From the NCBI GenBank assembly GCA_011364925.1, contig RDOA01000002.1, forward strand, positions 62,001-126,000: a DNA stretch of 64,000 nucleotides. The letters are read 5' to 3'. This document shows positions 1 through 64,000 of the stretch, in pieces. The stretch's first letter is position 1, and each line of letters opens with the position of its first letter. The notes beneath the pieces are model-generated. The model was not told the DNA's origin and ran no database searches. It saw nothing but the letters and a program-made list of their open reading frames with translations. The translations under genes and the position numbers were made by a program. Source of the stretch: Promethearchaeota archaeon (GTDB lineage: Archaea; Asgardarchaeota; Lokiarchaeia; Sigyniarchaeales; SOKP01).

Positions 1-25
1 ACTTATTTCTTTTATTATAGCAGGA

Positions 26-808
26 TTACAATCTCTCGTAAGAATAATGAGTGTTGCATATTGAAAAGCCTACTTTCTCATATGCATGAATCGCAGGAAT
101 GTTGGCCACCCTCACCATTATAAAACATTGTTCTTTCTCTTGAAATACACCATCTAAGACCGAAGAGAGTAATGAACTAGCATATCCTTGCCTCCAATAA
201 TCTGGATGTGTCCCAACAACCGTTACGTATCCTATGTTCTCATATCTCCATACACTAATTATACTTACTAACATGTTATTTTCTGATATTCCGTACCATA
301 TATTGTTTTCATCAATCAAAATATCATCTGGTTGATTTAAACCCCAGAAAATAGGATCAGCGATTCTCATTAATGAGATTATCTCTATTCTATTAATCTC
401 ATTCAGTTTTTGAAAATTATATTTCTCAAAATCCTTTTGTTCTCCATTTTTCATGCCCATACGATACAATGCAATTTCTTTTCTATAAGCTGGAAAGAAT
501 TTTGAAATCAATTCTCGATGGTTATTAAATCCTGTAACAGACTTCGGATTATAACTCTTCCCTGTTAATAAAAATTCAAGCCCTCTAATAGACCCTCTCA
601 ATTGAATTCTGCGATCTCTCCAAATTAGGATCATTGCTTGAACTTTTTCTTCACCATCTAATGCCATAACTATTTTAGTATTTTCTGGATATTGGGCATA
701 ATCAACATGGAAAAAGAAATACTTAGCAAAGTTATTTCTAATATAATCATAAAAAATTTCTTCGTTATCCTTAGTTACTTTAACTGATTTCAATTTATAA
801 TCATCCAT
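26..808 (-). CDS. GNAT family N-acetyltransferase
   Basis: The protein has 260 residues. Its last 90 residues carry a GNAT fold signature: a beta strand (GYVTVVGTHP), the acetyl-CoA loop motif WRQGYASSLL matching Q/RxxGxG/A, and a C-terminal VANIPAIHAYEKVGF segment, which is the usual N-x-x-A-x-x-x-Y-x-x-x-G-F ending. The first 150 residues are poorly conserved and probably form a degenerate second GNAT half. GNAT enzymes move an acetyl group from acetyl-CoA to an amine; the substrate here cannot be read from the sequence. It is a single gene with an ATG start and no operon partner. Confidence 0.85.
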   Translation of the reverse strand: MDDYKLKSVKVTKDNEEIFYDYIRNNFAKYFFFHVDYAQYPENTKIVMALDGEEKVQAMILIWRDRRIQLRGSIRGLEFLLTGKSYNPKSVTGFNNHRELISKFFPAYRKEIALYRMGMKNGEQKDFEKYNFQKLNEINRIEIISLMRIADPIFWGLNQPDDILIDENNIWYGISENNMLVSIISVWRYENIGYVTVVGTHPDYWRQGYASSLLSSVLDGVFQEKEQCFIMVRVANIPAIHAYEKVGFSICNTHYSYERL

Positions 809-882
809 AAAATCTTAAAAGAAAATCAATTCGAGGAATTGGGATTATTTGACTAAAATATTAACTAAATTAAGTGATTCTA

Positions 883-1071
883 TTAGCGTTCTTTCCATTC
901 CTGTCCACATCGCCCACAACGATACTTTTTTCCGTAAACGCGAGGGTAATCGCTGATAATCCGAGTTTTATCCGTAGATTCGTGAATCATATTTTTATTT
1001 TCCTCATCACAAGATGGACAACGGCGGCGACCTTCAGTTTTTTCTATAGTAAGAATCTTATCTTCATCCAT
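883..1071 (-). CDS. Small zinc-ribbon protein
   Basis: This 62-residue protein contains a CPSC pair and, about 30 residues later, a CGRCG pair, so it should bind one zinc ion as a ribbon of the TFIIS/RPB9 kind. The spacing and the YGKKYRCGRCGQEW ending closely resemble the C-terminal domain of the coiled-coil protein encoded at 39112-39999. A TATA-like stretch (TTATTTATATATTAAC on the minus strand, near 1103-1118) lies just upstream of its ATG. A role in transcription or nucleic-acid binding is possible but not proven. Confidence 0.7.
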   Translation of the reverse strand: MDEDKILTIEKTEGRRRCPSCDEENKNMIHESTDKTRIISDYPRVYGKKYRCGRCGQEWKER

Positions 1072-1197
1072 TTATTTCAACTTTAAGTAGAATGAATTGT
1101 TAATATATAAATAATAAAGTCCTTGCTAATAAAATCTTCTTAGAATTGGATATTCTTTCGTATTGTTCTGAAGATTCGGTTTAACAATATAGATGCG

Positions 1198-1794
1198 TTA
1201 GAAAGAATTACGAGTAGTAGGTTCCTCTCCACTTGATTTTACCCGGTTAAACAAATCTGGATTTAGAAACTTTAATTTTAAATTGATGTAGCTTAACATT
1301 TTATTGAAGAGATCAGTGAGATCTCTCTTTCTATCCTGAATCTTAAAACAATAAAGAAATTCAAGCTCTTGAGTTTTTTGGATTAAGTTAAACTCTGTAA
1401 TATCTTTTTTCTTTGGAACCTTCTTATCTTGAATTAAAAATGTATCCACACCAACTAAAGCTGAGAAGCCATTGAAGATATAATAATTTTTAAAATATAC
1501 ATAATCCTTAAGATTGTAGTTAGAAATAGAATTTATATTATAGAGATTCACTGCTACCAAAATTACATCAAAATGACTAAACTGCTTATTCCTATGGATA
1601 AGATCGTCAAAATTATCGGCAATTGCAATCCGTAGTTTTATAGGGATATTTTCAAATTTAAGAAAGAATTCATAGACTAAACTTTCCGATTTATAATTTA
1701 TCGCCAATTCTTTCAAATAATCGGTAAAAACCTCTAGCCTAGAATCTTCAGTTCCAATTAGACCCAAGTTTATTGAAAATACGATATCCTTCAA
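1198..1794 (-). CDS. Putative degenerate small GTPase-like protein
   Basis: The 198-residue protein has no clear named family, but its strand order resembles a Ras-like fold. Residues 5-20 give beta1 followed by GLIGTEDSR in the P-loop position, without GK[ST]. A PIKLRIAIADNFDD segment sits where strand 3 and the DxxG motif fall. HFDVILVAVNLYN resembles strand 4, SALVGVDTFL aligns with the NKxD strand, and FLYCFKIQDRKRDLTDLFNKML resembles strand 6 and the last helix. All nucleotide-binding motifs are missing. I infer a pseudo-GTPase; a structure prediction would settle it. Confidence 0.45.
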   Translation of the reverse strand: MKDIVFSINLGLIGTEDSRLEVFTDYLKELAINYKSESLVYEFFLKFENIPIKLRIAIADNFDDLIHRNKQFSHFDVILVAVNLYNINSISNYNLKDYVYFKNYYIFNGFSALVGVDTFLIQDKKVPKKKDITEFNLIQKTQELEFLYCFKIQDRKRDLTDLFNKMLSYINLKLKFLNPDLFNRVKSSGEEPTTRNSF

Positions 1795-1890
1795 ACGGTC
1801 TCAATTTCAAAAATAATTATTAAAGCCTTTAATTTAACAATATAATAATATAAAGCAAATATTAAATATTGATTTAACTATCTCACCACC

Positions 1891-2817
1891 ATGCTGATTA
1901 TTTATGCTTTATTAATCCTAATGGTACTTATCTGGAGCTTTTCGTTTGTTCTTGTGGACATTGCCGTGGAGTTTATATCGCCTATGTCTCTCGCGTTGAC
2001 AAGATTTCTGATAGCCTCACTCGTATTCATTCTTGTTGACATCTTTTTTCTTATAAGACACAGAATACAAAAACATAAAGAAGAAGATAAAAAAAGTAAA
2101 CTTGGATTCTCAAAAATGGAATGGATATATATCATTATAGCAAGTTTTTGTGGAGTTACAATTTTTTTCGCTATCCAATATTCTGCAATAGAATTAATCG
2201 GTCCTTCGCTACCTGCACTATTTGTTTGCCTTTTATCTCCTGTATTAATCACTATTTTAGCTTTAATATTTTTTAAAGAAAAATTGACGCGTTTTAAGTT
2301 AATAGGATTTGTTATTGCTACAATTGGAGGATTTTTACTAGTAACAGGAGGTGATTTAAGAACACTTACTCCTGAAACTCCCAATTTTTTAGGTTATTTA
2401 TTTGCTCTTGTTACGCCAATATTATGGGCCATATACACAATTGTAACGAAAAAAATATCTAATGAAAAGTCTAATTTGATTACTCTCAAATACATAGCTT
2501 ATTTTGGAACGATTGAGTTGTTTTTTTTCGTTCTCTTCAGCAATGAGTTATTGATTTTTATTCAAAATCTGACTAATGTTTTTGTATTGATGTCTGGAAT
2601 ATACTTAGGGGTTGGTTGTTATATTATTGGGTATTTTATTTGGCAAAAATCCCAAAAAGAACTAAAATCTTCCAAAGGAGCGTCGTTTCTATATATTGAA
2701 CCTTTTTTAACCTTACTTTTTTCAATATTCCTGAAGAGAACCGAGATTATAGTAGTATGGAATCTTATAGGAGGAATTATCGTATTAGTGGCAGTATTAA
2801 TTATAAATTACAAATAA
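1891..2817 (+). CDS. EamA/DMT family transporter
   Basis: The 308-residue protein has about ten hydrophobic segments arranged as two EamA repeats of five. It starts with IYALLILMVLIWSFSFVLVD, typical of the first EamA helix, and the second half begins near NFLGYLFALVTPILWAIYTIV. Such drug/metabolite transporters export or import small metabolites across the cytoplasmic membrane; the substrate is unknown. A short charged loop (HRIQKHKEEDKKSK) separates helices 2 and 3. It stands alone with its own upstream AT-rich region. Confidence 0.85.
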   Translation: MLIIYALLILMVLIWSFSFVLVDIAVEFISPMSLALTRFLIASLVFILVDIFFLIRHRIQKHKEEDKKSKLGFSKMEWIYIIIASFCGVTIFFAIQYSAIELIGPSLPALFVCLLSPVLITILALIFFKEKLTRFKLIGFVIATIGGFLLVTGGDLRTLTPETPNFLGYLFALVTPILWAIYTIVTKKISNEKSNLITLKYIAYFGTIELFFFVLFSNELLIFIQNLTNVFVLMSGIYLGVGCYIIGYFIWQKSQKELKSSKGASFLYIEPFLTLLFSIFLKRTEIIVVWNLIGGIIVLVAVLIINYK

Positions 2818-2961
2818 ATCTATTATTTTTAATCAATAATTAAATCTGACTAGTTTTTAAAGAAAAGTTGCATTGGCAAAAGTTTTTACAAAAATGTTAA
2901 ATATCAAAGTACTCTTATTCTTCTTTGATCTGTTATTATCAGATGAGAATTTCAAGAAGAG

Positions 2962-3366
2962 TTGAAAAATTTGACCGAAATCAAGAAAATAACAAAAATT
3001 TCCCTAATCTGGTACACTGTCGCTGGTTTTCTTTTTGCTTTTATGTTTATAGTTTTAACAGATTTTACCATGAGTTTTATGCAATGGCCATACAATGATC
3101 CAATCGATTTTTGGTTTCAGGGAGGGACTATGTTAGTTTTAGCAATCACTACTCTACTAGCACTATTCAAGAAAGAATGGGAAGGAATAAAATTATTCTT
3201 CTTTTTAGTAATAATTTGGGATATAATGGTTCTTATCATGGATATTGTTGCCGTAGCAATATTGAATTTTTCTGAGACTACTTTTTTGTTTATGATTACT
3301 TTCATCATCCTCCTCTCATTCAATTTAGTAATTGGGCTCGTAAGTTGGATGACTCAAAGAAGATAA
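2962..3366 (+). CDS. Four-helix membrane protein, unknown function
   Basis: This 134-residue protein has four predicted membrane helices and ends in a short basic tail (SWMTQRR). The chosen start is TTG, because no ATG or GTG occurs in frame upstream of the first helix; a TTG five codons into the cytoplasmic leader fits. No family is recognised. Similar small four-helix proteins are common in archaeal genomes and lack a known role. Confidence 0.6.
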   Translation: MKNLTEIKKITKISLIWYTVAGFLFAFMFIVLTDFTMSFMQWPYNDPIDFWFQGGTMLVLAITTLLALFKKEWEGIKLFFFLVIIWDIMVLIMDIVAVAILNFSETTFLFMITFIILLSFNLVIGLVSWMTQRR

Positions 3367-3461
3367 TATATATAAACCTTTTTTTTTAGATTTATACTCC
3401 TGACGGACTTAAATCAAAATATTTGAAGAAAAAATATACTATTGTCCTTAAATTAACAGAA

Positions 3462-4898
3462 TTACAGATGTTTTAAAGCAACATCTTCTAATTCTTTTGC
3501 TACCCTATCATCAATTGGTCGTAGAGATCCCTTACTTAGTAATTTAAACGCTTCTTCTTTTGCTCTTTTTCGAGTAGATTTCGCTCCTGAAGCTTTCCAC
3601 ATATCCCGAGATTGTCGATCTATAACAGGTCCAGCAAGGAACAATTCTTTTCTAAATAACTTTAATGTTGACGGATGGGAGAGTAATTCCTCTTTATCCT
3701 CGTAATCTTTTAAAATATTTGCTGCAAAAGGAGAACCGTAATCTTCTATACCTTGTAAAAGTCTTTTTACCATTCCTATAAGTTCGTTATCAATCACTAA
3801 TTTTTCAATGCTCTGAGTAGACTCAAAATCTAACATACCCGGTCCGGAAACCATATTAACTCCCGCAAGCCCAGCTAAAAGAGCTCCCATACCTGCTTCG
3901 AAACCAGCTTGAGTGTCTGGAACTTTGGAGTCGCTTAAGCTCATGTATGCGTGAGTAGGCATTTTTAGGAATTTTCCCATTTCTACATCACCCAAATTTA
4001 TCATCATAGTCTCTATCGCTCCCATAGGAGTGGTTCCTTGCTTCATGTCTAAAATCGCTGGTGAACCGCCCCATATTAAAGGAGCACCAGTTTTTGTTAA
4101 TTGTCCAATTACGACGCCCGCAAGACATTCAGCACAATGCTGAGTTATCGAGCCTATTAAACTCATTGGAGCACTGGCTCCGGCTAGTGGCATGGAAACG
4201 AATTCAGATGGTATCATGCTCACAGCAGCGTCAATAAGAGACTGGGTAGTAAGGTCAGACCATTTTAATGGAGGGCTTGGGCAAGCATCGAAAATAGCTA
4301 ACGGTTTTCTCGCTAAATCGTCCTCTGAACGCCTACAACTCAGCAATAAGTCCTTCATAATTGTAAAACTTTCTTTTCGGAAAGTACCCGTTACAACTGG
4401 TTTGTAACAATTTGTTAATGCTATAAACAATCTGTGCCAATCCTGAGCTTCTTTTGGTACATCTTGATAGATTAAGGCAGTACTCTGAGCTTCTATGTAT
4501 TGTAAGTGCTCAACAACTTTAGAAAAGCGAATGAAGTCCTCTTTTATGGCGTTTCTAATTTCTCCAGAAGTCTCGTCGAAGTATAAAATTGCTGCGGAAC
4601 CAGGATCAAAATGTACATTATCTTCTCCAAGAGTTATGTGTTCCTTTCCCTCTCGATCGTATAATTTGATCTCGCTCGGAACCGTCTTAAGACATTTTTC
4701 AACTAAATCTGATGGAATAAAATATCGTAAGCCTTCATGAGAAATTCCTTCGTTGTGAAATAATTCTTTAGCATTTTCATTTTCTAAAAAGATTCCCAAG
4801 TTTTCTAGTATCTCTTTCGCTTCGATATAGATTTTATTTTTATGTTCTTCGTCTAATACTTGAATTTTTGGTCTTAATATACCCACTTTCACATTCAC
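3462..4898 (-). CDS. MttB-family (non-pyrrolysine) corrinoid methyltransferase
   Basis: At 478 residues it has the normal length of the trimethylamine methyltransferase (MttB) superfamily, with the characteristic stretch of HFDPGSAAILYFDETSGE, the GGSPAILDMKQGTTPMGAIE block and the QAGFEAGMGALLAGLAGVNMVSGPGMLDFE region. The reading frame has no internal amber codon, so this is a pyrrolysine-free member; characterised relatives demethylate quaternary amines such as glycine betaine or carnitine. It is the last gene of a three-gene operon, 16 nt after the homocysteine-methyltransferase-like gene and downstream of the corrinoid protein it should methylate. The actual substrate cannot be assigned. 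Confidence 0.9.
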   Translation of the reverse strand: MNVKVGILRPKIQVLDEEHKNKIYIEAKEILENLGIFLENENAKELFHNEGISHEGLRYFIPSDLVEKCLKTVPSEIKLYDREGKEHITLGEDNVHFDPGSAAILYFDETSGEIRNAIKEDFIRFSKVVEHLQYIEAQSTALIYQDVPKEAQDWHRLFIALTNCYKPVVTGTFRKESFTIMKDLLLSCRRSEDDLARKPLAIFDACPSPPLKWSDLTTQSLIDAAVSMIPSEFVSMPLAGASAPMSLIGSITQHCAECLAGVVIGQLTKTGAPLIWGGSPAILDMKQGTTPMGAIETMMINLGDVEMGKFLKMPTHAYMSLSDSKVPDTQAGFEAGMGALLAGLAGVNMVSGPGMLDFESTQSIEKLVIDNELIGMVKRLLQGIEDYGSPFAANILKDYEDKEELLSHPSTLKLFRKELFLAGPVIDRQSRDMWKASGAKSTRKRAKEEAFKLLSKGSLRPIDDRVAKELEDVALKHL

Positions 4899-4914
4899 AT
4901 CCGATTATGTGTCT

Positions 4915-5793
4915 CTATAATGAATCGATAACTTTTCTAATTTCGCGTATCGTCTCTGGAGACGTACCACAGCACCCCCCGACAACTTTAGCGCCTAAAG
5001 CAATTATCCTTTTAATATCTGCTACAAAATCTTTTACAGGCTGATCATAATGCGCTCTTTTATCGTTATCTATTCTTGGTTGGCCAGCGTTGGGTTTTGC
5101 AGATATTGGTTTATCCGTAAGGTTTGTAAGTTCTAGCACTAACTCTACCATTTCTTCAGAACCTAGCGTACAATTCGCTCCCACGACATCGACTTTTGCG
5201 TTTTCTTGGGCACGAACACACTTTTCTAGTGAATCCCCCATTATCGTAAAAAAACCTCTTTTAGTCTTTTTATAGGTCATAGAACTGATGATTGGTTTTT
5301 TTGAAAGGTTCCTAATTGCTTCTATTGCCGCCAACATTTCTTCTATATCAGACATAGTTTCGATATGCCAAAGATCTACACCCTTCTCCAATACGCTGGC
5401 CTGTTTCTCAAAACTCGATACCCATTGATCCGATGTAGCTTTTCCAACGGGAGGTCGAAATTCACCAGAAGGACCGATATCACCTACAATTAAGCGATTA
5501 GGTGGACGAGCTTTCCTTATATTTTCTAATGCTCGTGCATTAATCTCTGTAATCTGATTTTCTATTTTATATCTTTGTAGATTTAAAAAGCTAGCACCGA
5601 AAGTATTTGATTGACACATGTCCGCACCTACATCGTAATATGTCTTATGAATCTCGTATATAAGCTCGGGATTCTCAATGTTAAGCATATCAGGAAGCTT
5701 TCCTGGTTCAATACCACGCTTAAATATTTCAGAGCCCATACCTCCATCGAATAGTATGATTTTAGAGGCATCTTTCAACCATTCGGTAAACAT
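4915..5793 (-). CDS. Homocysteine S-methyltransferase-like protein
   Basis: The 292-residue barrel protein starts with ILFDGGMGSEI and carries the zinc-binding cysteines of the homocysteine methyltransferase family: a GANC motif near residue 206 and GGCCGTSPE near residues 272-280. This family (N-terminal domain of MetH, MmuM, BHMT) moves a methyl group to homocysteine. It lies between a corrinoid protein (25 nt upstream) and an MttB-like enzyme (16 nt downstream). I infer that it takes the methyl group from the methyl-corrinoid protein to homocysteine or a related thiol. An alternative is transfer to another acceptor. Confidence 0.85.
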   Translation of the reverse strand: MFTEWLKDASKIILFDGGMGSEIFKRGIEPGKLPDMLNIENPELIYEIHKTYYDVGADMCQSNTFGASFLNLQRYKIENQITEINARALENIRKARPPNRLIVGDIGPSGEFRPPVGKATSDQWVSSFEKQASVLEKGVDLWHIETMSDIEEMLAAIEAIRNLSKKPIISSMTYKKTKRGFFTIMGDSLEKCVRAQENAKVDVVGANCTLGSEEMVELVLELTNLTDKPISAKPNAGQPRIDNDKRAHYDQPVKDFVADIKRIIALGAKVVGGCCGTSPETIREIRKVIDSL

Positions 5794-5818
5794 CTTTTTT
5801 TCCCTCCTAAAAACGTTC

Positions 5819-6487
5819 TTATTTATTGAGCAATTTTTTAACTAATTTAACAGCCTCTACAGCGCTACTCGCGAAACCATCTGCTTGGCATTCTTCAGTC
5901 CATGATTTTGTAACGGGAGCACCTCCAATGATCACCTTAAACTTACTTCTGATCCCTTTTTCTTCCAAAATATCAACGATCTTTTTCTGACCAAACATTG
6001 TGGTCGTGAGTAATGCAGAAACTCCAATTACATCAGCATTTTTTTCTATAGCAGTATTCACAATTTTTTCAGCAGGAACATCAGCTCCTAAGTCATACAC
6101 CTCAAAACCGTTAGCGCTTAACATCGTTCCTACGATGGTCTTTCCAATGGAATGAATATCTCCTTCAATCGTTGCTATTACGACTGTTCCTAAATTAATG
6201 TTTTCTCCACTCCGCTTTAACTCTGGCAAAAGAATATCCATTGACTCTTGCATTATTGTACCACCCAGCATTAATTCAGGCAAAAAAAAATCTCCTTCTT
6301 CCCATAAATCGCCAATTCTGCGTATACCATCTCCATATCCTTTTTCAATCACTTCTAACAAATTCATGTTTTCAATTATTGCCCTTTTTGCAAGTTCGAT
6401 GGCTCTTTCTTTGTCTAGATTCACAATCGCATCAGAAATTTCCTTATAAAATTGCTCCTGAACCAATTTATTATCTCCAAAAAACAT
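5819..6487 (-). CDS. Corrinoid (cobalamin-binding) methyl-carrier protein
   Basis: The 222-residue protein has the two-domain build of MtbC/MttC and the B12 module of MetH. Residues 1-90 form the helical cap domain (ELMLGGTIMQESMDILLPEL). Residues 95-222 form the Rossmann-like B12 domain, with the DxHxxG motif as GDIHSIG, whose His is the lower cobalt ligand, followed later by GVSALLTTTM and VIIGGAPV. It is the first gene of the methyl-transfer operon and should carry the methyl group between the two methyltransferases. The gene starts at an ATG with the operon promoter in the 205-bp gap upstream. No reactivase gene (RACo/RamA type) is adjacent. Confidence 0.92.
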   Translation of the reverse strand: MFFGDNKLVQEQFYKEISDAIVNLDKERAIELAKRAIIENMNLLEVIEKGYGDGIRRIGDLWEEGDFFLPELMLGGTIMQESMDILLPELKRSGENINLGTVVIATIEGDIHSIGKTIVGTMLSANGFEVYDLGADVPAEKIVNTAIEKNADVIGVSALLTTTMFGQKKIVDILEEKGIRSKFKVIIGGAPVTKSWTEECQADGFASSAVEAVKLVKKLLNK

Positions 6488-6693
6488 ATTCAGTATAATT
6501 TTAATATTATCTGGATTAACTAATTAAAATTTCGGATTCAAACCTAAAACAGAAAATTTTAAAGTTCTAAGTCCTAAATTATTATTCCATTATTACCAGA
6601 TTATTTAACTTAATAAGAAATATAAACACTTACACTATATTAAATTAAAAATACAGAATATTAATTAATGTGGCTTAGAAAATGTGATTTATA

Positions 6694-7182
6694 ATGTCCA
6701 GAAGATATTATGCTAAAGGAAAAAAAACCTACGCTAAAGACCAAAATTTCGAACAAGATCAAGTCGGAAAAGAAAAAGAGCGTTATCTTATTAGCATAGA
6801 TTTGATGAGCTTAAAAACTCTAAAAGACTATGATATTATGGGATGGCGTGGTGAATTCTATTTCAAAGCAGACGGTCCTAAAGTGTTCAAATCGAGGTTT
6901 CCTAACAAAGGTAATATTAAGCTTCAGAGAAATCAAACCTTTACATCTAAGGCAGATATGAACATCTGGAGTCAATTCAAAACCGTAAAAGCGGGAGCTG
7001 AAGCCGTTGAGCGAGTTACGATTATATTAAGAGAACAGGATCATTTGAAGAAAGATGTCACCATCGCAGAACGTGAGTTTGAAATAGAACTACCTTCTAA
7101 AACGCGATACGAAATTTTACAGGATGAAAAGGAACAAACTAAAGCGAAACTGCGAATTCAAGCCTCAAGGACACGATATTAG
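6694..7182 (+). CDS. Conserved hypothetical, predicted beta-rich protein
   Basis: The 162-residue protein starts with a basic leader (MSRRYYAKGKKTYAKDQ) and continues as alternating short hydrophobic strands (RYLISIDLMSL, GWRGEFYFKADGP, ERVTIILREQDH, EREFEIEL) with a Lys/Arg-rich end. The strand pattern suggests a beta sandwich or C2-like fold, without any membrane segment or cysteine. I do not recognise the family. It stands alone and is transcribed divergently from the corrinoid operon across a 206-bp gap. Confidence 0.6.
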   Translation: MSRRYYAKGKKTYAKDQNFEQDQVGKEKERYLISIDLMSLKTLKDYDIMGWRGEFYFKADGPKVFKSRFPNKGNIKLQRNQTFTSKADMNIWSQFKTVKAGAEAVERVTIILREQDHLKKDVTIAEREFEIELPSKTRYEILQDEKEQTKAKLRIQASRTRY

Positions 7183-7271
7183 AAATATTCATTTTTTCTC
7201 ACTTTTATTTTTTTAATTTTGGTTAGAAAAAAAATAATAGGATAATAATAAATTTTAAAAATTTTTTCAGA

Positions 7272-7886
7272 ATGAACAAAATTAAATTCAATATTGAAGT
7301 AGCGTCCGTAACTGACTCTCAGGGGATATTGGAAGCCCTTAAACAAAACCTTGTAGAAATTAGAGATGTTGATAAACTCTCCAAATTAAAAAAAAAAGAA
7401 TTAGAGGAAGAAGGGTTTCTACGTAAAGAAGTAAACCTAGAATACTATCAGGAACTAATCAAAGAACCTTTTACAGACATTTTTATCGCCAAAAATAAAT
7501 TGGGGAAAATAATTGGTTTTGCAAGCATTCATAGAAAAAAGAACAATATTGTAGAAGTTCGAGATGTTGTTGGCAATCTTTCATTTGAAAACGAAAAAAC
7601 TAAGAAACTATTGCTTAACGAAGAAAAAGAATTTGCATATTTAGACCAAGTGAGCATTTTACCGAAATTTAAGCATAAAGGAGTTGGCACAGCCATTTTC
7701 CAAAAAGCGTTGACAACCATTAATACACCTATAGTTGCTTTTATCGTTGAAGAACCAATATTCAACAAATCTTCGGCCGTGTGGCACGAACGCAACGGAT
7801 TTGAACTTCAAGCCACAAGCAGCGGCGAATATAAAGGAAATGCTTTTAAATTTCTGATTTACATAAATTGGAATTTAACTAAATGA
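7272..7886 (+). CDS. GNAT family N-acetyltransferase
   Basis: The 204-residue protein has the GNAT core: a FIAKNKLGKIIGFASIHR strand pair, the YLDQVSILPKFKHKGVGTAIFQKAL segment with the acetyl-CoA-binding KHKGVG loop, and a VWHERNGFEL ending. It transfers an acetyl group from acetyl-CoA to an unknown amine. It lies 89 bp after the unknown gene at 6694 on the same strand and may share a promoter with it, though an AT-rich tract between them could hold its own. Confidence 0.85.
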   Translation: MNKIKFNIEVASVTDSQGILEALKQNLVEIRDVDKLSKLKKKELEEEGFLRKEVNLEYYQELIKEPFTDIFIAKNKLGKIIGFASIHRKKNNIVEVRDVVGNLSFENEKTKKLLLNEEKEFAYLDQVSILPKFKHKGVGTAIFQKALTTINTPIVAFIVEEPIFNKSSAVWHERNGFELQATSSGEYKGNAFKFLIYINWNLTK

Positions 7887-7925
7887 AAGATATATGCATC
7901 ATTCTTTACTTATTATTTGGTGAGT

Positions 7926-8180
7926 TTATGTCTCATCGTCTTGAGACGAAAATTCCCCTGTTAAACTTTTCGCAAGCTTATTCCCAACATCAAATAGGCC
8001 CTTCATTGACTTATAGAATATGTCTCCAATAAGTTCACTCATTTTCTTATCTGGCTCGAAACAGACTTCACAATCATTGACATCGTTTAACTCTTGTATT
8101 AGATCAGCTTTTCTTTGCGCAAGCTGTTCATTAAGTTCCTCCAAATTGATTTTAATATTCTCCTTTTCTTGATTTTCCAT
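7926..8180 (-). CDS. Small hypothetical protein in activase operon
   Basis: The 84-residue protein is hydrophilic with a predicted coiled coil at residues 5-35 (heptad-like leucines in EENIKINLEELNEQLAQRK) and a single Cys. It is the last gene of a four-gene operon, 16 nt after the acyltransferase-like gene. It has no recognised domain. Its constant position suggests a partner or scaffold role, but this is inference only. Confidence 0.6.
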   Translation of the reverse strand: MENQEKENIKINLEELNEQLAQRKADLIQELNDVNDCEVCFEPDKKMSELIGDIFYKSMKGLFDVGNKLAKSLTGEFSSQDDET

Positions 8181-8196
8181 TATTTTTACCTCGTTG

Positions 8197-8904
8197 TTAT
8201 TCTTCTATTGGGTGAACTTTAAGCGAATCAATAATATTAATTATATCTTCAGCAAGTTCGTACCGCTCATCGCGATATTTTTCACGATTTAATCGTTTTT
8301 CAACCTTAAGCGGGGTACCAATTTTAACTCTGATTCCCGTTGTGTTAAACATGCCAAGAACCCTCGCTTTTTCGGTGTAGATCGCTAAAGGAATTATCGG
8401 TGCCATTCCTGCAACTGCGAATTTAATAATTCCCGCCATGGCTTTTACTTGAACTTCTGGCGTTAACTTGGATTCTGGCGTCATAGCCACAAGATCCCCT
8501 ACCTCGTTAAGATAATGAAACACCATATCAATTGGAACAGTATCATCTTTATCAAGAGTACTACGGAACATTCCTAAATTTTTCAAAACAGGTCCATATA
8601 TTTGATGTTTCATTAACTTGTGATGAACCATAAAATGGATTCTACGTCCGGTAACCTGGCTAATAATTGCCATGTCTCTTAGTGCGTTGTCGCTTATCGT
8701 AGTCAAAATGGCCTTACCCTTAACTGGCACATTTTCTCTGCCCTCTATCTTCAAGTCAGCGAAAGCTCCTAAGCCAAAACCTCCAATTCCTTTTGTAACT
8801 GCGTATAACACATCTTTCATTAAATCCGTACTGAAAATCTTATCCTTTCCTTTCGTTTCTTTTTCTTCTTTTACTTCTTTTTCTTCTGGTATTGTTTGAA
8901 CCAT
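8197..8904 (-). CDS. PlsC-like acyltransferase with altered active site
   Basis: The 235-residue protein follows the 1-acyl-glycerol-phosphate acyltransferase fold: a KAILTTISDNALRDMAII segment, then MTPESKLTPEVQVKAMAGIIKFA and APIIPLAIY. The catalytic HX4D motif reads DNALRD, so the His is replaced by Asp, and the PEGTRS substrate-binding motif reads PESKLT. Known members need that His as general base, so this protein is probably inactive or uses different chemistry. It sits 12 nt downstream of a 64-residue gene in the operon that begins with a BadF-type activase. The N-terminus is Lys/Glu-rich. Confidence 0.75.
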   Translation of the reverse strand: MVQTIPEEKEVKEEKETKGKDKIFSTDLMKDVLYAVTKGIGGFGLGAFADLKIEGRENVPVKGKAILTTISDNALRDMAIISQVTGRRIHFMVHHKLMKHQIYGPVLKNLGMFRSTLDKDDTVPIDMVFHYLNEVGDLVAMTPESKLTPEVQVKAMAGIIKFAVAGMAPIIPLAIYTEKARVLGMFNTTGIRVKIGTPLKVEKRLNREKYRDERYELAEDIINIIDSLKVHPIEE

Positions 8905-8916
8905 TCTTCTTCCACC

Positions 8917-9111
8917 TTATAGTCTATCTATAAAATTATTCACTTCCTCCATCCGTTTCTCGTAGTATTCTTTTAACTCTTTCTCAGAAACAAACGTAGG
9001 AATTACTTTTTCTAAATAAATATCAAAAATCGTTGATAACTTGGTTTTATGTTGAATTGACTCAAGAAATTCCTCTCCTAAGTGCTTTAGTTGATTAAAA
9101 AAGTCTGACAT
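8917..9111 (-). CDS. Small helical hypothetical protein
   Basis: This 64-residue all-helical, acidic/basic protein has no cysteine and no membrane segment. It lies 21 nt after the activase gene and 12 nt before the acyltransferase-like gene, so it is part of the same transcript. No family is recognised. Its size and context fit a small subunit or adaptor. Confidence 0.6.
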   Translation of the reverse strand: MSDFFNQLKHLGEEFLESIQHKTKLSTIFDIYLEKVIPTFVSEKELKEYYEKRMEEVNNFIDRL

Positions 9112-9132
9112 CTCTTTATCATCTTTTTTATT

Positions 9133-10158
9133 TTAAGTTAATTGATCCCATTTTCCGCATCGAGAGCCCCAACGGGCTATAATTTTATTACCAAATTCTG
9201 GCATTTTTACTTGAACAATCTCACAATTATTCGGACAGTCGCCACAATTGAAAGCAGAGGTAGTAAATTCAATCTCTGCTACTTCAAGACCTCTAAACAC
9301 TGTCTCGTGTTCGCGTTCTAAATAATAGTCTCTAACTAAAATAGCCATACCAAGTGCTCCCATAAGAACGTTATATTTAGGGACTATAACTTTACACCCT
9401 AAGTGCCTCTCAAAAGCTTCTATAATTCCCTTATTGTAGGACACCCCTCCTTGAAAGACGATTGGTTCTTCGAGGTCTTTACCTTTACCAACGTTGTTCA
9501 TATAATTGCGAACGAGAGAATCGCACAGTCCAGCAATTATATCCGCTTTAGAATACCCCGCGTTTTGCTTGTGAATCATATCTGATTCAGCAAATACAGT
9601 ACACCTACCAGCTATACTTACCGGGTTCTTTGATTTTATAGCATAATCTCCAAACTCTTCAATAGGAATCCCAAGCCTCGCCGCTTGGTGGTCAAGGAAC
9701 GAACCTGTTCCAGCAGCGCAAACAGAGTTCATTGCGAAATCTATAATTATGCCATCTCTCAAGAGTATAATTTTAGAATCCTGACCTCCGATCTCTAATA
9801 TGGTTCTTACATCGGGATACATTGTTTGAGCGGCAACAGCGTGAGCAATTATCTCGGTTTTTGCGAGATCTGCTCCTACAATGGCTTTAGTTAAATATCT
9901 TGCTGAACCAGTCGTCCCACAGCAACGAATAGCATATTCGGGTAAATTCTCACTCTCTTCTATTTTATCGCGTAATTGTGCCATTCCTGCTTTTGCTGAA
10001 TCGATAGGAGAACCTCTATTCCGCAAAAATACACTGGTTAGTATATTTCCGTCAGTATCCATAAGAACGAATTTACAACTTACGCTACCTATGTCGATTC
10101 CAAGGAACGCATCCTTCTTATCTTCTTCTTTCATTACTTTTTCAGATACATCTTCCAT
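9133..10158 (-). CDS. BadF/HgdC-type ATPase (dehydratase/reductase activase)
   Basis: The 341-residue protein belongs to the ASKHA-fold activators of 2-hydroxyacyl-CoA dehydratases and benzoyl-CoA reductases. Visible motifs are the phosphate-1 loop FLGIDIGSVSCKFV (residues 18-31), GGQDSK near 125-129, NSVCAAGTGSF with Cys147 and GRCTVFAESD with Cys186; these two Cys would bridge the [4Fe-4S] cluster across a dimer. A C-terminal extension holds a further FNCGDCPNNC cluster. Such proteins use ATP hydrolysis to push an electron to very low potential. It heads a four-gene operon with a promoter motif at 10295-10359. Confidence 0.92.
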   Translation of the reverse strand: MEDVSEKVMKEEDKKDAFLGIDIGSVSCKFVLMDTDGNILTSVFLRNRGSPIDSAKAGMAQLRDKIEESENLPEYAIRCCGTTGSARYLTKAIVGADLAKTEIIAHAVAAQTMYPDVRTILEIGGQDSKIILLRDGIIIDFAMNSVCAAGTGSFLDHQAARLGIPIEEFGDYAIKSKNPVSIAGRCTVFAESDMIHKQNAGYSKADIIAGLCDSLVRNYMNNVGKGKDLEEPIVFQGGVSYNKGIIEAFERHLGCKVIVPKYNVLMGALGMAILVRDYYLEREHETVFRGLEVAEIEFTTSAFNCGDCPNNCEIVQVKMPEFGNKIIARWGSRCGKWDQLT

Positions 10159-10294
10159 TTTTACTCACCATTAAACCGAATTTTGTATTAATTGATTCGT
10201 TACGAATTCTGTATTATTTTTAATTTCTTTATTTTTACGAGCGGGCAAATTATACAATGTTTTGTTATTTGAGAAAGAAAATAAGACGAATAAT

Positions 10295-10359
10295 TTTACT
10301 TAATTAACTATTTAATCAAAAAAAAAACAGTTTAAAATAAAAATTTACCCATTATAAAC
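10295..10359 (-). promoter_or_regulatory. Shared 26-bp motif and TATA block, copy A
   Basis: On the plus strand, 10295-10320 reads TTTACTTA, six bases, then TATTTAATCAAA. Ten bases further, 10331-10359 is a 29-bp block ending in TTATAAAC, which on the minus strand gives a TATA-like GTTTATAA. The same two elements occur before the genes starting at 15604 and 20640, and the motif also before 25334. The TATA lies upstream of the motif on the minus strand, so the motif would sit just after the transcription start. The rest of the 442-bp gap up to 10601 is AT-rich without other clear signals. Confidence 0.6.
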
Positions 10360-10601
10360 CGATTATTAAAAGTATTACTATAATTATACACATTTTTGAT
10401 CCTCATTTTGTTCGAATCTTGATTAGTCTTCATTTTCGATAAATTTCCTTGTCCGTAGTTACTACTTCAATGTAAGTCATATACTTATTTTATCGAAGTC
10501 ATTTAAATAGTATAATCTTATTCATCTTCCTTATAAAATTTTACACATATTTTTAAAACTTAATTTTCTGATTAGTATTTAAAATTAAATAAGATGAATT
10601 T

Positions 10602-11225
10602 ATGATGGAAAAAATAATTAATCTTGATTTAAAAGCAAAAGAGAATATAATTATCGCTAGTAAAGAAGAACTAGTTGCCTTAGAATTAAATAAGTTAGCT
10701 AAAAACCTCTTGAAAAGAGTGAAAACAAGAAAGAATTTTGCGGAAAAAGAGATAAAATTAGCTGAAATTAGAAAAAGTATGGTTGAAAATAACTACAAAT
10801 TATTAGAAAACAAAATTAATTCAAGGGAGATACTAGACTTTTCGGAGGATGTAATAAAAAAAGAACGGGAATTTATAGATTATCACGAGAAAATCGCTGA
10901 AAATCAACTAAATTTAGCAAAACTACATAAAGAAATAGCAGAACTTGAAGAAAAATTAGCGAAAAGTAAGATAATTTTAGCAAATTCTAAACTAAATGTC
11001 GCTAAAACTCGTCTTAAGATAGGTAAGTTGCAACAAAAGTTTGTAAATGTTGTTCAAAAGAAAACACCTGAAAAAGCTAAGATAATAAAACATCTATATA
11101 AGGAAGAAGAAGAAAAATTAAATCATCAACTCAAAGATGTAATCGAAAAAGAAAATCAAGTTAAAATGTTTCAAAATGATATCGCAAAGATAACAAATAA
11201 ACTCTCCCAGACTCTGACAAATTAA
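10602..11225 (+). CDS. Coiled-coil protein
   Basis: The 207-residue protein is almost entirely Lys/Glu/Leu/Ile helical, with recurring LAKLHKEIAELEEKLAKSKI-type heptads, so a long coiled coil is expected over most of its length. It has no Cys, no zinc site and no membrane segment. A structural or scaffolding role is plausible. It stands alone after a 442-bp AT-rich gap. Confidence 0.65.
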   Translation: MMEKIINLDLKAKENIIIASKEELVALELNKLAKNLLKRVKTRKNFAEKEIKLAEIRKSMVENNYKLLENKINSREILDFSEDVIKKEREFIDYHEKIAENQLNLAKLHKEIAELEEKLAKSKIILANSKLNVAKTRLKIGKLQQKFVNVVQKKTPEKAKIIKHLYKEEEEKLNHQLKDVIEKENQVKMFQNDIAKITNKLSQTLTN

Positions 11226-11261
11226 ATAAACTCAATTTTTAGTTAATTATTTTGAAATGAC

Positions 11262-11741
11262 CTATTCTCTAATTATTAAAACATCACAAGGAACATGTCT
11301 TAAAACTTTCTCTGCTACATTTCCAAGTAAGATTTCTTCAAGAAGAGAATGAAGACCTTTACTTCCAATTATAACAAGATCAACTTGCTCTTTTTTAACC
11401 ATTTCTTTAATATAAGATACAGGACCATATTCAAAAATTAATCGAGTTTCCACTTCTGATCCTGCTTCCATAAAAAGATTCTTAGCTCTATCTAAAATTG
11501 CTTGGCCATTTTTTTCATATACTTCTCTTATCCGTTGAATATCAGGATCTGAAATACTATAGACGTAAGGAATATTATAAGATGGTCCCATAAACATCCC
11601 TCCAGGTTCTGCATGATACTCTACTGAATGAAACACGATCACCTTACTTTTAGCTGATTTTTGAAGTTCGATTGCTTTTAATATAGCCTTGTAAGAAGAT
11701 TCTGATCCATCAATGCCAATTAATATTTTCTTATAAATAAT
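11262..11741 (-). CDS. Universal stress protein (UspA family)
   Basis: The first ATG/GTG in the frame is the GTG at 11640-11642, but the frame stays open upstream to 11741 and encodes KKILIGIDGSESSYKAILKA, the canonical first strand and nucleotide loop of a Usp domain. The full protein is therefore about 159 residues and ends with the GSKGLHSLLEEILLGNVAEKVL and VPCDVLIIRE blocks typical of ATP-binding Usp proteins (G2xG9G[S/T]-like). No ATG, GTG or TTG exists at the true N-terminus; ATT at 11741 or 11738, next to a GGTGATG sequence, is the likely start. A frameshift from an ATG at 11745 is the alternative. Confidence 0.8.
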   Translation of the reverse strand: MIYKKILIGIDGSESSYKAILKAIELQKSAKSKVIVFHSVEYHAEPGGMFMGPSYNIPYVYSISDPDIQRIREVYEKNGQAILDRAKNLFMEAGSEVETRLIFEYGPVSYIKEMVKKEQVDLVIIGSKGLHSLLEEILLGNVAEKVLRHVPCDVLIIRE

Positions 11742-11904
11742 TCATCACCTTATTGAATATTTATTAATTAAAACAAAATTAGCTATTAAAATATTCTGGC
11801 TATAATTTTTAGAGAAAAAGATTAAGTAAAAAATCAATAATCAATAGTTAGATATTTCAGAATAGACCGAGTATTATGACGAATTATTATTTTAATAAAG
11901 GTGT

Positions 11905-12234
11905 ATGAAAATTACTGAGAATATTTATAGGTTGACATGGAGAAATAAATGGATTACTGCTCATGCTACTTCGATTGATGACTTTATCGAAACATTTGAG
12001 AATTTGGCAAAAGAATTTAGAAGGTGGAAGGAATTAGGAATAAAGTTATATACAGATAGAGGTATAGGGGATGATTATGCTTCATTTATCACTGATGATA
12101 TGGATATTGCCATTAAAGCAGGATTCACATTCTATATGGGCGATGATAGAAAAAGAGAGTATCTTGAGCTGCTATCTGGGGGAGAAATTGAAGTTCCAAA
12201 AGAGAAACTCGAAAAATTAAGAAAAAAGGATTAA
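11905..12234 (+). CDS. Hypothetical protein
   Basis: The 109-residue protein is soluble and mixed alpha/beta, starting MKITENIYRLTWRNKW and ending in a Lys-rich helix (PKEKLEKLRKKD). No domain, cysteine cluster or membrane segment is visible, and I do not recognise the family. It is a single gene with an ATG start after a 163-bp gap that ends in an AT-rich stretch. Confidence 0.6.
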   Translation: MKITENIYRLTWRNKWITAHATSIDDFIETFENLAKEFRRWKELGIKLYTDRGIGDDYASFITDDMDIAIKAGFTFYMGDDRKREYLELLSGGEIEVPKEKLEKLRKKD

Positions 12235-12395
12235 TACTTTGAAATTTTAAAATTTTTCCCGAAGTAATAAATTTATAGTCTTCCAATCTTAGAATAGGTT
12301 AGATTAAAACCCAACAGCTACAAAAAAATCAGTGGACCTGACTATTCGAAATTTCTTCATAAAAGTCCCTAATTAGAAAAAATTAGAAATGAGCA

Positions 12396-13430
12396 TTAAT
12401 AGTAATCAAGATTATTAGATTTCGTATCGCAAAACTCCTTAAGCTTCAGGACTTCCCATTTATACTCTTCAAGTTTAATAATATATACCCCTTCAACGCT
12501 ATCCTCAATAGGATATCCCCTTCCTTGAGTCCATCTAATATTCGAAATACGTATTTCGTCTCCCACATGAATTAAATCCCAGAATAGTCCCGCACAGCAT
12601 CCCAGATGCCCACAACCTCTAACTACTATACAATCATCCTCCCAATCGTCATTGTCGCTCTCTGAGAGAATATTTTCTGTTATACCTTTTACAAGCGCGT
12701 TTATATGTATAACAGGAAAGGGTTCATAAATGAGACAATACTCGCCTAGATAAATTTCAATGTACCCTGAAAACGCACTCGCCGAGATTGCTTTGATATT
12801 TTTGATAAAAATTCTAAAAGTTTTGTCCGTATTCTCATAAATAGGTTTTCTTTCTAGTAATTTCCTCTCATGCCCCTCTACAGTCCAATCCACGAGTCCG
12901 AGTGATAGGAACATTTTGAATCGCTTTGGAAAGGCTTCAAATGGGATTTTTGGTTCCAGATGGAAAGGTGATAATAAAATAACTCCATCATCAGTATCAA
13001 AGGCAGGACCACCATCTGGGTATAGAACTAATTTTCTCCTTTTCCATTTAGGATCACGGAAATATTTTGGAATAAATGTTCCTTCTATTATAAGTGCTGA
13101 AGGTCCCAATTTTTTCAAAGGAGTCGTCCTAAGATTGTTTTTTTTTACTTTTTCCTCCCTTTTCCGTTCCAATTCTTCAACCACATCGAATTGATAGTAT
13201 TCTCCCTCCAGTTCAAAGGGCGAGTTGTTTTCGGGCATCAATCTATATTCTGATATCGGAGAGCGAAAACCAGAGAGTAGAACATCAATTTCTTTTCCTA
13301 CAAAATCCTTCATATCTCCATCTTTATATAATTCTGATTCTAATGTAATAACTTGTCCACTAGTCAATCGAATTGTTATTAGTATTACTTCATTTTCAAT
13401 CTCTTTGGTATTCTCAAGGAGGACTTTCAT
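12396..13430 (-). CDS. Hypothetical protein with Cys-rich C-terminal motif
   Basis: The 344-residue protein has no recognised family. The N-terminal 60 residues look like a small beta domain (LITIRLTSGQVITLESELY). The centre is beta-rich with YPDGGPAFDTDDGVILLSP. The C-terminal third carries a VVRGCGHLGCCAGLFWDLIHVGDEI motif, where the His and three Cys could bind a metal, followed by a TQGRG strand. It is divergent from the gene at 13530 across 99 bp, so the two may share a control region. Confidence 0.6.
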   Translation of the reverse strand: MKVLLENTKEIENEVILITIRLTSGQVITLESELYKDGDMKDFVGKEIDVLLSGFRSPISEYRLMPENNSPFELEGEYYQFDVVEELERKREEKVKKNNLRTTPLKKLGPSALIIEGTFIPKYFRDPKWKRRKLVLYPDGGPAFDTDDGVILLSPFHLEPKIPFEAFPKRFKMFLSLGLVDWTVEGHERKLLERKPIYENTDKTFRIFIKNIKAISASAFSGYIEIYLGEYCLIYEPFPVIHINALVKGITENILSESDNDDWEDDCIVVRGCGHLGCCAGLFWDLIHVGDEIRISNIRWTQGRGYPIEDSVEGVYIIKLEEYKWEVLKLKEFCDTKSNNLDYY

Positions 13431-13529
13431 TAATTAACCACTTTTACATCATATTTTCCATAAATTTCAATTTTTTAATAGGAAAGGTATTTTTATAAAT
13501 GAAAATAATATTTTAGATAATAATTAGAA

Positions 13530-14417
13530 ATGTTCAAAATAAATAAGTTCATCACGCTTGAACTTCGAAACGGAAAGACAGTTATTTTTTTGGATAACTC
13601 TGAATTTGCAATTTGTATGGGTGCAAGCATTAATACTATTTTAAGGGACCTAGCATACGGTTCCGTTGATAAAACAATTGAAGATTTGGATATGAGATCT
13701 TTTGTTTCGTTAAGTCCAGAAGAAGAGTATTGGGTGCACTGCTCTAATTTACAAGCGTGGAGCGAAAATAATTACGACACGAGATTAATTCATCCAGATC
13801 TTTCTTTCCCTTTATTGAGAGAGTTAGTACAACTAGGCGACCCCAAAGCGTTAGAAGTGTTTAAGGATGAACTCGTTAAAAAATTTAAAAGCAATCACAT
13901 GCCGACAGTTATATTTTTACTTCAGGGTGGCTATTTAGATGAATTTACTGACGAAGAATTTGAAGTTTTGATGACTGAAGTAAAGGAAAAGATTTATACC
14001 TACGAGATTGACACTCAAGATAAAATTGTTTTGGATATGGTGTTCGAAGGCGAAGATTATGATGAGGTTCCACCGCTCGAGCGCTTCAAACCGAGGGCGA
14101 TACAATTTTTAATGGAACACCCAATAATAAACTTATTCGAATTGTTAGTTAAGTTTGGATGTTATTACCTTAAAGCCTATTACCCGTGGATTTTTAAGTT
14201 CTTTGGTTGCCTTAAAAAGAAGGAGCCTGAGCTGTTTAAGAAAAAAGTGGAATTGCTTTTGAAAAAGGGTTATAAACTTATTCCAGCAACAGTGGAATAC
14301 TCCGAGAATATTGGAGATTACACATTTCATGACAAACGGTCCGATTATTCGGAGATGGACGAGTTTGCACAAGTGTTTTACTATAGATATCTAAGAGATT
14401 ATAATTTCAAAAGTTAA
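13530..14417 (+). CDS. Conserved Asgard-type hypothetical protein
   Basis: The 295-residue protein begins with a small beta domain (FKINKFITLELRNGKTVIFLDN) and continues with EEEYWVHCSNLQAWSENNYDTRL and FPLLRELVQLGDPKALEVFKDEL, a block that I recall as common in Asgard proteins, where it often precedes leucine-rich repeats. Here no such repeats follow; instead a cysteine-containing hydrophobic segment (KFGCYYLKAYYPWIFKFFGCLKK) is present. The stop lies 2 bp from the stop of the gene at 14420, so they converge. Function is unknown. Confidence 0.6.
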   Translation: MFKINKFITLELRNGKTVIFLDNSEFAICMGASINTILRDLAYGSVDKTIEDLDMRSFVSLSPEEEYWVHCSNLQAWSENNYDTRLIHPDLSFPLLRELVQLGDPKALEVFKDELVKKFKSNHMPTVIFLLQGGYLDEFTDEEFEVLMTEVKEKIYTYEIDTQDKIVLDMVFEGEDYDEVPPLERFKPRAIQFLMEHPIINLFELLVKFGCYYLKAYYPWIFKFFGCLKKKEPELFKKKVELLLKKGYKLIPATVEYSENIGDYTFHDKRSDYSEMDEFAQVFYYRYLRDYNFKS

Positions 14418-14419
14418 AA

Positions 14420-15604
14420 TTATTCGGTAATAATCTTAACGCACTCGTTATAGAAAGAGTCGCCGTAGTAAGGATAAATTTTCCGATTCCCATTTGCTTG
14501 GAATTCTTTGTTTTTTTCTATTTCCTTTTTCCTCCTACCATGCATAAGGTCTGCGAACGCCTCTAATCGCGTGCGGAAACCTTCCATACCTGATTGTTCA
14601 TCGAAGGAGAAATAAATTATTGGGAGATCGTAGATTTTCTTGAGTTTATTGGTTATAATCGTGCGAGCTACGACCTCAGGCATACATAAAAAGGGATACT
14701 CATGGACGAAACCATCAAATCCAGCCAGCGCCTTGTCGATATACTCCCCAAGCACCCACCTCGCCTCTCCACCGCAGTCTAACGGTAAATATGGACGCGA
14801 AAGATGCTCCAACCATTTTCTGTGATAATTTAGATGAAATTTGTGGACAACCCAATCATACAAGCTTAGAGATTGGTGAATTTCGATTCCCATCTCACCT
14901 AGCTTTCTTCTAATGTCAAGGTTAACGTAAGGTTCCAAGCTTATATGAATCTCGCCCGATATCCCTACTTTTAACGGAGTTCGAGTTTTATCGATATCCA
15001 GACCATTAAAATCTTGTTTAATAACATTTTTAAATTTCCTTAACTCGGGGAGCGTATTAGCCTCGTCGAGCTTTGTTAGCAGACCATTTACAATGTCTGT
15101 AGTGTCTCCTTGATTTCGCTCGTACGCTCGGAATAGCCCCTCTGCCGTCTGGATGTCGTTGAGTAATTTAGCCTTCTTTAGGAAAAATATGATGGCTTTC
15201 ACAAACTTCGAATAAACGAACAAATCACTCCGACCACTTATTTCTTGAAGCGTTTTAACCCAATGAAACTCAAGTAAATCGGCCTGATCCAAGGGGACTA
15301 CCGTAATATTCTTGTATCCCATATCCTTTAGAATTCTCTCCTGCACAGAAGCATAAAATCCGAACCTACAAGGTCCACAGTCGATCGCCATGACTAATGT
15401 ATCTGCTCCCTTCTCGATGGCATTGACAAAATCCCCTATTGTCGCCTTGAATGGAAAACAAACGAACTCTGGAGATTGCTTAACGCCGATTTTGATTGCC
15501 TCACGATTTGTTGGATCAGGAACGACCACATCTAAATCAAGGCTTGTAAAAAGTGTTTTAAAGGCAACCCAGTTTGGGCCCATATTAGGGAAGGAGATTA
15601 ACAT
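14420..15604 (-). CDS. COG3581-like 2-hydroxyacyl-CoA dehydratase-related protein
   Basis: The 394-residue protein belongs to the uncharacterised relatives of HgdB/DCCP. Conserved cysteines are in QSPEFVCFPFK (Cys49), IDCGPCRFGFYASVQERIL (Cys76 and Cys79) and YPFLCMPEV near residue 305; they would hold an iron-sulfur cluster. The last part has the MEGFRTRLEAFADLM helix found in the whole group. It is a close relative of the protein at 15780-17105. It has its own promoter with the shared motif (copy B), so it is a separate transcript rather than the tail of the upstream operon. Activities of this group are unknown. Confidence 0.85.
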   Translation of the reverse strand: MLISFPNMGPNWVAFKTLFTSLDLDVVVPDPTNREAIKIGVKQSPEFVCFPFKATIGDFVNAIEKGADTLVMAIDCGPCRFGFYASVQERILKDMGYKNITVVPLDQADLLEFHWVKTLQEISGRSDLFVYSKFVKAIIFFLKKAKLLNDIQTAEGLFRAYERNQGDTTDIVNGLLTKLDEANTLPELRKFKNVIKQDFNGLDIDKTRTPLKVGISGEIHISLEPYVNLDIRRKLGEMGIEIHQSLSLYDWVVHKFHLNYHRKWLEHLSRPYLPLDCGGEARWVLGEYIDKALAGFDGFVHEYPFLCMPEVVARTIITNKLKKIYDLPIIYFSFDEQSGMEGFRTRLEAFADLMHGRRKKEIEKNKEFQANGNRKIYPYYGDSFYNECVKIITE

Positions 15605-15620
15605 CTTAAATCTAAGAAAT

Positions 15621-15682
15621 TTTACCTAAGTCAAGTATTTGATCAAAACATGGTTTAAAATAAAAATTTACCCCTTATAAAC
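15621..15682 (-). promoter_or_regulatory. Shared motif and TATA block, copy B
   Basis: Plus-strand 15621-15647 reads TTTACCTA, seven bases, then TATTTGATCAAA. Six bases later, 15654-15682 is the same 29-bp TATA-containing block as copy A, differing by one base. The TATA-like GTTTATAA lies about 70 bp upstream of the ATG of the gene at 15604, leaving a leader of about 48 nt that contains the motif. TTTGATCAAA is a perfect palindrome, fitting a dimeric regulator. Confidence 0.6.
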
Positions 15683-15779
15683 AAAATATTAATCATGTGT
15701 TATTTTTAATAAAAAATGGGAGCAATAATAATAAGATAGGATGCAAAAATTAATATTCCAGATAGTTCCAAAACTCGAA

Positions 15780-17105
15780 TCAAGATACCAGATTTTTCCA
15801 TATCGAATTTCTTGAAAAGAACTCAAGTCCGTTCTTAACGGCGAATCCTACATCTAATTTCTTTGATGGATTCAGCATAGTTAAAACCTTTGACATTGGT
15901 GTTTCAATACTAGAAACAAAATAATCAAAATTAGATTTCGGCTTAAAATATATACTTTTTATTTCATCCGGGATCACATACTTGACATCTTTAAACAAGG
16001 GATTAGCATTCTTGTTGCCGACCATTAAATCATGAAATGCTTCGATTCTTGTTCTAAGTCCTTCAAAACCAGAACTTCCATCAAGACTAATATGAATTTG
16101 GGGCATGTAAAACTTGTCCATGTTTTTCTCAGCCTCTAGCATTCCCATGAGGGATATTTCAGGCATGCAAGTGAAGGGAAAAATGTGGACATAGCCGTCG
16201 AACCCTTTTTCTTGACACTCAAGATAACTCCCCATGTTCCAGATCATCTCCCCACCAACATCCATTGGGACATAATTTTTTGCCCTTTTTTCAAGTCGTC
16301 TTCTTCGTTGGCTGGCGTCAAGTTTGTACATAACCCAATCAAAGACATCATACTGCTTGTGAACCTCGATACCCATGACGCCTAATTCTCCCATCAGATC
16401 ATAATTAACCCATTTCTCCAACATGACTTGGATTTCCCCAGTATAACAAACCCTCAAAGGTTCCATTTCCTTGTCAATAGGAATCTTGCGAAAGTGTTCA
16501 TCTATCGTTCTATCAAAATTAGATAATTTCATCAAATTGTATTCGTTATCAAGTAAATTCATCAAAGTATGAACTACTTTGGTAGTCATTGCTTTGGTTT
16601 TTTCCCGACATCTAACAAGTCCTTCAATATGGCTGATTCTTTCAACATAGTATGCTTTGATTAAGAACAAGAGTGTGTTTCTTAAAATTTTATAGTCATC
16701 AATTTTTCTTCCTGTTCTTTTTTCTAAATCATGAAACATCCTTAGCCATTCAAGATTTCGGAAATCATCTTGATTCAGATAAAACATTCTAACATCATTG
16801 AATCCCATGTTTTTCAAGATCCTTTTCTGGACAACAGCATAAATTCCTGCTCGACAAGGACCGTGATCAACAATCATCGCAAAATCTTTGACGTCATAAT
16901 TACGATACAGGTTTATCATTTCACCAAGAATGACTTTAAATGGAAAACAAACGAATTCAGGAGAAACTTTGACTCCTTCACTAACGATGTCAGTGTTTAC
17001 TAAAGGTGGTTCAACAACTTCAATACCAGGAAGATCATAGAATAAACCTTTGAAAAAAATATAGCTCCAACCCATTCGTGAAAATGCAATTCTGACATTT
17101 ACCAT
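15780..17105 (-). CDS. COG3581-like 2-hydroxyacyl-CoA dehydratase-related protein
   Basis: At 441 residues, this is a paralogue of the protein at 14420. It conserves SPEFVCFPFK (Cys53), VDHGPCRAGIYAVVQKRIL (Cys84) and FPFTCMPEISLMG, and the GFEGLRTRIEAFHDLM helix. The extra Cys before GPC found in the paralogue is His here. Its start codon overlaps the end of the activase gene by 7 nt, so the two are translationally coupled, with the activase the likely electron donor to its iron-sulfur cluster. It is the last gene of the operon that starts at 20640. Confidence 0.85.
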   Translation of the reverse strand: MVNVRIAFSRMGWSYIFFKGLFYDLPGIEVVEPPLVNTDIVSEGVKVSPEFVCFPFKVILGEMINLYRNYDVKDFAMIVDHGPCRAGIYAVVQKRILKNMGFNDVRMFYLNQDDFRNLEWLRMFHDLEKRTGRKIDDYKILRNTLLFLIKAYYVERISHIEGLVRCREKTKAMTTKVVHTLMNLLDNEYNLMKLSNFDRTIDEHFRKIPIDKEMEPLRVCYTGEIQVMLEKWVNYDLMGELGVMGIEVHKQYDVFDWVMYKLDASQRRRRLEKRAKNYVPMDVGGEMIWNMGSYLECQEKGFDGYVHIFPFTCMPEISLMGMLEAEKNMDKFYMPQIHISLDGSSGFEGLRTRIEAFHDLMVGNKNANPLFKDVKYVIPDEIKSIYFKPKSNFDYFVSSIETPMSKVLTMLNPSKKLDVGFAVKNGLEFFSRNSIWKNLVS

Positions 17106-18130
17106 TTACCGCACCTACTGTTCCATCGTGCAAATATCCTATCATCCTTTTCTTTTCCAGTTACCTTACTTTTATCTTCTTCTCTGACAATGTATTTAAC
17201 CGTACATCTATTCGCACAATCAGGACAGACAAATGAACCTGGAGCCAAGTTCATTTCACTGACTTTTAGGCCATGAAAAGAAGATAGCTGTCCATTTACA
17301 TGTTCCTTTGCCAAAATGGCTGAACCAAATGCTCCCATCACATAATAGTTTTCATGAATAATGACTTCATGCCCCAATTCTTCTTCAAAAGCATTTTTTA
17401 TTCCGGAATTTGCTGCAACTCCTCCTTGGAATACGAAGGGAGGACTCAGTTTTTTACCCTTGCACACATTATTCAAGTAGTTTCTAACAAGAGCTTTACA
17501 TAATCCCTTGATAATTGCTTCTTTAGAATATCCTTCTTGTTGTTTACTGATCATATCAGATTCGGCAAAAACTGTGCATCGTCCTGCAATTGAAACCTCC
17601 TCTTCTGCCCGAGAAGCATAATCCCCAAATTCTTCAATTGGAACCTTGATCCGAATTGCTTGGTGATCTAGAAAAGAACCAGTTCCGGCAGCACAAACAC
17701 TGTTCATGTTAAAATCTGTTACGATGCCATTTTTCATCAATATAACTTTGCTGTCCTGTCCTCCGATTTCAAGAATTGTTCTCACGTCAGGGGTATAAGT
17801 TGAAGCTCCAATTGCGTGAGCAATTATTTCAGGTTTTGCTATATCTGCACCGATTAAAGCTTTTATTAAATACCTAGCAGAACCTGTTGTCCCAACACCA
17901 TAAATATTTTTTTCGATGTGATCGGGAAGGACTTCTTCCATGTATTTTAGATTTTCTTGTGTAGAAACAATGGGAGAACCATCATTTCTAGTCCAGGTTG
18001 CATACAATAATTCATTACTCTCATTAATTATTGCACATTTCGTGGAGACACTTCCGACATCGATTCCTAGATATAACTTGTCTTCCACATCATCTGGAAG
18101 AATATTCTTGATAAATTCTGGTTCATTCAT
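17099..18130 (-). CDS. BadF/HgdC-type ATPase (activase)
   Basis: The 343-residue protein has the same motifs as the activase at 9133: YLGIDVGSVSTKCAI near residue 20, EIGGQDSK near 121-128, NSVCAAGTGSF (Cys146), GRCTVFAESD (Cys185) and a C-terminal FVCPDCANRC cluster. It overlaps the upstream fusion gene by 4 nt (ATGA-type overlap) and the downstream COG3581-like gene by 7 nt. This strict coupling suggests equimolar synthesis and a functional complex in which ATP hydrolysis drives an electron to the dehydratase-like partners. Confidence 0.92.
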   Translation of the reverse strand: MNEPEFIKNILPDDVEDKLYLGIDVGSVSTKCAIINESNELLYATWTRNDGSPIVSTQENLKYMEEVLPDHIEKNIYGVGTTGSARYLIKALIGADIAKPEIIAHAIGASTYTPDVRTILEIGGQDSKVILMKNGIVTDFNMNSVCAAGTGSFLDHQAIRIKVPIEEFGDYASRAEEEVSIAGRCTVFAESDMISKQQEGYSKEAIIKGLCKALVRNYLNNVCKGKKLSPPFVFQGGVAANSGIKNAFEEELGHEVIIHENYYVMGAFGSAILAKEHVNGQLSSFHGLKVSEMNLAPGSFVCPDCANRCTVKYIVREEDKSKVTGKEKDDRIFARWNSRCGKW

Positions 18131-20640
18131 TTGTATTTCTTCCTCCTTATCATTTCTATAAAAGATTCTATTCTTGTGGTTATTTGGGATTCTCCAGTGT
18201 GTTCATCTAATGTAAGATCAATAAAAGGTTTATTTTTCATGTCAAAATCCTGCATTACCAATTCTTGAATTAAAGAATCAGGACCACATGCAAAAGAAAT
18301 TAAGAAAATGCCTCCATCAATCTCTTCATTATGGATAACATAATCAGATAATTGCATCAATTCATCTTCATTATCCCAGAAATTGGTTAGATTATCATCA
18401 ATTTCAACTCTTCTTGAGAAGATTTCCTTTGGAGCATTTTCAACAGTTACAACATCAACAAAATTGGCTTTGAGTATATCCATTAATCCATGATTAATAA
18501 TTGGTTCATAAGTGTTGTATGGATGACCAAGAACCATTAATGTAAGTGGATAATTTTCATAATCTTTGTTAAGTTTAGGTCGAAATCTTTTCTTAAACTT
18601 ATAATTAGGATATTTATCAAAAGGATACATTTTGTAAAGTGCATCAATGACAAGAATTCCATCCTCAGTCAACTTATGGAATTCTTCAAGTTTTTTATAT
18701 CCGTTCTCATACGCAAGTTTTGATTCTTCTTTAGATTTGCCTAATGTTTTTCCAAAATCTATTGCTGATTTCATCATTGTATGTTCCCTGGCATTAAAAG
18801 TCCATTCAATAACGGGAACATTAGAAACTGTCGAGTGCTGAGTGACATCTGGAAGGAGCAGGAATTTTGGACAATAATAATGATCCTTACTTTTACTAAC
18901 GAGTCTTGGAACAAATATAAAATCTAGATCGGGGTGATTCGTCGATAAATAATTCACATGACCGTAATGAATCTTGACTGGAATGCATAAATCGGTTGCA
19001 GACTGATTAGATCCGTTGGTAAGAATTTCTTTGTTCGTTTCTGGACTCACAATAACTTCGCAACCAAGACTTGTAAGCATTCCTTCCCATAATGGAAAAT
19101 ACTTGTAGAAATACAGGGAACGTGGTATACCTACCTTCAGGCTTTTCGTCTTTTCAGGTTTTTCAGTCTTTTCAGTTTTTTCGTTCTTTTTCTTATAATT
19201 CGTCTTTTCGTACAGGTTTCGAAATAGGTTCTTAGGATCCGTTCGTTCTTTCACATTATCGTATAATTCCTTGTTATATATCTTCCAGAACAAGTCTTCC
19301 TCGTAGAAATTGTGAGTTATTAGAGTTTTCATTCCCCCGAGCTCATAAACCTTTTCTTCAAGCGCTTTATAGAAGTTAAATCCCTTTCTTTTTTGCTCGA
19401 ACCCGTAGATGGCAAAATCTATGAATAATTCATCCTCGATGGGAGCGAACATGTCTTGATTAAGCCACGGGTAGAACTTGTACCCATCCAGCTTGTCTTT
19501 TTGCATGCGGTAAGGGACGATCCAAACCGGGAAGTAATTATCAAATACATCCAGGTACCAATTAAAAAATTCTTCCGCGTGAGTGAATGGTATGAAGACA
19601 TCAACAATTACGTCCGGTTCTCCACCCTTCTTAGTTAAAAATGGCAATCGTTCGCTGATGTTAAGAATATTTGTTGATCCAAGTATATAGGGTCCTACTA
19701 ACCACCGGACTACTTTATTCTCAAAAATTCCTCCAGCAACATTCCGTATCGACCAGTGACAATCTGCATCATACCTGAAAAAATAATCTATGGTGGAGAG
19801 GAAATCTCGCTTTTTTTCCATCGCACTTTTGTAATAAATATCGTAAAAATATTGACTCTTGTAAGGAGCTTCCTCCTCATCAACGAAGCTGGCAACACAG
19901 AGTACGTTCATATTCTTGGAGAAGATAAGCCCGTCCATCATTTCAATATCCTGCTTTTCGTAGTGTTGCATGATAGCTTCCATGTATTCACTAAAAGTAT
20001 TGTAACGGATGTAATCGATGCGAACGCACTTTTTTGCTGGAACGAGCTTAAACTTTAGGAGTGTGATGATTGCAATCGTGCCAAAACTCCCATGCAGCAT
20101 CTCGAATATATCATGGTTATCGCTTTTCGTGCATAACATTATGTCGCCTGTTCCTGTCACGATTTCTATTTCTTCACAGGAATCGAAAAATCCCCCATAC
20201 TTGAAAGACATGGATTCAACAGAACATCCTGCTACTGCCCCGCCTATCGTGATTCCCTTGAGCTCGGAAACCGTTTGCGGTACAAGACCATACTTTAAGG
20301 TTTCTGTTGCAAGTTTAACAAAAGTAACCCCTCCTTCTGCAATACATGTCCTAGTATCCGTGTTTATCTCAATAATGTCAGTAAGTGACTTTACATCAAT
20401 CGGCTTGTCACTATAGATTGGGTTATCTGGTTGTGGAGCCATGTGGGAAACATTCGCCTTTTTTAGAGAAAAATATTCTCCTGGCTTCGCGTTGTCGTAC
20501 GCGTTTCTAACCATTTCAGAGATCGCTTCTACTTTTCTTTTATGTATTGCTAGTTTTTCTTCGCTCATGTCATACACAGGCTTGGGATTATTGCACGAAA
20601 CGATCCTTGCTTTGGGAAGGAAATTAACATTATTTTTCAA
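18127..20640 (-). CDS. Fusion: DHCR24-like FAD oxidoreductase plus DUF2229 domain
   Basis: The 837-residue protein has two parts. Residues 80-500 look like a VAO-type FAD-binding oxidoreductase; GITIGGAVAGCSVESMSFKYGGFFD near 129-153 and the HGSFGTIAIITLLKFKLVPAKK segment closely resemble the Delta24-sterol reductase (DHCR24) group. A KEKT-rich linker near 490-510 leads to a DUF2229/COG3580 domain with ATDLCIPVKIHYGH, YYCPKFLLLPDV and SFACGPDSL, a close relative of the 358-residue protein at 25716. The start is TTG at 20640, next to the shared promoter motif. It opens an operon with an activase and a COG3581-like protein. I infer a flavin-to-iron-sulfur electron path. Confidence 0.85.
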   Translation of the reverse strand: MKNNVNFLPKARIVSCNNPKPVYDMSEEKLAIHKRKVEAISEMVRNAYDNAKPGEYFSLKKANVSHMAPQPDNPIYSDKPIDVKSLTDIIEINTDTRTCIAEGGVTFVKLATETLKYGLVPQTVSELKGITIGGAVAGCSVESMSFKYGGFFDSCEEIEIVTGTGDIMLCTKSDNHDIFEMLHGSFGTIAIITLLKFKLVPAKKCVRIDYIRYNTFSEYMEAIMQHYEKQDIEMMDGLIFSKNMNVLCVASFVDEEEAPYKSQYFYDIYYKSAMEKKRDFLSTIDYFFRYDADCHWSIRNVAGGIFENKVVRWLVGPYILGSTNILNISERLPFLTKKGGEPDVIVDVFIPFTHAEEFFNWYLDVFDNYFPVWIVPYRMQKDKLDGYKFYPWLNQDMFAPIEDELFIDFAIYGFEQKRKGFNFYKALEEKVYELGGMKTLITHNFYEEDLFWKIYNKELYDNVKERTDPKNLFRNLYEKTNYKKKNEKTEKTEKPEKTKSLKVGIPRSLYFYKYFPLWEGMLTSLGCEVIVSPETNKEILTNGSNQSATDLCIPVKIHYGHVNYLSTNHPDLDFIFVPRLVSKSKDHYYCPKFLLLPDVTQHSTVSNVPVIEWTFNAREHTMMKSAIDFGKTLGKSKEESKLAYENGYKKLEEFHKLTEDGILVIDALYKMYPFDKYPNYKFKKRFRPKLNKDYENYPLTLMVLGHPYNTYEPIINHGLMDILKANFVDVVTVENAPKEIFSRRVEIDDNLTNFWDNEDELMQLSDYVIHNEEIDGGIFLISFACGPDSLIQELVMQDFDMKNKPFIDLTLDEHTGESQITTRIESFIEMIRRKKYK

Positions 20641-20646
20641 AGAAGT

Positions 20647-20723
20647 TTTACTTAGGCAAGTATTTGATCAAATCTATGAAATCAAATAACTCACTCTAAA
20701 ATAAAAATTTACCCCTTATAAAC
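20647..20723 (-). promoter_or_regulatory. Shared motif and TATA block, copy C
   Basis: Plus-strand 20647-20672 reads TTTACTTA, six bases, then TATTTGATCAAA, ending 6 nt before the TTG start at 20640. After 22 bases, 20695-20723 is the same 29-bp block as copies A and B with one or two changes. The TATA-like sequence is about 80 bp from the start, so the motif lies in the leader close to the start codon, where a bound protein or an RNA fold could block translation. Confidence 0.6.
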
Positions 20724-20879
20724 AAATTGTCAATTGTATGATACTTTTAATAAAAATTTCAATAATATATATTAATTTTCACAGATCGATTGACACTATT
20801 ATATTTGTATCTCCCGTCATATTGAGTTCTTCTAACATATATATAGCTCCTCGCTTCAGTCAAAAACTTTATTCCTTTC

Positions 20880-20898
20880 AGTATCGCTAAACGATACT
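20880..20898. repeat. Perfect 7-bp inverted repeat
   Basis: AGTATCG, five bases, then CGATACT form a perfect stem. It lies 75 bp beyond the stop of the gene at 20974 on the minus strand. It could be a transcription-end hairpin or an operator. The rest of the 20724-20973 gap is AT-rich with no other clear signal. Confidence 0.45.
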
Positions 20899-20973
20899 AT
20901 ATACTAATAAACAACAGATCAGAAAGACTAAAATTAGAAAAGATTACAATTTCAATGCGAACATGGGATTATA

Positions 20974-22383
20974 TTACAACAAGTTATCTGACTTCTTCAT
21001 TAGTTCATTCTTCTTTTTACGCAGTCTTTTAGCCTGGACTGCGATAGTTTCAAGAAGTCTTATTTGGTTAGAGGCTAACCATGGGCCTTCACAATCCACG
21101 GCAGCGTATGGAACATCACTCTTATTGGCCAAAGGTCTTATGATTGCTTGAGAATTCATAGCAGGTTGGCAATTAAATGTTCCAAGGTTTATTAAGCCAT
21201 CGTAAATGTTTTCCTTAAGAGAATACAAAAACCTACCAACAATTTGTGGTGTTTCAGTCATACTGTTTGAGGATACATATTTATTACCTTCTTCTAGGAG
21301 TTTATCAATTTCGATATAGGAATCGAACAATAATCCTGATCTACTCATTATTCTTCTGTACATCTTACATTGAGTATCAATAAAATTTATCATACTCTTG
21401 GTTCTTTTCGCTCTTACTGCCTCTTTTTGTTCTTTTTCGTTTAATTCAGAAAAATTAATTAAGGCCTCATCGAACTGATCTTTTGGGGTGAGAAGTCCTT
21501 TACTAAACCCAAACCTTATTGTATTTTCGGACAAAAGTAAAGTCATCCCTTCTGAAACATCAGCAACCTTTGTTATAATTCCTTTCTGAAGGAAAAATTC
21601 TTCAATTGGATAATGATCAAACATTAAGTTCAATCCCCCAAAGATTAAAATTTTAGTAGTCTCTTCGACTTTAGCTTTTAAAGGGATTTTCGCAACTTCT
21701 TTTGCCCACCTTACTAAACCAGTTTTTATGGTTTTTTCCCCCATTCTCACGCTTTCAATGAAGTTGGTTGTAATTTCTTCGAAAGTGTTCAAAGCAGAGT
21801 ATTCATCCTCAGCCGTACATCGTAGGGCGTTCCGCGCTTCAATTATATACTGTCCGATTATAAAATTGAGCTTTTCTTGCGCAATAAAGTCTTTATTCAA
21901 TCCTAGATAATTATTATAATAATTAGGTATCTGGTAGAATAACACATTTTTCAGATTCAGTCGTTTTGAAAAGTTTTTCCATATAACTGGCCATGCACCA
22001 TTCTGACACGGGCCATCTTGATCTATGGGAGTAATATAAATAGTGATCTCGTTTTCAGATCTATTCTCATGAATATCTTTCAATATCTCACCAGCAATAG
22101 CAACACACGCAAGACATTCTCTTCCAGAACAGATCTTCTTACCGTATTGTAGAGTGGAGGTGTTAGTTTCTTTGCTGATACGGACATTCTTATTGTGTGA
22201 AGCGTACAAATCTTTAACAAGACGTATCCCATAAGAATTTCTTGGTTCTGGCAAAACATAGACAATTCTTGGATCACTAAAGTCAACGCTATTTCCATCG
22301 CTGTCTATAATAGAACCATTATGAACTTCAGCCGATTTTACTTTTTGAATATCTTCGATTTTAAATTTCTTTATATCAGACAT
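20974..22383 (-). CDS. COG3581-like 2-hydroxyacyl-CoA dehydratase-related protein
   Basis: The 469-residue protein carries cysteine motifs of the group: CSGRECLACVAIAGEI near residue 87-102, DQDGPCQNGAWPV near 136, and LGTFNCQPAMNSQ near 400. It resembles the C-terminal part of the large bacterial activase-COG3580-COG3581 proteins of unknown function, which here are split in two. It follows the 977-residue activase/DUF2229 protein by 17 nt and so should be its partner subunit. Function is inferred from the group only. Confidence 0.82.
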   Translation of the reverse strand: MSDIKKFKIEDIQKVKSAEVHNGSIIDSDGNSVDFSDPRIVYVLPEPRNSYGIRLVKDLYASHNKNVRISKETNTSTLQYGKKICSGRECLACVAIAGEILKDIHENRSENEITIYITPIDQDGPCQNGAWPVIWKNFSKRLNLKNVLFYQIPNYYNNYLGLNKDFIAQEKLNFIIGQYIIEARNALRCTAEDEYSALNTFEEITTNFIESVRMGEKTIKTGLVRWAKEVAKIPLKAKVEETTKILIFGGLNLMFDHYPIEEFFLQKGIITKVADVSEGMTLLLSENTIRFGFSKGLLTPKDQFDEALINFSELNEKEQKEAVRAKRTKSMINFIDTQCKMYRRIMSRSGLLFDSYIEIDKLLEEGNKYVSSNSMTETPQIVGRFLYSLKENIYDGLINLGTFNCQPAMNSQAIIRPLANKSDVPYAAVDCEGPWLASNQIRLLETIAVQAKRLRKKKNELMKKSDNLL

Positions 22384-22400
22384 TTTTCTATTAAAATTCT

Positions 22401-25334
22401 CTAGCTTGTTAATTCAAATTTTTTACGTCGTTCTTCAATTATATCAAGAAATGCTTCTACCCGTGTTTCAAAACCAGCATGTGCAGTATGTGAATCAATC
22501 TCAAGATAACAAAATGTAGATCCTGCAAGCTCCTGTCGAAATTGATGATACATTGTACCGTCAGGACCACAAGAAAAACAGGAAACCATACAAATATAGA
22601 CATTTGGATTTTTTTTTGCGAAATTTACTGCATTATCGATCTGTTGAGTAAAAAGCCATGCATTTCGTTCATGATTAGCCGTTAGTAGTGGTAAAATATC
22701 AACTGGAATAGCATGATATCCTCTACTTGCAATTTTCTGAGGAAGTGCAATATTAATATCATTAGGATAGATTACATAAGGTCTTCCAGCAATTATTACA
22801 CTTGGTTCCTTGATTAATTTATCTAGTAGTTTTTCTCCTAACTCATGATACTTCCGAATAAACTTTTTATAATGAGAAAAAGCCCGTTTACCTGCTTCTA
22901 TTCCTACACTCCTTTCTAATCCGAGTTGAATCGCAACTTGCCCCAATTCTTGTAATGTTGTTTGTAAATATCGTTTCGATGTGCTTATATGAGGTGCTAA
23001 AATTCTATCTTGCTCGTTCTCAAACGCAGCTCGAACAACATCAGATATAACAGCTGTTGAGCTGCAGGTATACCCGTGAAGATATCCATCTGTAGGTTCG
23101 AATTCAAAAGTTCGAGGTAAAAATATATATTCGATTCCTTGGTTGATAAGATCTAGTACTGCTCCATGCGTTAATTCACCAGGATAACATATCGATGCCA
23201 ATGTTTTAGTATTTCCTAATGTATTTGATTTTGATAACACTACATCGAATCCCAATTCATTAATAAATTTGGTATAAAAGGGAAAAAGTGAATGTGTAGT
23301 TAAAACCATTGGTAAACCAATAGATCCTAGTGAATTTTTAAGAGCAGTTGGTCCAAATTCATCGTAAATCATTGAGTTCCTTATCTCTACTAGATTTTTA
23401 CCTAGTTTTATCTTTTTGCCTCTCTGACGCAATAGCTTGTATTTTGAACATAATCCACCAAACGGATAGGTATTGCCTCTTATGGAAATGTTTTGGATCT
23501 CGCAATTGTTTTCACATGCATTACACCTAAATGTGCTCTTTACTTTCATCTCTCCATGTAGAAGATCCCTTAAATTAAAATTATGTTCAGAGATTTCTTC
23601 GTTTCTTAAAAGATCGAGAGCCATTAGAGCAGAACCTATACTTCCCATAAGCTCGGGATGGGCTGGAACAATAATTTTTCGTTGAACTCGATCAGCAATG
23701 GCTAATGCAACAGCTTTATTTAAAGCAAGGCCTCCCAGAAATAAGATATTTTCACCAATTTGGCGGGATCCAATGATCCTCGAAATATAATTATCAGCAA
23801 TTGAATAAACAAGACCTGCAACAACATCCTCTCGTTTAGCGCCTTGCTGTAGTGCGTTTCTTAAATCAGTATTAATAAAAGCTGCACATCTTTCCCCAAA
23901 TGAAATTGGCTGAGAGCTGGTTAGAGCAATTTCACTGATTTTTTCGACTGGAATCCCCATATCTACTGACGCAGATTCTTCTAAAAAACTCCCAGTTCCG
24001 GCAGAACACCCTTCATTCATAGCATAATCAATAGGAACACCTTTTAAAAAGGAAATAAATTTTGAATCTTGCCCACCAATTTCAAAGACAGTATCGATTC
24101 CAAGTAATTCTTCCGTAGCGGATCGTGCGTGAGCTAATATTTCGTTAAAACTTCGACAATTATCCAAATACACTGAAACCATTTCTCTCGCTGACCCTGT
24201 TACACCGCATTGAATTATATTAATCGTAGTATTGCCAATTTGTTCTAAAAGTATCTCTAGACACTGTTTTGTTGATACAATGGGATTCCCTAAAGTTCTT
24301 AAATACGCACTAGCTCCAATGGAACTATCTTTTACATTGAATAGAACTGCTTTTGTAGTAGTTGATCCGGCGTCTAAACCTAATATATAGGATCCATTTT
24401 TAACAATTCTCATTTTAGTAGCTGGTTCTACTCGATAATCTAATAAATTTTCAATACTGGTAAGGGTTTTAGTAGTTTCAAAGACCGACTCCTTTTGTTC
24501 AATCAAATTTTCACTCCTTTGAGTATCATTTTGAATCTCAGACGCATATAGAGCCGCTCCAAAGACTTCAAGAAATGGGCTTTCTGATAAAACTTCAATA
24601 TCAGAGGATGGAAGAAAGTTTTGCATACTTTCGATAAAATACTTATTTAAAGAAACCCCACCCGTGATAACTATTAAATCAGTTGGCCATTGAGCACTCT
24701 CAATCATTTCACTCACTTTTCTTGCTAAATCGTGTATTAATGTTTTTGCGATGTCTTCTTTTTTACATTCTCCTTTGTTAAGTTTATGCGTCGCGTCAGA
24801 TTTACAATGCACCGAACATCGAGTTGCTAATTGAACTAACTGCCCCTTTGAACTTTCCTCAATTCCCTGCTTTACAGAGAGACCCATCCTTTCAAGTTGC
24901 TGGACGATAAATTCTCCTGTTCCAGCGGCACATTTAGAGGTTGAAATAATATTCTTAATAACGCCATTTTTCATTGGGTATATACTAAATGTTTCGCCTC
25001 CTAAAGAAAGAAGTAAATCGGGTTTTAAATTATAATATTGCAGTGCTTTTTCAAAGCATTCTACTTCAGAATAATAGGGAAAATCGAAAAATTGTTTTGC
25101 AACATTTCCTGTCATAACGATATTTGAATCACCATTGGTATTATGACGTTTAAAAATCTCTCTAATTTTTTCTCTAGGGAAACCCTCATGACGCAAAACT
25201 TCATTTATTATCGTTCCGTCTTGGGAAATTCGAACCCATTTTACAGAAACCGCCCCTATCTCTAATCCCTCATAATACTTATACTTGTACGAGACTTCTT
25301 TTGTGAAACTTTCGTTTGACATTAGGATCATCAA
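22401..25334 (-). CDS. Double BadF-type activase fused to DUF2229 domain
   Basis: The 977-residue protein has three parts. Residues 20-270 are a first ASKHA activase domain, 310-580 a second, and 650-970 a DUF2229/COG3580 domain. The second activase is canonical: LGLDAGSTTTKAV, GGQDSK, EGCSAGTGSF (Cys443) and FGERCAAF (Cys483). The first keeps its cluster cysteines (SKCAAGTGEF Cys135, ATRCSVHCKSD Cys173) but has GLEIGAVSVK in place of the Asp-containing phosphate loop and GGETF in place of GGQDS. The C-terminal domain has ASICYPGELTHG and CFSCGPDGTMYHQ. The start may be TTG 25334 or a later ATG (25331 or 25322). Confidence 0.9.
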   Translation of the reverse strand: MMILMSNESFTKEVSYKYKYYEGLEIGAVSVKWVRISQDGTIINEVLRHEGFPREKIREIFKRHNTNGDSNIVMTGNVAKQFFDFPYYSEVECFEKALQYYNLKPDLLLSLGGETFSIYPMKNGVIKNIISTSKCAAGTGEFIVQQLERMGLSVKQGIEESSKGQLVQLATRCSVHCKSDATHKLNKGECKKEDIAKTLIHDLARKVSEMIESAQWPTDLIVITGGVSLNKYFIESMQNFLPSSDIEVLSESPFLEVFGAALYASEIQNDTQRSENLIEQKESVFETTKTLTSIENLLDYRVEPATKMRIVKNGSYILGLDAGSTTTKAVLFNVKDSSIGASAYLRTLGNPIVSTKQCLEILLEQIGNTTINIIQCGVTGSAREMVSVYLDNCRSFNEILAHARSATEELLGIDTVFEIGGQDSKFISFLKGVPIDYAMNEGCSAGTGSFLEESASVDMGIPVEKISEIALTSSQPISFGERCAAFINTDLRNALQQGAKREDVVAGLVYSIADNYISRIIGSRQIGENILFLGGLALNKAVALAIADRVQRKIIVPAHPELMGSIGSALMALDLLRNEEISEHNFNLRDLLHGEMKVKSTFRCNACENNCEIQNISIRGNTYPFGGLCSKYKLLRQRGKKIKLGKNLVEIRNSMIYDEFGPTALKNSLGSIGLPMVLTTHSLFPFYTKFINELGFDVVLSKSNTLGNTKTLASICYPGELTHGAVLDLINQGIEYIFLPRTFEFEPTDGYLHGYTCSSTAVISDVVRAAFENEQDRILAPHISTSKRYLQTTLQELGQVAIQLGLERSVGIEAGKRAFSHYKKFIRKYHELGEKLLDKLIKEPSVIIAGRPYVIYPNDINIALPQKIASRGYHAIPVDILPLLTANHERNAWLFTQQIDNAVNFAKKNPNVYICMVSCFSCGPDGTMYHQFRQELAGSTFCYLEIDSHTAHAGFETRVEAFLDIIEERRKKFELTS

Positions 25335-25480
25335 ATATTATTGGATAATTGTTTAAAATCTTCTCAAAGGGAGTACCGAATTTAATTTAATTCCAAATTT
25401 AGAATATCTATTCAATAATTCCTTAGTTTATCTAAATTGCTTAAAATTATGATATAATGGTTAAGCACATATGGTTATAT

Positions 25481-25527
25481 TTTACTTAGATACTTATTTA
25501 ATCAAAATTGAAGTGTTGTATATAAAT
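25481..25527 (-). promoter_or_regulatory. Shared 26-bp motif, copy D, with TATA-like box
   Basis: Plus-strand 25481-25506 reads TTTACTTA, six bases, then TATTTAATCAAA, matching copies A to C. The 29-bp block is absent; instead 25519-25527 holds TATATAAAT, a TATA-like box on the minus strand. The motif lies about 150 bp before the gene start and would overlap the transcription start. The remaining part of the 381-bp gap (25335-25715) also has a small palindrome, AATGAA CA TTCATT, at 25587-25600. Confidence 0.55.
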
Positions 25528-25715
25528 GTTTTCCTACACTTGCAACGGGTAGAATCTCTTAATTTTTGCCGAATCCTTGTTCACTGAATGAACATTCATT
25601 TATTTTGCATTGTTCTTTGCAATTTATCGAAAAATAGTATAATACGATAAATCCTAGACAAAGTTGAAATTTAAGACTTATCAAAAAAAAGAGGTACAAA
25701 ATACAAGTTTGGAAC

Positions 25716-26792
25716 CTATACTTCTTGTTTTGAGCGAATAATTAAATGTTGCTTTTGGTTTAAGTCCTTTCTTCTTTTCTTTCTTCTAATCATTTCAACA
25801 AAACTTTCTACTCTTGTCAATAATCCAGCTTCTCCCGAATGTTCATCCATCGTAATCTCCAAGAAAGGAAGTCCAACAACTTTCATATCGCGCATGATTA
25901 ATTCTGAAATTAGACTATCTGGACCACAAGCAAAACTTATTAAGAAAATAACTCCATCAATTTCGTCTCGACCTTCAGTGAGGAAATATCGGATGCTTTG
26001 CATGATTTCTTCTTCATGGCGCCAGTAATTTCGAAGTTTCCCACCTTTTGGGTTGACGATAACAGGTTTCTTAAAAATGAATTCTGGTAAGTTTTCGATA
26101 GTGATAACTTCTACTCCTTGATCTTGTAACTTTTTCTGAAAATCAAGGTTGATGAAAGTATCGAATATGTTGTAAGCATGTCCTAATAGTAAAAACTTTA
26201 TATCACCAGTGAGTTTTCTCTTAGGTAAGGTAAAAGAGCGATTCCTTTCAGCTAACCGTAGTGCATAATTGACCGAAGCGCCGTTTCTCAAAAATTCGTG
26301 ATACTCGTCAAAATACCTTTGGGCTTCTCTATACGCGTTTAAAGATTGATTTTGAGTTTTTCCTAACTGACTACCGAGTTCAATTGCGGCTGCTGATATA
26401 GGAAACTCTTTAACATTTACCTCAAAGTTCAAAATTTTTGGAACTCCCGGTAAAATTTTAATTACATCGGGTAATGATAAGAATTTTGGGCAAAAATACG
26501 AATCTTTTGTTTCAGAAACATATCTCGGTACAAAAATATAGTCTAAATCAGGGTGTTCTTCTATTAGTTTGATAACTTGTCCGTAGTAAATCTTAACGGG
26601 AATGCATAACTCTCCAAATCCATGAGTTACGCCTTCCTCAACTATTTTTTTGTTTGTAAGGGGACTTATAACGATTTCGGCATCTAGCTCTTCTAAGATC
26701 TTTTTCCAAAACGGAAAATACCTGTAAAAATGAAGCGCTCTCGGTATCCCCACTTTGAATTTTTTCTTAGTGGACGGTTGTGGAACTTCCAT
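25716..26792 (-). CDS. DUF2229/COG3580 dehydratase-related protein
   Basis: The 358-residue protein begins after a short basic leader with KVGIPRALHFYRYFPFW and carries GELCIPVKIYYGQ, SYFCPKFLSLPDV and SFACGPDSL, the cysteine motifs of the DUF2229 family, then a GEAGLLTRVESFVEMIRR helix. It is the stand-alone version of the C-terminal domain of the protein at 18127. It is the last gene after the tandem acyltransferase (21 nt) and the HAD phosphatase. It probably binds an iron-sulfur cluster reduced by one of the activases. Confidence 0.85.
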   Translation of the reverse strand: MEVPQPSTKKKFKVGIPRALHFYRYFPFWKKILEELDAEIVISPLTNKKIVEEGVTHGFGELCIPVKIYYGQVIKLIEEHPDLDYIFVPRYVSETKDSYFCPKFLSLPDVIKILPGVPKILNFEVNVKEFPISAAAIELGSQLGKTQNQSLNAYREAQRYFDEYHEFLRNGASVNYALRLAERNRSFTLPKRKLTGDIKFLLLGHAYNIFDTFINLDFQKKLQDQGVEVITIENLPEFIFKKPVIVNPKGGKLRNYWRHEEEIMQSIRYFLTEGRDEIDGVIFLISFACGPDSLISELIMRDMKVVGLPFLEITMDEHSGEAGLLTRVESFVEMIRRKKRRKDLNQKQHLIIRSKQEV

Positions 26793-26813
26793 GTTAACAC
26801 ATCCCCTTAAGTT

Positions 26814-28493
26814 CTATGCATCTGGGCTATCATAAAGCAATAAATCTTTAATTTGAGCCATCATATTGGCAGTTAGACGCTTTAATTCTTCGTAGTCCGG
26901 CATAGGTTTACCCCAATATTTTTTGTGCTCCATGAATAAAGGTCCTGCTTTTAAGATATGACCTGTGTAGAAATTCAACATTTTCGCGTGTTTGGGATAG
27001 ATGTCTTCCGTTCCCGTTATCCCGATCAGTACGATTGGAACTTGTTTTTCGATCGCTAAACGCATCGCTCCGGTGTGACCCTCCAATAGTTCTCCGCCAC
27101 CAGGATTAGTAGTTCCCTCAGGATAAACTACACATAATTCTCCTTTGTCCAATACACTTTTTGCGTAATTGAATGAATCTATATCGTGTTGACCGCGTTT
27201 AAGTGGGAAAGCGTGATGGTTTCTAATCCACGCGTTAACAAGCGGCGGTTTGAATAAGGTTTGTTTTGCCATCTGATATAAAACCCGTTTACTATGATAG
27301 ATTAAACTCGTTGCTAAGATAATTACATCCCATTCAGAATTGTGGTTAGTGCACACGACAGCAGCTCCTTCTTCGGGTATATATTTTTCGAAATCAATTA
27401 CTTTATAGGGCATCATCAGTTCACACCAATTGTGGACTAACCAACCCGAGAAGTTTTGGACAGTTCTCTGAAATTGATCTCGAACTCCAAAAACCTCCAA
27501 TGTCTTTAAAAACGAATACCATATATCGTCGAAAAGTTGTAATGTACCTATTCCAACATCTTTTAAATAACCCTTGAAGGAGAACGAATCTTTAGGTTTT
27601 TGGGCGTCTTCTGGAGAACCGATTGATAATTCCTCTTCTTTCTTTTGCTTTCTCGGATCTACAATAACGTAATCTCGCAAATCTAGTACTACTTGACGTA
27701 ATTCAGTGGTTAGTCTTTTTATTTCTTCGTATGATACTTTGTTAATATCGTATTTGTCGTAATATATTGGGTCTCCTACGCGCACTTTAACTTGAGTTGG
27801 CTTCATTACAAGTTTGCCTTTGGGTAACGCATTTCTCGATCCTATAACTGCCATAGGAACTATAGGTACTTTCGTCTCAATGGCTAGTCGAACCGCTCCT
27901 GTTTTAAATTCTCCGAGCTCCCAACCTGTCTCTTCTCGAGATCGTGTCCCTTCAGGGAAAATGCCAACCCACTCTCCATTACGTATAATCTCCTTAGCTG
28001 TCTCCCACCCTTGCTCAGGATTTTCTCGGTCTAATTTAAACGCTCCGAGATTAGTAAATAAGGTTCTTACTAAAGGAGTTTTGAAATTGTCCAACTTACT
28101 CATGTATCGGATTCGTCTGTGGCACGCAGCACCATAGAAGAACGGGTCTAAATGGCTTTCATGGTTTCCCACTAGGATGCCCGGACCATATTCAGGGAAC
28201 ATATTCCCTTGTGGGTATTCTGCTTTAAAATTCCACAAAAGACGAGCAAAAAACTTAATATAGATAAACGCAGCCCACCATTGGAGTTGTCCTTCAATAT
28301 CTTCAACGTCTAATCGTTTAATAGCTTTGCGGTAAAGGTCGTTTAAGGGATCAATAGGATTATACTTTAATACCTTATAAGTTGCGTTTTGATGTCGTTT
28401 TCCGAAGTCTAATTCTTCTTGTTCCTTTTCTTCAGTAGTTTTAACTAAACGCGTTTCTTCAGTAGTTTTAAATTCTTCTTCTTCTAGTACCAT
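26814..28493 (-). CDS. Tandem PlsC-type acyltransferase
   Basis: The 559-residue protein has two complete PlsC domains. The first, about residues 75-280, has ILVGNHESHLDPFF (HX4D) and IFPEGTRSREE. The second, about 345-545, has VVCTNHNSEWDVII and VVYPEGTTNPGGGE. Both keep the catalytic His and Asp and the substrate-binding PEGT motif. The family acylates lysophospholipids or glycerol-phosphates with acyl-CoA or acyl-ACP. This is notable in an archaeon, whose main lipids are ether-linked. The gene is flanked in one operon by a HAD phosphatase (13 nt upstream) and a DUF2229 protein. Confidence 0.88.
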   Translation of the reverse strand: MVLEEEEFKTTEETRLVKTTEEKEQEELDFGKRHQNATYKVLKYNPIDPLNDLYRKAIKRLDVEDIEGQLQWWAAFIYIKFFARLLWNFKAEYPQGNMFPEYGPGILVGNHESHLDPFFYGAACHRRIRYMSKLDNFKTPLVRTLFTNLGAFKLDRENPEQGWETAKEIIRNGEWVGIFPEGTRSREETGWELGEFKTGAVRLAIETKVPIVPMAVIGSRNALPKGKLVMKPTQVKVRVGDPIYYDKYDINKVSYEEIKRLTTELRQVVLDLRDYVIVDPRKQKKEEELSIGSPEDAQKPKDSFSFKGYLKDVGIGTLQLFDDIWYSFLKTLEVFGVRDQFQRTVQNFSGWLVHNWCELMMPYKVIDFEKYIPEEGAAVVCTNHNSEWDVIILATSLIYHSKRVLYQMAKQTLFKPPLVNAWIRNHHAFPLKRGQHDIDSFNYAKSVLDKGELCVVYPEGTTNPGGGELLEGHTGAMRLAIEKQVPIVLIGITGTEDIYPKHAKMLNFYTGHILKAGPLFMEHKKYWGKPMPDYEELKRLTANMMAQIKDLLLYDSPDA

Positions 28494-28506
28494 TTTTTAC
28501 ACACTT

Positions 28507-29289
28507 TTAGGATTTTATTTTTACACTATTTTTAGTGCTCGAATCGGATATATTCTTTTTTTCAATTAACTTTTTTAATTCCTCTAGTGAATCAATTAAT
28601 AAATCGGGTTCGAATTCTGCTAACATCTCTTTTTTACTAACACCGCTTGCGACTCCGATCGTCCAAACTCCAGCTTCTCTCCCAGCTTGGATATCTGAAG
28701 GCATATCCCCAATCATTACAAACTCTTTCAAATTACACGATTTGTAAGTCTCGAAAACGGGATTTAGAGCTGTTGGATCGGGTTTCAAATTAGGGAGAAG
28801 ATCAGCTCCAAAAACACCTTTAAAAACGCTTTTAACCTTGTTTTCTTCAAGATGAGGAATGATATTCTTAGTCTGATTATGTGATACGATAAAAAAGTCG
28901 TACGATTTCTTGTATTTACTAATGAAATCGGTTGCTTCGGGGTAAAAGGGTGCTTCTTTAGCTAATGTTAAGTATCGAGTAAATATTTTTACCGCTATTC
29001 TTAATTTTTTAAAGAATGTTAATGATTGGAGCGAAGTAATGTATTTAAACAATTCAAAAGATTCTAATATGATTTTAGGAAGTGGCGTTCCTTGGATTAT
29101 CTCCATTAAAGCTCCGATCTCTTGCATCGTAGTTTCAATATTGGTCTTAATCTGCTTCTCTTCGTAGACTTCTTCTATTGATTTCTGAAGTGATTCTCTT
29201 ATATCGAGGACAGTTCCGTCAAAATCGAAAATAATACCTCGAATTGTCCCATTTTGAAGCCGCTTTACTAATTGATTGTCAGAGATCAT
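28507..29289 (-). CDS. HAD superfamily hydrolase
   Basis: The 260-residue protein has the HAD motifs: IIFDFDGTVLD near residue 19 (nucleophile and acid Asp), IVSHNQ (motif II), KPDP with its conserved Lys (motif III), and MIGDMPSDIQAGREAG (motif IV). The cap of about 90 residues between motifs I and II fits subclass I, as in phosphoglycolate phosphatase. It is the first gene of an operon with the tandem acyltransferase and a DUF2229 protein, so a phospholipid-linked phosphatase is possible, though other substrates are equally likely. Confidence 0.85.
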   Translation of the reverse strand: MISDNQLVKRLQNGTIRGIIFDFDGTVLDIRESLQKSIEEVYEEKQIKTNIETTMQEIGALMEIIQGTPLPKIILESFELFKYITSLQSLTFFKKLRIAVKIFTRYLTLAKEAPFYPEATDFISKYKKSYDFFIVSHNQTKNIIPHLEENKVKSVFKGVFGADLLPNLKPDPTALNPVFETYKSCNLKEFVMIGDMPSDIQAGREAGVWTIGVASGVSKKEMLAEFEPDLLIDSLEELKKLIEKKNISDSSTKNSVKIKS

Positions 29290-29349
29290 TTTTTATTAAA
29301 AATCGGCCGAATTTTTAATAACTATTAAATTAATAATAGGTGAATTATC

Positions 29350-29357
29350 TTTACTTA
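29350..29357 (-). promoter_or_regulatory. Half-site of the shared motif upstream of the HAD operon
   Basis: TTTACTTA, the first half of the motif found before four other operons, occurs about 60 bp upstream of the gene at 29289, but the TATTTRATCAAA half is missing. It could be a decayed or weak site; chance is possible in such AT-rich DNA. Confidence 0.25.
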
Positions 29358-29596
29358 AGTGATTTTCTATATAAAAAGATAATGATTATGTTTAAAGTAT
29401 GAAAAGTATGTAAAGTTTTAGCAGAAAAAATGGAAAAGCTTGATAATTTTTAAAAAAAAAATTTCAAATTTTGACTATCTTACATCTGTTTGCGATACTT
29501 CACATTTTTAGACCATGTATCCATGGTATTATTCCTTTAATATAAGATTCTTAAATATTATGTCGAAAAATAATTATTTAATTAGAGGTATTGAGT

Positions 29597-29764
29597 ATGG
29601 AATGGCAAAAACAATATCAGAAGGATAAATATCGTCACGTCAATTTCCTTGAAACTCTTCCCATTAAGGAAGAAAAGATTCTAAAACTATTTCTTAAGAG
29701 AAATCAAAATCCGATTGATCTAGCGCATCAAATGTCTCATCCATATGATGAGAATCATATATAG
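29597..29764 (+). CDS. Small hypothetical ORF
   Basis: An open frame of 55 codons starts at ATG 29597 with MEWQKQYQKDKYRHVNFLET and ends at TAG 29762-29764. The product is hydrophilic and mixed helical. It resembles no family I know. It lies in a 755-bp region between the HAD gene and the Rab-like gene and may be a small gene or a decayed one. Confidence 0.3.
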   Translation: MEWQKQYQKDKYRHVNFLETLPIKEEKILKLFLKRNQNPIDLAHQMSHPYDENHI

Positions 29765-29812
29765 TAAGTGCGAATCAATTTTAAATAAGTTTTCTATTCA
29801 ATCTCTATTTAA

Positions 29813-29935
29813 TTTGAGGACCCTGCAAAATTGATATTGTTTATAGGGACAATCATAGATACCGCAGTTAATTCCGTTCACTTAGGATTAGTTGCTAGGT
29901 TAAACAAAGACACTGGAAAAAAGCTCTTAAATTAA
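29813..29935 (+). pseudogene. Possible gene remnant
   Basis: An open frame of 40 codons reads DPAKLILFIGTIIDTAVNS and continues VHLGLVARLNKDTGKKLLN. It has protein-like hydrophobic patterning but no plausible full gene: the only start is TTG 29831. It may be the tail of a lost gene. The region around it (29290-30044) is otherwise AT-rich. Confidence 0.25.
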
Positions 29936-30044
29936 TATTTACTACGGGTTTTTAAATATTTGTAATTATGAACATTAAAATATATTATCACTTATTATTA
30001 AGTTGGTAAAATATAACCAAAATCTATGCGATTAGGTTTTTAAA

Positions 30045-30587
30045 ATGAGTAGAACTTCTACTTCCGATTTTCAATTTAAGATTCCGATAATAGGGGATGG
30101 CGGTGTAGGTAAAACCACGTTAACTCATCGCTATCTTCACGGATTATTTAAAGAGAGCTACCATTTAACGATTGGAGTAGATTTTTTTCTCAAAAAGCTT
30201 GAAATAGATGGGAAAAAAGTCTCTTTACAAATTTGGGATTTTGCTGGTGAAGAAAAATTTAGATTTTTACTACCTGGAGTAATCAATGGGGCTAATGGGA
30301 CCATTTTCATGTTTGATATAACAAGGTACGGGTCATTTGAGAATTTACCCAACTGGTTGGATGTTTTTAATAAGGCTAATGAAAATCACAATCAAGCAGT
30401 TCCTGCCTTGTTAGTAGGTAGTAAAACTGATCTCGCAGGAATTAGGACAGTTCCACCTAAAGAAGCTAAAGAATTCGCCCGGGATAATAATTTTATCAGC
30501 TATATTGAATGTTCTTCTAAAAGTGGTGAAAATGTAGAAGAACTCTTTAAAACAATTACTAAAATTATGATGGAAAAGGTAAAATAA
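30045..30587 (+). CDS. Rab/Ras-like small GTPase
   Basis: The 180-residue protein has the five G motifs: IGDGGVGKTT (G1, 17-24), LTIGVDF with the G2 Thr, WDFAGEEKF (G3, with the Gln replaced by Glu), LVGSKTDL (G4, Asn replaced by Ser) and ECSSKSG (G5). There is no C-terminal Cys for prenylation. G3 and G4 changes may lower GTP hydrolysis or nucleotide affinity, although SKxD occurs in some Rab-type proteins. It is a single gene, plus strand. Asgard archaea encode many such GTPases; the partner is unknown. Confidence 0.92.
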   Translation: MSRTSTSDFQFKIPIIGDGGVGKTTLTHRYLHGLFKESYHLTIGVDFFLKKLEIDGKKVSLQIWDFAGEEKFRFLLPGVINGANGTIFMFDITRYGSFENLPNWLDVFNKANENHNQAVPALLVGSKTDLAGIRTVPPKEAKEFARDNNFISYIECSSKSGENVEELFKTITKIMMEKVK

Positions 30588-30691
30588 CTTAGCATTTTAT
30601 TATCTATAAAGCTTTTATACCTTCTATTAATTATTAAAAAGTAATCATACACGAATTCTATTTTTAGTATGTAATTCCGTTATTCATACAT

Positions 30692-32317
30692 GTGATTATT
30701 ATGAAGTCAATGCACGAGTTGAGCGTACCAGTTCCGACGAAGCGATCTTTGGTCGTAAGGAGCAATAAAGAAGTATCAATGAAACAGAGAGAATACGCTC
30801 TGAAAGAAACAGAATATAGTATGTTTTCATTCCCTGCTGATATGCTTGTTTTAGATTTTCTTTCTGACAGTGGGAGTTCTTCAATGACTGATTTACAATG
30901 GGCTTCACTTTTTCACGGAGATGAGTCCTACGGTCGTAATAAAGGGTATTATGTTTTACTCGATGCTATAAGGGACACTTTTGAGAGAGGAAATGAACCC
31001 CAGAAAGCAATAAACCTGATTTTATCGGGGGAAACAAACGTAGAAAAACTTATGGACGAGTTGTATTTAAAATCCCATGAGGGTGGTTTTGTTAATGGAG
31101 GGATTCATCAACTAGCTCGTCCAAACGCATTTTTAGTACCTCAAGGACGTTGTGCGGAACATCTCTTATTCTCAACAATCGCTCCTATTTTAAAAGATAG
31201 AAATCCCGATATAGAGTACTATATTCCAAATAATGGCCATTTCGACACTACTGAAGCTAACATCGCTGCGAATGGTATGCATCCTGTTAATTTATTCTCG
31301 GTTAATTTATTTGAAGATTTCCCTTCCGATCAAATGTCCGCAAAAAACCCGTTCAAAGGGAATATGGATAGCAAAGAATTAGAAGCTTTCATTGAGGATA
31401 AAGGAGTAGAAAGTGTACCACTAATTTACTTAACAATTACTAACAACACCGCAGCAGGACAACCTGTGTCGTTAAAGAATATTAAAACTATAAGCGAGAT
31501 CGCTCGAAATTATGAAATTCCGCTTTTTTTCGACGCATGTAGGTTTGCCGAAAATGCGTATTTTATTAAAGAATTTGAGGAAGAATATCGTAATTACAGC
31601 GTAGTAGAAATCGTAAAAGAAATGTTTTCCTATGCTGACGGATTTACAATAAGTTTTAAAAAAGATGGGCTCGCTAACATCGGAGGAGGAATGTTTTTCA
31701 GAGACCAAGGAACTTTTTATAAGAAGTTCTCGGATAACGGAAACATTGGTATAAAGCTAAAAGAAAAACAGATATTAACCTTTGGTAACGATTCCTATGG
31801 GGGTCTTAGCGGGCGAGCGATTATGACTATAACTGTAGGACTTTATGAAATCGTTAAAGAGCAATACTTGAGAGAAAGAATACGTTTGGTGAGAGAATTT
31901 GCTTTAAAGCTTTCAAAAAATGGAGTACCGGTTGTTCTGCCGGCGGGGGGTCATGCCGTTTATATTAATGTGGAGAAATTTTTCGAAGGAACTGAAATGA
32001 AAATTGATGATTTTGGCGGGGTAGGATTTACAATAGAACTGCTAAAACATTATGGCATTAGAGCTTGTGAATTAGGTCCTTTTGCGTTCGAATGGGATAA
32101 AAAAACTCCAGAACAACGAAAAGGCATTTTAAACTTGGTACGTTTTGCAATACCGCGTAACGTATATGAATCTTCTCACATTGATTATGCTGTCGCAGCT
32201 GTAACAGAATTGTATAACAATAGAGAAAGAATTCCAAAAGTCAAAATCTCCCGAGGAGCTAATTTGAGACTTCGGCATTTCCAATCAGGATTGGAACCAA
32301 TCTATAATTCTCAATAA
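30692..32317 (+). CDS. tnaA: Tryptophanase / beta-eliminating lyase
   Basis: The 541-residue protein matches the tryptophanase/tyrosine phenol-lyase family. Visible marks are LDFLSDSGSSSMTDLQWA with the GDESY motif, the TNNTAAGQPVS block, PLFFDACRFAENAYFI, and SFKKDGLANIGGGMF, where the second Lys is the PLP-binding residue. It breaks L-tryptophan (or tyrosine) to indole (or phenol), pyruvate and ammonia. It is longer than the bacterial enzyme (about 470) because of an insertion near residues 110-150. The start at 30692 gives a 45-residue leader; ATG 30701 or 30779 are alternatives. Confidence 0.85.
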   Translation: MIIMKSMHELSVPVPTKRSLVVRSNKEVSMKQREYALKETEYSMFSFPADMLVLDFLSDSGSSSMTDLQWASLFHGDESYGRNKGYYVLLDAIRDTFERGNEPQKAINLILSGETNVEKLMDELYLKSHEGGFVNGGIHQLARPNAFLVPQGRCAEHLLFSTIAPILKDRNPDIEYYIPNNGHFDTTEANIAANGMHPVNLFSVNLFEDFPSDQMSAKNPFKGNMDSKELEAFIEDKGVESVPLIYLTITNNTAAGQPVSLKNIKTISEIARNYEIPLFFDACRFAENAYFIKEFEEEYRNYSVVEIVKEMFSYADGFTISFKKDGLANIGGGMFFRDQGTFYKKFSDNGNIGIKLKEKQILTFGNDSYGGLSGRAIMTITVGLYEIVKEQYLRERIRLVREFALKLSKNGVPVVLPAGGHAVYINVEKFFEGTEMKIDDFGGVGFTIELLKHYGIRACELGPFAFEWDKKTPEQRKGILNLVRFAIPRNVYESSHIDYAVAAVTELYNNRERIPKVKISRGANLRLRHFQSGLEPIYNSQ

Positions 32318-32432
32318 TTAAAATAATGTTCGCAATTTAAAAAACAAAAAATCGCTCTTAGATTAAGATCTTTAACTTTTTTAGTATATTTCGTTATACT
32401 TAAAAAGTTAAAGTTATGCTTTCATTTTTTTT

Positions 32433-33368
32433 ATGCGTACTTATTATGGTAAAATAGGAGAACTTGAAGAGATTTTAATATCTTTACCCTTTTATTATTG
32501 CATGATAAAAAATGAATTTAGTTCCGTTCCAATTCTTGACAATTTTTATCAAACATCATCCTATTTTCCTATGCCCGTGGTACTTATAAGCACCATATCT
32601 CCTTCGGGAAAAACTAATTTAGGGCCATATTCACTTTGTTTTCCCTACATCATAGCTGAGAAGCATTCTATGTTATTAATTAGTCGTTCAAACAGTAATA
32701 CTGCTGAAAATATTAGAAGAGCTAAAGTATGTGCGATAAATTTTATCCCCTACAATAAGAAATTATTAAAAGAATGCGTTTTACTTGGGTACCCCGGAGA
32801 AACTACAGAAGAAAAAATGAAGAATAACAAATTTACCCTTATTCCCTCCCAGAGAACTCCTGAAGAGAAACAAGAGAATTTCATATATCCTGAAATTGTT
32901 GACGAAGCTATCCAAGTATTCGAGTGTACTTTAGACGAATCTTTTCCTACTTACAATAATGAAGTAACTCTCGAATCTCATTTCGTGCTTAATATTGACA
33001 AGATTCTTTTAAAGAACGAATGGAAAGAATTGCTATATGAAGGAAAAGAGTTTCCCGATTTACCAATCGACTTTGGCTATAGAAATAACATTAATTTCTG
33101 GTTTAGTAAGCATTCTGCTCCTTACGCTGAACCAATCCCTAAAGAAAAAGGAAATTCTGTAAACACAGTGATATATGCCGCTCAAAGAATAGACCCAGAA
33201 GTTGAATGGACCGATGAGGCTTGTGAAAAACTCGTAAAAGTCCCTCGCATCTTTTTGAAGAAGGTTCTAAAAGGGTGCGTTGAAATTGCTAAAGAAGAAG
33301 GTATCAGACTAATAACACCTGAATTCATGGACAAAATAAGAGATAAACGAGCTGTTGAGAAGCAATAA
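32433..33368 (+). CDS. Flavin reductase-like FMN-binding protein
   Basis: The 311-residue protein has the split-barrel flavin reductase fold: FPMPVVLISTISPSGKTNLGPYSLCFP near residue 48-75, LLISRSNSNTAENIRRAKVCAINFI, then the dimer strand EAIQVFECTLDESF and HFVLNIDKILL. It resembles flavoredoxin-type proteins that bind FMN and reduce flavin or act as electron carriers. The C-terminal 90 residues are an extension ending in a helix. It follows the tryptophanase gene by 115 bp; a joint role is not evident. Confidence 0.78.
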   Translation: MRTYYGKIGELEEILISLPFYYCMIKNEFSSVPILDNFYQTSSYFPMPVVLISTISPSGKTNLGPYSLCFPYIIAEKHSMLLISRSNSNTAENIRRAKVCAINFIPYNKKLLKECVLLGYPGETTEEKMKNNKFTLIPSQRTPEEKQENFIYPEIVDEAIQVFECTLDESFPTYNNEVTLESHFVLNIDKILLKNEWKELLYEGKEFPDLPIDFGYRNNINFWFSKHSAPYAEPIPKEKGNSVNTVIYAAQRIDPEVEWTDEACEKLVKVPRIFLKKVLKGCVEIAKEEGIRLITPEFMDKIRDKRAVEKQ

Positions 33369-33379
33369 GCTTAAAAAAA

Positions 33380-33511
33380 TTAAACTTCCTTAGCCTTACA
33401 TACTTCCAGTATCATAGGAAGAATTAAATCCAAAGCGATCTCTTTAAGACTATCCGGTGCTTTTAATAGATAAATCGCTTTTCCTAAAAAATCCTTATAT
33501 ATCGAGTGTTC
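33380..33511 (-). pseudogene. Possible frameshifted tail
   Basis: A 43-codon frame reads EHSIYKDFLGKAIYLLKAPD and continues SLKEIALDLILPMILEVCKA, ending at TAA 33380-33382. It starts right after a TGA, has no start codon, and overlaps the end of the 118-residue gene at 33495 by 17 bp in another frame. It looks like coding sequence left behind by a frameshift in that gene, or a remnant. Confidence 0.3.
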
Positions 33512-33851
33512 TCAACCTTTGAGAAATATTCTTCCTTCTCAGAATCTTCATAAAATCGTCTTCTTTCTGTTTAAGTTTACCAAGAAAAGAATCCAACTTA
33601 TCAAAATTGTTGAACCAATGTTCTTCTCCGTTTACGATTATTTTAACGCCTTTTCTTTCGTTGTTATTGATAATTGCATATATCCCTCCTATTTCTGAAT
33701 CATGTTTTATAAAGATTTTTTCACCTTCCATATTATGATCTTTTTCATTTCCTTTTTTAGCCCAAAATTGATTTTTAAGAAGATAACTTCTATACATACT
33801 CATTTTTCCACACACACGACCTTTTATAATGTATTTTTCACAAGTCATCAT
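33495..33851 (-). CDS. Hypothetical protein, possibly truncated
   Basis: The 118-residue protein is soluble, with a central beta hairpin (GIYAIINNNERKGVKIIVNGEEHWF) and a helical end. No family is recognised. A coding-like frame continues past its stop in a different frame (33380-33511), so the gene may be frameshifted. A weak copy of the shared regulatory motif lies about 135 bp upstream at 33986. Confidence 0.5.
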   Translation of the reverse strand: MMTCEKYIIKGRVCGKMSMYRSYLLKNQFWAKKGNEKDHNMEGEKIFIKHDSEIGGIYAIINNNERKGVKIIVNGEEHWFNNFDKLDSFLGKLKQKEDDFMKILRRKNISQRLRTLDI

Positions 33852-33985
33852 TATATTGCTAATGATAACCCATAGAGTAGTATCTAAGTAATATAAGATC
33901 AGTTTTGATAATAGAATGCTGTGTTATCTGTATTATACGCAGGTATTACGCGAATATTAATTTCTAATTACTAATTTAACCAGTA

Positions 33986-34011
33986 TTTACTTAGATGCGA
34001 TATAAATCAAA
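33986..34011 (-). promoter_or_regulatory. Weak copy of the shared motif
   Basis: TTTACTTAGAT at the left and ATCAAA at the right, 26 bp overall, match the motif found before the activase operons, but the central TATTT is not conserved. The rest of the 399-bp gap (33852-34250) is AT-rich and I see no other signal. Confidence 0.3.
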
Positions 34012-34250
34012 AAACATCAATATAGTATTTAAATAACAAAGTAAAAAAGTCAGCACTAAATACTAAACCAATTTTAGGATCGGTTTTTTTCCATTGCAAA
34101 ATACACTCGCTAAAATTATTACTAATGATTGCAAGTTTGTATTATGATCACGCTTTTTCTTAATAAGAATTCAGTTTAAATAGTAAGAAATCAATTTTAT
34201 ACATAAGTATCAAAAAAGGAGATTAGGGTTAAGCGAGGTAATCATTCGTT

Positions 34251-34538
34251 ATGATGGCAGAATGCGACTTCTACATGAACCTTTACGACGATTTTATCAA
34301 GACAGGAAACAACGAGCACGATAAAATTTTATGGAAAACATATAAAATTCTTGAATTGATGAAATTAACTAATGGTAAAGATACAAATGGTCTGGTGGAA
34401 AATGGCCTGAGAATGATAATGCTTCTCTTTAACAATTTTAATTTTAATATATGTGATCTCAATAGTATTGATCTCAATGAGACTCCTCCTAATATAAAAG
34501 AAGAATTACAACATATATTAAAAACAGAATTCATTTAA
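34251..34538 (+). CDS. Small hypothetical protein
   Basis: The 95-residue protein is helical and acidic, with MAECDFYMNLYDDFIKTGNN at the start and a NICDLNSIDLNETPPNIKEEL end. It has three cysteines but no known motif. Its 3' end overlaps the stop of the converging PUA gene by 8 bp. Function is unknown. Confidence 0.5.
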   Translation: MMAECDFYMNLYDDFIKTGNNEHDKILWKTYKILELMKLTNGKDTNGLVENGLRMIMLLFNNFNFNICDLNSIDLNETPPNIKEELQHILKTEFI

Positions 34539-35037
34539 ACTCTTTTTCAAACTTCCACACATTATCTTGTATAGTGTGCAAGTTTTTTACAACCTTCCCC
34601 GCTTTTTTTGCTTCCATTTCTTTAGCATTAAACAAGGCTTTTCCTATAGCTAACGCTCTGTCGTGATTTTCGTCCACTATTACCACGATCTCTCCCTTTT
34701 TTATCGATGGATCAATTTGAGTAATCCCTGGCCTCATGACATCCGCTGCATTTGTAACAAATCTGATCGCTCCTTGATCGACAACAATCTTCTTTAGGTT
34801 TACTTGTTTATTTAAAAGTAAAGTCAATACGGGAATGTAGCCTTCTTTTGATTTCCAGAGTTTTAGAACATTGTTCACTGCATATAAAGTATCTCCTTCA
34901 TCAGTCTCGATCAATTCGATCCGAGCTTTTTTAGGAAAGATTTGAGATACGATGGTTTCATCGTATTGCAATAACACATCGTCTTGTAATTCTCTAATCT
35001 GAGATTTTTGTATGAAGTGCCTATGTTTAATATTCAT
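34531..35037 (-). CDS. PUA-domain protein, MCTS1/Tma20-like
   Basis: The 168-residue protein has an N-terminal DUF1947-like domain and a C-terminal PUA domain from about residue 88: KKIVVDQGAIRFVTNAADVMRPGI, then KGEIVVIVDENHDRALAIGKALFN. This is the archaeal counterpart of eukaryotic MCT-1/Tma20, which binds the small ribosomal subunit in initiation and recycling. RNA or ribosome binding is the expected role. It diverges from the LigT-like gene at 35109. Confidence 0.85.
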   Translation of the reverse strand: MNIKHRHFIQKSQIRELQDDVLLQYDETIVSQIFPKKARIELIETDEGDTLYAVNNVLKLWKSKEGYIPVLTLLLNKQVNLKKIVVDQGAIRFVTNAADVMRPGITQIDPSIKKGEIVVIVDENHDRALAIGKALFNAKEMEAKKAGKVVKNLHTIQDNVWKFEKEFK

Positions 35038-35108
35038 AATTCATAGTGTAAATAAAAATCATCAAATAAAAACCTTTTATATCCCTAATTTTATATTAGA
35101 ATTGAAGT

Positions 35109-35648
35109 ATGTCAAAAGTATATACAACGGCTGTAGTGATTATTCCTCCTGAGAAGATTTGGGAGACAATTCAAAAGATTCGAAGGACATACGATAGACA
35201 ATTTCATAGATGGATGCCGCACATAACTTTACTTTATCCATTTAAACCTCAATCTGATTTCCAAGAGCTCGATTCTCTCTTTTCATTTGCATGTAGACAA
35301 ATAGGATCGTTTCAAATTAGTTTCCACAAGTTTAAGTTTTTTAATCACGGAAAGCAGAGATATACGCTTTGGTTGAATCCTGAACCAGTGGATCCGATTA
35401 AAGTCCTTCAGAATACACTGATGGAAATCGTTCCCGATTGTAACGATGTAAATTTATATAAAAATGGATTTACGCCTCATTTAAGTGTTGGACAAATAGC
35501 AGGTAAAAACAATTTGATCAGCGTTATGGATAAACTTCAAACTAATTGGAATTCTTTAGAATTCAAAGTTTCGTCTACTTATTTTATCGCAAGGGAGAAT
35601 CAGAAGTCATCTGAATTTGAAATCAAAAAAGAATTTTATTTAAAATAA
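35109..35648 (+). CDS. 2'-5' RNA ligase / 2H phosphoesterase (LigT-like)
   Basis: The 179-residue protein has the two HxT/S motifs of the 2H phosphoesterase superfamily: MPHITLLYPF near residue 38 and TPHLSVGQI near residue 121. Such enzymes cut or join 2'-5' and cyclic phosphate bonds in RNA. Both catalytic His are present. The gene is divergent from the MCTS1-like gene with about 70 bp between them, suggesting RNA-related context. Confidence 0.85.
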   Translation: MSKVYTTAVVIIPPEKIWETIQKIRRTYDRQFHRWMPHITLLYPFKPQSDFQELDSLFSFACRQIGSFQISFHKFKFFNHGKQRYTLWLNPEPVDPIKVLQNTLMEIVPDCNDVNLYKNGFTPHLSVGQIAGKNNLISVMDKLQTNWNSLEFKVSSTYFIARENQKSSEFEIKKEFYLK

Positions 35649-35681
35649 GAGAGCACTAAAAAAAGGTTTGAGATTTATATT

Positions 35682-36251
35682 CTATTTTCCTTTAGAATTA
35701 TATACTAGTTCTGCGATTTTCTGAAATACAATTTTTACATTCTCACCAGTAAGTGCGGAAGTTTCGAAATATGGTGCGTTAAGTTTATCGCTTAAGTGTT
35801 CTGCCATTGGCAAAATTATCTTCCGTTCCTCTTTTAAATCTATTTTGTTCCCGATTAAAACTCTTGGCACTCCACTAAGACCATACTTAACCGCAGTATT
35901 ATACCAGTTGTTAACGTTACTAAATGTGCTTGAACGCGTAGTATCGAATACTAAGAGTATTCCGTCTGCTCCATTGAAGTATGGGCGATGTAGCATATAA
36001 AATTGAGGTTGTCCAGCGATATCCCAAAACATTAGATTTACTGTGGCGTCCTTTTCCTTTAATTCGATTGTTTCTTTTAATATTGAGACTCCAACGGTTG
36101 GTAAATACTTATGCTCGAATTGATTTGTTGCGAAATTTGTAAGAAGGCTTGTTTTTCCGACTGCAGGGTCTCCGATTACGATAACTTTATAAATCGCCTC
36201 AGTTTTTCCTTTAAAAACAATGCTTCCTTCTTTCTTCTCGTTATCGCTCAT
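35682..36251 (-). CDS. Rab-like small GTPase (copy 1)
   Basis: The 189-residue protein has GDPAVGKTS (G1, 27-35), LPTVGVS with the G2 Thr, WDIAGQPQF (G3 with the catalytic Gln), GNKIDL (G4) and ETSALTG (G5). All five motifs are canonical, so it should bind and hydrolyse GTP. The basic leader GSIVFKGKTEAIYK is shared with the copy at 40928. No C-terminal Cys is present, so membrane attachment by prenylation is unlikely. Confidence 0.93.
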   Translation of the reverse strand: MSDNEKKEGSIVFKGKTEAIYKVIVIGDPAVGKTSLLTNFATNQFEHKYLPTVGVSILKETIELKEKDATVNLMFWDIAGQPQFYMLHRPYFNGADGILLVFDTTRSSTFSNVNNWYNTAVKYGLSGVPRVLIGNKIDLKEERKIILPMAEHLSDKLNAPYFETSALTGENVKIVFQKIAELVYNSKGK

Positions 36252-36392
36252 GTGACTTTCAATCGATTATGATTTTAATTTATTTTTGTTATAATAAATA
36301 TGAACTTCTTATTTATATTTCTTAACAATTTATTTTACATTTTAGGCTTTAAGAACAAAAAAACTATGTTTTTGTATGTAACCACCTAAAGC

Positions 36393-37031
36393 TCAATTTT
36401 TTACATCTAATTTTTTAACCCAAAAATCAATTTTCTCCCCTAAGTGAACCTCTAAACTCTTTGAAGATTGTTCGTTATTATCGATTATATCTTGTAGCGA
36501 ATTAGCAGAATCCAACTGAGTTAAGATTTGTGAAATCTCATACAGCATTTTATGACCACCAGTAAATTCGTAGATATCTTCTTTAATTTGCTCTAAAATT
36601 GCTTTTACCGCTTGAGGTTCGCTAAAGCTACTTAGATTAGTTTTTAGGGCGCTTAACTGATTCAATATCAAATTTTTTTTGCTTGTTGCTGATTCATCTC
36701 TTTCAATTGCATTCTCGACTTCTTGTTTTTTTAACGGGAGAGACTTTAGATTCATTATCAGCGATTTGATCAAATTTAATTCATCTTCCACCTGCTTCTG
36801 ATTTTTAATTACATTCGTCAATTGCGGGGTTAATCCCTTAATTTCAATAGTAGATTTGTGCAATTCTTCAACCATATCAGTTAACTGTGTGATCTTCAGA
36901 TTAGTTTGTCCCATTTTAGTAATAATATCTAAACCAAATTTCTCTAATATTAAGGAGAAAGAAGTCATCTTCTTCTCTAACTCATTTAGAGATTTCTCCA
37001 AATCTTCTCCATTTGAACTCATTGATTTCAC
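36393..37031 (-). CDS. Coiled-coil protein in GTPase region
   Basis: The 212-residue protein is rich in Lys, Glu and Leu with repeated heptads (LEKSLNELEKKM, ITQLTDMVEELHK), so most of it should form coiled coil, without Cys, zinc site or membrane segment. It lies between a Rab-like gene and a longin-Arf gene. A role as a GTPase effector or scaffold is possible, but only by context. Confidence 0.65.
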   Translation of the reverse strand: MKSMSSNGEDLEKSLNELEKKMTSFSLILEKFGLDIITKMGQTNLKITQLTDMVEELHKSTIEIKGLTPQLTNVIKNQKQVEDELNLIKSLIMNLKSLPLKKQEVENAIERDESATSKKNLILNQLSALKTNLSSFSEPQAVKAILEQIKEDIYEFTGGHKMLYEISQILTQLDSANSLQDIIDNNEQSSKSLEVHLGEKIDFWVKKLDVKN

Positions 37032-37204
37032 TCTTAGGTTTTACAAATTGAAATATTCTCAACCAAAAAAGTAAGATTGTTACCAATCTAAGGGAGAATA
37101 TTATATAAAGATCAATTTATTATTCTTTTTATAAGTAAATAATTAATGCATAAAAATATAAATTCAAGTTTTTTGAATCAAATTATTTCGCATTTCAAAA
37201 TTTT

Positions 37205-38098
37205 GTGATTACCTTGATTCAGTATATTAATATCCTCACTCGTGACGGTAAATCATTATTATTTAGGAATTATGGTAGTTCAGATGTCGATAGAGATTTG
37301 TTAGCAGGATTTCTGAGCGCGTTCTCGGGTTTCATGAAAGAGATTAGCCAAAGCGATATTAAATCCACAGCTACTGACGAATTCAAATATTTTTACACGA
37401 TTATAGAGGAGATTTTAATTGTGGTGTGTGCAGATCTAACTGATGAAGATGCAGCTATAAACACGAAAATTACTACTATTAAAGTAAAATTTGTCGAAGA
37501 ATATGGTAAAGTTATAAAAAGTGGGGAATGGTCAGGGAATCGCACAATATTTGAGGGGTTTGGACGTGAACTTGATGATGTTATTCTCGGAGAGATTAAG
37601 GTGTCAATACTTGGCCTGGGCGGTGTTGGCAAAACGACCCTTCTACGATTAATTTGTGGGGAAAAGATAAACTTAGAATATCAGCCTACCATAAATGTAG
37701 ACATTACTAATTATGATGGGGCAGAGATTGGAGTAAATCGTTCTATTATGCTATGGGATTTTGCTGGTCAATCTAATTATCGAGCCCTCTGGCCAAGTCT
37801 ACTCGATAGTACTGACATAGTTCTATTAGTGCTTGATTCTAGTTACGAATCTTTAAATCCCACTAAAGAGATTCTACGAGATATTTTGGAAAAACATTAC
37901 AAAGATACACTAGTTATTGGAATTGCAAATAAGCAAGATTTACCCAATAGACTTACGCCTAAATTCTGCGAGAGAATTCTTTCCGAGGTTAGAAAAGATC
38001 CTCCAATTCAAGTTTATGATATGGTGGCAATTGATCCAAATTATCGAGAAAAAATTCGCGCAATTCTAAGAGACGCGATAAGTAAAGTGTACCAATAG
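37205..38098 (+). CDS. Longin-like domain fused to Arf-like GTPase (copy 1)
   Basis: The 297-residue protein has an N-terminal longin-like domain (residues 1-115): MITLIQYINILTRDGKSLLF, GSSDVD, then the helix-strand run ending in EILIVVCADLTDEDAAI. The C-terminal half is an Arf-type GTPase with GLGGVGKTT (137-145), PTINVD, WDFAGQSNYR, and ANKQDL. There is no N-terminal Gly for myristoylation. The start codon is GTG 37205. The longin fold is a membrane-trafficking module; the fusion suggests a switch that contacts a partner or membrane. It converges on the Rab-like gene at 38126 with a 27-bp spacer. Confidence 0.85.
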   Translation: MITLIQYINILTRDGKSLLFRNYGSSDVDRDLLAGFLSAFSGFMKEISQSDIKSTATDEFKYFYTIIEEILIVVCADLTDEDAAINTKITTIKVKFVEEYGKVIKSGEWSGNRTIFEGFGRELDDVILGEIKVSILGLGGVGKTTLLRLICGEKINLEYQPTINVDITNYDGAEIGVNRSIMLWDFAGQSNYRALWPSLLDSTDIVLLVLDSSYESLNPTKEILRDILEKHYKDTLVIGIANKQDLPNRLTPKFCERILSEVRKDPPIQVYDMVAIDPNYREKIRAILRDAISKVYQ

Positions 38099-38125
38099 CT
38101 AAAATGTTCTAAGAAAGAAGAATTT

Positions 38126-38659
38126 CTATTGCTCTTTAAACTCGTATACTAATTCCGCGATCTTTTCAAAGACTTCTTTAACATTTTCTCCAGTAACTTC
38201 TGATGTTTCGTAATACAGAGCATTTATTTTTTCGCTTAAATGTTCAGCCATAGGAAGAATAATCTTCCTTTCTTCTGTTAAATGGCTCTTGTTTCCGACT
38301 AAGATTTTTGGTATATCTCTTAATCCATATTTCACAGCTGAACTATACCAGTTGTTAATATTACTGAACGAGCTTGAACGCGTGAGATCGAATATTAAAA
38401 GCATACCATCAGCTCCGCTGAAATACGGACGATGTATCATATAAAATTGTGGTTGTCCAGCGATGTCCCAAAACATCAGGTGAACTCGGGTGTTGTATTT
38501 CCTAAGCTCGACTGATGTTTTTAAAATTGAAACGCCTACGGACGGTAAATGCTTTTCCTCAAACTCCTTTTCGGTAAATTTAGTGATAAGTTCCGACTTA
38601 CCAACTTGTGGGTCTCCTAAAACTATAATTTTAAAAAGTGCTTCACTTTTAGCTGACAT
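38126..38659 (-). CDS. Rab-like small GTPase (copy 2, altered G4)
   Basis: The 177-residue protein has GDPQVGKSE (G1), LPSVGVS (G2, with Ser for Thr), WDIAGQPQF (G3) and ETSEVTG (G5), but G4 reads GNKSHL, with His126 in place of the Asp that recognises guanine. This could change or abolish guanine specificity. Its last 80 residues are nearly the same as those of the copy at 40928, while its first part is more diverged. It lacks the GKTEAIYK leader of the other two copies. Confidence 0.9.
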   Translation of the reverse strand: MSAKSEALFKIIVLGDPQVGKSELITKFTEKEFEEKHLPSVGVSILKTSVELRKYNTRVHLMFWDIAGQPQFYMIHRPYFSGADGMLLIFDLTRSSSFSNINNWYSSAVKYGLRDIPKILVGNKSHLTEERKIILPMAEHLSEKINALYYETSEVTGENVKEVFEKIAELVYEFKEQ

Positions 38660-38757
38660 ACTAAGTATTTTGGTAGTTCGTAATTTTTGAATATTATTCT
38701 ATTGGAGAATTAAATAATTTTATAAACATGTTTATTATCCTTCTCACTTAATCGAAT

Positions 38758-38964
38758 TTATCGGGATTGTTTGATATTCTCAATTGATTGCGACATCAGA
38801 GTTAATTTTCCCATGATATGGCTAAAAAAGTTTGAGATTATGTCTTCAATTTGGCTAGTTCTCATTAGAATTGCCACTGCTTCGCTGTAGGTTTTACAGC
38901 CATTAACTTCTTTTATTTTTTTAAGATCGTTTTTTATTTTTTCATTCAAATCGATTGTAGGCAT
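38758..38964 (-). CDS. Ribbon-helix-helix-like small protein
   Basis: The 68-residue protein starts with a beta strand and helix typical of RHH DNA-binding domains (TIDLNEKIKNDLKKIKEVNG, then TYSEAVAILMR). RHH proteins act as dimeric repressors or antitoxins. No toxin partner lies next to it. The following 25 residues are helical. A promoter-like AT-rich stretch separates it from the coiled-coil gene at 39112, so it may control that divergent gene. Confidence 0.6.
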   Translation of the reverse strand: MPTIDLNEKIKNDLKKIKEVNGCKTYSEAVAILMRTSQIEDIISNFFSHIMGKLTLMSQSIENIKQSR

Positions 38965-39111
38965 AATTTAATATAGGTTTTTTATATATATAAATTTTGT
39001 CATTAGAATGTTAATTGACAACATTACAAAAATATTTATATACTAATAATAATATAAAAATAATATTACATTCATTATTGAAATCAAAATTACAAGAAAT
39101 AAAGCTAAATT

Positions 39112-39999
39112 ATGACAATTGATTGGAGTTTTATTGAACAAAATTATAAAAAACCTGTAAAAGTTAAAGTTGAGGCTCGTGATCTAATGGATTTACGTGC
39201 TAAAGTTAACGATTTAGAAAAGCAACTGACGGATACAAGGAAGGAATTAAATAGAACACAGAATACTCTTAAATCTACGAGCACTAGCCTTGAAAATACA
39301 ACAAACGAATTAAAAAACACAAAAACAAGCCTAGATAAAATTAAAGCAGAACTTAGTGTTACTAAATCTAAATTAGTTCAAACTTCCGCTGATCTCGATA
39401 GCTCAAACTCTAAAGTAAGCGAACTTAAAGAGTTAATCCCTAAACTCGATATCGCAAACTCTAAAATAAGCGAGCTTGAAGGAAAGATCGAGGGACTTGG
39501 TGGTACGATTTCAGATCTCTCTTCTGAATTAGAATATTCTAAATCAGAAATACAAGGCTTAGAAGGAGCTGCTTCAGAGAGTAAAGAACAACACGATGAA
39601 TTGGCTGCCGAAAATCAAGAATTAAATAGCAAACTAATCATTACTCAAGACGAAAATACCTCCCTAAAAAATCAATTAACGGACCTAAATAACGAATTAC
39701 TTCAAAAAGACACAAAACTTAGAGAATTCACCGATTTGATCCACGATAAAGAAAAACTAATCAACGATCAGGCTGCTCACTTAAAAGAAGTTGAAGACGA
39801 GTTAAAAGAACTAAAACAAAGTAATGAACCTAATTTGGGACACCCCTTTGAAACACGGATTATTTGCCCTAGGTGTCAAGCTGTGGGAAAAGATATTAGA
39901 GAAGTCGAGGACAGAAAAAAGGTTCTTCGTCCTGGTCCTATTCCAATGTATGCTAAAAAATATGTCTGTAAAAAATGTGGATATGATTGGAATAAGTAA
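39112..39999 (+). CDS. Coiled-coil protein with C-terminal zinc ribbon
   Basis: Residues 20-240 of this 295-residue protein are a long coiled coil with repeated LEN, LKN, SKISELE units. The last 45 residues form a zinc ribbon with CPRC and CKKC pairs about 33 residues apart and a YAKKYVCKKCGYDWNK ending, closely matching the free zinc ribbon at 883-1071. It sits 40 bp before the second longin-Arf gene and may be cotranscribed with it. A scaffold or adaptor role is inferred. Confidence 0.7.
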   Translation: MTIDWSFIEQNYKKPVKVKVEARDLMDLRAKVNDLEKQLTDTRKELNRTQNTLKSTSTSLENTTNELKNTKTSLDKIKAELSVTKSKLVQTSADLDSSNSKVSELKELIPKLDIANSKISELEGKIEGLGGTISDLSSELEYSKSEIQGLEGAASESKEQHDELAAENQELNSKLIITQDENTSLKNQLTDLNNELLQKDTKLREFTDLIHDKEKLINDQAAHLKEVEDELKELKQSNEPNLGHPFETRIICPRCQAVGKDIREVEDRKKVLRPGPIPMYAKKYVCKKCGYDWNK

Positions 40000-40039
40000 A
40001 TTAACTCCGTACTAGAAGGATTATTTTCCAATTTAAAGG

Positions 40040-40900
40040 TTGTTTAACTTGATTAGATATATAAATTTTCTGACTCAAGCTGGTAAATCAGTATTATTCC
40101 GAAATTATGGATCCTCGGACATTGATAAAGGCTTAACGAAAGAAATTTTAAATATTTTTAAAGTTGCAAGCCAGAATGAAAGTGAAATTACAATTAATAT
40201 TACAGATGAATTCAAATATTTTTCTGCCACGATTGGTGAATACATAATTATAGTTTGCACCGATCTCGAGGACGAAAATGCTATTATCAAGTCCAAAATT
40301 CACGCCCTTAAGACAAAATTTAACAAAATAATAAGTAAGAATTATGAATTAATTCATGAATTTGAGCAAAATCTTGATGATATTATTCTTCCACCAATAA
40401 AAGTTGCGATTGTTGGTTTAGGGGGGACCGGTAAAGAAGAATTAATTCAATTAATCTGTGGAGAACAAGTGAACTTAGAATATCAACCGACTATAAACGT
40501 GGATCTTTCGAATTTTGATGGAACAGAGATCGGAGTAAATCGGACTATTATGCTATGGGATTTTCCTGGTCAATCTAATTACAGAGCTCTCTGGGCAAGC
40601 TTACTCGATAGGACTGATATAGTCCTATTAGTACTCGATTCCAGCTATGAATCTTTAAATCCTACTAAAGACATACTTCGCGATATTTTAGAAAAAAATT
40701 TCAAAGATAAACTAATTATCGGTATCGCAAACAAGCAAGACTTACCCCATCGACTCACGCCTAAATTCTGTGAGAGAATGCTTTCAGAGGTAAGAAAAGG
40801 CCCTCCAATTCCAGTTTATGGTATGGTTTCAAGTGATCCAGCCTATCGAGAAAAGATCCACGCAATTCTAAGAGACGCGATAAGGAAACTTTACCCATAG
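40040..40900 (+). CDS. Longin-like domain fused to Arf-like GTPase (copy 2, altered P-loop)
   Basis: The 286-residue protein is a paralogue of the one at 37205. Residues 1-110 form the longin-like domain and 120-286 the Arf-like GTPase, with PTINVD, WDFPGQSNYR (Pro for Ala) and ANKQDL. The P-loop reads GLGGTGKEE: Glu133 replaces the Thr/Ser that coordinates magnesium. This would be expected to weaken nucleotide binding, so it may be a pseudo-GTPase. The GTPase half is nearly identical to copy 1, while the longin half has diverged more. The start is TTG 40040. Confidence 0.85.
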   Translation: MFNLIRYINFLTQAGKSVLFRNYGSSDIDKGLTKEILNIFKVASQNESEITINITDEFKYFSATIGEYIIIVCTDLEDENAIIKSKIHALKTKFNKIISKNYELIHEFEQNLDDIILPPIKVAIVGLGGTGKEELIQLICGEQVNLEYQPTINVDLSNFDGTEIGVNRTIMLWDFPGQSNYRALWASLLDRTDIVLLVLDSSYESLNPTKDILRDILEKNFKDKLIIGIANKQDLPHRLTPKFCERMLSEVRKGPPIPVYGMVSSDPAYREKIHAILRDAIRKLYP

Positions 40901-40927
40901 CGGATAATTTTCAAAAAATAAATATTT

Positions 40928-41497
40928 CTAATGCTCCTTAAACTCATATACTAATTCTGCGATCTTTTTAAAAACTTCTTTAACATTTTCTCCAGTAACT
41001 TCGGATGTTTCATAATATTGCGCATTCAATTTTTTGCCTAGATGTTCAGCCATCGGATGTATAATTTTCCTTTCTTCTGTTAAATGAGTCTTGTTTCCTA
41101 TTAAAATTCTTGGAATTCCACTTAAACCATATTTCACAGCTGTATTAAACCAATTATTAATGTTACTGAATGTACTAAAGCGTGTAAGATCGAACACTAA
41201 AAGCATACCGTCTGCTCCGTTGAAGTAAAGGCGGTGAAGCATGCAGAACTGAGGTTGACCGGCGATGTCCCAAAACATTAGATTTACTGTAACATCCATA
41301 TCTTCTAATTCAATAGTATCTTTTAAAATTGAGACTCCAACCGTTTGTAAATACTTTTCCTTGAACTGATAAGTAGCAAAATTCGAAAGAAGGCTTGTCT
41401 TTCCAACTGCGGGGTCACCGATTACAATAATTTTATAAATTGCTTCAGTTTTCCCTCTAAAAACGATGCTTCCTTCTATTTGCTCGTAATCACTCAA
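40928..41497 (-). CDS. Rab-like small GTPase (copy 3, altered G4)
   Basis: The 189-residue protein has GDPAVGKTS (G1), LQTVGVS (G2), WDIAGQPQF (G3), ETSEVTG (G5) and, as in copy 2, a G4 motif of GNKTHL with His138 for Asp. Its N-terminal half resembles copy 1 (35682), including the GKTEAIYKIIVIGDPAVGKTSLL segment, whereas its C-terminal half resembles copy 2 (38126). It starts with TTG 41497 and converges on the longin-Arf gene at 40040 with a 27-bp spacer, as copy 2 does with its partner. Confidence 0.9.
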   Translation of the reverse strand: MSDYEQIEGSIVFRGKTEAIYKIIVIGDPAVGKTSLLSNFATYQFKEKYLQTVGVSILKDTIELEDMDVTVNLMFWDIAGQPQFCMLHRLYFNGADGMLLVFDLTRFSTFSNINNWFNTAVKYGLSGIPRILIGNKTHLTEERKIIHPMAEHLGKKLNAQYYETSEVTGENVKEVFKKIAELVYEFKEH

Positions 41498-41673
41498 AAA
41501 TTATCAATGAAAAATAATGATTTGTTCCAATAAAAAATTAAGCAATTTTAACAAATGGGATTTAACTCTCTCTAATTAATATCTTTCATGAAAACATAAA
41601 AAATTTAAGAATTTCATAATTATAGCCTATTAATTGATAACTTGTTATCGTGATGTAACTGATTAATTTTGAA

Positions 41674-43413
41674 TTGGAAGGTATTTCCTTTATAGACCAT
41701 GGTACTCATAAAATCTTAAAACTACCAAAATTGTCTGACGACGAGAAATTCATAATTGATCCGATTATTGCTCCGACTTCCGGATTAAGAATTCAAATTT
41801 TAGACCAATCTGAGAAGAGAGGTAAGGAAAAATTCTTATTGACTAATAGTAAACTTTACCTGTTCCTTAGAGTGTTTAAAGCTATTAGTCAACAATACAA
41901 AGAAATGAAAAATGGTAAAAACCTTAAGATATTAATCGTCACAGATAATAGACCAACAAGAAGTATTTTGTTAAACTATTGTTCTCAGATATTTGCCTAT
42001 GATGGATATAGCATTTATCATCAAGTGGATGATTTTGGAGAATCTCAAATATCTTCTCCTTACGGAGCGGCATCAGTCGCTCTCCTAAAAGAAGAAGAAA
42101 TAAACTTAATAATAGTTTTAACTGCTTCTCATAATGACTTAACTTGGAATGGGGTTAAATTTTACATCGATTATCCGATGCCAATGTCGGGAGATTTGTT
42201 TAAAGAAATTTCGAAAAAGGCAATGAAACTCAAAGAGATAAATTTTGATCCATCATTCAAAGCTATTCCTATTGATGCTGAAAAAAAGAATAACGATTAT
42301 GTAATCAATCTTGTATCAGGTGTACTGGAAATCGAAAGCATCAAGAATAAAAAAATTATTATTTGGCCATATTTGGGTAAAGCTAGAGGGATAGTCTCAT
42401 TATTCAAACGATTAGGTGCTGAAGTCGTTCTAATTGAAGAAGAAATCAATCCTCCGAATCCTATTAAAGAACTCAGAGAAGATAAATTGAAGCAGGTTAT
42501 GGATTCAGAAGGTTCAGATATAGCGATACTTTTAGATGCCGATAGAGATAGAATCGCGTTATATGTCAAACAAAACGGCAAGTTTAACTATTACATTCCT
42601 AACGAGATTTATTCAGCTCTACATAATATTTTAGCGAAGGAATATAACAAAAAAATTATAAACGTAAGAACCATACCAAGTGATTTAAGAGGAGATAAGA
42701 CTAGTTTTATAAATATTTTAACAGGAGTAGGATATAAGCATATAGGTGTGATTTTGTACTTTCTTTTAGATATTGAAGTCGATAAATCAAAAGTAGATCA
42801 AGCCATCCTTTATTTTGAAGATGAGCATCGAGACCTGCAAAAAATTGACAATCCAAAGCCTTTAATGCACACATTGTATGATTTGATTCGCAAACACAAT
42901 TGCTTTCAAGAAGAATTTATAATTGTAATGTGGGAAGAATCTGGAGGGCACACCCTTAATGTCCTTAAACCAGTTGGAACAGAGAGTCTAGAAGGATTCC
43001 GATTTAATTCCAAATTTCCAATCATTGCCGATAAATACCCTGTTCCGGCGTTAGTACTCATTACAGAACTTCTCGCTCGAGGTCACATAATATCAAAATC
43101 GATCGACTGGTCAATTAAAGGAATAAATAGGACTATTCCTGCAGTTGACAAAGAGAAAGTTAAAATCATGAAGAACTTTGCGAAAAATGATAACGCGACC
43201 ATTACAATTAATAATAAAGAATATAGAGTGAGCGCGCTTTCCGATAATGCAAATGATATCGATATATTTCAATTAAAAAGTAGTAATTCGACATTATATT
43301 TTAGACCGAGTGGAACGGGCCCAGAAGTTCGCTTTTATATATTTGGTGACCGTGAAACTCATTCTGAAGAATTAAAGACAGTTCAAGATTTCATAAAATC
43401 GAACTATGCGTAG
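41674..43413 (+). CDS. Phosphohexomutase (PGM/PMM family)
   Basis: The 579-residue protein shows the alpha-D-phosphohexomutase motifs: LTASHNDLTWNGVKFYI with the phosphoserine-bearing ASH loop, AILLDADRDRIAL in the magnesium loop (three Asp kept, Gly replaced by Arg), and LYFRPSGTGPEVRFY for phosphate binding. It moves a phosphate between C1 and C6 of a hexose. The Pro after ASHN is Asp, as in diverged members. It is followed by a GH127-like glycosidase after 14 bp, consistent with sugar metabolism. The start is TTG. Confidence 0.82.
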   Translation: MEGISFIDHGTHKILKLPKLSDDEKFIIDPIIAPTSGLRIQILDQSEKRGKEKFLLTNSKLYLFLRVFKAISQQYKEMKNGKNLKILIVTDNRPTRSILLNYCSQIFAYDGYSIYHQVDDFGESQISSPYGAASVALLKEEEINLIIVLTASHNDLTWNGVKFYIDYPMPMSGDLFKEISKKAMKLKEINFDPSFKAIPIDAEKKNNDYVINLVSGVLEIESIKNKKIIIWPYLGKARGIVSLFKRLGAEVVLIEEEINPPNPIKELREDKLKQVMDSEGSDIAILLDADRDRIALYVKQNGKFNYYIPNEIYSALHNILAKEYNKKIINVRTIPSDLRGDKTSFINILTGVGYKHIGVILYFLLDIEVDKSKVDQAILYFEDEHRDLQKIDNPKPLMHTLYDLIRKHNCFQEEFIIVMWEESGGHTLNVLKPVGTESLEGFRFNSKFPIIADKYPVPALVLITELLARGHIISKSIDWSIKGINRTIPAVDKEKVKIMKNFAKNDNATITINNKEYRVSALSDNANDIDIFQLKSSNSTLYFRPSGTGPEVRFYIFGDRETHSEELKTVQDFIKSNYA

Positions 43414-43427
43414 CATCTAGAATAATC

Positions 43428-45455
43428 ATGAACAAACCTTTATTACCATTAGCTATAAAACCTCTAAAGCTTGGCGAAGTTAAACCAGCCGGTTGGTTAA
43501 AAAACCAACTAATTACACAGGCTAATGGATTATCGGGACATTTAGACGAATTTTGGCCCGATGTAATGGATAGTGGGTGGATTGGAGGGGTCGCCGAGGG
43601 TTGGGAGCGCTTTCCTTATTGGCTTGATGGAGTTGTCCCTCTCGCTTATTTATTAGAATCCCAAGAACTAATACGAAAAGTAGAAAAATACATATCTTAC
43701 ATTCTAGATCATCAGCAGAAAGATGGATGGTTTGGTCCAACTAAATGGGGCAAAGAACCTTCGTACGATCCATGGCCAATTATGGTACTTTGTAAAGCAC
43801 TCATTCAATATTATGAAATCAGCAAGAATGAAAAAGTTATTAGAGCTTTAGTAAAATATTATCATAAATTAGACCAAATTCTTACCAGACTCACTCTCGG
43901 TGATAGTTGGGCATACATGAGGTGGATGGATGGCGTGTGGGGGATTCATTGGCTTATTGATAATATCACTGAGGATAGTTTTGAAATTGCTTTTTTAATG
44001 ACACTTGCGGAGAAACTTATGAACCAAGGATATGACTGGAAAACGCATTTTACTGATTTCTACTATACTCACATGAGAAAAGATCCCTTTTCAATGGCAA
44101 TATATGGAAAAAATGGAAATTTTGATGAGAACAAAACTCGAATTCACGATCTTCGAAGTCATGTAGTCAACAACGCAATGGGCATTAAAGCATCAACAAT
44201 ATGGTCAAGACAGAGTGGTTCTGATTATGATAAGCAGATGATCTTAACCGGAATCCGAATTTTGGATAAATATCATGGGCAAGCAACAGGCATGTTCTCG
44301 GGAGACGAGCATTTGGCAGGAAAGAATCCTTCGCAAGGCACAGAATTATGCGCTGTTGTGGAGTATTTATTTTCACTTGAAACTGCTCCTTTAATAATTG
44401 GCTGTAATTCTGATACTGTGACCTTAATTGATCGAATGGAAAAAGTATGTTTCAATGCCCTTCCTGCTACATTCTTGTCTGATATGTGGTCTCATCAATA
44501 CGATCAACAAGTAAACCAAATACAGGCAAATCGAGTAAAAAAACCAATTTATACTACCAATGGTAAAGATTCAAATATTTATGGATTAGAACCTAATTTT
44601 GGGTGTTGTACTGCCAATATGCATCAAGGATGGCCAAAATTTGTTGAATACGGATTTTGGGGTAAAGACGATGAAGGGCTAGTATGCTTAGCTTACGCTC
44701 CTAATAAGATAACTACGATTATTTCTACTAAAACTGGGGAAATACCCATAGAAATTGACGAAATAACGGACTATCCTTTCAAAAATGCCATTAATTTTAA
44801 AATTCATCTAGGAGATTCTACCGAATTTTCGTTAAAATTCCGAATTCCCGAATGGTCTTCACATTCCATAATTAGGATAAATCAAGAGCCTTCAATTCTA
44901 TGTGAGACAGGTGAATTCATTAACCTCTCAAGAACTTGGAACAATGGAGATGAAATAACCCTAACCTTATCTATGGATATTATCCTCGAGCGTAGATATA
45001 ACGACTCTTTAAGTGTGATGCGAGGACCTTTACTGTTTGCTCACAATCCCAAAGAAGAGCATAGAGAATTAAAACGATGGAGCAAAGTAGCAGCATTAAG
45101 GAAGGATGAAATCAGTATCCCTCCACAGGTGAAAGATTGGGAAGTGTTTCCAATTTCTCCTTGGGAGTATGCTCTTTTGGAACCTATTGAATTTAAAGTC
45201 TTCGAAATAAAAGAAAATATTGAAATCTTTCAATCCTTTAATAATGTTCATCCTCCAATTAAAATAAAATTAAAAGCGGTAAGGCTTGAAAACTGGCTTG
45301 TTGAATTTGAAGCAGCTGCACCGCCACCAACCAGTCCCGTAAGAAAATCGGGTAAGATCGAAGAAATTGAATTAATACCGTATGGATGCACAAACATACG
45401 AATCGCAGAATTTCCCACCCTTAAATCGGAAAACTCTAATTCGTATAAGGATTAG
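43428..45455 (+). CDS. GH127-like glycoside hydrolase (beta-L-arabinofuranosidase family)
   Basis: The 675-residue protein matches DUF1680/GH127. Marks are LGEVKPAGWLKNQL, the WERFPYWLDGVVPLAYLL block, GTELCAVVEYLFSLE with the likely acid Glu, and NFGCCTANMHQGWPK with the Cys pair that provides the nucleophile and zinc ligand in characterised relatives. The C-terminal part is a beta-sandwich. It removes arabinofuranosyl units or related sugars. There is no signal peptide, so it acts inside the cell. It shares an operon with the phosphohexomutase (14 bp). Confidence 0.85.
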   Translation: MNKPLLPLAIKPLKLGEVKPAGWLKNQLITQANGLSGHLDEFWPDVMDSGWIGGVAEGWERFPYWLDGVVPLAYLLESQELIRKVEKYISYILDHQQKDGWFGPTKWGKEPSYDPWPIMVLCKALIQYYEISKNEKVIRALVKYYHKLDQILTRLTLGDSWAYMRWMDGVWGIHWLIDNITEDSFEIAFLMTLAEKLMNQGYDWKTHFTDFYYTHMRKDPFSMAIYGKNGNFDENKTRIHDLRSHVVNNAMGIKASTIWSRQSGSDYDKQMILTGIRILDKYHGQATGMFSGDEHLAGKNPSQGTELCAVVEYLFSLETAPLIIGCNSDTVTLIDRMEKVCFNALPATFLSDMWSHQYDQQVNQIQANRVKKPIYTTNGKDSNIYGLEPNFGCCTANMHQGWPKFVEYGFWGKDDEGLVCLAYAPNKITTIISTKTGEIPIEIDEITDYPFKNAINFKIHLGDSTEFSLKFRIPEWSSHSIIRINQEPSILCETGEFINLSRTWNNGDEITLTLSMDIILERRYNDSLSVMRGPLLFAHNPKEEHRELKRWSKVAALRKDEISIPPQVKDWEVFPISPWEYALLEPIEFKVFEIKENIEIFQSFNNVHPPIKIKLKAVRLENWLVEFEAAAPPPTSPVRKSGKIEEIELIPYGCTNIRIAEFPTLKSENSNSYKD

Positions 45456-45541
45456 TAGTAGATTCTTTCTTAAGAAAAGCAAAATTTAATAGAAAATGGA
45501 TTGTAATTCAATTATTATACAAAATTCATAATAGTAAAAAA

Positions 45542-47536
45542 GTGGTAATTATTTCAGAGCGAAAAAAATTATGGGAACCTTCTGAAGAATGGATAAGAAA
45601 CGCGAACATAACTAAGTTCATTGAACTTGTTAATAGGGATTACGGACAGAATATTAGTGGGGGAAAAGATTTATATAAATTTTCAGTAAACAATATTGAA
45701 GATTTCTGGGACGCCATGTGGAAATTTTCCACTATAATCGCTTCCAAACCTTACGAAAAAGTAGTGGAAGATTTGAGTGTGTTTCCAGGAACAAAATGGT
45801 TTCCAGGTGCTCGCTTGAACTTCGCAGAAAACTTGTTAAAATTCAAAGATGACCAATTAGCATTTATCTTCCAAGGTGAGACAAAAGTAAGTAAACAAAT
45901 GACTTATAAAGAGTTGAACAAAACTGTTGCTCGTTTAGCTAAATCTCTTAGAGAATTAGGAGTAAGAAAGGGTGATCGCGTCGTATCCTACATTCCAAAC
46001 TTAATTGAAACACCAATCGCCATGCTAGCGGCAACTGCAATCGGAGCTGTTTGGGCTTCTTGTGGTGCGGAATTACAACCGAGTGCTGTTATAGATAGAT
46101 TTGGACAAATCGAACCAAAAGTGCTGTTCACCGTAGATGGGTACTTTTACCGGGACCAAGAATTCAATATCATCTCAAACGCTAAAACCGTAGTTGACGC
46201 CATTCCATCGATTGAAAAAGTAATTGTGGTGAATTATATTTCAGATAATAAGCCAGATATTAGTAGTATTCCTAATAGTATCCACTGGGACGATTTTATT
46301 TCTAAAGACATGGCTCCTCCCCTTGAATTTGAACAATCACCTTTTGACCATCCTGTATATATTATGTTCTCCTCTGGAACAACTGGAGCGCCAAAATGTC
46401 TTGTTCAGAGTGCAGGTGGTGTGTTAATTAATCATTTAAAGGAACTTGTCCTTTTAACAGACTGTAAAAGAAGCGATGTATTCAATTACATTACTGCACC
46501 TTCTTGGATGATGTGGAATTGGCTTATTAGCGGCCTAGCAGTGGGATGTACAATATTTTTATATGACGGCAATCCACTTTTCCCCGATCCATTGAGATTT
46601 TTTGAATTAATTGAAATGCATAAAATATCTATTTTCGGAACTAGTGCTTCTTATATCCATTATTTAATGGGTTTAAAGGTTAAACCTGCTGAAAAATACG
46701 ATCTTAGCGCATTAAGAGAAATCTCGCAGACCGCATCAACGCTTTCACCAGAAGGATTTGAGTATGTGTATAGAGAAATAAAAAAGGACCTCTTTTTTAA
46801 TTCAATTAGTGGAGGAACGGACATTAACGGATGTTTTGCAGGGGCTATGCCAATTCTCCCGGTCTACTCTGGAGAATTACAAGGGCGAGGTTTAGCGATG
46901 AAAGTAGAAGCATATTCTGATAATGCTGAGCCGATTGAAGATGAGCAAGCTGAATTAGTCTGCGAGGCACCATCCCCGTCCATGCCAATATATTTCTGGG
47001 GTGACGACGAGAACATGACAAAGTACAAAGCTGCGTATTTCGATCATTTTAAAGATGTAGGTAAAAATGTCTGGAGGCACGGCGATTATATAGTAATTCA
47101 TAGCGACACCGGAGGTATAACTTTTTGGGGTCGATCAGATGCAGTTCTAAAACCAAGTGGAGTGAGAATCGGAACAGCAGAGATTTACAACGTAGTTGAA
47201 CAACTTCCAGAAGTCGCAGATTCATTAGTGATCGGGCAAAAATATGAAGGAGATATAAGAATTATAATGTTTGTCTTATTAAATGAAGGATATGAACTCA
47301 ATGATGAATTAAAAGTTAAAATTAGACAAACACTCCGTGAAAAAACATCTCCAAGACACGTACCAAAACTTATTTATGCAACTCCTCCAGATGGCATCCC
47401 TTATACTTTTAGTAATAAGAAAGTTGAAATTGCTGTGACAAAAATTATCCATGGAATGGCAGTTGCAAATCGCGGGGCTCTTAGAAACCCAGAATCTTTA
47501 GATTTTTATATTGAAATGAAAGATAAGCTTAAATAA
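45542..47536 (+). CDS. aacS: Acetoacetyl-CoA synthetase
   Basis: The 664-residue protein matches acetoacetyl-CoA synthetases: WFPGARLNFAENLL near residue 82, the adenylate loop MFSSGTTGAPKCLVQSAGG, SGGTDINGCFAG, and a C-terminal GRSDAVLKPSGVRIGTAEIY with the catalytic C-terminal Lys region. It activates acetoacetate with ATP and CoA, bringing it into acyl-CoA metabolism. Length fits the family (about 650-670). The start is GTG 45542. Confidence 0.88.
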   Translation: MVIISERKKLWEPSEEWIRNANITKFIELVNRDYGQNISGGKDLYKFSVNNIEDFWDAMWKFSTIIASKPYEKVVEDLSVFPGTKWFPGARLNFAENLLKFKDDQLAFIFQGETKVSKQMTYKELNKTVARLAKSLRELGVRKGDRVVSYIPNLIETPIAMLAATAIGAVWASCGAELQPSAVIDRFGQIEPKVLFTVDGYFYRDQEFNIISNAKTVVDAIPSIEKVIVVNYISDNKPDISSIPNSIHWDDFISKDMAPPLEFEQSPFDHPVYIMFSSGTTGAPKCLVQSAGGVLINHLKELVLLTDCKRSDVFNYITAPSWMMWNWLISGLAVGCTIFLYDGNPLFPDPLRFFELIEMHKISIFGTSASYIHYLMGLKVKPAEKYDLSALREISQTASTLSPEGFEYVYREIKKDLFFNSISGGTDINGCFAGAMPILPVYSGELQGRGLAMKVEAYSDNAEPIEDEQAELVCEAPSPSMPIYFWGDDENMTKYKAAYFDHFKDVGKNVWRHGDYIVIHSDTGGITFWGRSDAVLKPSGVRIGTAEIYNVVEQLPEVADSLVIGQKYEGDIRIIMFVLLNEGYELNDELKVKIRQTLREKTSPRHVPKLIYATPPDGIPYTFSNKKVEIAVTKIIHGMAVANRGALRNPESLDFYIEMKDKLK

Positions 47537-47583
47537 ACCAAATATCTCAATTTTTTTTTAAATAATGTCCTTATTATATTTCT

Positions 47584-48141
47584 TTACCTATTTCCCTTAT
47601 TCTCTTCATATAATGCAGGTAAAAAATTGGCAAATTCCCCAATTTCCTCTATGTTATGCTTACGTAGAGCCTCAATAAACGATTTTGGAGACTTAGCAGG
47701 TAATCGGAAAGTTGTTCGTAATTTTGTTCCATTATCGATTTGTTCGTATTCATGTAAAATCCAAGTCATAGGTTTGTCTTCATTATCGAGAGTACTCCCT
47801 ACAAGAGCATGGCTATATTCAATTGGTATAGGTGATGAGCTCGGATCTTCCCAACGAATTCGCAGCATAGTAGGGAGTCCAATATTTTCAATAATACGTT
47901 GAATGGCTCCAACATGACCTTGCTTTGGTGAAACTTCCCACTCGAAGGATTTATGATCGTCTGGGTGCCATAATTTATACCGATCGCTCGAATCAATATT
48001 ATCCCACCACCAATCAATCATTTCTGGTATAACTCCTGGAAGTTCGTGATCAACCACTAGATCTACAGTTTTACCCTTTGATCTTTTAATAATTTCCTCC
48101 ATTATTTTATCTGATTCAAACTCTTTATCGCTATTAGACAT
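47584..48141 (-). CDS. DAPG hydrolase-like (PhlG-type) protein
   Basis: The 185-residue protein has MIDWWWDNIDSSDRYKLWHPDDHKSFEW, which resembles the DAPG hydrolase (PhlG) family signature, with His and Asp residues that could bind a metal; the later strands (HEYEQIDNGTKLRTTFRLPAK) fit a helix-grip fold. PhlG cleaves a carbon-carbon bond in diacetylphloroglucinol; the substrate here is unlikely to be the same. It stands alone and converges on the acetoacetyl-CoA synthetase gene. Confidence 0.65.
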   Translation of the reverse strand: MSNSDKEFESDKIMEEIIKRSKGKTVDLVVDHELPGVIPEMIDWWWDNIDSSDRYKLWHPDDHKSFEWEVSPKQGHVGAIQRIIENIGLPTMLRIRWEDPSSSPIPIEYSHALVGSTLDNEDKPMTWILHEYEQIDNGTKLRTTFRLPAKSPKSFIEALRKHNIEEIGEFANFLPALYEENKGNR

Positions 48142-48327
48142 GTTCTTAAAACCTTCCTTTTATTCTTTCATCATTATAAAACTGTGTTTATTATTCATGG
48201 ATTTTTTTAAAAGTTTTCTTCTTTCTCTTATTTTTTTTTCTTTTTAAAAAATGATAAACTTCTTATTTTGTAAAATTGATTTGATAGTCGAATATTCAGC
48301 AAATGTAAAAATTGTAAAAGGCGTAAC

Positions 48328-48774
48328 ATGTTAATGGATCTATTTGATTGGATTTTTATAATATCAGGAATTGTTTTTTTCTCGTCGATAATTTGTGTAT
48401 TTATCTTAACCGCTAATGATAAAGAAGATAAGGTGAAAATATTCGGAATAATTCTATTTATTATGATTTTTCCACTTATCTCAGTGCTGATTAAGTATAG
48501 TATTGTTGGAGATTTAAGGTTTATAATCTTTCTTATTTTAATTCTTAGTTATTTAGTAATTGAATTTTTACTTGATCAGGTTTTCAAGATTGACTTTCGA
48601 TCGAAATTAAGCCGTCACATTCCTTATATTATTGTAGAGTGGACTGCTTGTTTTTCTTTCTTGTTTGGAGCCCTCAGACTTGACTATACTTGGGGCTGGA
48701 TTGTATCTTTCTTCTTCTTTGCATTTATAATTGCTTTGATTTACAATATAGCTAAACTTAAAAGAAAGAAATAG
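48328..48774 (+). CDS. Small membrane protein
   Basis: The 148-residue protein has about four or five membrane helices (FIISGIVFFSSIICVFIL, IFGIILFIMIFPLISVLI, and others) and a basic C-terminus KLKRKK. No family is recognised. It stands alone with an AT-rich upstream gap. Confidence 0.55.
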   Translation: MLMDLFDWIFIISGIVFFSSIICVFILTANDKEDKVKIFGIILFIMIFPLISVLIKYSIVGDLRFIIFLILILSYLVIEFLLDQVFKIDFRSKLSRHIPYIIVEWTACFSFLFGALRLDYTWGWIVSFFFFAFIIALIYNIAKLKRKK

Positions 48775-48862
48775 AATATTACGATTCTAGCTTCAATCTC
48801 AACTGTATTTTAATCAATTTAATTGAGACTGTGGCAATGAATAATAATTGATAATCAAAAGA

Positions 48863-49288
48863 CTAAGTCTTAAATTTTAATTCACAAGCGCAATTTTTTG
48901 AATTAATTATATCATTTCCACTAGGACATTTTTTTGGATGCCCGTATTTTTCGCATATCTTATTAATCGTATCACATGATAATAATAGATTAAGTTTTGA
49001 ACTTTCGGTATGAGCTTCTTCCGCTGTCATTCCTAATTCATTATAGAAAAGTAATTCAAGCAATTGTTCGTGTCTTATCAATTCTTTTGCCACTTCTTTT
49101 CCTAAATTGGTTAAAGATACTTCGAAAAAAGGTTCATAATTGACATGTCCATTCGCTTTTAACCTTTTTACGCAACTGCCTAACGTAGAATGTATTATAT
49201 TTAGCTTTCGTGCAATTTGACTTACTTTTATCGGTTTTTTGTTCTTGTACAAAAACTTTAATACTGTATAATCTAACTCTCTCATCAA
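48863..49288 (-). CDS. DtxR/MntR-family metal-dependent repressor
   Basis: The 141-residue protein has an N-terminal winged helix (PIKVSQIARKLNIIHSTLGSCVKRLKANG) and a C-terminal helical domain with candidate metal ligands: RHEQLLELL, AEEAHTESSKLN, SCDTINKICEKYGHP and CP. DtxR-family proteins bind Fe, Mn or Zn and then repress uptake genes. It lies 25 bp after the ABC ATPase gene of a Zn/Mn-type transporter, so it most likely controls it. A palindrome in the divergent promoter at 51154 is a candidate site. Confidence 0.85.
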   Translation of the reverse strand: MMRELDYTVLKFLYKNKKPIKVSQIARKLNIIHSTLGSCVKRLKANGHVNYEPFFEVSLTNLGKEVAKELIRHEQLLELLFYNELGMTAEEAHTESSKLNLLLSCDTINKICEKYGHPKKCPSGNDIINSKNCACELKFKT

Positions 49289-49313
49289 TTCATAACCAAC
49301 ATTTACATTTATT

Positions 49314-50027
49314 TTAAAAACTAAAAATTTGTTTAATAATTTGTTCTACTTCAGGATTATATGGCTCTCCATCATATATTATGGTTCCATCCATAAGAAG
49401 GAGTCTAGAGCAATATGGTTGCAACAAATCAAGGTGATGATTAATTGCAATAATAGTGATATTCAGGTTATTATTTAATTCTACCAATAAGGTCATCAAA
49501 TCTTTCACCATCATAAAATCTAGGGCACTAGTTGGTTCATCGAGGAGTAAAATATAAGGTTTTGAGGCGAGTGCTCTAGCTACCATTACTTTCTGAAGTT
49601 CTCCTCCCGACAAATGTCCAATTGGACGATTCTTATACGCTTCTAGATGAACTGTATGAAGTGCTTCTTCAGCTTGCTTTTTATCTTTGGTTTTTAAGGG
49701 TTTCATAAATCCGATTTTGCCGAATAAACCCATTTCTACTACATCTAATACTGTTGCCGGAAAAGTTTTTTTAACTGAAATATTTTGAGGGACATACCCA
49801 ACATTTGATCGTACTTTTTTAATGTTTTGAGAACCGAGAACTGTTACCGTTCCGGTAAAAGGTTCGATAAGACCTAAAATAGTCTTTAGAAAAGTAGTTT
49901 TACCCGAACCATTTGGACCGAAAATACCAATATATTCCCCTTGATTAATGTTTACATTAACATTCTGTAATGCAATTATATTCTGGTTTTTCACGCTAAC
50001 GTTTTCAAAACTTATGACTGGTTCCAT
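49314..50027 (-). CDS. znuC: Zn/Mn ABC transporter ATP-binding protein
   Basis: The 237-residue protein has GPNGSGKTTF (Walker A, near 37), LSGGELQKV (signature) and ILLLDEPTSALDF (Walker B). The length and the KVRSNVGYVPQ Q-loop fit cluster-9 metal importers of the ZnuC/MntB type. It supplies energy for the permease at 51273. It is between the DtxR-like regulator and the binding protein on the minus strand. Confidence 0.88.
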   Translation of the reverse strand: MEPVISFENVSVKNQNIIALQNVNVNINQGEYIGIFGPNGSGKTTFLKTILGLIEPFTGTVTVLGSQNIKKVRSNVGYVPQNISVKKTFPATVLDVVEMGLFGKIGFMKPLKTKDKKQAEEALHTVHLEAYKNRPIGHLSGGELQKVMVARALASKPYILLLDEPTSALDFMMVKDLMTLLVELNNNLNITIIAINHHLDLLQPYCSRLLLMDGTIIYDGEPYNPEVEQIIKQIFSF

Positions 50028-50069
50028 ATTCTAGCCTCCTTCATTCTTTATTGTAATTCCAATTCAATT

Positions 50070-51137
50070 TTATTTTCTCGTTCTTATGTAAATAAAAATA
50101 ATTAAAAGTGCACTTATAATTATACTAAAAGTGATGATAATCCCTAGTAAATCAAGTAAACTTGGCGGATTGATTGGATTACCCAGTGCCCATAAATCAT
50201 ATTCAATCATCTGCGTATAATTTGAAATTAATACACGCTCTCCATTCCAATTAACTTCTACATTTAAAAGGGGAGTAAGTATAGCAATTTTTGATTCCGT
50301 TTCCCTAGCTATTTCATAAACACTCTCAGTTTTATGTTGAGGATCTGTAACAATTAGATGACATCCTTCTTCCTTCATTATTTTTATAATATCTGTAATC
50401 TCTATAGCAGAAGGTTCTTGATCTTCCCCCTTTTCAATGGATGCTAATCGAGTTACATTTAAAAGCTTTTCTTGGAATAAATAAAAATAAGCAGGATGAT
50501 TGACAACGACCTTCGTTCCATTATAAGTGGATTTTGCATTCTGAATGGTATCTAATAAGTTATCAAGAACTGTTAAATAATTCAAAGTGTTATTTGAATA
50601 AATCCACTTATTAGATATTAAAGGTTCCATTATCCAAAGGGTTTGATTGATCTTTTGTGTAAAATTTTTCATATTATTAGGGTCCATCCAGACATGGGGA
50701 TTGACAAATCCAAGTAACGGGTCAATTTTAAGCATATTTGGATCAATTAGTTCAACAACATAAGCGTCTTCCCATTCAGTTCGCCACCATGGCTCTAAAT
50801 CCTCAATTCCCATCCGAAATATGATATCAGCATTTTCAAGGGCTAAAATTTTATCAGAAGTTGGTTCGTAGGAATGAGGATCAGCCGATCCAGGTACTAT
50901 AATAGTGACATCTTGTCCTATAACATGCTCAACGACATCTTCTACTATCGTGATTGTCGCCACAATATTCAAAGAAGTATTCGCTACTTCAAATGAATTT
51001 AATGGATGCGAAACTTTTTTATTTATTTGACCTAAATTTAATCCAGAATTTGCTGATAATAAAAAGAAAATTAAGAAAATAGACGCTATCGTTCTAAATT
51101 TTTTCAAAACTTTCATTATAGAAAGTATTTTTAACAT
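50070..51137 (-). CDS. znuA: Zn/Mn ABC transporter substrate-binding protein, membrane-anchored
   Basis: The 355-residue protein has an N-terminal hydrophobic signal (TIASIFLIFFLLSANSGL) and the cluster-A-I metal ligands: ADPHSYEPTSDKI, NPHVWMDPNN, NHPAYFYLF and TDPQHKTE. A second hydrophobic segment, IIITFSIIISALLIIFIYIRTRK, closes the protein, so it is anchored at both ends or by the C-terminus after signal removal, a common archaeal arrangement. It binds zinc or manganese outside the membrane. Its promoter is shared divergently with the permease gene at 51273. Confidence 0.88.
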   Translation of the reverse strand: MLKILSIMKVLKKFRTIASIFLIFFLLSANSGLNLGQINKKVSHPLNSFEVANTSLNIVATITIVEDVVEHVIGQDVTIIVPGSADPHSYEPTSDKILALENADIIFRMGIEDLEPWWRTEWEDAYVVELIDPNMLKIDPLLGFVNPHVWMDPNNMKNFTQKINQTLWIMEPLISNKWIYSNNTLNYLTVLDNLLDTIQNAKSTYNGTKVVVNHPAYFYLFQEKLLNVTRLASIEKGEDQEPSAIEITDIIKIMKEEGCHLIVTDPQHKTESVYEIARETESKIAILTPLLNVEVNWNGERVLISNYTQMIEYDLWALGNPINPPSLLDLLGIIITFSIIISALLIIFIYIRTRK

Positions 51138-51153
51138 TCTGATTTTTCCTATT

Positions 51154-51167
51154 TACGATCGTTCGTA
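51154..51167. promoter_or_regulatory. Candidate metal-repressor operator in divergent znuA/znuB promoter
   Basis: TACGATCGTTCGTA forms 5-bp inverted arms around a 4-bp centre, and it contains the palindrome ACGATCGT. It adjoins a TATA-like TATATAAT at 51166-51173 that would serve the plus-strand permease gene, and lies 17 bp above the ATG of the binding-protein gene. A DtxR-like repressor in the same cluster is the natural binder. The gap is 135 bp. Confidence 0.5.
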
Positions 51168-51272
51168 TATAATTTAATTTAAACTTTGTGAAAAGAATTA
51201 GATGAAAAGAAATTTAAAGGAGCGTTCCATAATTTTACTCAAAATAGTATTAGAAAAAAGATTAAACCTATC

Positions 51273-52208
51273 ATGTTATATGAGAATTTTTTTGAAGCAT
51301 TATTAAAATATGCATTTCTTCAACGCGCGTTGTTCACATCTATAATTGTAGGTGTAATTTGTGGTCTTGTAGGTGTGTTTATAATATTACGAGGTTTAAT
51401 TTTTATGGGAGCTGGGATTGCGCATTCTTCTTTCGCAGGAGGTGCGTTAGGGATACTCTTAGGAATAAATCCATTTGTTACAATATTCTTTTTTAGTACT
51501 GGTGCAGCGTTGACAATTGGTTTCATTAATGAGAAGGGTTACGTAGAAGATAATAATGTTGCAGTAGGGATTATTTTTTCCCTTACAATGGCTCTTGCTA
51601 TATTATTTATAAGTTTAATAAGAACGTATAATGCTGCTGTTACTAATATTCTATTTGGAAATGTTTTGGTTGTCACAACCGAAGATATGATTTTACTGAT
51701 TTTTATTAGTATCATAATCATGATGATCGTTTTCTTTATGAAAAAGGAACTATTTTTCATAACTTTTGATGATGAAATGGCAAGTGCAACGGGAATACCA
51801 GTAAGGTTTATTTCTTACATATTTCTTATGTTAATTTCGTTTGCAATTGTAGTCTCTTTGAAAGCAATAGGTGCAATATTGGTTTTTGCGATGATTACAA
51901 CACCAGCAGCATCAGCATACCAATGGAGTTATAAATTAAATCGAATTTTATTACTTTCAATACTATTCGGAGCTATTTCATCATCTGTCGGACTCTATTT
52001 ATCTTATATTCTTAATTTGCCTTCTGGTTCCATGATCACTATGACAATAAGCGTTATTTTCATAATTTCAATCATTTTTTCACCAAAAAGAAAAGCGGGC
52101 AAGGATATTGGGTATAAGCACACATGTAAGGTCTGTGATAAAGTGAGCGTTGAAGAATGCGAGTTTTGTTTAGCAGAAGAACAGAAGAACCATCAAGAAA
52201 TAAAATAA
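51273..52208 (+). CDS. znuB: Zn/Mn ABC transporter permease
   Basis: The 311-residue protein has eight or so membrane helices starting LFTSIIVGVICGLVGVFIIL and carries the ABC-3 family block MGAGIAHSSFAGGALGILLG near residue 47-66. It ends with a Cys-rich tail, HTCKVCDKVSVEECEFC, four cysteines in CxxC and CxxxxCxxC-like order, which could bind the metal on the cytoplasmic side. Such a tail is not usual in ZnuB. It is divergent from the genes for the other two subunits. Confidence 0.88.
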   Translation: MLYENFFEALLKYAFLQRALFTSIIVGVICGLVGVFIILRGLIFMGAGIAHSSFAGGALGILLGINPFVTIFFFSTGAALTIGFINEKGYVEDNNVAVGIIFSLTMALAILFISLIRTYNAAVTNILFGNVLVVTTEDMILLIFISIIIMMIVFFMKKELFFITFDDEMASATGIPVRFISYIFLMLISFAIVVSLKAIGAILVFAMITTPAASAYQWSYKLNRILLLSILFGAISSSVGLYLSYILNLPSGSMITMTISVIFIISIIFSPKRKAGKDIGYKHTCKVCDKVSVEECEFCLAEEQKNHQEIK

Positions 52209-52239
52209 TTTGAATTTTAGCTAAAAAACATACACATAC

Positions 52240-52773
52240 CTAAGATTGTTTCAAATAAGATTGCTGCTTATTCTCAACATTTTGTTTCAGGTTTTGAGCA
52301 AACTTTTCTGCATGTTTGAGGTCATCAGCATTCGGTCTTCCCTTATTGATACCCCCAAAAAGTTTAAGAAATTTATTAGTGTTAAAGCCTCCACAATTAA
52401 ATTCGTCAACAATCTTATAACCCTTAGATTGCAGCTTTTCCCGAAGTTTTGAGTGATTATGGGACAATATCTCTTTCTCATATAAGGGATCATATTTGAT
52501 TAATCCTCGCGGAGCTCCATCTGTCGAAAATATGAATACTTTCTGGTTTTTACCCTGTGGAAGTTTATCAGCAAGATTTAGCAGAAATTCGTGGTGTTTT
52601 CCACCATATATTCCCGATCCAAAACCTATAAGACTATAATCTTGGATATCACCAAGATCTACTTCTTCTGGTGTTTTTAATTGAGCGTCAAGAACTTCTG
52701 CGAATACATTAGCAATTTTTTCAGTATTTTTATGATGTATTGATTTAACAACCACTAGAATCATCTTTTTCAT
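52240..52773 (-). CDS. Flavodoxin family protein
   Basis: The 177-residue protein has the flavodoxin fold: MILVVVKSIHHKNTEKIANVFAEVL with the FMN-phosphate loop replaced by SIHHKNTEK, then GFGSGIYGGKHHEFLLNLADKL and a VFIFSTDGAPRG strand. It likely binds FMN and carries electrons, or has a protoporphyrinogen-oxidase-like role. It ends near the permease stop and converges on it. Confidence 0.8.
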   Translation of the reverse strand: MKKMILVVVKSIHHKNTEKIANVFAEVLDAQLKTPEEVDLGDIQDYSLIGFGSGIYGGKHHEFLLNLADKLPQGKNQKVFIFSTDGAPRGLIKYDPLYEKEILSHNHSKLREKLQSKGYKIVDEFNCGGFNTNKFLKLFGGINKGRPNADDLKHAEKFAQNLKQNVENKQQSYLKQS

Positions 52774-52950
52774 CCCTGACTGATTAATTTATAGTAATCA
52801 CAACACGACCCTTAAAATGCCCCATTCCTCAAAATCCTCTTTCTTTTTATATTTTGTATATTAATTTAACAACTTATTTTAAAAACTTTTTTTATAACTT
52901 ATTTACAAGTTTATTTGATTTAATTTCAAAAAAAAAAAAATTTAAAAATT

Positions 52951-53541
52951 TCATTTTAATTTGTGCACTAAGTAGATAGTTCCTCCGATTAGAGCCGGAA
53001 TTCCGAAAATGATTGCAACCCATAAAATTGCCCAGAGATAGGTAACTACGAAATACTGCAAATTCAAATATTCAAAAGTAGTATTCCAATTGCCATTAAC
53101 AGCAACAATAATCAAAAATGTTATGGTTACTAATGCACTACATCCACTAAATCCATTGGATGTTCTTTTTCCTTTACGATGTTTTTTCTTCTCTCCCTCA
53201 TGTTGTTTATTCATTGCCTTTAATTCTTCACGCTTTTCGAGAGATAGGGTAAACCACATTATGCTAAAAATTATCCCTAAAACAGCAAGTGTGGGTAGCC
53301 CTACTAATAATAATTCTCTAAGAGCCAACATTAAGATATAGACAAAGATTAAACCCATAGACCAGTCATTAAAGGTATAGCTCCAAAAACTCCCTGTCCC
53401 AATTCCAATTTCGTTATGCCAAAGAAATACATATATCCCTGAAATGAAAGCAGCGATAATCACCAGAACAAACGGAACGAGTCTAAACCAATGCTTCTTC
53501 ATTAGAAATTCCCAATACGGCCAAATTTCTTCTTCACTCAT
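52951..53541 (-). CDS. Four-helix membrane protein
   Basis: The 196-residue protein has four membrane helices: FRLVPFVLVIIAAFISGIYV, MGLIFVYILMLALREL with LLLVGLPTLAVLGIIFSIMW, a central Lys/His-rich loop (EGEKKKHRKGKR), then two more helices. No family is recognised. It is near the HAAS/PadR pair, so it may share their transcript after the remnant at 53612. Confidence 0.5.
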   Translation of the reverse strand: MSEEEIWPYWEFLMKKHWFRLVPFVLVIIAAFISGIYVFLWHNEIGIGTGSFWSYTFNDWSMGLIFVYILMLALRELLLVGLPTLAVLGIIFSIMWFTLSLEKREELKAMNKQHEGEKKKHRKGKRTSNGFSGCSALVTITFLIIVAVNGNWNTTFEYLNLQYFVVTYLWAILWVAIIFGIPALIGGTIYLVHKLK

Positions 53542-53611
53542 TTTTATTTATCACCTTTTTGTTTTATTTCAGATTTTTTATTTTTGTTTAAATTATACTT
53601 ATTACTACATT

Positions 53612-53818
53612 TCACTTTTTATGCCCATTATCAACATACCTGAGTGCTTCAGCTATGTTTTCTAATGTATATCGTTTATCAATGATTAAGGTTAGAGTTC
53701 CTGCCTCTAGAAGTATTCTGAGAAAATCCATGTATTCCACTTTCTCAGTGGCACCCCCATTTTTAAGTTCCTTTTTACTTACAGGATATAAATTCTCTAA
53801 TTTTGGGAAAAATTGCAT
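53612..53818 (-). pseudogene. Alcohol dehydrogenase (MDR) C-terminal remnant
   Basis: The 68 residues match the end of medium-chain dehydrogenases: NGGATEKVEYMDFLRILLEA, IDKRYTLENIAEALRYVDNGHKK. The usual GHKKGNVVI ending is cut by a stop after GHKK, and the first 250 residues of the enzyme are missing. It is a relic, lying 20 bp after the HAAS-protein gene. Confidence 0.6.
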
Positions 53819-53838
53819 AGATTGTTCTGATTCTAAAA

Positions 53839-54843
53839 TTATTTATCACCTACATTATTTGTTTTATCTCTATATTTTTCGAGTGCTATCGCCTTATATG
53901 CTTTGGAAATTCCTCCTATGACAACCATTGCTATAACAAATCCAAAAAATCCCCTTATCAAGAAATCTTCAAATGGAACAAATGGTACTAACCCAGGATT
54001 TTCCATTAGAATCACTAAAAGAGGTATATTTAAAACTGAAATGAATATATTTACGCCAATGATGATTTGATGTTTGGTAATTTGCTGATTTCCAATAATT
54101 CCACGAATTAAGTGTAAACCTCCCTCGCAAATTATGAACACTCCAAAAATCCGCAGTATAATTAGAAACTGTGGGTCGATAAGATGAGTAAAGCCTGTTT
54201 CAGGTTGCAATACAAAGATTAATCCAATAGCCATCTGAATTATTCCTCCAACGATTTGACCTTTAGGTTCTAAAAATGGTTTTTCTTCTACAGATGAGAG
54301 TGGTAAGCCCTTTTTCGCTGCCAACTTGACCCTTCTTTTTTCTATCTCGCGTTCCTGTTGCGTTTTTAGATTCTCAGGGAGATACCCCTCCATAGATAGT
54401 GCCACAAATATAAGGGTAACTATCGTAAATACTCCGGTAAGGCCAAAAAGTATCCCAATGATATCAAATTGGAATCTTCCTAAGAAAAGATTAATAATCA
54501 TAAAAACAAAATATACCACTACAACGACAAGAGATAGTATCCCTAAAACTCTCGTATAAAGTGGCCATAAATCTTCTGTTATATAGACTTTAGGCACGCC
54601 TCGGCGTTTATATTCTCTTGCTATACTTTGGGGTGTTCCCATTTGGACAAGAACTTGTTTAATCGCTGATTCCATGGAACTCCCATTATTTGAAAGTTCC
54701 TCAGCCCTATCCCATATATGTTCTTCAATTTCATCCAGGATATCTCCAAGCTCCTGTTTATCCTCTTTTAACCATTCTGGCAATTTTTCTTTAATTTTAT
54801 TAATATATTCTTTGACAGTTTCATTCAAATCATTTTGTTCCAT
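53839..54843 (-). CDS. HAAS-domain membrane protein, PadR partner
   Basis: The 334-residue protein begins with a helical HAAS-type domain (residues 1-85: LPEWLKEDKQELGDILDEIEEHI, MGTPQSIAREYKRRG) followed by about seven membrane helices. HAAS proteins usually sit next to PadR repressors and act as membrane partners. Its start codon overlaps the PadR gene by 14 nt, so the two are translated together. Residues 170-200 form a basic loop. Confidence 0.75.
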   Translation of the reverse strand: MEQNDLNETVKEYINKIKEKLPEWLKEDKQELGDILDEIEEHIWDRAEELSNNGSSMESAIKQVLVQMGTPQSIAREYKRRGVPKVYITEDLWPLYTRVLGILSLVVVVVYFVFMIINLFLGRFQFDIIGILFGLTGVFTIVTLIFVALSMEGYLPENLKTQQEREIEKRRVKLAAKKGLPLSSVEEKPFLEPKGQIVGGIIQMAIGLIFVLQPETGFTHLIDPQFLIILRIFGVFIICEGGLHLIRGIIGNQQITKHQIIIGVNIFISVLNIPLLVILMENPGLVPFVPFEDFLIRGFFGFVIAMVVIGGISKAYKAIALEKYRDKTNNVGDK

Positions 54844-55378
54844 CTTTATTTAACCTCCTTTCCCTTAGTTCTTGTATATTTAATCCACACATATCGCAAT
54901 AAACATTTTCTTGATCTTCTAAATCAATTTTGTTTGCGCAGTTAGGACAATATAAATAACGATCATTCAAGGCAACACTAATACCAAGCAATGGAGAAAT
55001 AGCCTCTGTTAACTTACCATAAAATCCTAACATATGATTGTATACTTTGTTTCCTATTTTTGTTATCGAATACACTTTCCTCATTCTATTATCGACGATT
55101 TTTTTTTCTGATTTAAGAATTCCATTTTCTTCAAGCTTTCTTAATAAAGGGTATAGAGTACCTTCTTCTATTATTAGCATTTCATTCGTCTCTTTTTCAA
55201 GATTTTTCAACAATCCATAACCATGAATTTCTCTATTTTCAGCTTCATTAATTATTGCTAAGATGCACAATGTACTGATTCCCCGATTAATTTCAGATTC
55301 AAATTTTTCTAGATAGTCTCTGATTTCTTGCGAAGCGATTAATGCTTCTTCTCCTAATTTTTTAACTCCTTTTATCAT
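54830..55378 (-). CDS. PadR-family transcriptional regulator with zinc ribbon
   Basis: The 182-residue protein has the PadR winged helix: STLCILAIINEAENREIHGYGLL, then IIEEGTLYPLLRKLEENGILKSE. The last 40 residues form a YCPNCANKIDL ... VYCDMCGLN zinc ribbon, an unusual addition. It represses its own operon in most family members. Nested inverted repeats just upstream (55411-55451) are a good operator. It overlaps the HAAS gene by 14 nt. Confidence 0.82.
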   Translation of the reverse strand: MIKGVKKLGEEALIASQEIRDYLEKFESEINRGISTLCILAIINEAENREIHGYGLLKNLEKETNEMLIIEEGTLYPLLRKLEENGILKSEKKIVDNRMRKVYSITKIGNKVYNHMLGFYGKLTEAISPLLGISVALNDRYLYCPNCANKIDLEDQENVYCDMCGLNIQELRERRLNKDGTK

Positions 55379-55410
55379 ATGCTCTCAGCTTTTTTAATTA
55401 ACTTTTTTTA

Positions 55411-55469
55411 TTAGTTTAGTATTTTTTTCATAGTAAACTAATTATACTAAATCACTCACAGTATATAAA
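55411..55469 (-). promoter_or_regulatory. PadR operator and promoter
   Basis: TTAGTTTA (55411-55418) and TAAACTAA (55434-55441) are perfect inverted arms; TTTAGTAT (55415-55422) and ATACTAAA (55444-55451) form a second overlapping pair. A TATA-like GTATATAAAT follows at 55461-55470, 80 bp from the ATG. AGTAT/ATACT arms are typical for PadR proteins. The operator would cover the transcription start. Confidence 0.6.
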
Positions 55470-55544
55470 TCTTTCGGTAGGGATCTCCTAATCACAACTT
55501 ACGAAAATTAAGCTTTTAAGAGTTTAAAATATATAATCATTCAA

Positions 55545-55631
55545 ATGGATGAAATTGATCTAGCCATATTAAAGAAATTAATTATTAACTCACGAATTCC
55601 TTATCGGGAATTAGCAGAAGATATTGGATAA
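55545..55631 (+). pseudogene. Lrp/AsnC-type HTH remnant
   Basis: The 28 codons MDEIDLAILKKLIINSRIPY and RELAEDIG match the first helices of an Lrp/AsnC regulator and then hit a stop before the recognition helix. It is a truncated relic in the 308-bp gap between the PadR and acyltransferase genes. Confidence 0.6.
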
Positions 55632-55686
55632 AGAGAAAAGAGTTTATTTCAAAATTATCTTTAATTCTTCGATAATGCTTCATTAG

Positions 55687-56979
55687 TTAACTTAACTTGT
55701 TCTTTGCCTCTCCTAAACGGTCTAAGATTCTATTTTTTGAATTTACAGCCACAGAGTTCATCCTTTGAGCATTGTGTCTAGATTCAAGATAATGAAAATT
55801 GAAATACATTTTTCCTCTCATTGTATAAACTAAGACAGTGATTGCTCCCAACGCAAAGGATATTGCTCCATAAAATGATTCTATCGAAAATTTTTTGGAA
55901 TCTAAATCAATGCCCAATCGATCTAGAGATCCTAAATTTGTAATTGCAAAAGCTTCTTTAGGAACTACTACTTCGAAAAATAAAGGAGTTAAATCTTTGA
56001 GAACATTTATTGGAACTCCTGTATGAACCATTTTGAAGAGTTTGTACACATTTTTATCTCGTAAGGATATATACAATTTCTTTTGATACCTCTTAACGTT
56101 TTCCCAGAAATCATATTTATCTTTGTATTTCATATCTACTATGGCCGCACCAGCATATAATCCAAAAGCTTCGCCAATTGGATAATTTAATCTCCCTCTT
56201 AGATTTACTGGGTTATTAATAATAGAGATATCCGGCAAGAACGCAGTACAAATCGCACTATGAACTGAAACTCGTCTCGTTTTACATAGGTGAATAAATA
56301 GATCAGTCTCCTCTTTAGATAAGTTCCATGAAATTAATCTCAGATCGTCCTCTTTATAGTCAGAAGCATAATGTAGGTATTCTTTTCTTGTACCATGTCT
56401 GAGAAAGTAATAAGCTTTTAACAAAGATACGAAAAATTTAGCGCGAAAAGCAGATTTTGGGATTTTCTTTCTGATTTTTGTGGGAAATATATCTTCTTTA
56501 TTCATAGGCGAATTAATTGGAGATATTTCAATATTAGGATCATTCAAAAAGTCGACGAGATCTCTCATTAAAAAAGCCATTGACAAACCATCAGTAATTG
56601 TATGCTGAGAACAAAGTATCAGATCACTTCGTTCTAAAGAATGAAGAAGAGTGACTCGAAATAGAGGTTTTACAGGATCGGTCATGTCGAATGGCGTTTC
56701 GAGATTTTTAAGAAATAATTTAGTAGTTTTTGACTCATTTTCAAATTTTAATGCTTCGATAGGGATTTCCTCAACATCTTTTGAGGTAAACCAGTAAAAA
56801 TCTTCACTATTGCCTTCAATTCGGACTTTTAGTAATGGATGTTTCTCTTGAGCTTTCTTTAAAGCCAACTTTAGTTCATCTTCGAAGATTGAACCCCTAA
56901 TCGATAATACAACGACTAAATTGTAAGGTTGTCCAAGAGAGAAATTAAAATATTCTAAATCATTAAGTCTTCTTTCCAT
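55687..56979 (-). CDS. Condensation-domain-like acyltransferase
   Basis: The 430-residue protein starts with ERRLNDLEYFNFSLGQPYNL and an EDELKLALKKAQEKHPLLKV block and carries SQHTITDGLSMAFLMRDL, the HxxxDG active-site motif of condensation/PapA/wax-ester-synthase enzymes, then a NLRGRLNYPIGEAFG second half. It should join an acyl group to an alcohol or amine, using a CoA or carrier-protein donor. No NRPS modules lie near. It is a single gene, in line with the other acyltransferases of the window. Confidence 0.75.
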   Translation of the reverse strand: MERRLNDLEYFNFSLGQPYNLVVVLSIRGSIFEDELKLALKKAQEKHPLLKVRIEGNSEDFYWFTSKDVEEIPIEALKFENESKTTKLFLKNLETPFDMTDPVKPLFRVTLLHSLERSDLILCSQHTITDGLSMAFLMRDLVDFLNDPNIEISPINSPMNKEDIFPTKIRKKIPKSAFRAKFFVSLLKAYYFLRHGTRKEYLHYASDYKEDDLRLISWNLSKEETDLFIHLCKTRRVSVHSAICTAFLPDISIINNPVNLRGRLNYPIGEAFGLYAGAAIVDMKYKDKYDFWENVKRYQKKLYISLRDKNVYKLFKMVHTGVPINVLKDLTPLFFEVVVPKEAFAITNLGSLDRLGIDLDSKKFSIESFYGAISFALGAITVLVYTMRGKMYFNFHYLESRHNAQRMNSVAVNSKNRILDRLGEAKNKLS

Positions 56980-57251
56980 CAGAATCTAACTCATTTATTG
57001 AGGAGCCATTTCAATGAAATTACGCTATTCAAAGATATTTATAGTATAAGTATTTATTCATTTGTTTTAATTTTAACTCTTACTCTATCTCCTTTAAAAC
57101 TTCTTTGAGAGAAAATAAAAAAGATAAATCAATACTCTGTCTAATTTTGGAAAAAGATTTAAAATTTAATTACAAGATTGGTGAAATACTTCTACTGGAC
57201 TTTTGTTAAAGGAAATAAAAATGGTTCTTAGAAGAATAGAATAAAAAAAAA

Positions 57252-58445
57252 TTATTTTAACTGTACTTTTGGCGCTTCTTTTAAGTAAGCTGCTTTCCCG
57301 TCTAACGACTCCCAAAAATAATTCGCTACTTCTTGAAACTTTTCTGATGAAAAATCAGGATATACAACTTTTTGCATTAATTCGATATCAATATTCCCGT
57401 CTTTTACGATTTGTTCACCAGCTTTTTTACAAGCATCTTGAATCACATTTCTCCGAATGGAACCAACTGGTTGAAATAGTGTCTCAGAAGCCGTCATATA
57501 GAATTCCCCAACTATAGACATACTATGGTTATGTAAATCCCACATTTTAAACATTCCTCTTAACCCGTCAAAATTATTTTCTAAATCTGGAAAACCGGAA
57601 GCACTAAAAACGACAAATCCCTGTTTCCCTAATTCAGGGTATCTATCGGGATGGGTTATAAAGCCTTGTTTATCACGTATCATATAAGGTTTTAGAAGTG
57701 GGCATAATCTCTCCAAAAATCTTTTTAGAAATGCAGTAACATTAAAAATAAAAAGTGGCGATGCAAAAACAACTAAATCGGCTTCACGATACTTTTTTCT
57801 TAGTATTGTCATATCATCCTTATAGATACATTCTCCTGGCGTTTTTGTCCAGCAGGTATAACATCCGGAACAATCGTGAATATTATAATCTTTTAATTTA
57901 AAATATTCCACATTAGCACCTGCTTCTTTAGCTCCTTCAATAAAGTTGTTTACCATAAAGCTTGTCTTACTTAATTTACTATCCCGCGCTCCACCATCAA
58001 AAACTACTATTTTTCTAATTTTTCCTGGTCCAAAATCTTTATAACTAATTTCAATTTTCTTAAGCTTTGGTTTATCCATCTCTTTCTTAGGTTTTTCTTT
58101 TTCCTTCTTAGTAGGAGAAAATAGATCGTGAAGTTTCATTAATATAGTCATATCACCTTCTACTACATATTCTTTATTGACATATGCCTTAGCGGCTGAT
58201 ATTTCATTATTTGAAATTCCCAGCCATATTTTTGAATCTGCTTTTACTGTAGTATTAGGATTTGGATGTATTCCATATTCAAATAGACACTTTGAATCTT
58301 TGATTGTTAAATATCCATCTAACGGATCCTCACCTGTCAGACAATATTGAATTACAACATCAACCCCTTTTGCTAATTCTTTATTTAAACCATAAGGCAT
58401 CGATTCAAATAAATCCTTTACTGTTTCGAAGTGTCGTTTTTTCAT
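57252..58445 (-). CDS. Fusion: SCP2 sterol-carrier domain plus FMN reductase
   Basis: Residues 1-115 of this 397-residue protein look like an SCP2 lipid-binding domain (GYLTIKDSKCLFEYGIHPNPNT, KIWLGISNNEISAAKAYVNKEYVVEGD). After a Lys-rich linker, residues 145-370 form an NADPH-dependent FMN reductase of flavodoxin type (KIVVFDGGARDSKLSKTSFMV, HDCSGCYTCWTKTPGEC, ASPLFIFNVTAFLKRFLERL). The CSGCYTC cysteines may hold a cluster or be redox active. The fusion suggests a flavin reductase that works on a bound lipid. Confidence 0.8.
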   Translation of the reverse strand: MKKRHFETVKDLFESMPYGLNKELAKGVDVVIQYCLTGEDPLDGYLTIKDSKCLFEYGIHPNPNTTVKADSKIWLGISNNEISAAKAYVNKEYVVEGDMTILMKLHDLFSPTKKEKEKPKKEMDKPKLKKIEISYKDFGPGKIRKIVVFDGGARDSKLSKTSFMVNNFIEGAKEAGANVEYFKLKDYNIHDCSGCYTCWTKTPGECIYKDDMTILRKKYREADLVVFASPLFIFNVTAFLKRFLERLCPLLKPYMIRDKQGFITHPDRYPELGKQGFVVFSASGFPDLENNFDGLRGMFKMWDLHNHSMSIVGEFYMTASETLFQPVGSIRRNVIQDACKKAGEQIVKDGNIDIELMQKVVYPDFSSEKFQEVANYFWESLDGKAAYLKEAPKVQLK

Positions 58446-58812
58446 TTTGAATTCCTCCTTTATATTATAATTATTATTATAACTTTTAATTATTTTTAAC
58501 TTTAATAAGTTGGGGGGCTCAAATAAGAGTATGTTCGATAATTAGGGAAAAAAAAGCTTTAGAATCTCACAACCCTCAAATAAAAAGAAAGAAATTTTAG
58601 TGCAATAAGTTAATTAAAAATTTCGATAAAATCCACATTTCTTCCCTCGAATTAATATAATTTAGAACTAAAAATACCATAATATATTTCAATTAGTTGA
58701 AATTTGGGAAAGTATTATTAAAACTTCTAATAAACGAACGAAATCATATAAATTTCAAAATTATTTGACTTATCCTTAATTCTTATTAAATAAATAAAAA
58801 GAAAATGAAAAA
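58446..58812. other. Gene-free AT-rich stretch
   Basis: This 367-bp gap between the SCP2 fusion gene and the ABC permease gene is strongly AT-rich, with a TTGGGGGGCTC run near 58509-58519 that stands out. I see no coding frame, RNA gene or clear repeat in it. Confidence 0.5.
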
Positions 58813-59562
58813 TTATACTTTGCTGTACTTTTTAAACAATAAGATTCCTATGCTAATAATTACAAGGCTAAAGATTATAAGTATAAACATATCACCCCAA
58901 ATTCTTAAATCATTTAGCGGTACGCCGTTTGAGAGGAGCGTTAAAGCATCAGACACATAATGTAAAGGCATGAACATACTAACTGCCTTAGCTTCAGATG
59001 GCAAGGGATATAACCCAGAGGCAAGCATTTGCTGAGGGAGCACGAAAATTTGAATTATCCCTCCAGCTGCTTTTGCGCTTTTTGCGATAGTTGCCGTTAT
59101 TAATCCAAAACCAATAGTAGACATGGAAAAGATAACCATTAAGACAAACGCAAAGACGGTTCCCTCGACTGATCCACGATATCCCATTAGAAAAGTAAGA
59201 ACGGCAATAATTGCTACTTGAATGATAGACATGGTTACATTTGATAATAAGTGACTTCCTATGAACTCTGTAGCAGTCGTTGGAGTCGTGTTAATTCTTT
59301 TTAACAAACCTTGTTCTCGGTCTTCTGAAAATGATAATGCAACTGGTATTGCCATAAAAAGCGCACTAAAGGCATATAAACCAGGAACAAGTACTTCAAA
59401 TACGCTCTTTCCCAAATCTTCTATGATCACCGATCCAAACATCAGACTAAATATCAATGTTAATACTATTGGGAGTATAAGTATTATAGATAGTGGGGCT
59501 GGTGACCTTATAAGATTTTTATATTGTAGTTTTAGAATAGCGAAAATTCTTTTACTTTTCAT
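58813..59562 (-). CDS. ABC-2 type transporter permease
   Basis: The 249-residue protein has six membrane helices and the ABC-2 family pattern: YKNLIRSPAPLSIILILPIVLTLIF near the start, ALSFSEDREQGLLKRINTTPTTATEFIGSHLL (the coupling helix), and a MLASGLYPLPSEAKAVSMFMPLHYVSDAL block. It pairs with the ATPase 2 bp upstream as an exporter of drugs or lipids. Its end lies in an AT-rich region. Confidence 0.88.
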   Translation of the reverse strand: MKSKRIFAILKLQYKNLIRSPAPLSIILILPIVLTLIFSLMFGSVIIEDLGKSVFEVLVPGLYAFSALFMAIPVALSFSEDREQGLLKRINTTPTTATEFIGSHLLSNVTMSIIQVAIIAVLTFLMGYRGSVEGTVFAFVLMVIFSMSTIGFGLITATIAKSAKAAGGIIQIFVLPQQMLASGLYPLPSEAKAVSMFMPLHYVSDALTLLSNGVPLNDLRIWGDMFILIIFSLVIISIGILLFKKYSKV

Positions 59563-59564
59563 TT

Positions 59565-60383
59565 TTAAACACCCTCCATAATTCTTCTTCCTGTAATTTT
59601 TAAAAATACTTCTTCCAAGTCTTTTGCACGATGTTCCCTGATCAGATCTTTTGGTGATCCTATCGCAATTAATTTACCATAATCAATTATAGCAACTCTA
59701 TCACAAAGTTCTTCCGCTTCTTCTATATAATGCGTTGTTAAAACTACTGTTTTATTCGATTCCTTTAAAGAGCTAATGAATTTCCAGGTTCTTCGCCTGA
59801 CTCGTGGATCCATTCCAACTGTTGGTTCGTCGAGAAACAAAATGGGAGGGTCACTTATTAGAGCTATAATAAGATTTAATTGTCTCAACATTCCCCCACT
59901 ATATTTTTTTGCTTTTTTATCGCTTGCATCTGATAAACCTAAGAGTTCTAGGAATTCTTTTGACCTATCCTTTATTTCTTGATCATCCATGAGATGTAAC
60001 TTACCGAAAAATTCGATATTTTCCTTAGCACTTAGATATTGATAGACCGCTGCTTGTTGTGGGCAAACACCAATTAATTCTTTGATTTTTCTAAGATTCT
60101 TCTTGACATCATAGCCTCCTATAAAAGCATCTCCTTCAGTTTGATTTACCAAGCCACACAAAATATTTATTATGGTGGTTTTTCCCGCCCCATTTGGTCC
60201 TAATAGCCCAAAAATCTCACCATTCTTTATCGAAAACGAAATTCCATCAACAGCTTTTACTTCTTCTATTACTTTCTTACCTGTGTATATTTTTCTCAAA
60301 TTCTTGATTTCGATAGTATTTTGATTATAAGAAACAAATACTTTTTCACTGCCAAGTAAATCCAAATTTTTAGAATTCAACAT
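59565..60383 (-). CDS. ABC-2 type transporter ATP-binding protein
   Basis: The 272-residue protein has GPNGAGKTTI (Walker A), YSGGMLRQL (signature), ILFLDEPTVGMD (Walker B) and a DrrA-type C-terminal end. It pairs with the permease at 58813. It is divergent from ArsR-like regulator genes, which probably control it through the repeats at 60477-60556. Confidence 0.9.
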   Translation of the reverse strand: MLNSKNLDLLGSEKVFVSYNQNTIEIKNLRKIYTGKKVIEEVKAVDGISFSIKNGEIFGLLGPNGAGKTTIINILCGLVNQTEGDAFIGGYDVKKNLRKIKELIGVCPQQAAVYQYLSAKENIEFFGKLHLMDDQEIKDRSKEFLELLGLSDASDKKAKKYSGGMLRQLNLIIALISDPPILFLDEPTVGMDPRVRRRTWKFISSLKESNKTVVLTTHYIEEAEELCDRVAIIDYGKLIAIGSPKDLIREHRAKDLEEVFLKITGRRIMEGV

Positions 60384-60476
60384 TTATTAACACCTTAATT
60401 TTATTTAATTTTAGCTAAATTTGCTTAAATTAAATGAAAATTCCCGTATATTTAATCTAACGAGTGAAGAACCGTT

Positions 60477-60556
60477 TAGTAAAGGGAGATTAACTAAAAA
60501 AAAGTAGTAAAGAACTCTTTACTATCCCAAATTTCTTTCAAACAAAAAGTTAATCT
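60477..60556. promoter_or_regulatory. Nested inverted repeats between ABC exporter and ArsR-like genes
   Basis: AGATTAACT (60487-60495) and AGTTAATCT (60548-60556) are perfect 9-bp inverted arms. Inside them, TAGTAAAG (60505-60512), four bases and CTTTACTA (60517-60524) form an 8-bp palindrome; a further TAGTAAAG is at 60477-60484. Such stacked sites suit dimeric winged-helix repressors such as the ArsR-type proteins encoded to the right. The gap from 60384 to 60701 holds nothing else I can see. Confidence 0.5.
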
Positions 60557-60701
60557 AGCGTCCAAAGGACTGTAAATAGAGAGAAAATTTTTTTATTTTC
60601 AAAAATCAAATTACTCTCTCTATCATAAAATTAAAAAAAATAAATAGGATTAATCCGAAATAGAATTATAGTAAGATTAAAATTGATTAAAATTTAATTA
60701 G

Positions 60702-61196
60702 ATGGTCAGTATGAGTTTTAATAAAAAAAGCCCAGAAGAAATCCCTACTTCTGAGGAAGATGAAATTTTCAAGCTGTTAACACACCCAACTCGCCGTAAT
60801 ATCATAAAAGTCTTGGGAGAACGAGACCTCACTTTTTCACAAATTCAAAAGAATTTAGAAATTGACAGTCCAACTCTTTCCTATCATCTCAAAAGCATGA
60901 ATCCATTTGTAATTCAAAAAAAAAATAAATATTCTTTTTCAGAAATTGGAAGAGCTGCTTTATTTCTCCTTACAAAAACAGACCAATCAATAAAAATGTC
61001 TCGTTATAAGAGAAATTTCATTTATGCTTATGTGATAACTCTATTATGTTGGGCAACGGCAGAAATTTTAACCCCTCTTGCCTTTTGGTTTGTTTCACCT
61101 AAAGATCTTTCTAATATAATAATACAAATAACAATAAATGTAATTTGTGCAATTAATTTAATTGTGCTTGGGCTCTTAAGAAATCGATATACTTAG
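60702..61196 (+). CDS. ArsR-type HTH protein with membrane segments (copy 1)
   Basis: The 164-residue protein has an N-terminal winged helix (EDEIFKLLTHPTRRNIIKVLGERDLTFSQIQKNLEIDSPTLSYHL) typical of ArsR/DUF7347-like archaeal regulators and two membrane helices near the C-terminus (YAYVITLLCWATAEILTPLA, IIIQITINVICAINLIVLGL). It is divergent from the ABC exporter. A membrane-tethered repressor sensing the exporter or its substrate is a reasonable guess. Confidence 0.75.
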   Translation: MVSMSFNKKSPEEIPTSEEDEIFKLLTHPTRRNIIKVLGERDLTFSQIQKNLEIDSPTLSYHLKSMNPFVIQKKNKYSFSEIGRAALFLLTKTDQSIKMSRYKRNFIYAYVITLLCWATAEILTPLAFWFVSPKDLSNIIIQITINVICAINLIVLGLLRNRYT

Positions 61197-61321
61197 CTAT
61201 CAAACAGAAAAAGCTTTTATGAACTAGTTTTAAATTGTCCCCCTTATTTTAAGTGTACCCTTTCTTTAAAAACTTGTACTCATATAATTTATTTAATATT
61301 CGAAATTTGTTATTGAGTATA

Positions 61322-61804
61322 ATGATAAGAAATCAGCCCAAACCCGAAGAAATTCCTACTTCCAAGGAAGATGAAATTTTTAAGTTATTAACACATCCAA
61401 CACGCCGTAATATCATAAAAGCGTTAGGAGAGCGTGATCTTACCTTTTCAGAAATTCAAAAGAATCTAGAAATTGATAGTCCAACTCTTTCCTATCATCT
61501 TAAAAGTATGAACGCATTTGTAATTCAAAAAAAATCTAAATATTCCTTTTCAGAGATTGGAAGAGCTGCATTGTTTCTCCTTACAAAGACAGATCAATCG
61601 ATAAAGATGTCCAGATACAGAAGATATTTTTTGTACGTATACATCGTGAGTTATGCTTGTTGGGTAATTACTGGGGTTATTACTCCTATTATAATGTTAT
61701 TCTACTCAATCGGTCTTTCAATATTTATTTTTGAGATTGCTCTAAATGTTATAGCTGTGGTTAACATGTCTGTGATCGGATTCTTAAAAAGTCGGTATAT
61801 TTGA
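61322..61804 (+). CDS. ArsR-type HTH protein with membrane segments (copy 2)
   Basis: The 160-residue protein is a tandem paralogue of the one just upstream; residues 10-90 are almost identical. The ATG at 61322 is preferred over a GTG at 61253, because copy 1 starts at the same alignment position. The two C-terminal helices are diverged (IVSYACWVITGVITPIIMLF). The tandem pair could form heterodimers. Confidence 0.75.
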   Translation: MIRNQPKPEEIPTSKEDEIFKLLTHPTRRNIIKALGERDLTFSEIQKNLEIDSPTLSYHLKSMNAFVIQKKSKYSFSEIGRAALFLLTKTDQSIKMSRYRRYFLYVYIVSYACWVITGVITPIIMLFYSIGLSIFIFEIALNVIAVVNMSVIGFLKSRYI

Positions 61805-61883
61805 AATATACTTCAACTCGAACTATTTGAAAAAATAAAAAAAATATAAAACTTGAATTTTATTAATTTATTAAAAACCTAAG

Positions 61884-64000
<2,117 letters not shown>

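Follow-up and report, generated by a model that had tools for sequence, protein, structure and literature searches.

A FAD-DUF2229 fusion in a horizontally spread Lokiarchaeial gene cassette, a possible membrane-lipid reductase

Lokiarchaea are close archaeal relatives of eukaryotes. In the 64,000-nucleotide stretch of DNA analysed here (the window), whose source genome measures 3.9 Mb and has a listed completeness of 100%, three overlapping genes that we call F, G and H encode a FAD domain joined to a DUF2229 domain, a BadF-type ATPase and a COG3581-like protein. What might such a set of proteins reduce, and does it represent a new kind of enzyme?

Structure and distribution of the fusion

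A preliminary description of this locus reported three genes overlapping by 4 and 7 nt and assigned the domains named above. Our domain searches agreed with these assignments, and both overlaps, 4 nt between F and G and 7 nt (ATGGTAA) between G and H, were found in each of the seven relatives checked, although G may start with ATG, GTG or TTG depending on the relative. The listed open reading frame of F (18127-20640, minus strand) begins at a TTG at 20640. We rejected this start: it is not conserved, unlike an ATG at 20568, at residue 25 of that frame, which is present in all 13 loci compared, and the sequence upstream of about 20610 is unconserved among these loci. The ATG at 20568 is thus most likely the real start, giving a protein of about 813 aa (Table 1). 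In the numbering of the listed frame, FAD_binding_4 covers residues 81-170, DUF2229 residues 502-734 and an HGD-D tail residues 754-831; the BfaA-like FAD half extends over about 25-485 and the DUF2229/Red1 half over about 501-837, and a Lys/Glu/Thr linker whose length varies connects the two. G matches BcrAD_BadFG/TIGR00241, and H has a weak DUF2229 match at its start.

Table 1. Features of the cassette and its neighbourhood in the window
Feature	Coordinates	Strand	Basis or remark
F, fusion of BfaA-like FAD reductase domain and DUF2229/Red1	18127..20568	-	start moved to ATG
G, activase (Act), BadF/HgdC-type ATPase	17099..18130	-	PF01869 5.5e-47; HgdC (1hux) 4.6e-39
H, Red2 (COG3581-like), three conserved Cys, C-terminal extension	15780..17105	-	domain search, Cys alignment
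Cassette F-G-H, 4.8-kb block	15804..20610	-	blastn, 87-94% nt identity, other genomes
Copy of gene I (Red2b) leader, upstream of F	20611..20756	-	similar to 15560-15734
A, HAD-type phosphatase, operon head	28507..29289	-	domain search, conserved gene order
B, two PlsC acyltransferase domains	26814..28493	-	PF01553 1.6e-54, two stretches
C, Red1 of PlsC-linked operon	25716..26792	-	domains, gene order, Cys alignment
D, PlsA-like Act-Act-Red1 protein	22401..25334	-	domains, homologue alignment, tree
E, PlsR/Red2-like, three Cys	20974..22383	-	gene order, Cys alignment
I, Red2 of PlsC-linked operon	14420..15604	-	domains, gene order, Cys alignment
Act of PlsC-linked operon	9133..10158	-	about 53% identical to G
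PlsC-family acyltransferase, operon end	8197..8904	-	PF01553 4.8e-7

Searches of other genomes dispelled the worry, raised in the preliminary description, that a chimeric contig had created the fusion. Eight further Lokiarchaeial loci, on separate contigs from separate studies, carry it as a single open frame of 806-815 aa, and we rejected a chimeric origin because the same fusion recurs in many independent assemblies. Full-length fusions in other Lokiarchaeial genomes were 86-93% identical. Intact or partial fusions occur in at least 28 of the 61 genomes of the Lokiarchaeial family that includes this genome, spanning five genera, a count that includes fragments often ending at contig ends. 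Among 97 genomes, none had a FAD-DUF2229 fusion outside that family, and no copy of F was found in viral contigs. One locus in a bacterial bin has Lokiarchaeial content, and its contig was probably mis-binned. A Sigynarchaeial genome encodes a FAD-only homologue (62%) adjoining an MFS transporter gene, and no DUF2229 was found anywhere in that genome, so the FAD enzyme is of use even where no ester is reduced.

Relatives of the two halves of F

The Red1 domains of F, C and D and the Red2 proteins H, I and E contain three cysteines each that align with those of Listeria and Fusobacterium PlsA/PlsR homologues; a Paraclostridium homologue keeps the Red1 cysteines. The motifs are LCIP, YCPK and ACGP in the Red1 half of F, and VCFP, GPCR and TCMP in H, while G retains both HgdC cluster cysteines (VCAAGTG and RCTVFAES). 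The cluster cysteines of the activase and the three cysteines each in Red1 and Red2 lend sequence support to the earlier proposal of an ATP-driven electron transfer linked to a flavin reductase. A PDB sequence search with H gave no match at E 0.5, and a literature search on COG3580/COG3581 yielded nothing useful.

In bacteria, PlsA/PlsR produce plasmalogens and Ger produces alkyl ethers from ester lipids (PMC12838417, PMC13274423, PMC11150832, PMC8788747, PMC9702350). PlsA-PlsR, from Clostridium perfringens, Enterococcus and Listeria, has Act, Red1 (DUF2229) and Red2 with the same three plus three cysteines as F-G-H, and the glycerol ester reductase Ger of Thermotoga maritima and Desulfatibacillum alkenivorans has the Act/Red1/Red2 parts in common with it. 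The preliminary description knew of no described system with this design, but the design does have relatives, since PlsA/PlsR and Ger are built from DUF2229, COG3581-like and activase parts. Our verdict, judging from the sequences, is that F-G-H appears to be a variation on the PlsA/Ger kind of ATP-driven reductase and not a new kind. It differs from both systems in the fusion of Red1 to a FAD domain and, unlike PlsA, has a single separate Act with no activase domain fused to Red1; such a fusion is found in D. In a tree, the Red1 half of F fell outside the PlsA clade, within a clade of separate genes that includes Monoglobus (100/98), and grouped with the PlsC-linked Red1 of another Lokiarchaeial family (99/96), whereas D grouped with PlsA. 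Activity is known for PlsA/PlsR and Ger, in contrast to the separate Red1-Red2-Act sets that form the clade of F, which are without known activity. Among such sets, that of Monoglobus pectinilyticus (locus L051) has DUF2229, COG3581 and activase genes in a row (activase 51% and Red1 30% identical) but differs from F-G-H in lacking a FAD domain, in gene order and in having no PlsC gene alongside.

The FAD half aligned with five BfaA-like proteins over 415-473 aa at 28-30% identity (E 1e-49 to 1e-53), with 66 invariant columns in an alignment of seven sequences, whereas six further FAD_binding_4 proteins encoded in this genome matched it over partial stretches only (E 5e-5 to 0.1). Its best non-Asgard matches, near full length, were FAD-binding oxidoreductases of Tsukamurella, Nocardia, Nonomuraea, Prescottella and Variovorax, and a CMAS-type methyltransferase gene adjoins all six of the best bacterial homologues, as in the bfaAB (tmsAB) arrangement. 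BfaA carries out the NADPH-dependent reduction of a 10-methylene group on phospholipid acyl chains, and bfaAB direct 10-methylstearic acid synthesis (PMC7791843, PMC5660069). The FAD_binding_4 profile matches F from position 47-48 onward only, and does the same in the Variovorax BfaA-like relative, so the FAD-binding domain has a similarly degenerate N-terminal part in both proteins. The likeness to BfaA/TmsA, the 10-methylene reductase of tuberculostearic acid synthesis, spans the full length and takes in both the C-terminal half and the degenerate N-terminal stretch. BfaA, however, stands as a protein of its own and pairs with the methyltransferase BfaB, whereas the FAD half of F has an iron-sulfur partner instead. 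No bfaB-type CMAS gene was found near the cassette in the window neighbourhood, and the genome returned only partial, weak CMAS matches and no full-length one. Because of its full-length likeness to BfaA and its marginal likeness to the other FAD_binding_4 proteins of the genome, we place the FAD half with the lipid alkene reductases; the BfaA-like alignment also led us to reject a GlcD-type hydroxyacid oxidase as its identity. In a comparison set without DHCR24, BfaA/TmsA appears to be the nearest characterised relative. DHCR24, the Delta24-sterol reductase to which the preliminary description had likened segments of the FAD domain, belongs to the same flavoprotein superfamily and carries out lipid C=C chemistry. 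An AlphaFold model of F was too poor for use (pLDDT 49.5), probably because diverse sequences are few.

Neighbourhood and spread of the cassette

Every one of the five DUF2229 domains encoded in this genome lies between 8.2 and 28.5 kb of the window, as do its three PlsC domains, which are confined to B (two) and the acyltransferase at 8197-8904; the genome also has a PlsY-family match. The order HAD-PlsC-Red1-Red2-Act(-acyltransferase) is conserved across Lokiarchaeia. About 97% of the length of D could be aligned with homologues from Listeria, Fusobacterium and Paraclostridium (26%), and D and E together (20974-25334) have the PlsA plus PlsR architecture, adjacent as in the Fusobacterium PlsA-PlsR-like pair. 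The preliminary description mentioned neither this operon nor the D-E pair, nor the mobility of the cassette. At least one PlsC-type acyltransferase gene, often with a HAD phosphatase gene, lies just upstream in 17 of 18 fetched Red1-type loci, which represent several families and the wider class; the sole exception ends at a contig edge. PlsC and DUF2229 also co-occur among 97 genomes (both in 64, neither in 20, one alone in 13; Fisher p 2e-10, with related genomes counted as independent), and in 57 of the 64 genomes with both they share a contig and are separated by a few kb. At five other loci of the cassette (L039, L040, L043, L047 and L048), no PlsC gene was found in the flanks that were fetched. 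A tryptophanase gene (tnaA) is located nearby, at 30692-32317.

The edges of the cassette are abrupt, and its flanks are unrelated in other genomes. The four-fold degenerate sites of F, G and H show 66-94% identity between genomes, whereas in the same genome set those of A, B, C, D, E, I, tnaA, the acyltransferase and the other Act show 25-48%, near saturation. Because the cassette is so similar in nucleotide sequence between genomes while its neighbours are synonymously saturated, it has spread horizontally between genera, long after the genera split, and this recent spread suggests that selection acts on it at present. We saw no transposase or recombinase inside the block. Here and in several other windows, the cassette is preceded by a copied stretch of gene I that comprises its leader and first codons; the copy upstream of F, probably a captured promoter, shares TTTGTTTATAAGGGGTAAATTTTTATTTTA and TTTGATCAAATACTTG with 15560-15734. 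Pieces of Red1 and Red2 genes also surround the cassette. Together with the leader copy, they make homologous recombination between paralogues a plausible vehicle for its movement.

Proposed function

Our best guess from these comparisons is that F-G-H may form an ATP-driven membrane-lipid reductase complex that converts an ester via a vinyl ether to a saturated alkyl ether, or saturates another lipid alkene, a reading that we put forward tentatively and rate as somewhat short of probable. The comparisons show the homologies, the conserved cysteines, the fusion, the gene order, the link to PlsC and the horizontal spread; from these we infer the cofactors, the substrate, both reactions and their order as follows. 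G, the activase, would take electrons from a low-potential donor, hydrolyse ATP and inject single electrons into an iron-sulfur heterodimer formed by the C-terminal half of F (Red1) and H (Red2). This heterodimer would reduce and dehydrate the acyl-ester carbonyl of a glycerolipid to yield a vinyl ether, a reaction already suggested for PlsA/PlsR. The tethered FAD domain would then saturate the C=C of this enol ether, or a different double bond in that chain, in a step modelled on BfaA and the 10-methylene group, and a stable alkyl ether lipid would be released. In this view F-G-H is an accessory, horizontally spread paralogue of the Lokiarchaeial PlsC/HAD-linked Red1-Red2-Act operon. Several observations count against this scheme: bacterial Ger produces alkyl ethers without a FAD domain, the Red1 half of F falls outside the PlsA clade and among sets without known activity, the Sigynarchaeial FAD protein occurs without DUF2229, the five cassette loci named above have no PlsC gene in their fetched flanks, and Lokiarchaeial lipids known so far are isoprenoid-based (PMC9385802).

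What bacterial-type PlsY/PlsC genes do in Lokiarchaeia is still an unanswered question in the literature (PMC6737245, PMC9385802), and one at the heart of how membranes of the archaeal type could have been replaced by eukaryotic ones. That Lokiarchaeial PlsC genes almost always lie beside ester-to-ether-type reductases suggests that acyl chains are esterified and then reduced to ethers. The stronger proposition, that this archaeon makes ether lipids from acyl-ester lipids in one complex whose iron-sulfur core forms the vinyl ether that the fused flavin saturates, we regard as somewhat doubtful. If it were true, these unexplained PlsC genes would gain a role. The conversion of vinyl to alkyl ether has been ascribed to a yet-unknown enzyme (PMC13274423), for which the fusion offers a concrete candidate; F-G-H would then be that postulated enzyme, moving between genera as a cassette.

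A different role for the iron-sulfur proteins, which we consider unlikely, is that Act/Red1/Red2 takes the place of NADPH as electron source, leaving the FAD domain by itself to reduce an unactivated C=C in a membrane lipid, such as an isoprenoid, polyprenyl or methylene-branched chain, so that no ester is reduced. The tethering of FAD to Red1 in the fusion, the isolated alkene that BfaA takes as substrate and the occurrence in Sigynarchaeota of the FAD protein without Red1 all fit such a role. However, NADPH suffices for BfaA, which would make ATP-driven electrons wasteful, and generic isoprenoid saturation is a less likely need for F because at least six geranylgeranyl-reductase (GGR)-family proteins over the family cut-off are already present in the genome.

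The ester-to-ether reading must also be set against that of a CoA-ester enzyme of the 2-hydroxyacyl-CoA dehydratase or benzoyl-CoA reductase type, which would serve the fermentation of amino acids or aromatics and whose FAD domain would act on a 2-hydroxy or enoyl substrate. (R)-2-hydroxyacyl-CoA dehydratases and benzoyl-CoA reductases share with F-G-H the design of an HgdC-type activase and a two-subunit cluster protein, and both the HgdC-like sequence of G (Table 1) and the nearby tryptophanase gene would agree with it. Yet these enzymes gave no significant full-length match to Red1 or Red2, the likeness of Red1 to dehydratase subunits being limited to the last 60-100 residues (E about 1e-3), and their gene neighbourhood is another one: the conserved neighbours here are acyltransferases, not CoA-transferases. 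As the FAD half is moreover BfaA-like and not GlcD-like, we hold this reading to be quite improbable. Of the earlier suggestion that the substrate is an alkene in a lipid or a CoA ester, the lipid alkene is favoured and the CoA ester is not. Least probable of all is a small-molecule reductase of the double-cubane-cluster type, or else a maturation or repair enzyme, with the flavin as electron relay: DCCP belongs to the same superfamily and the C-terminus of Red1 weakly matches 7yyl/6eno, but such an enzyme leaves no place for the PlsC linkage or for a lipid-reductase flavin domain.

Gene neighbourhoods of the cassette and the PlsC-linked operon

The two-gene architecture of Fusobacterium is likewise seen in an archaeal host, in the PlsA-like (Act-Act-Red1) and PlsR-like genes beside the cassette, and copies of this pair at 66-70% identity adjoin PlsC-Red1 genes in other Lokiarchaeial loci. 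In the wider class, the PlsC-linked operon of loci L063 and L065 has an additional LarA-type (lactate racemase-like) gene, placed between the HAD gene and that for an 876-aa PlsC protein. In the Sigynarchaeial locus L050, the genes for the FAD-only homologue and for an MFS transporter share 4 nt.

Cassette edges and a contig filed as bacterial

Fragments of Red1 (DUF2229) and Red2 (COG3581-like) genes are strewn along cassette edges in four fetched loci, as if the paralogues recombined there frequently. The Lokiarchaeial cassette, at 91%, was found on JAFGID010000177.1 (L041), a contig filed under Ignavibacteriales bacterium and probably mis-binned.

Other genes of the window

A 700-aa gene with peroxidase domains, of catalase-peroxidase size, was possibly acquired recently, since its G+C content is 47% compared to ~33% for the window. 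The MttB-family frame contains no in-frame TAG, yet it includes a match to Rfam PYLIS_3, the element for pyrrolysine insertion in mttB.

Positions of the features discussed
Feature	Source	Positions	Remark
PlsA-like and PlsR-like pair	window	20974-25334	archaeal host
MttB-family methyltransferase	window	3462-4898	open frame
PYLIS_3 match	window	3839-3936	
Peroxidase-domain gene	window	61884-63986	
MFS transporter and FAD-only homologue	L050	9983-12618	
Red1/Red2 fragments	L038	1640-2263, 7147-7780, 8945-9268	
Red1/Red2 fragment	L049	11101-11439	
Red1/Red2 fragment	L036	3258-3401	
Red1/Red2 fragment	L048	14816-15019
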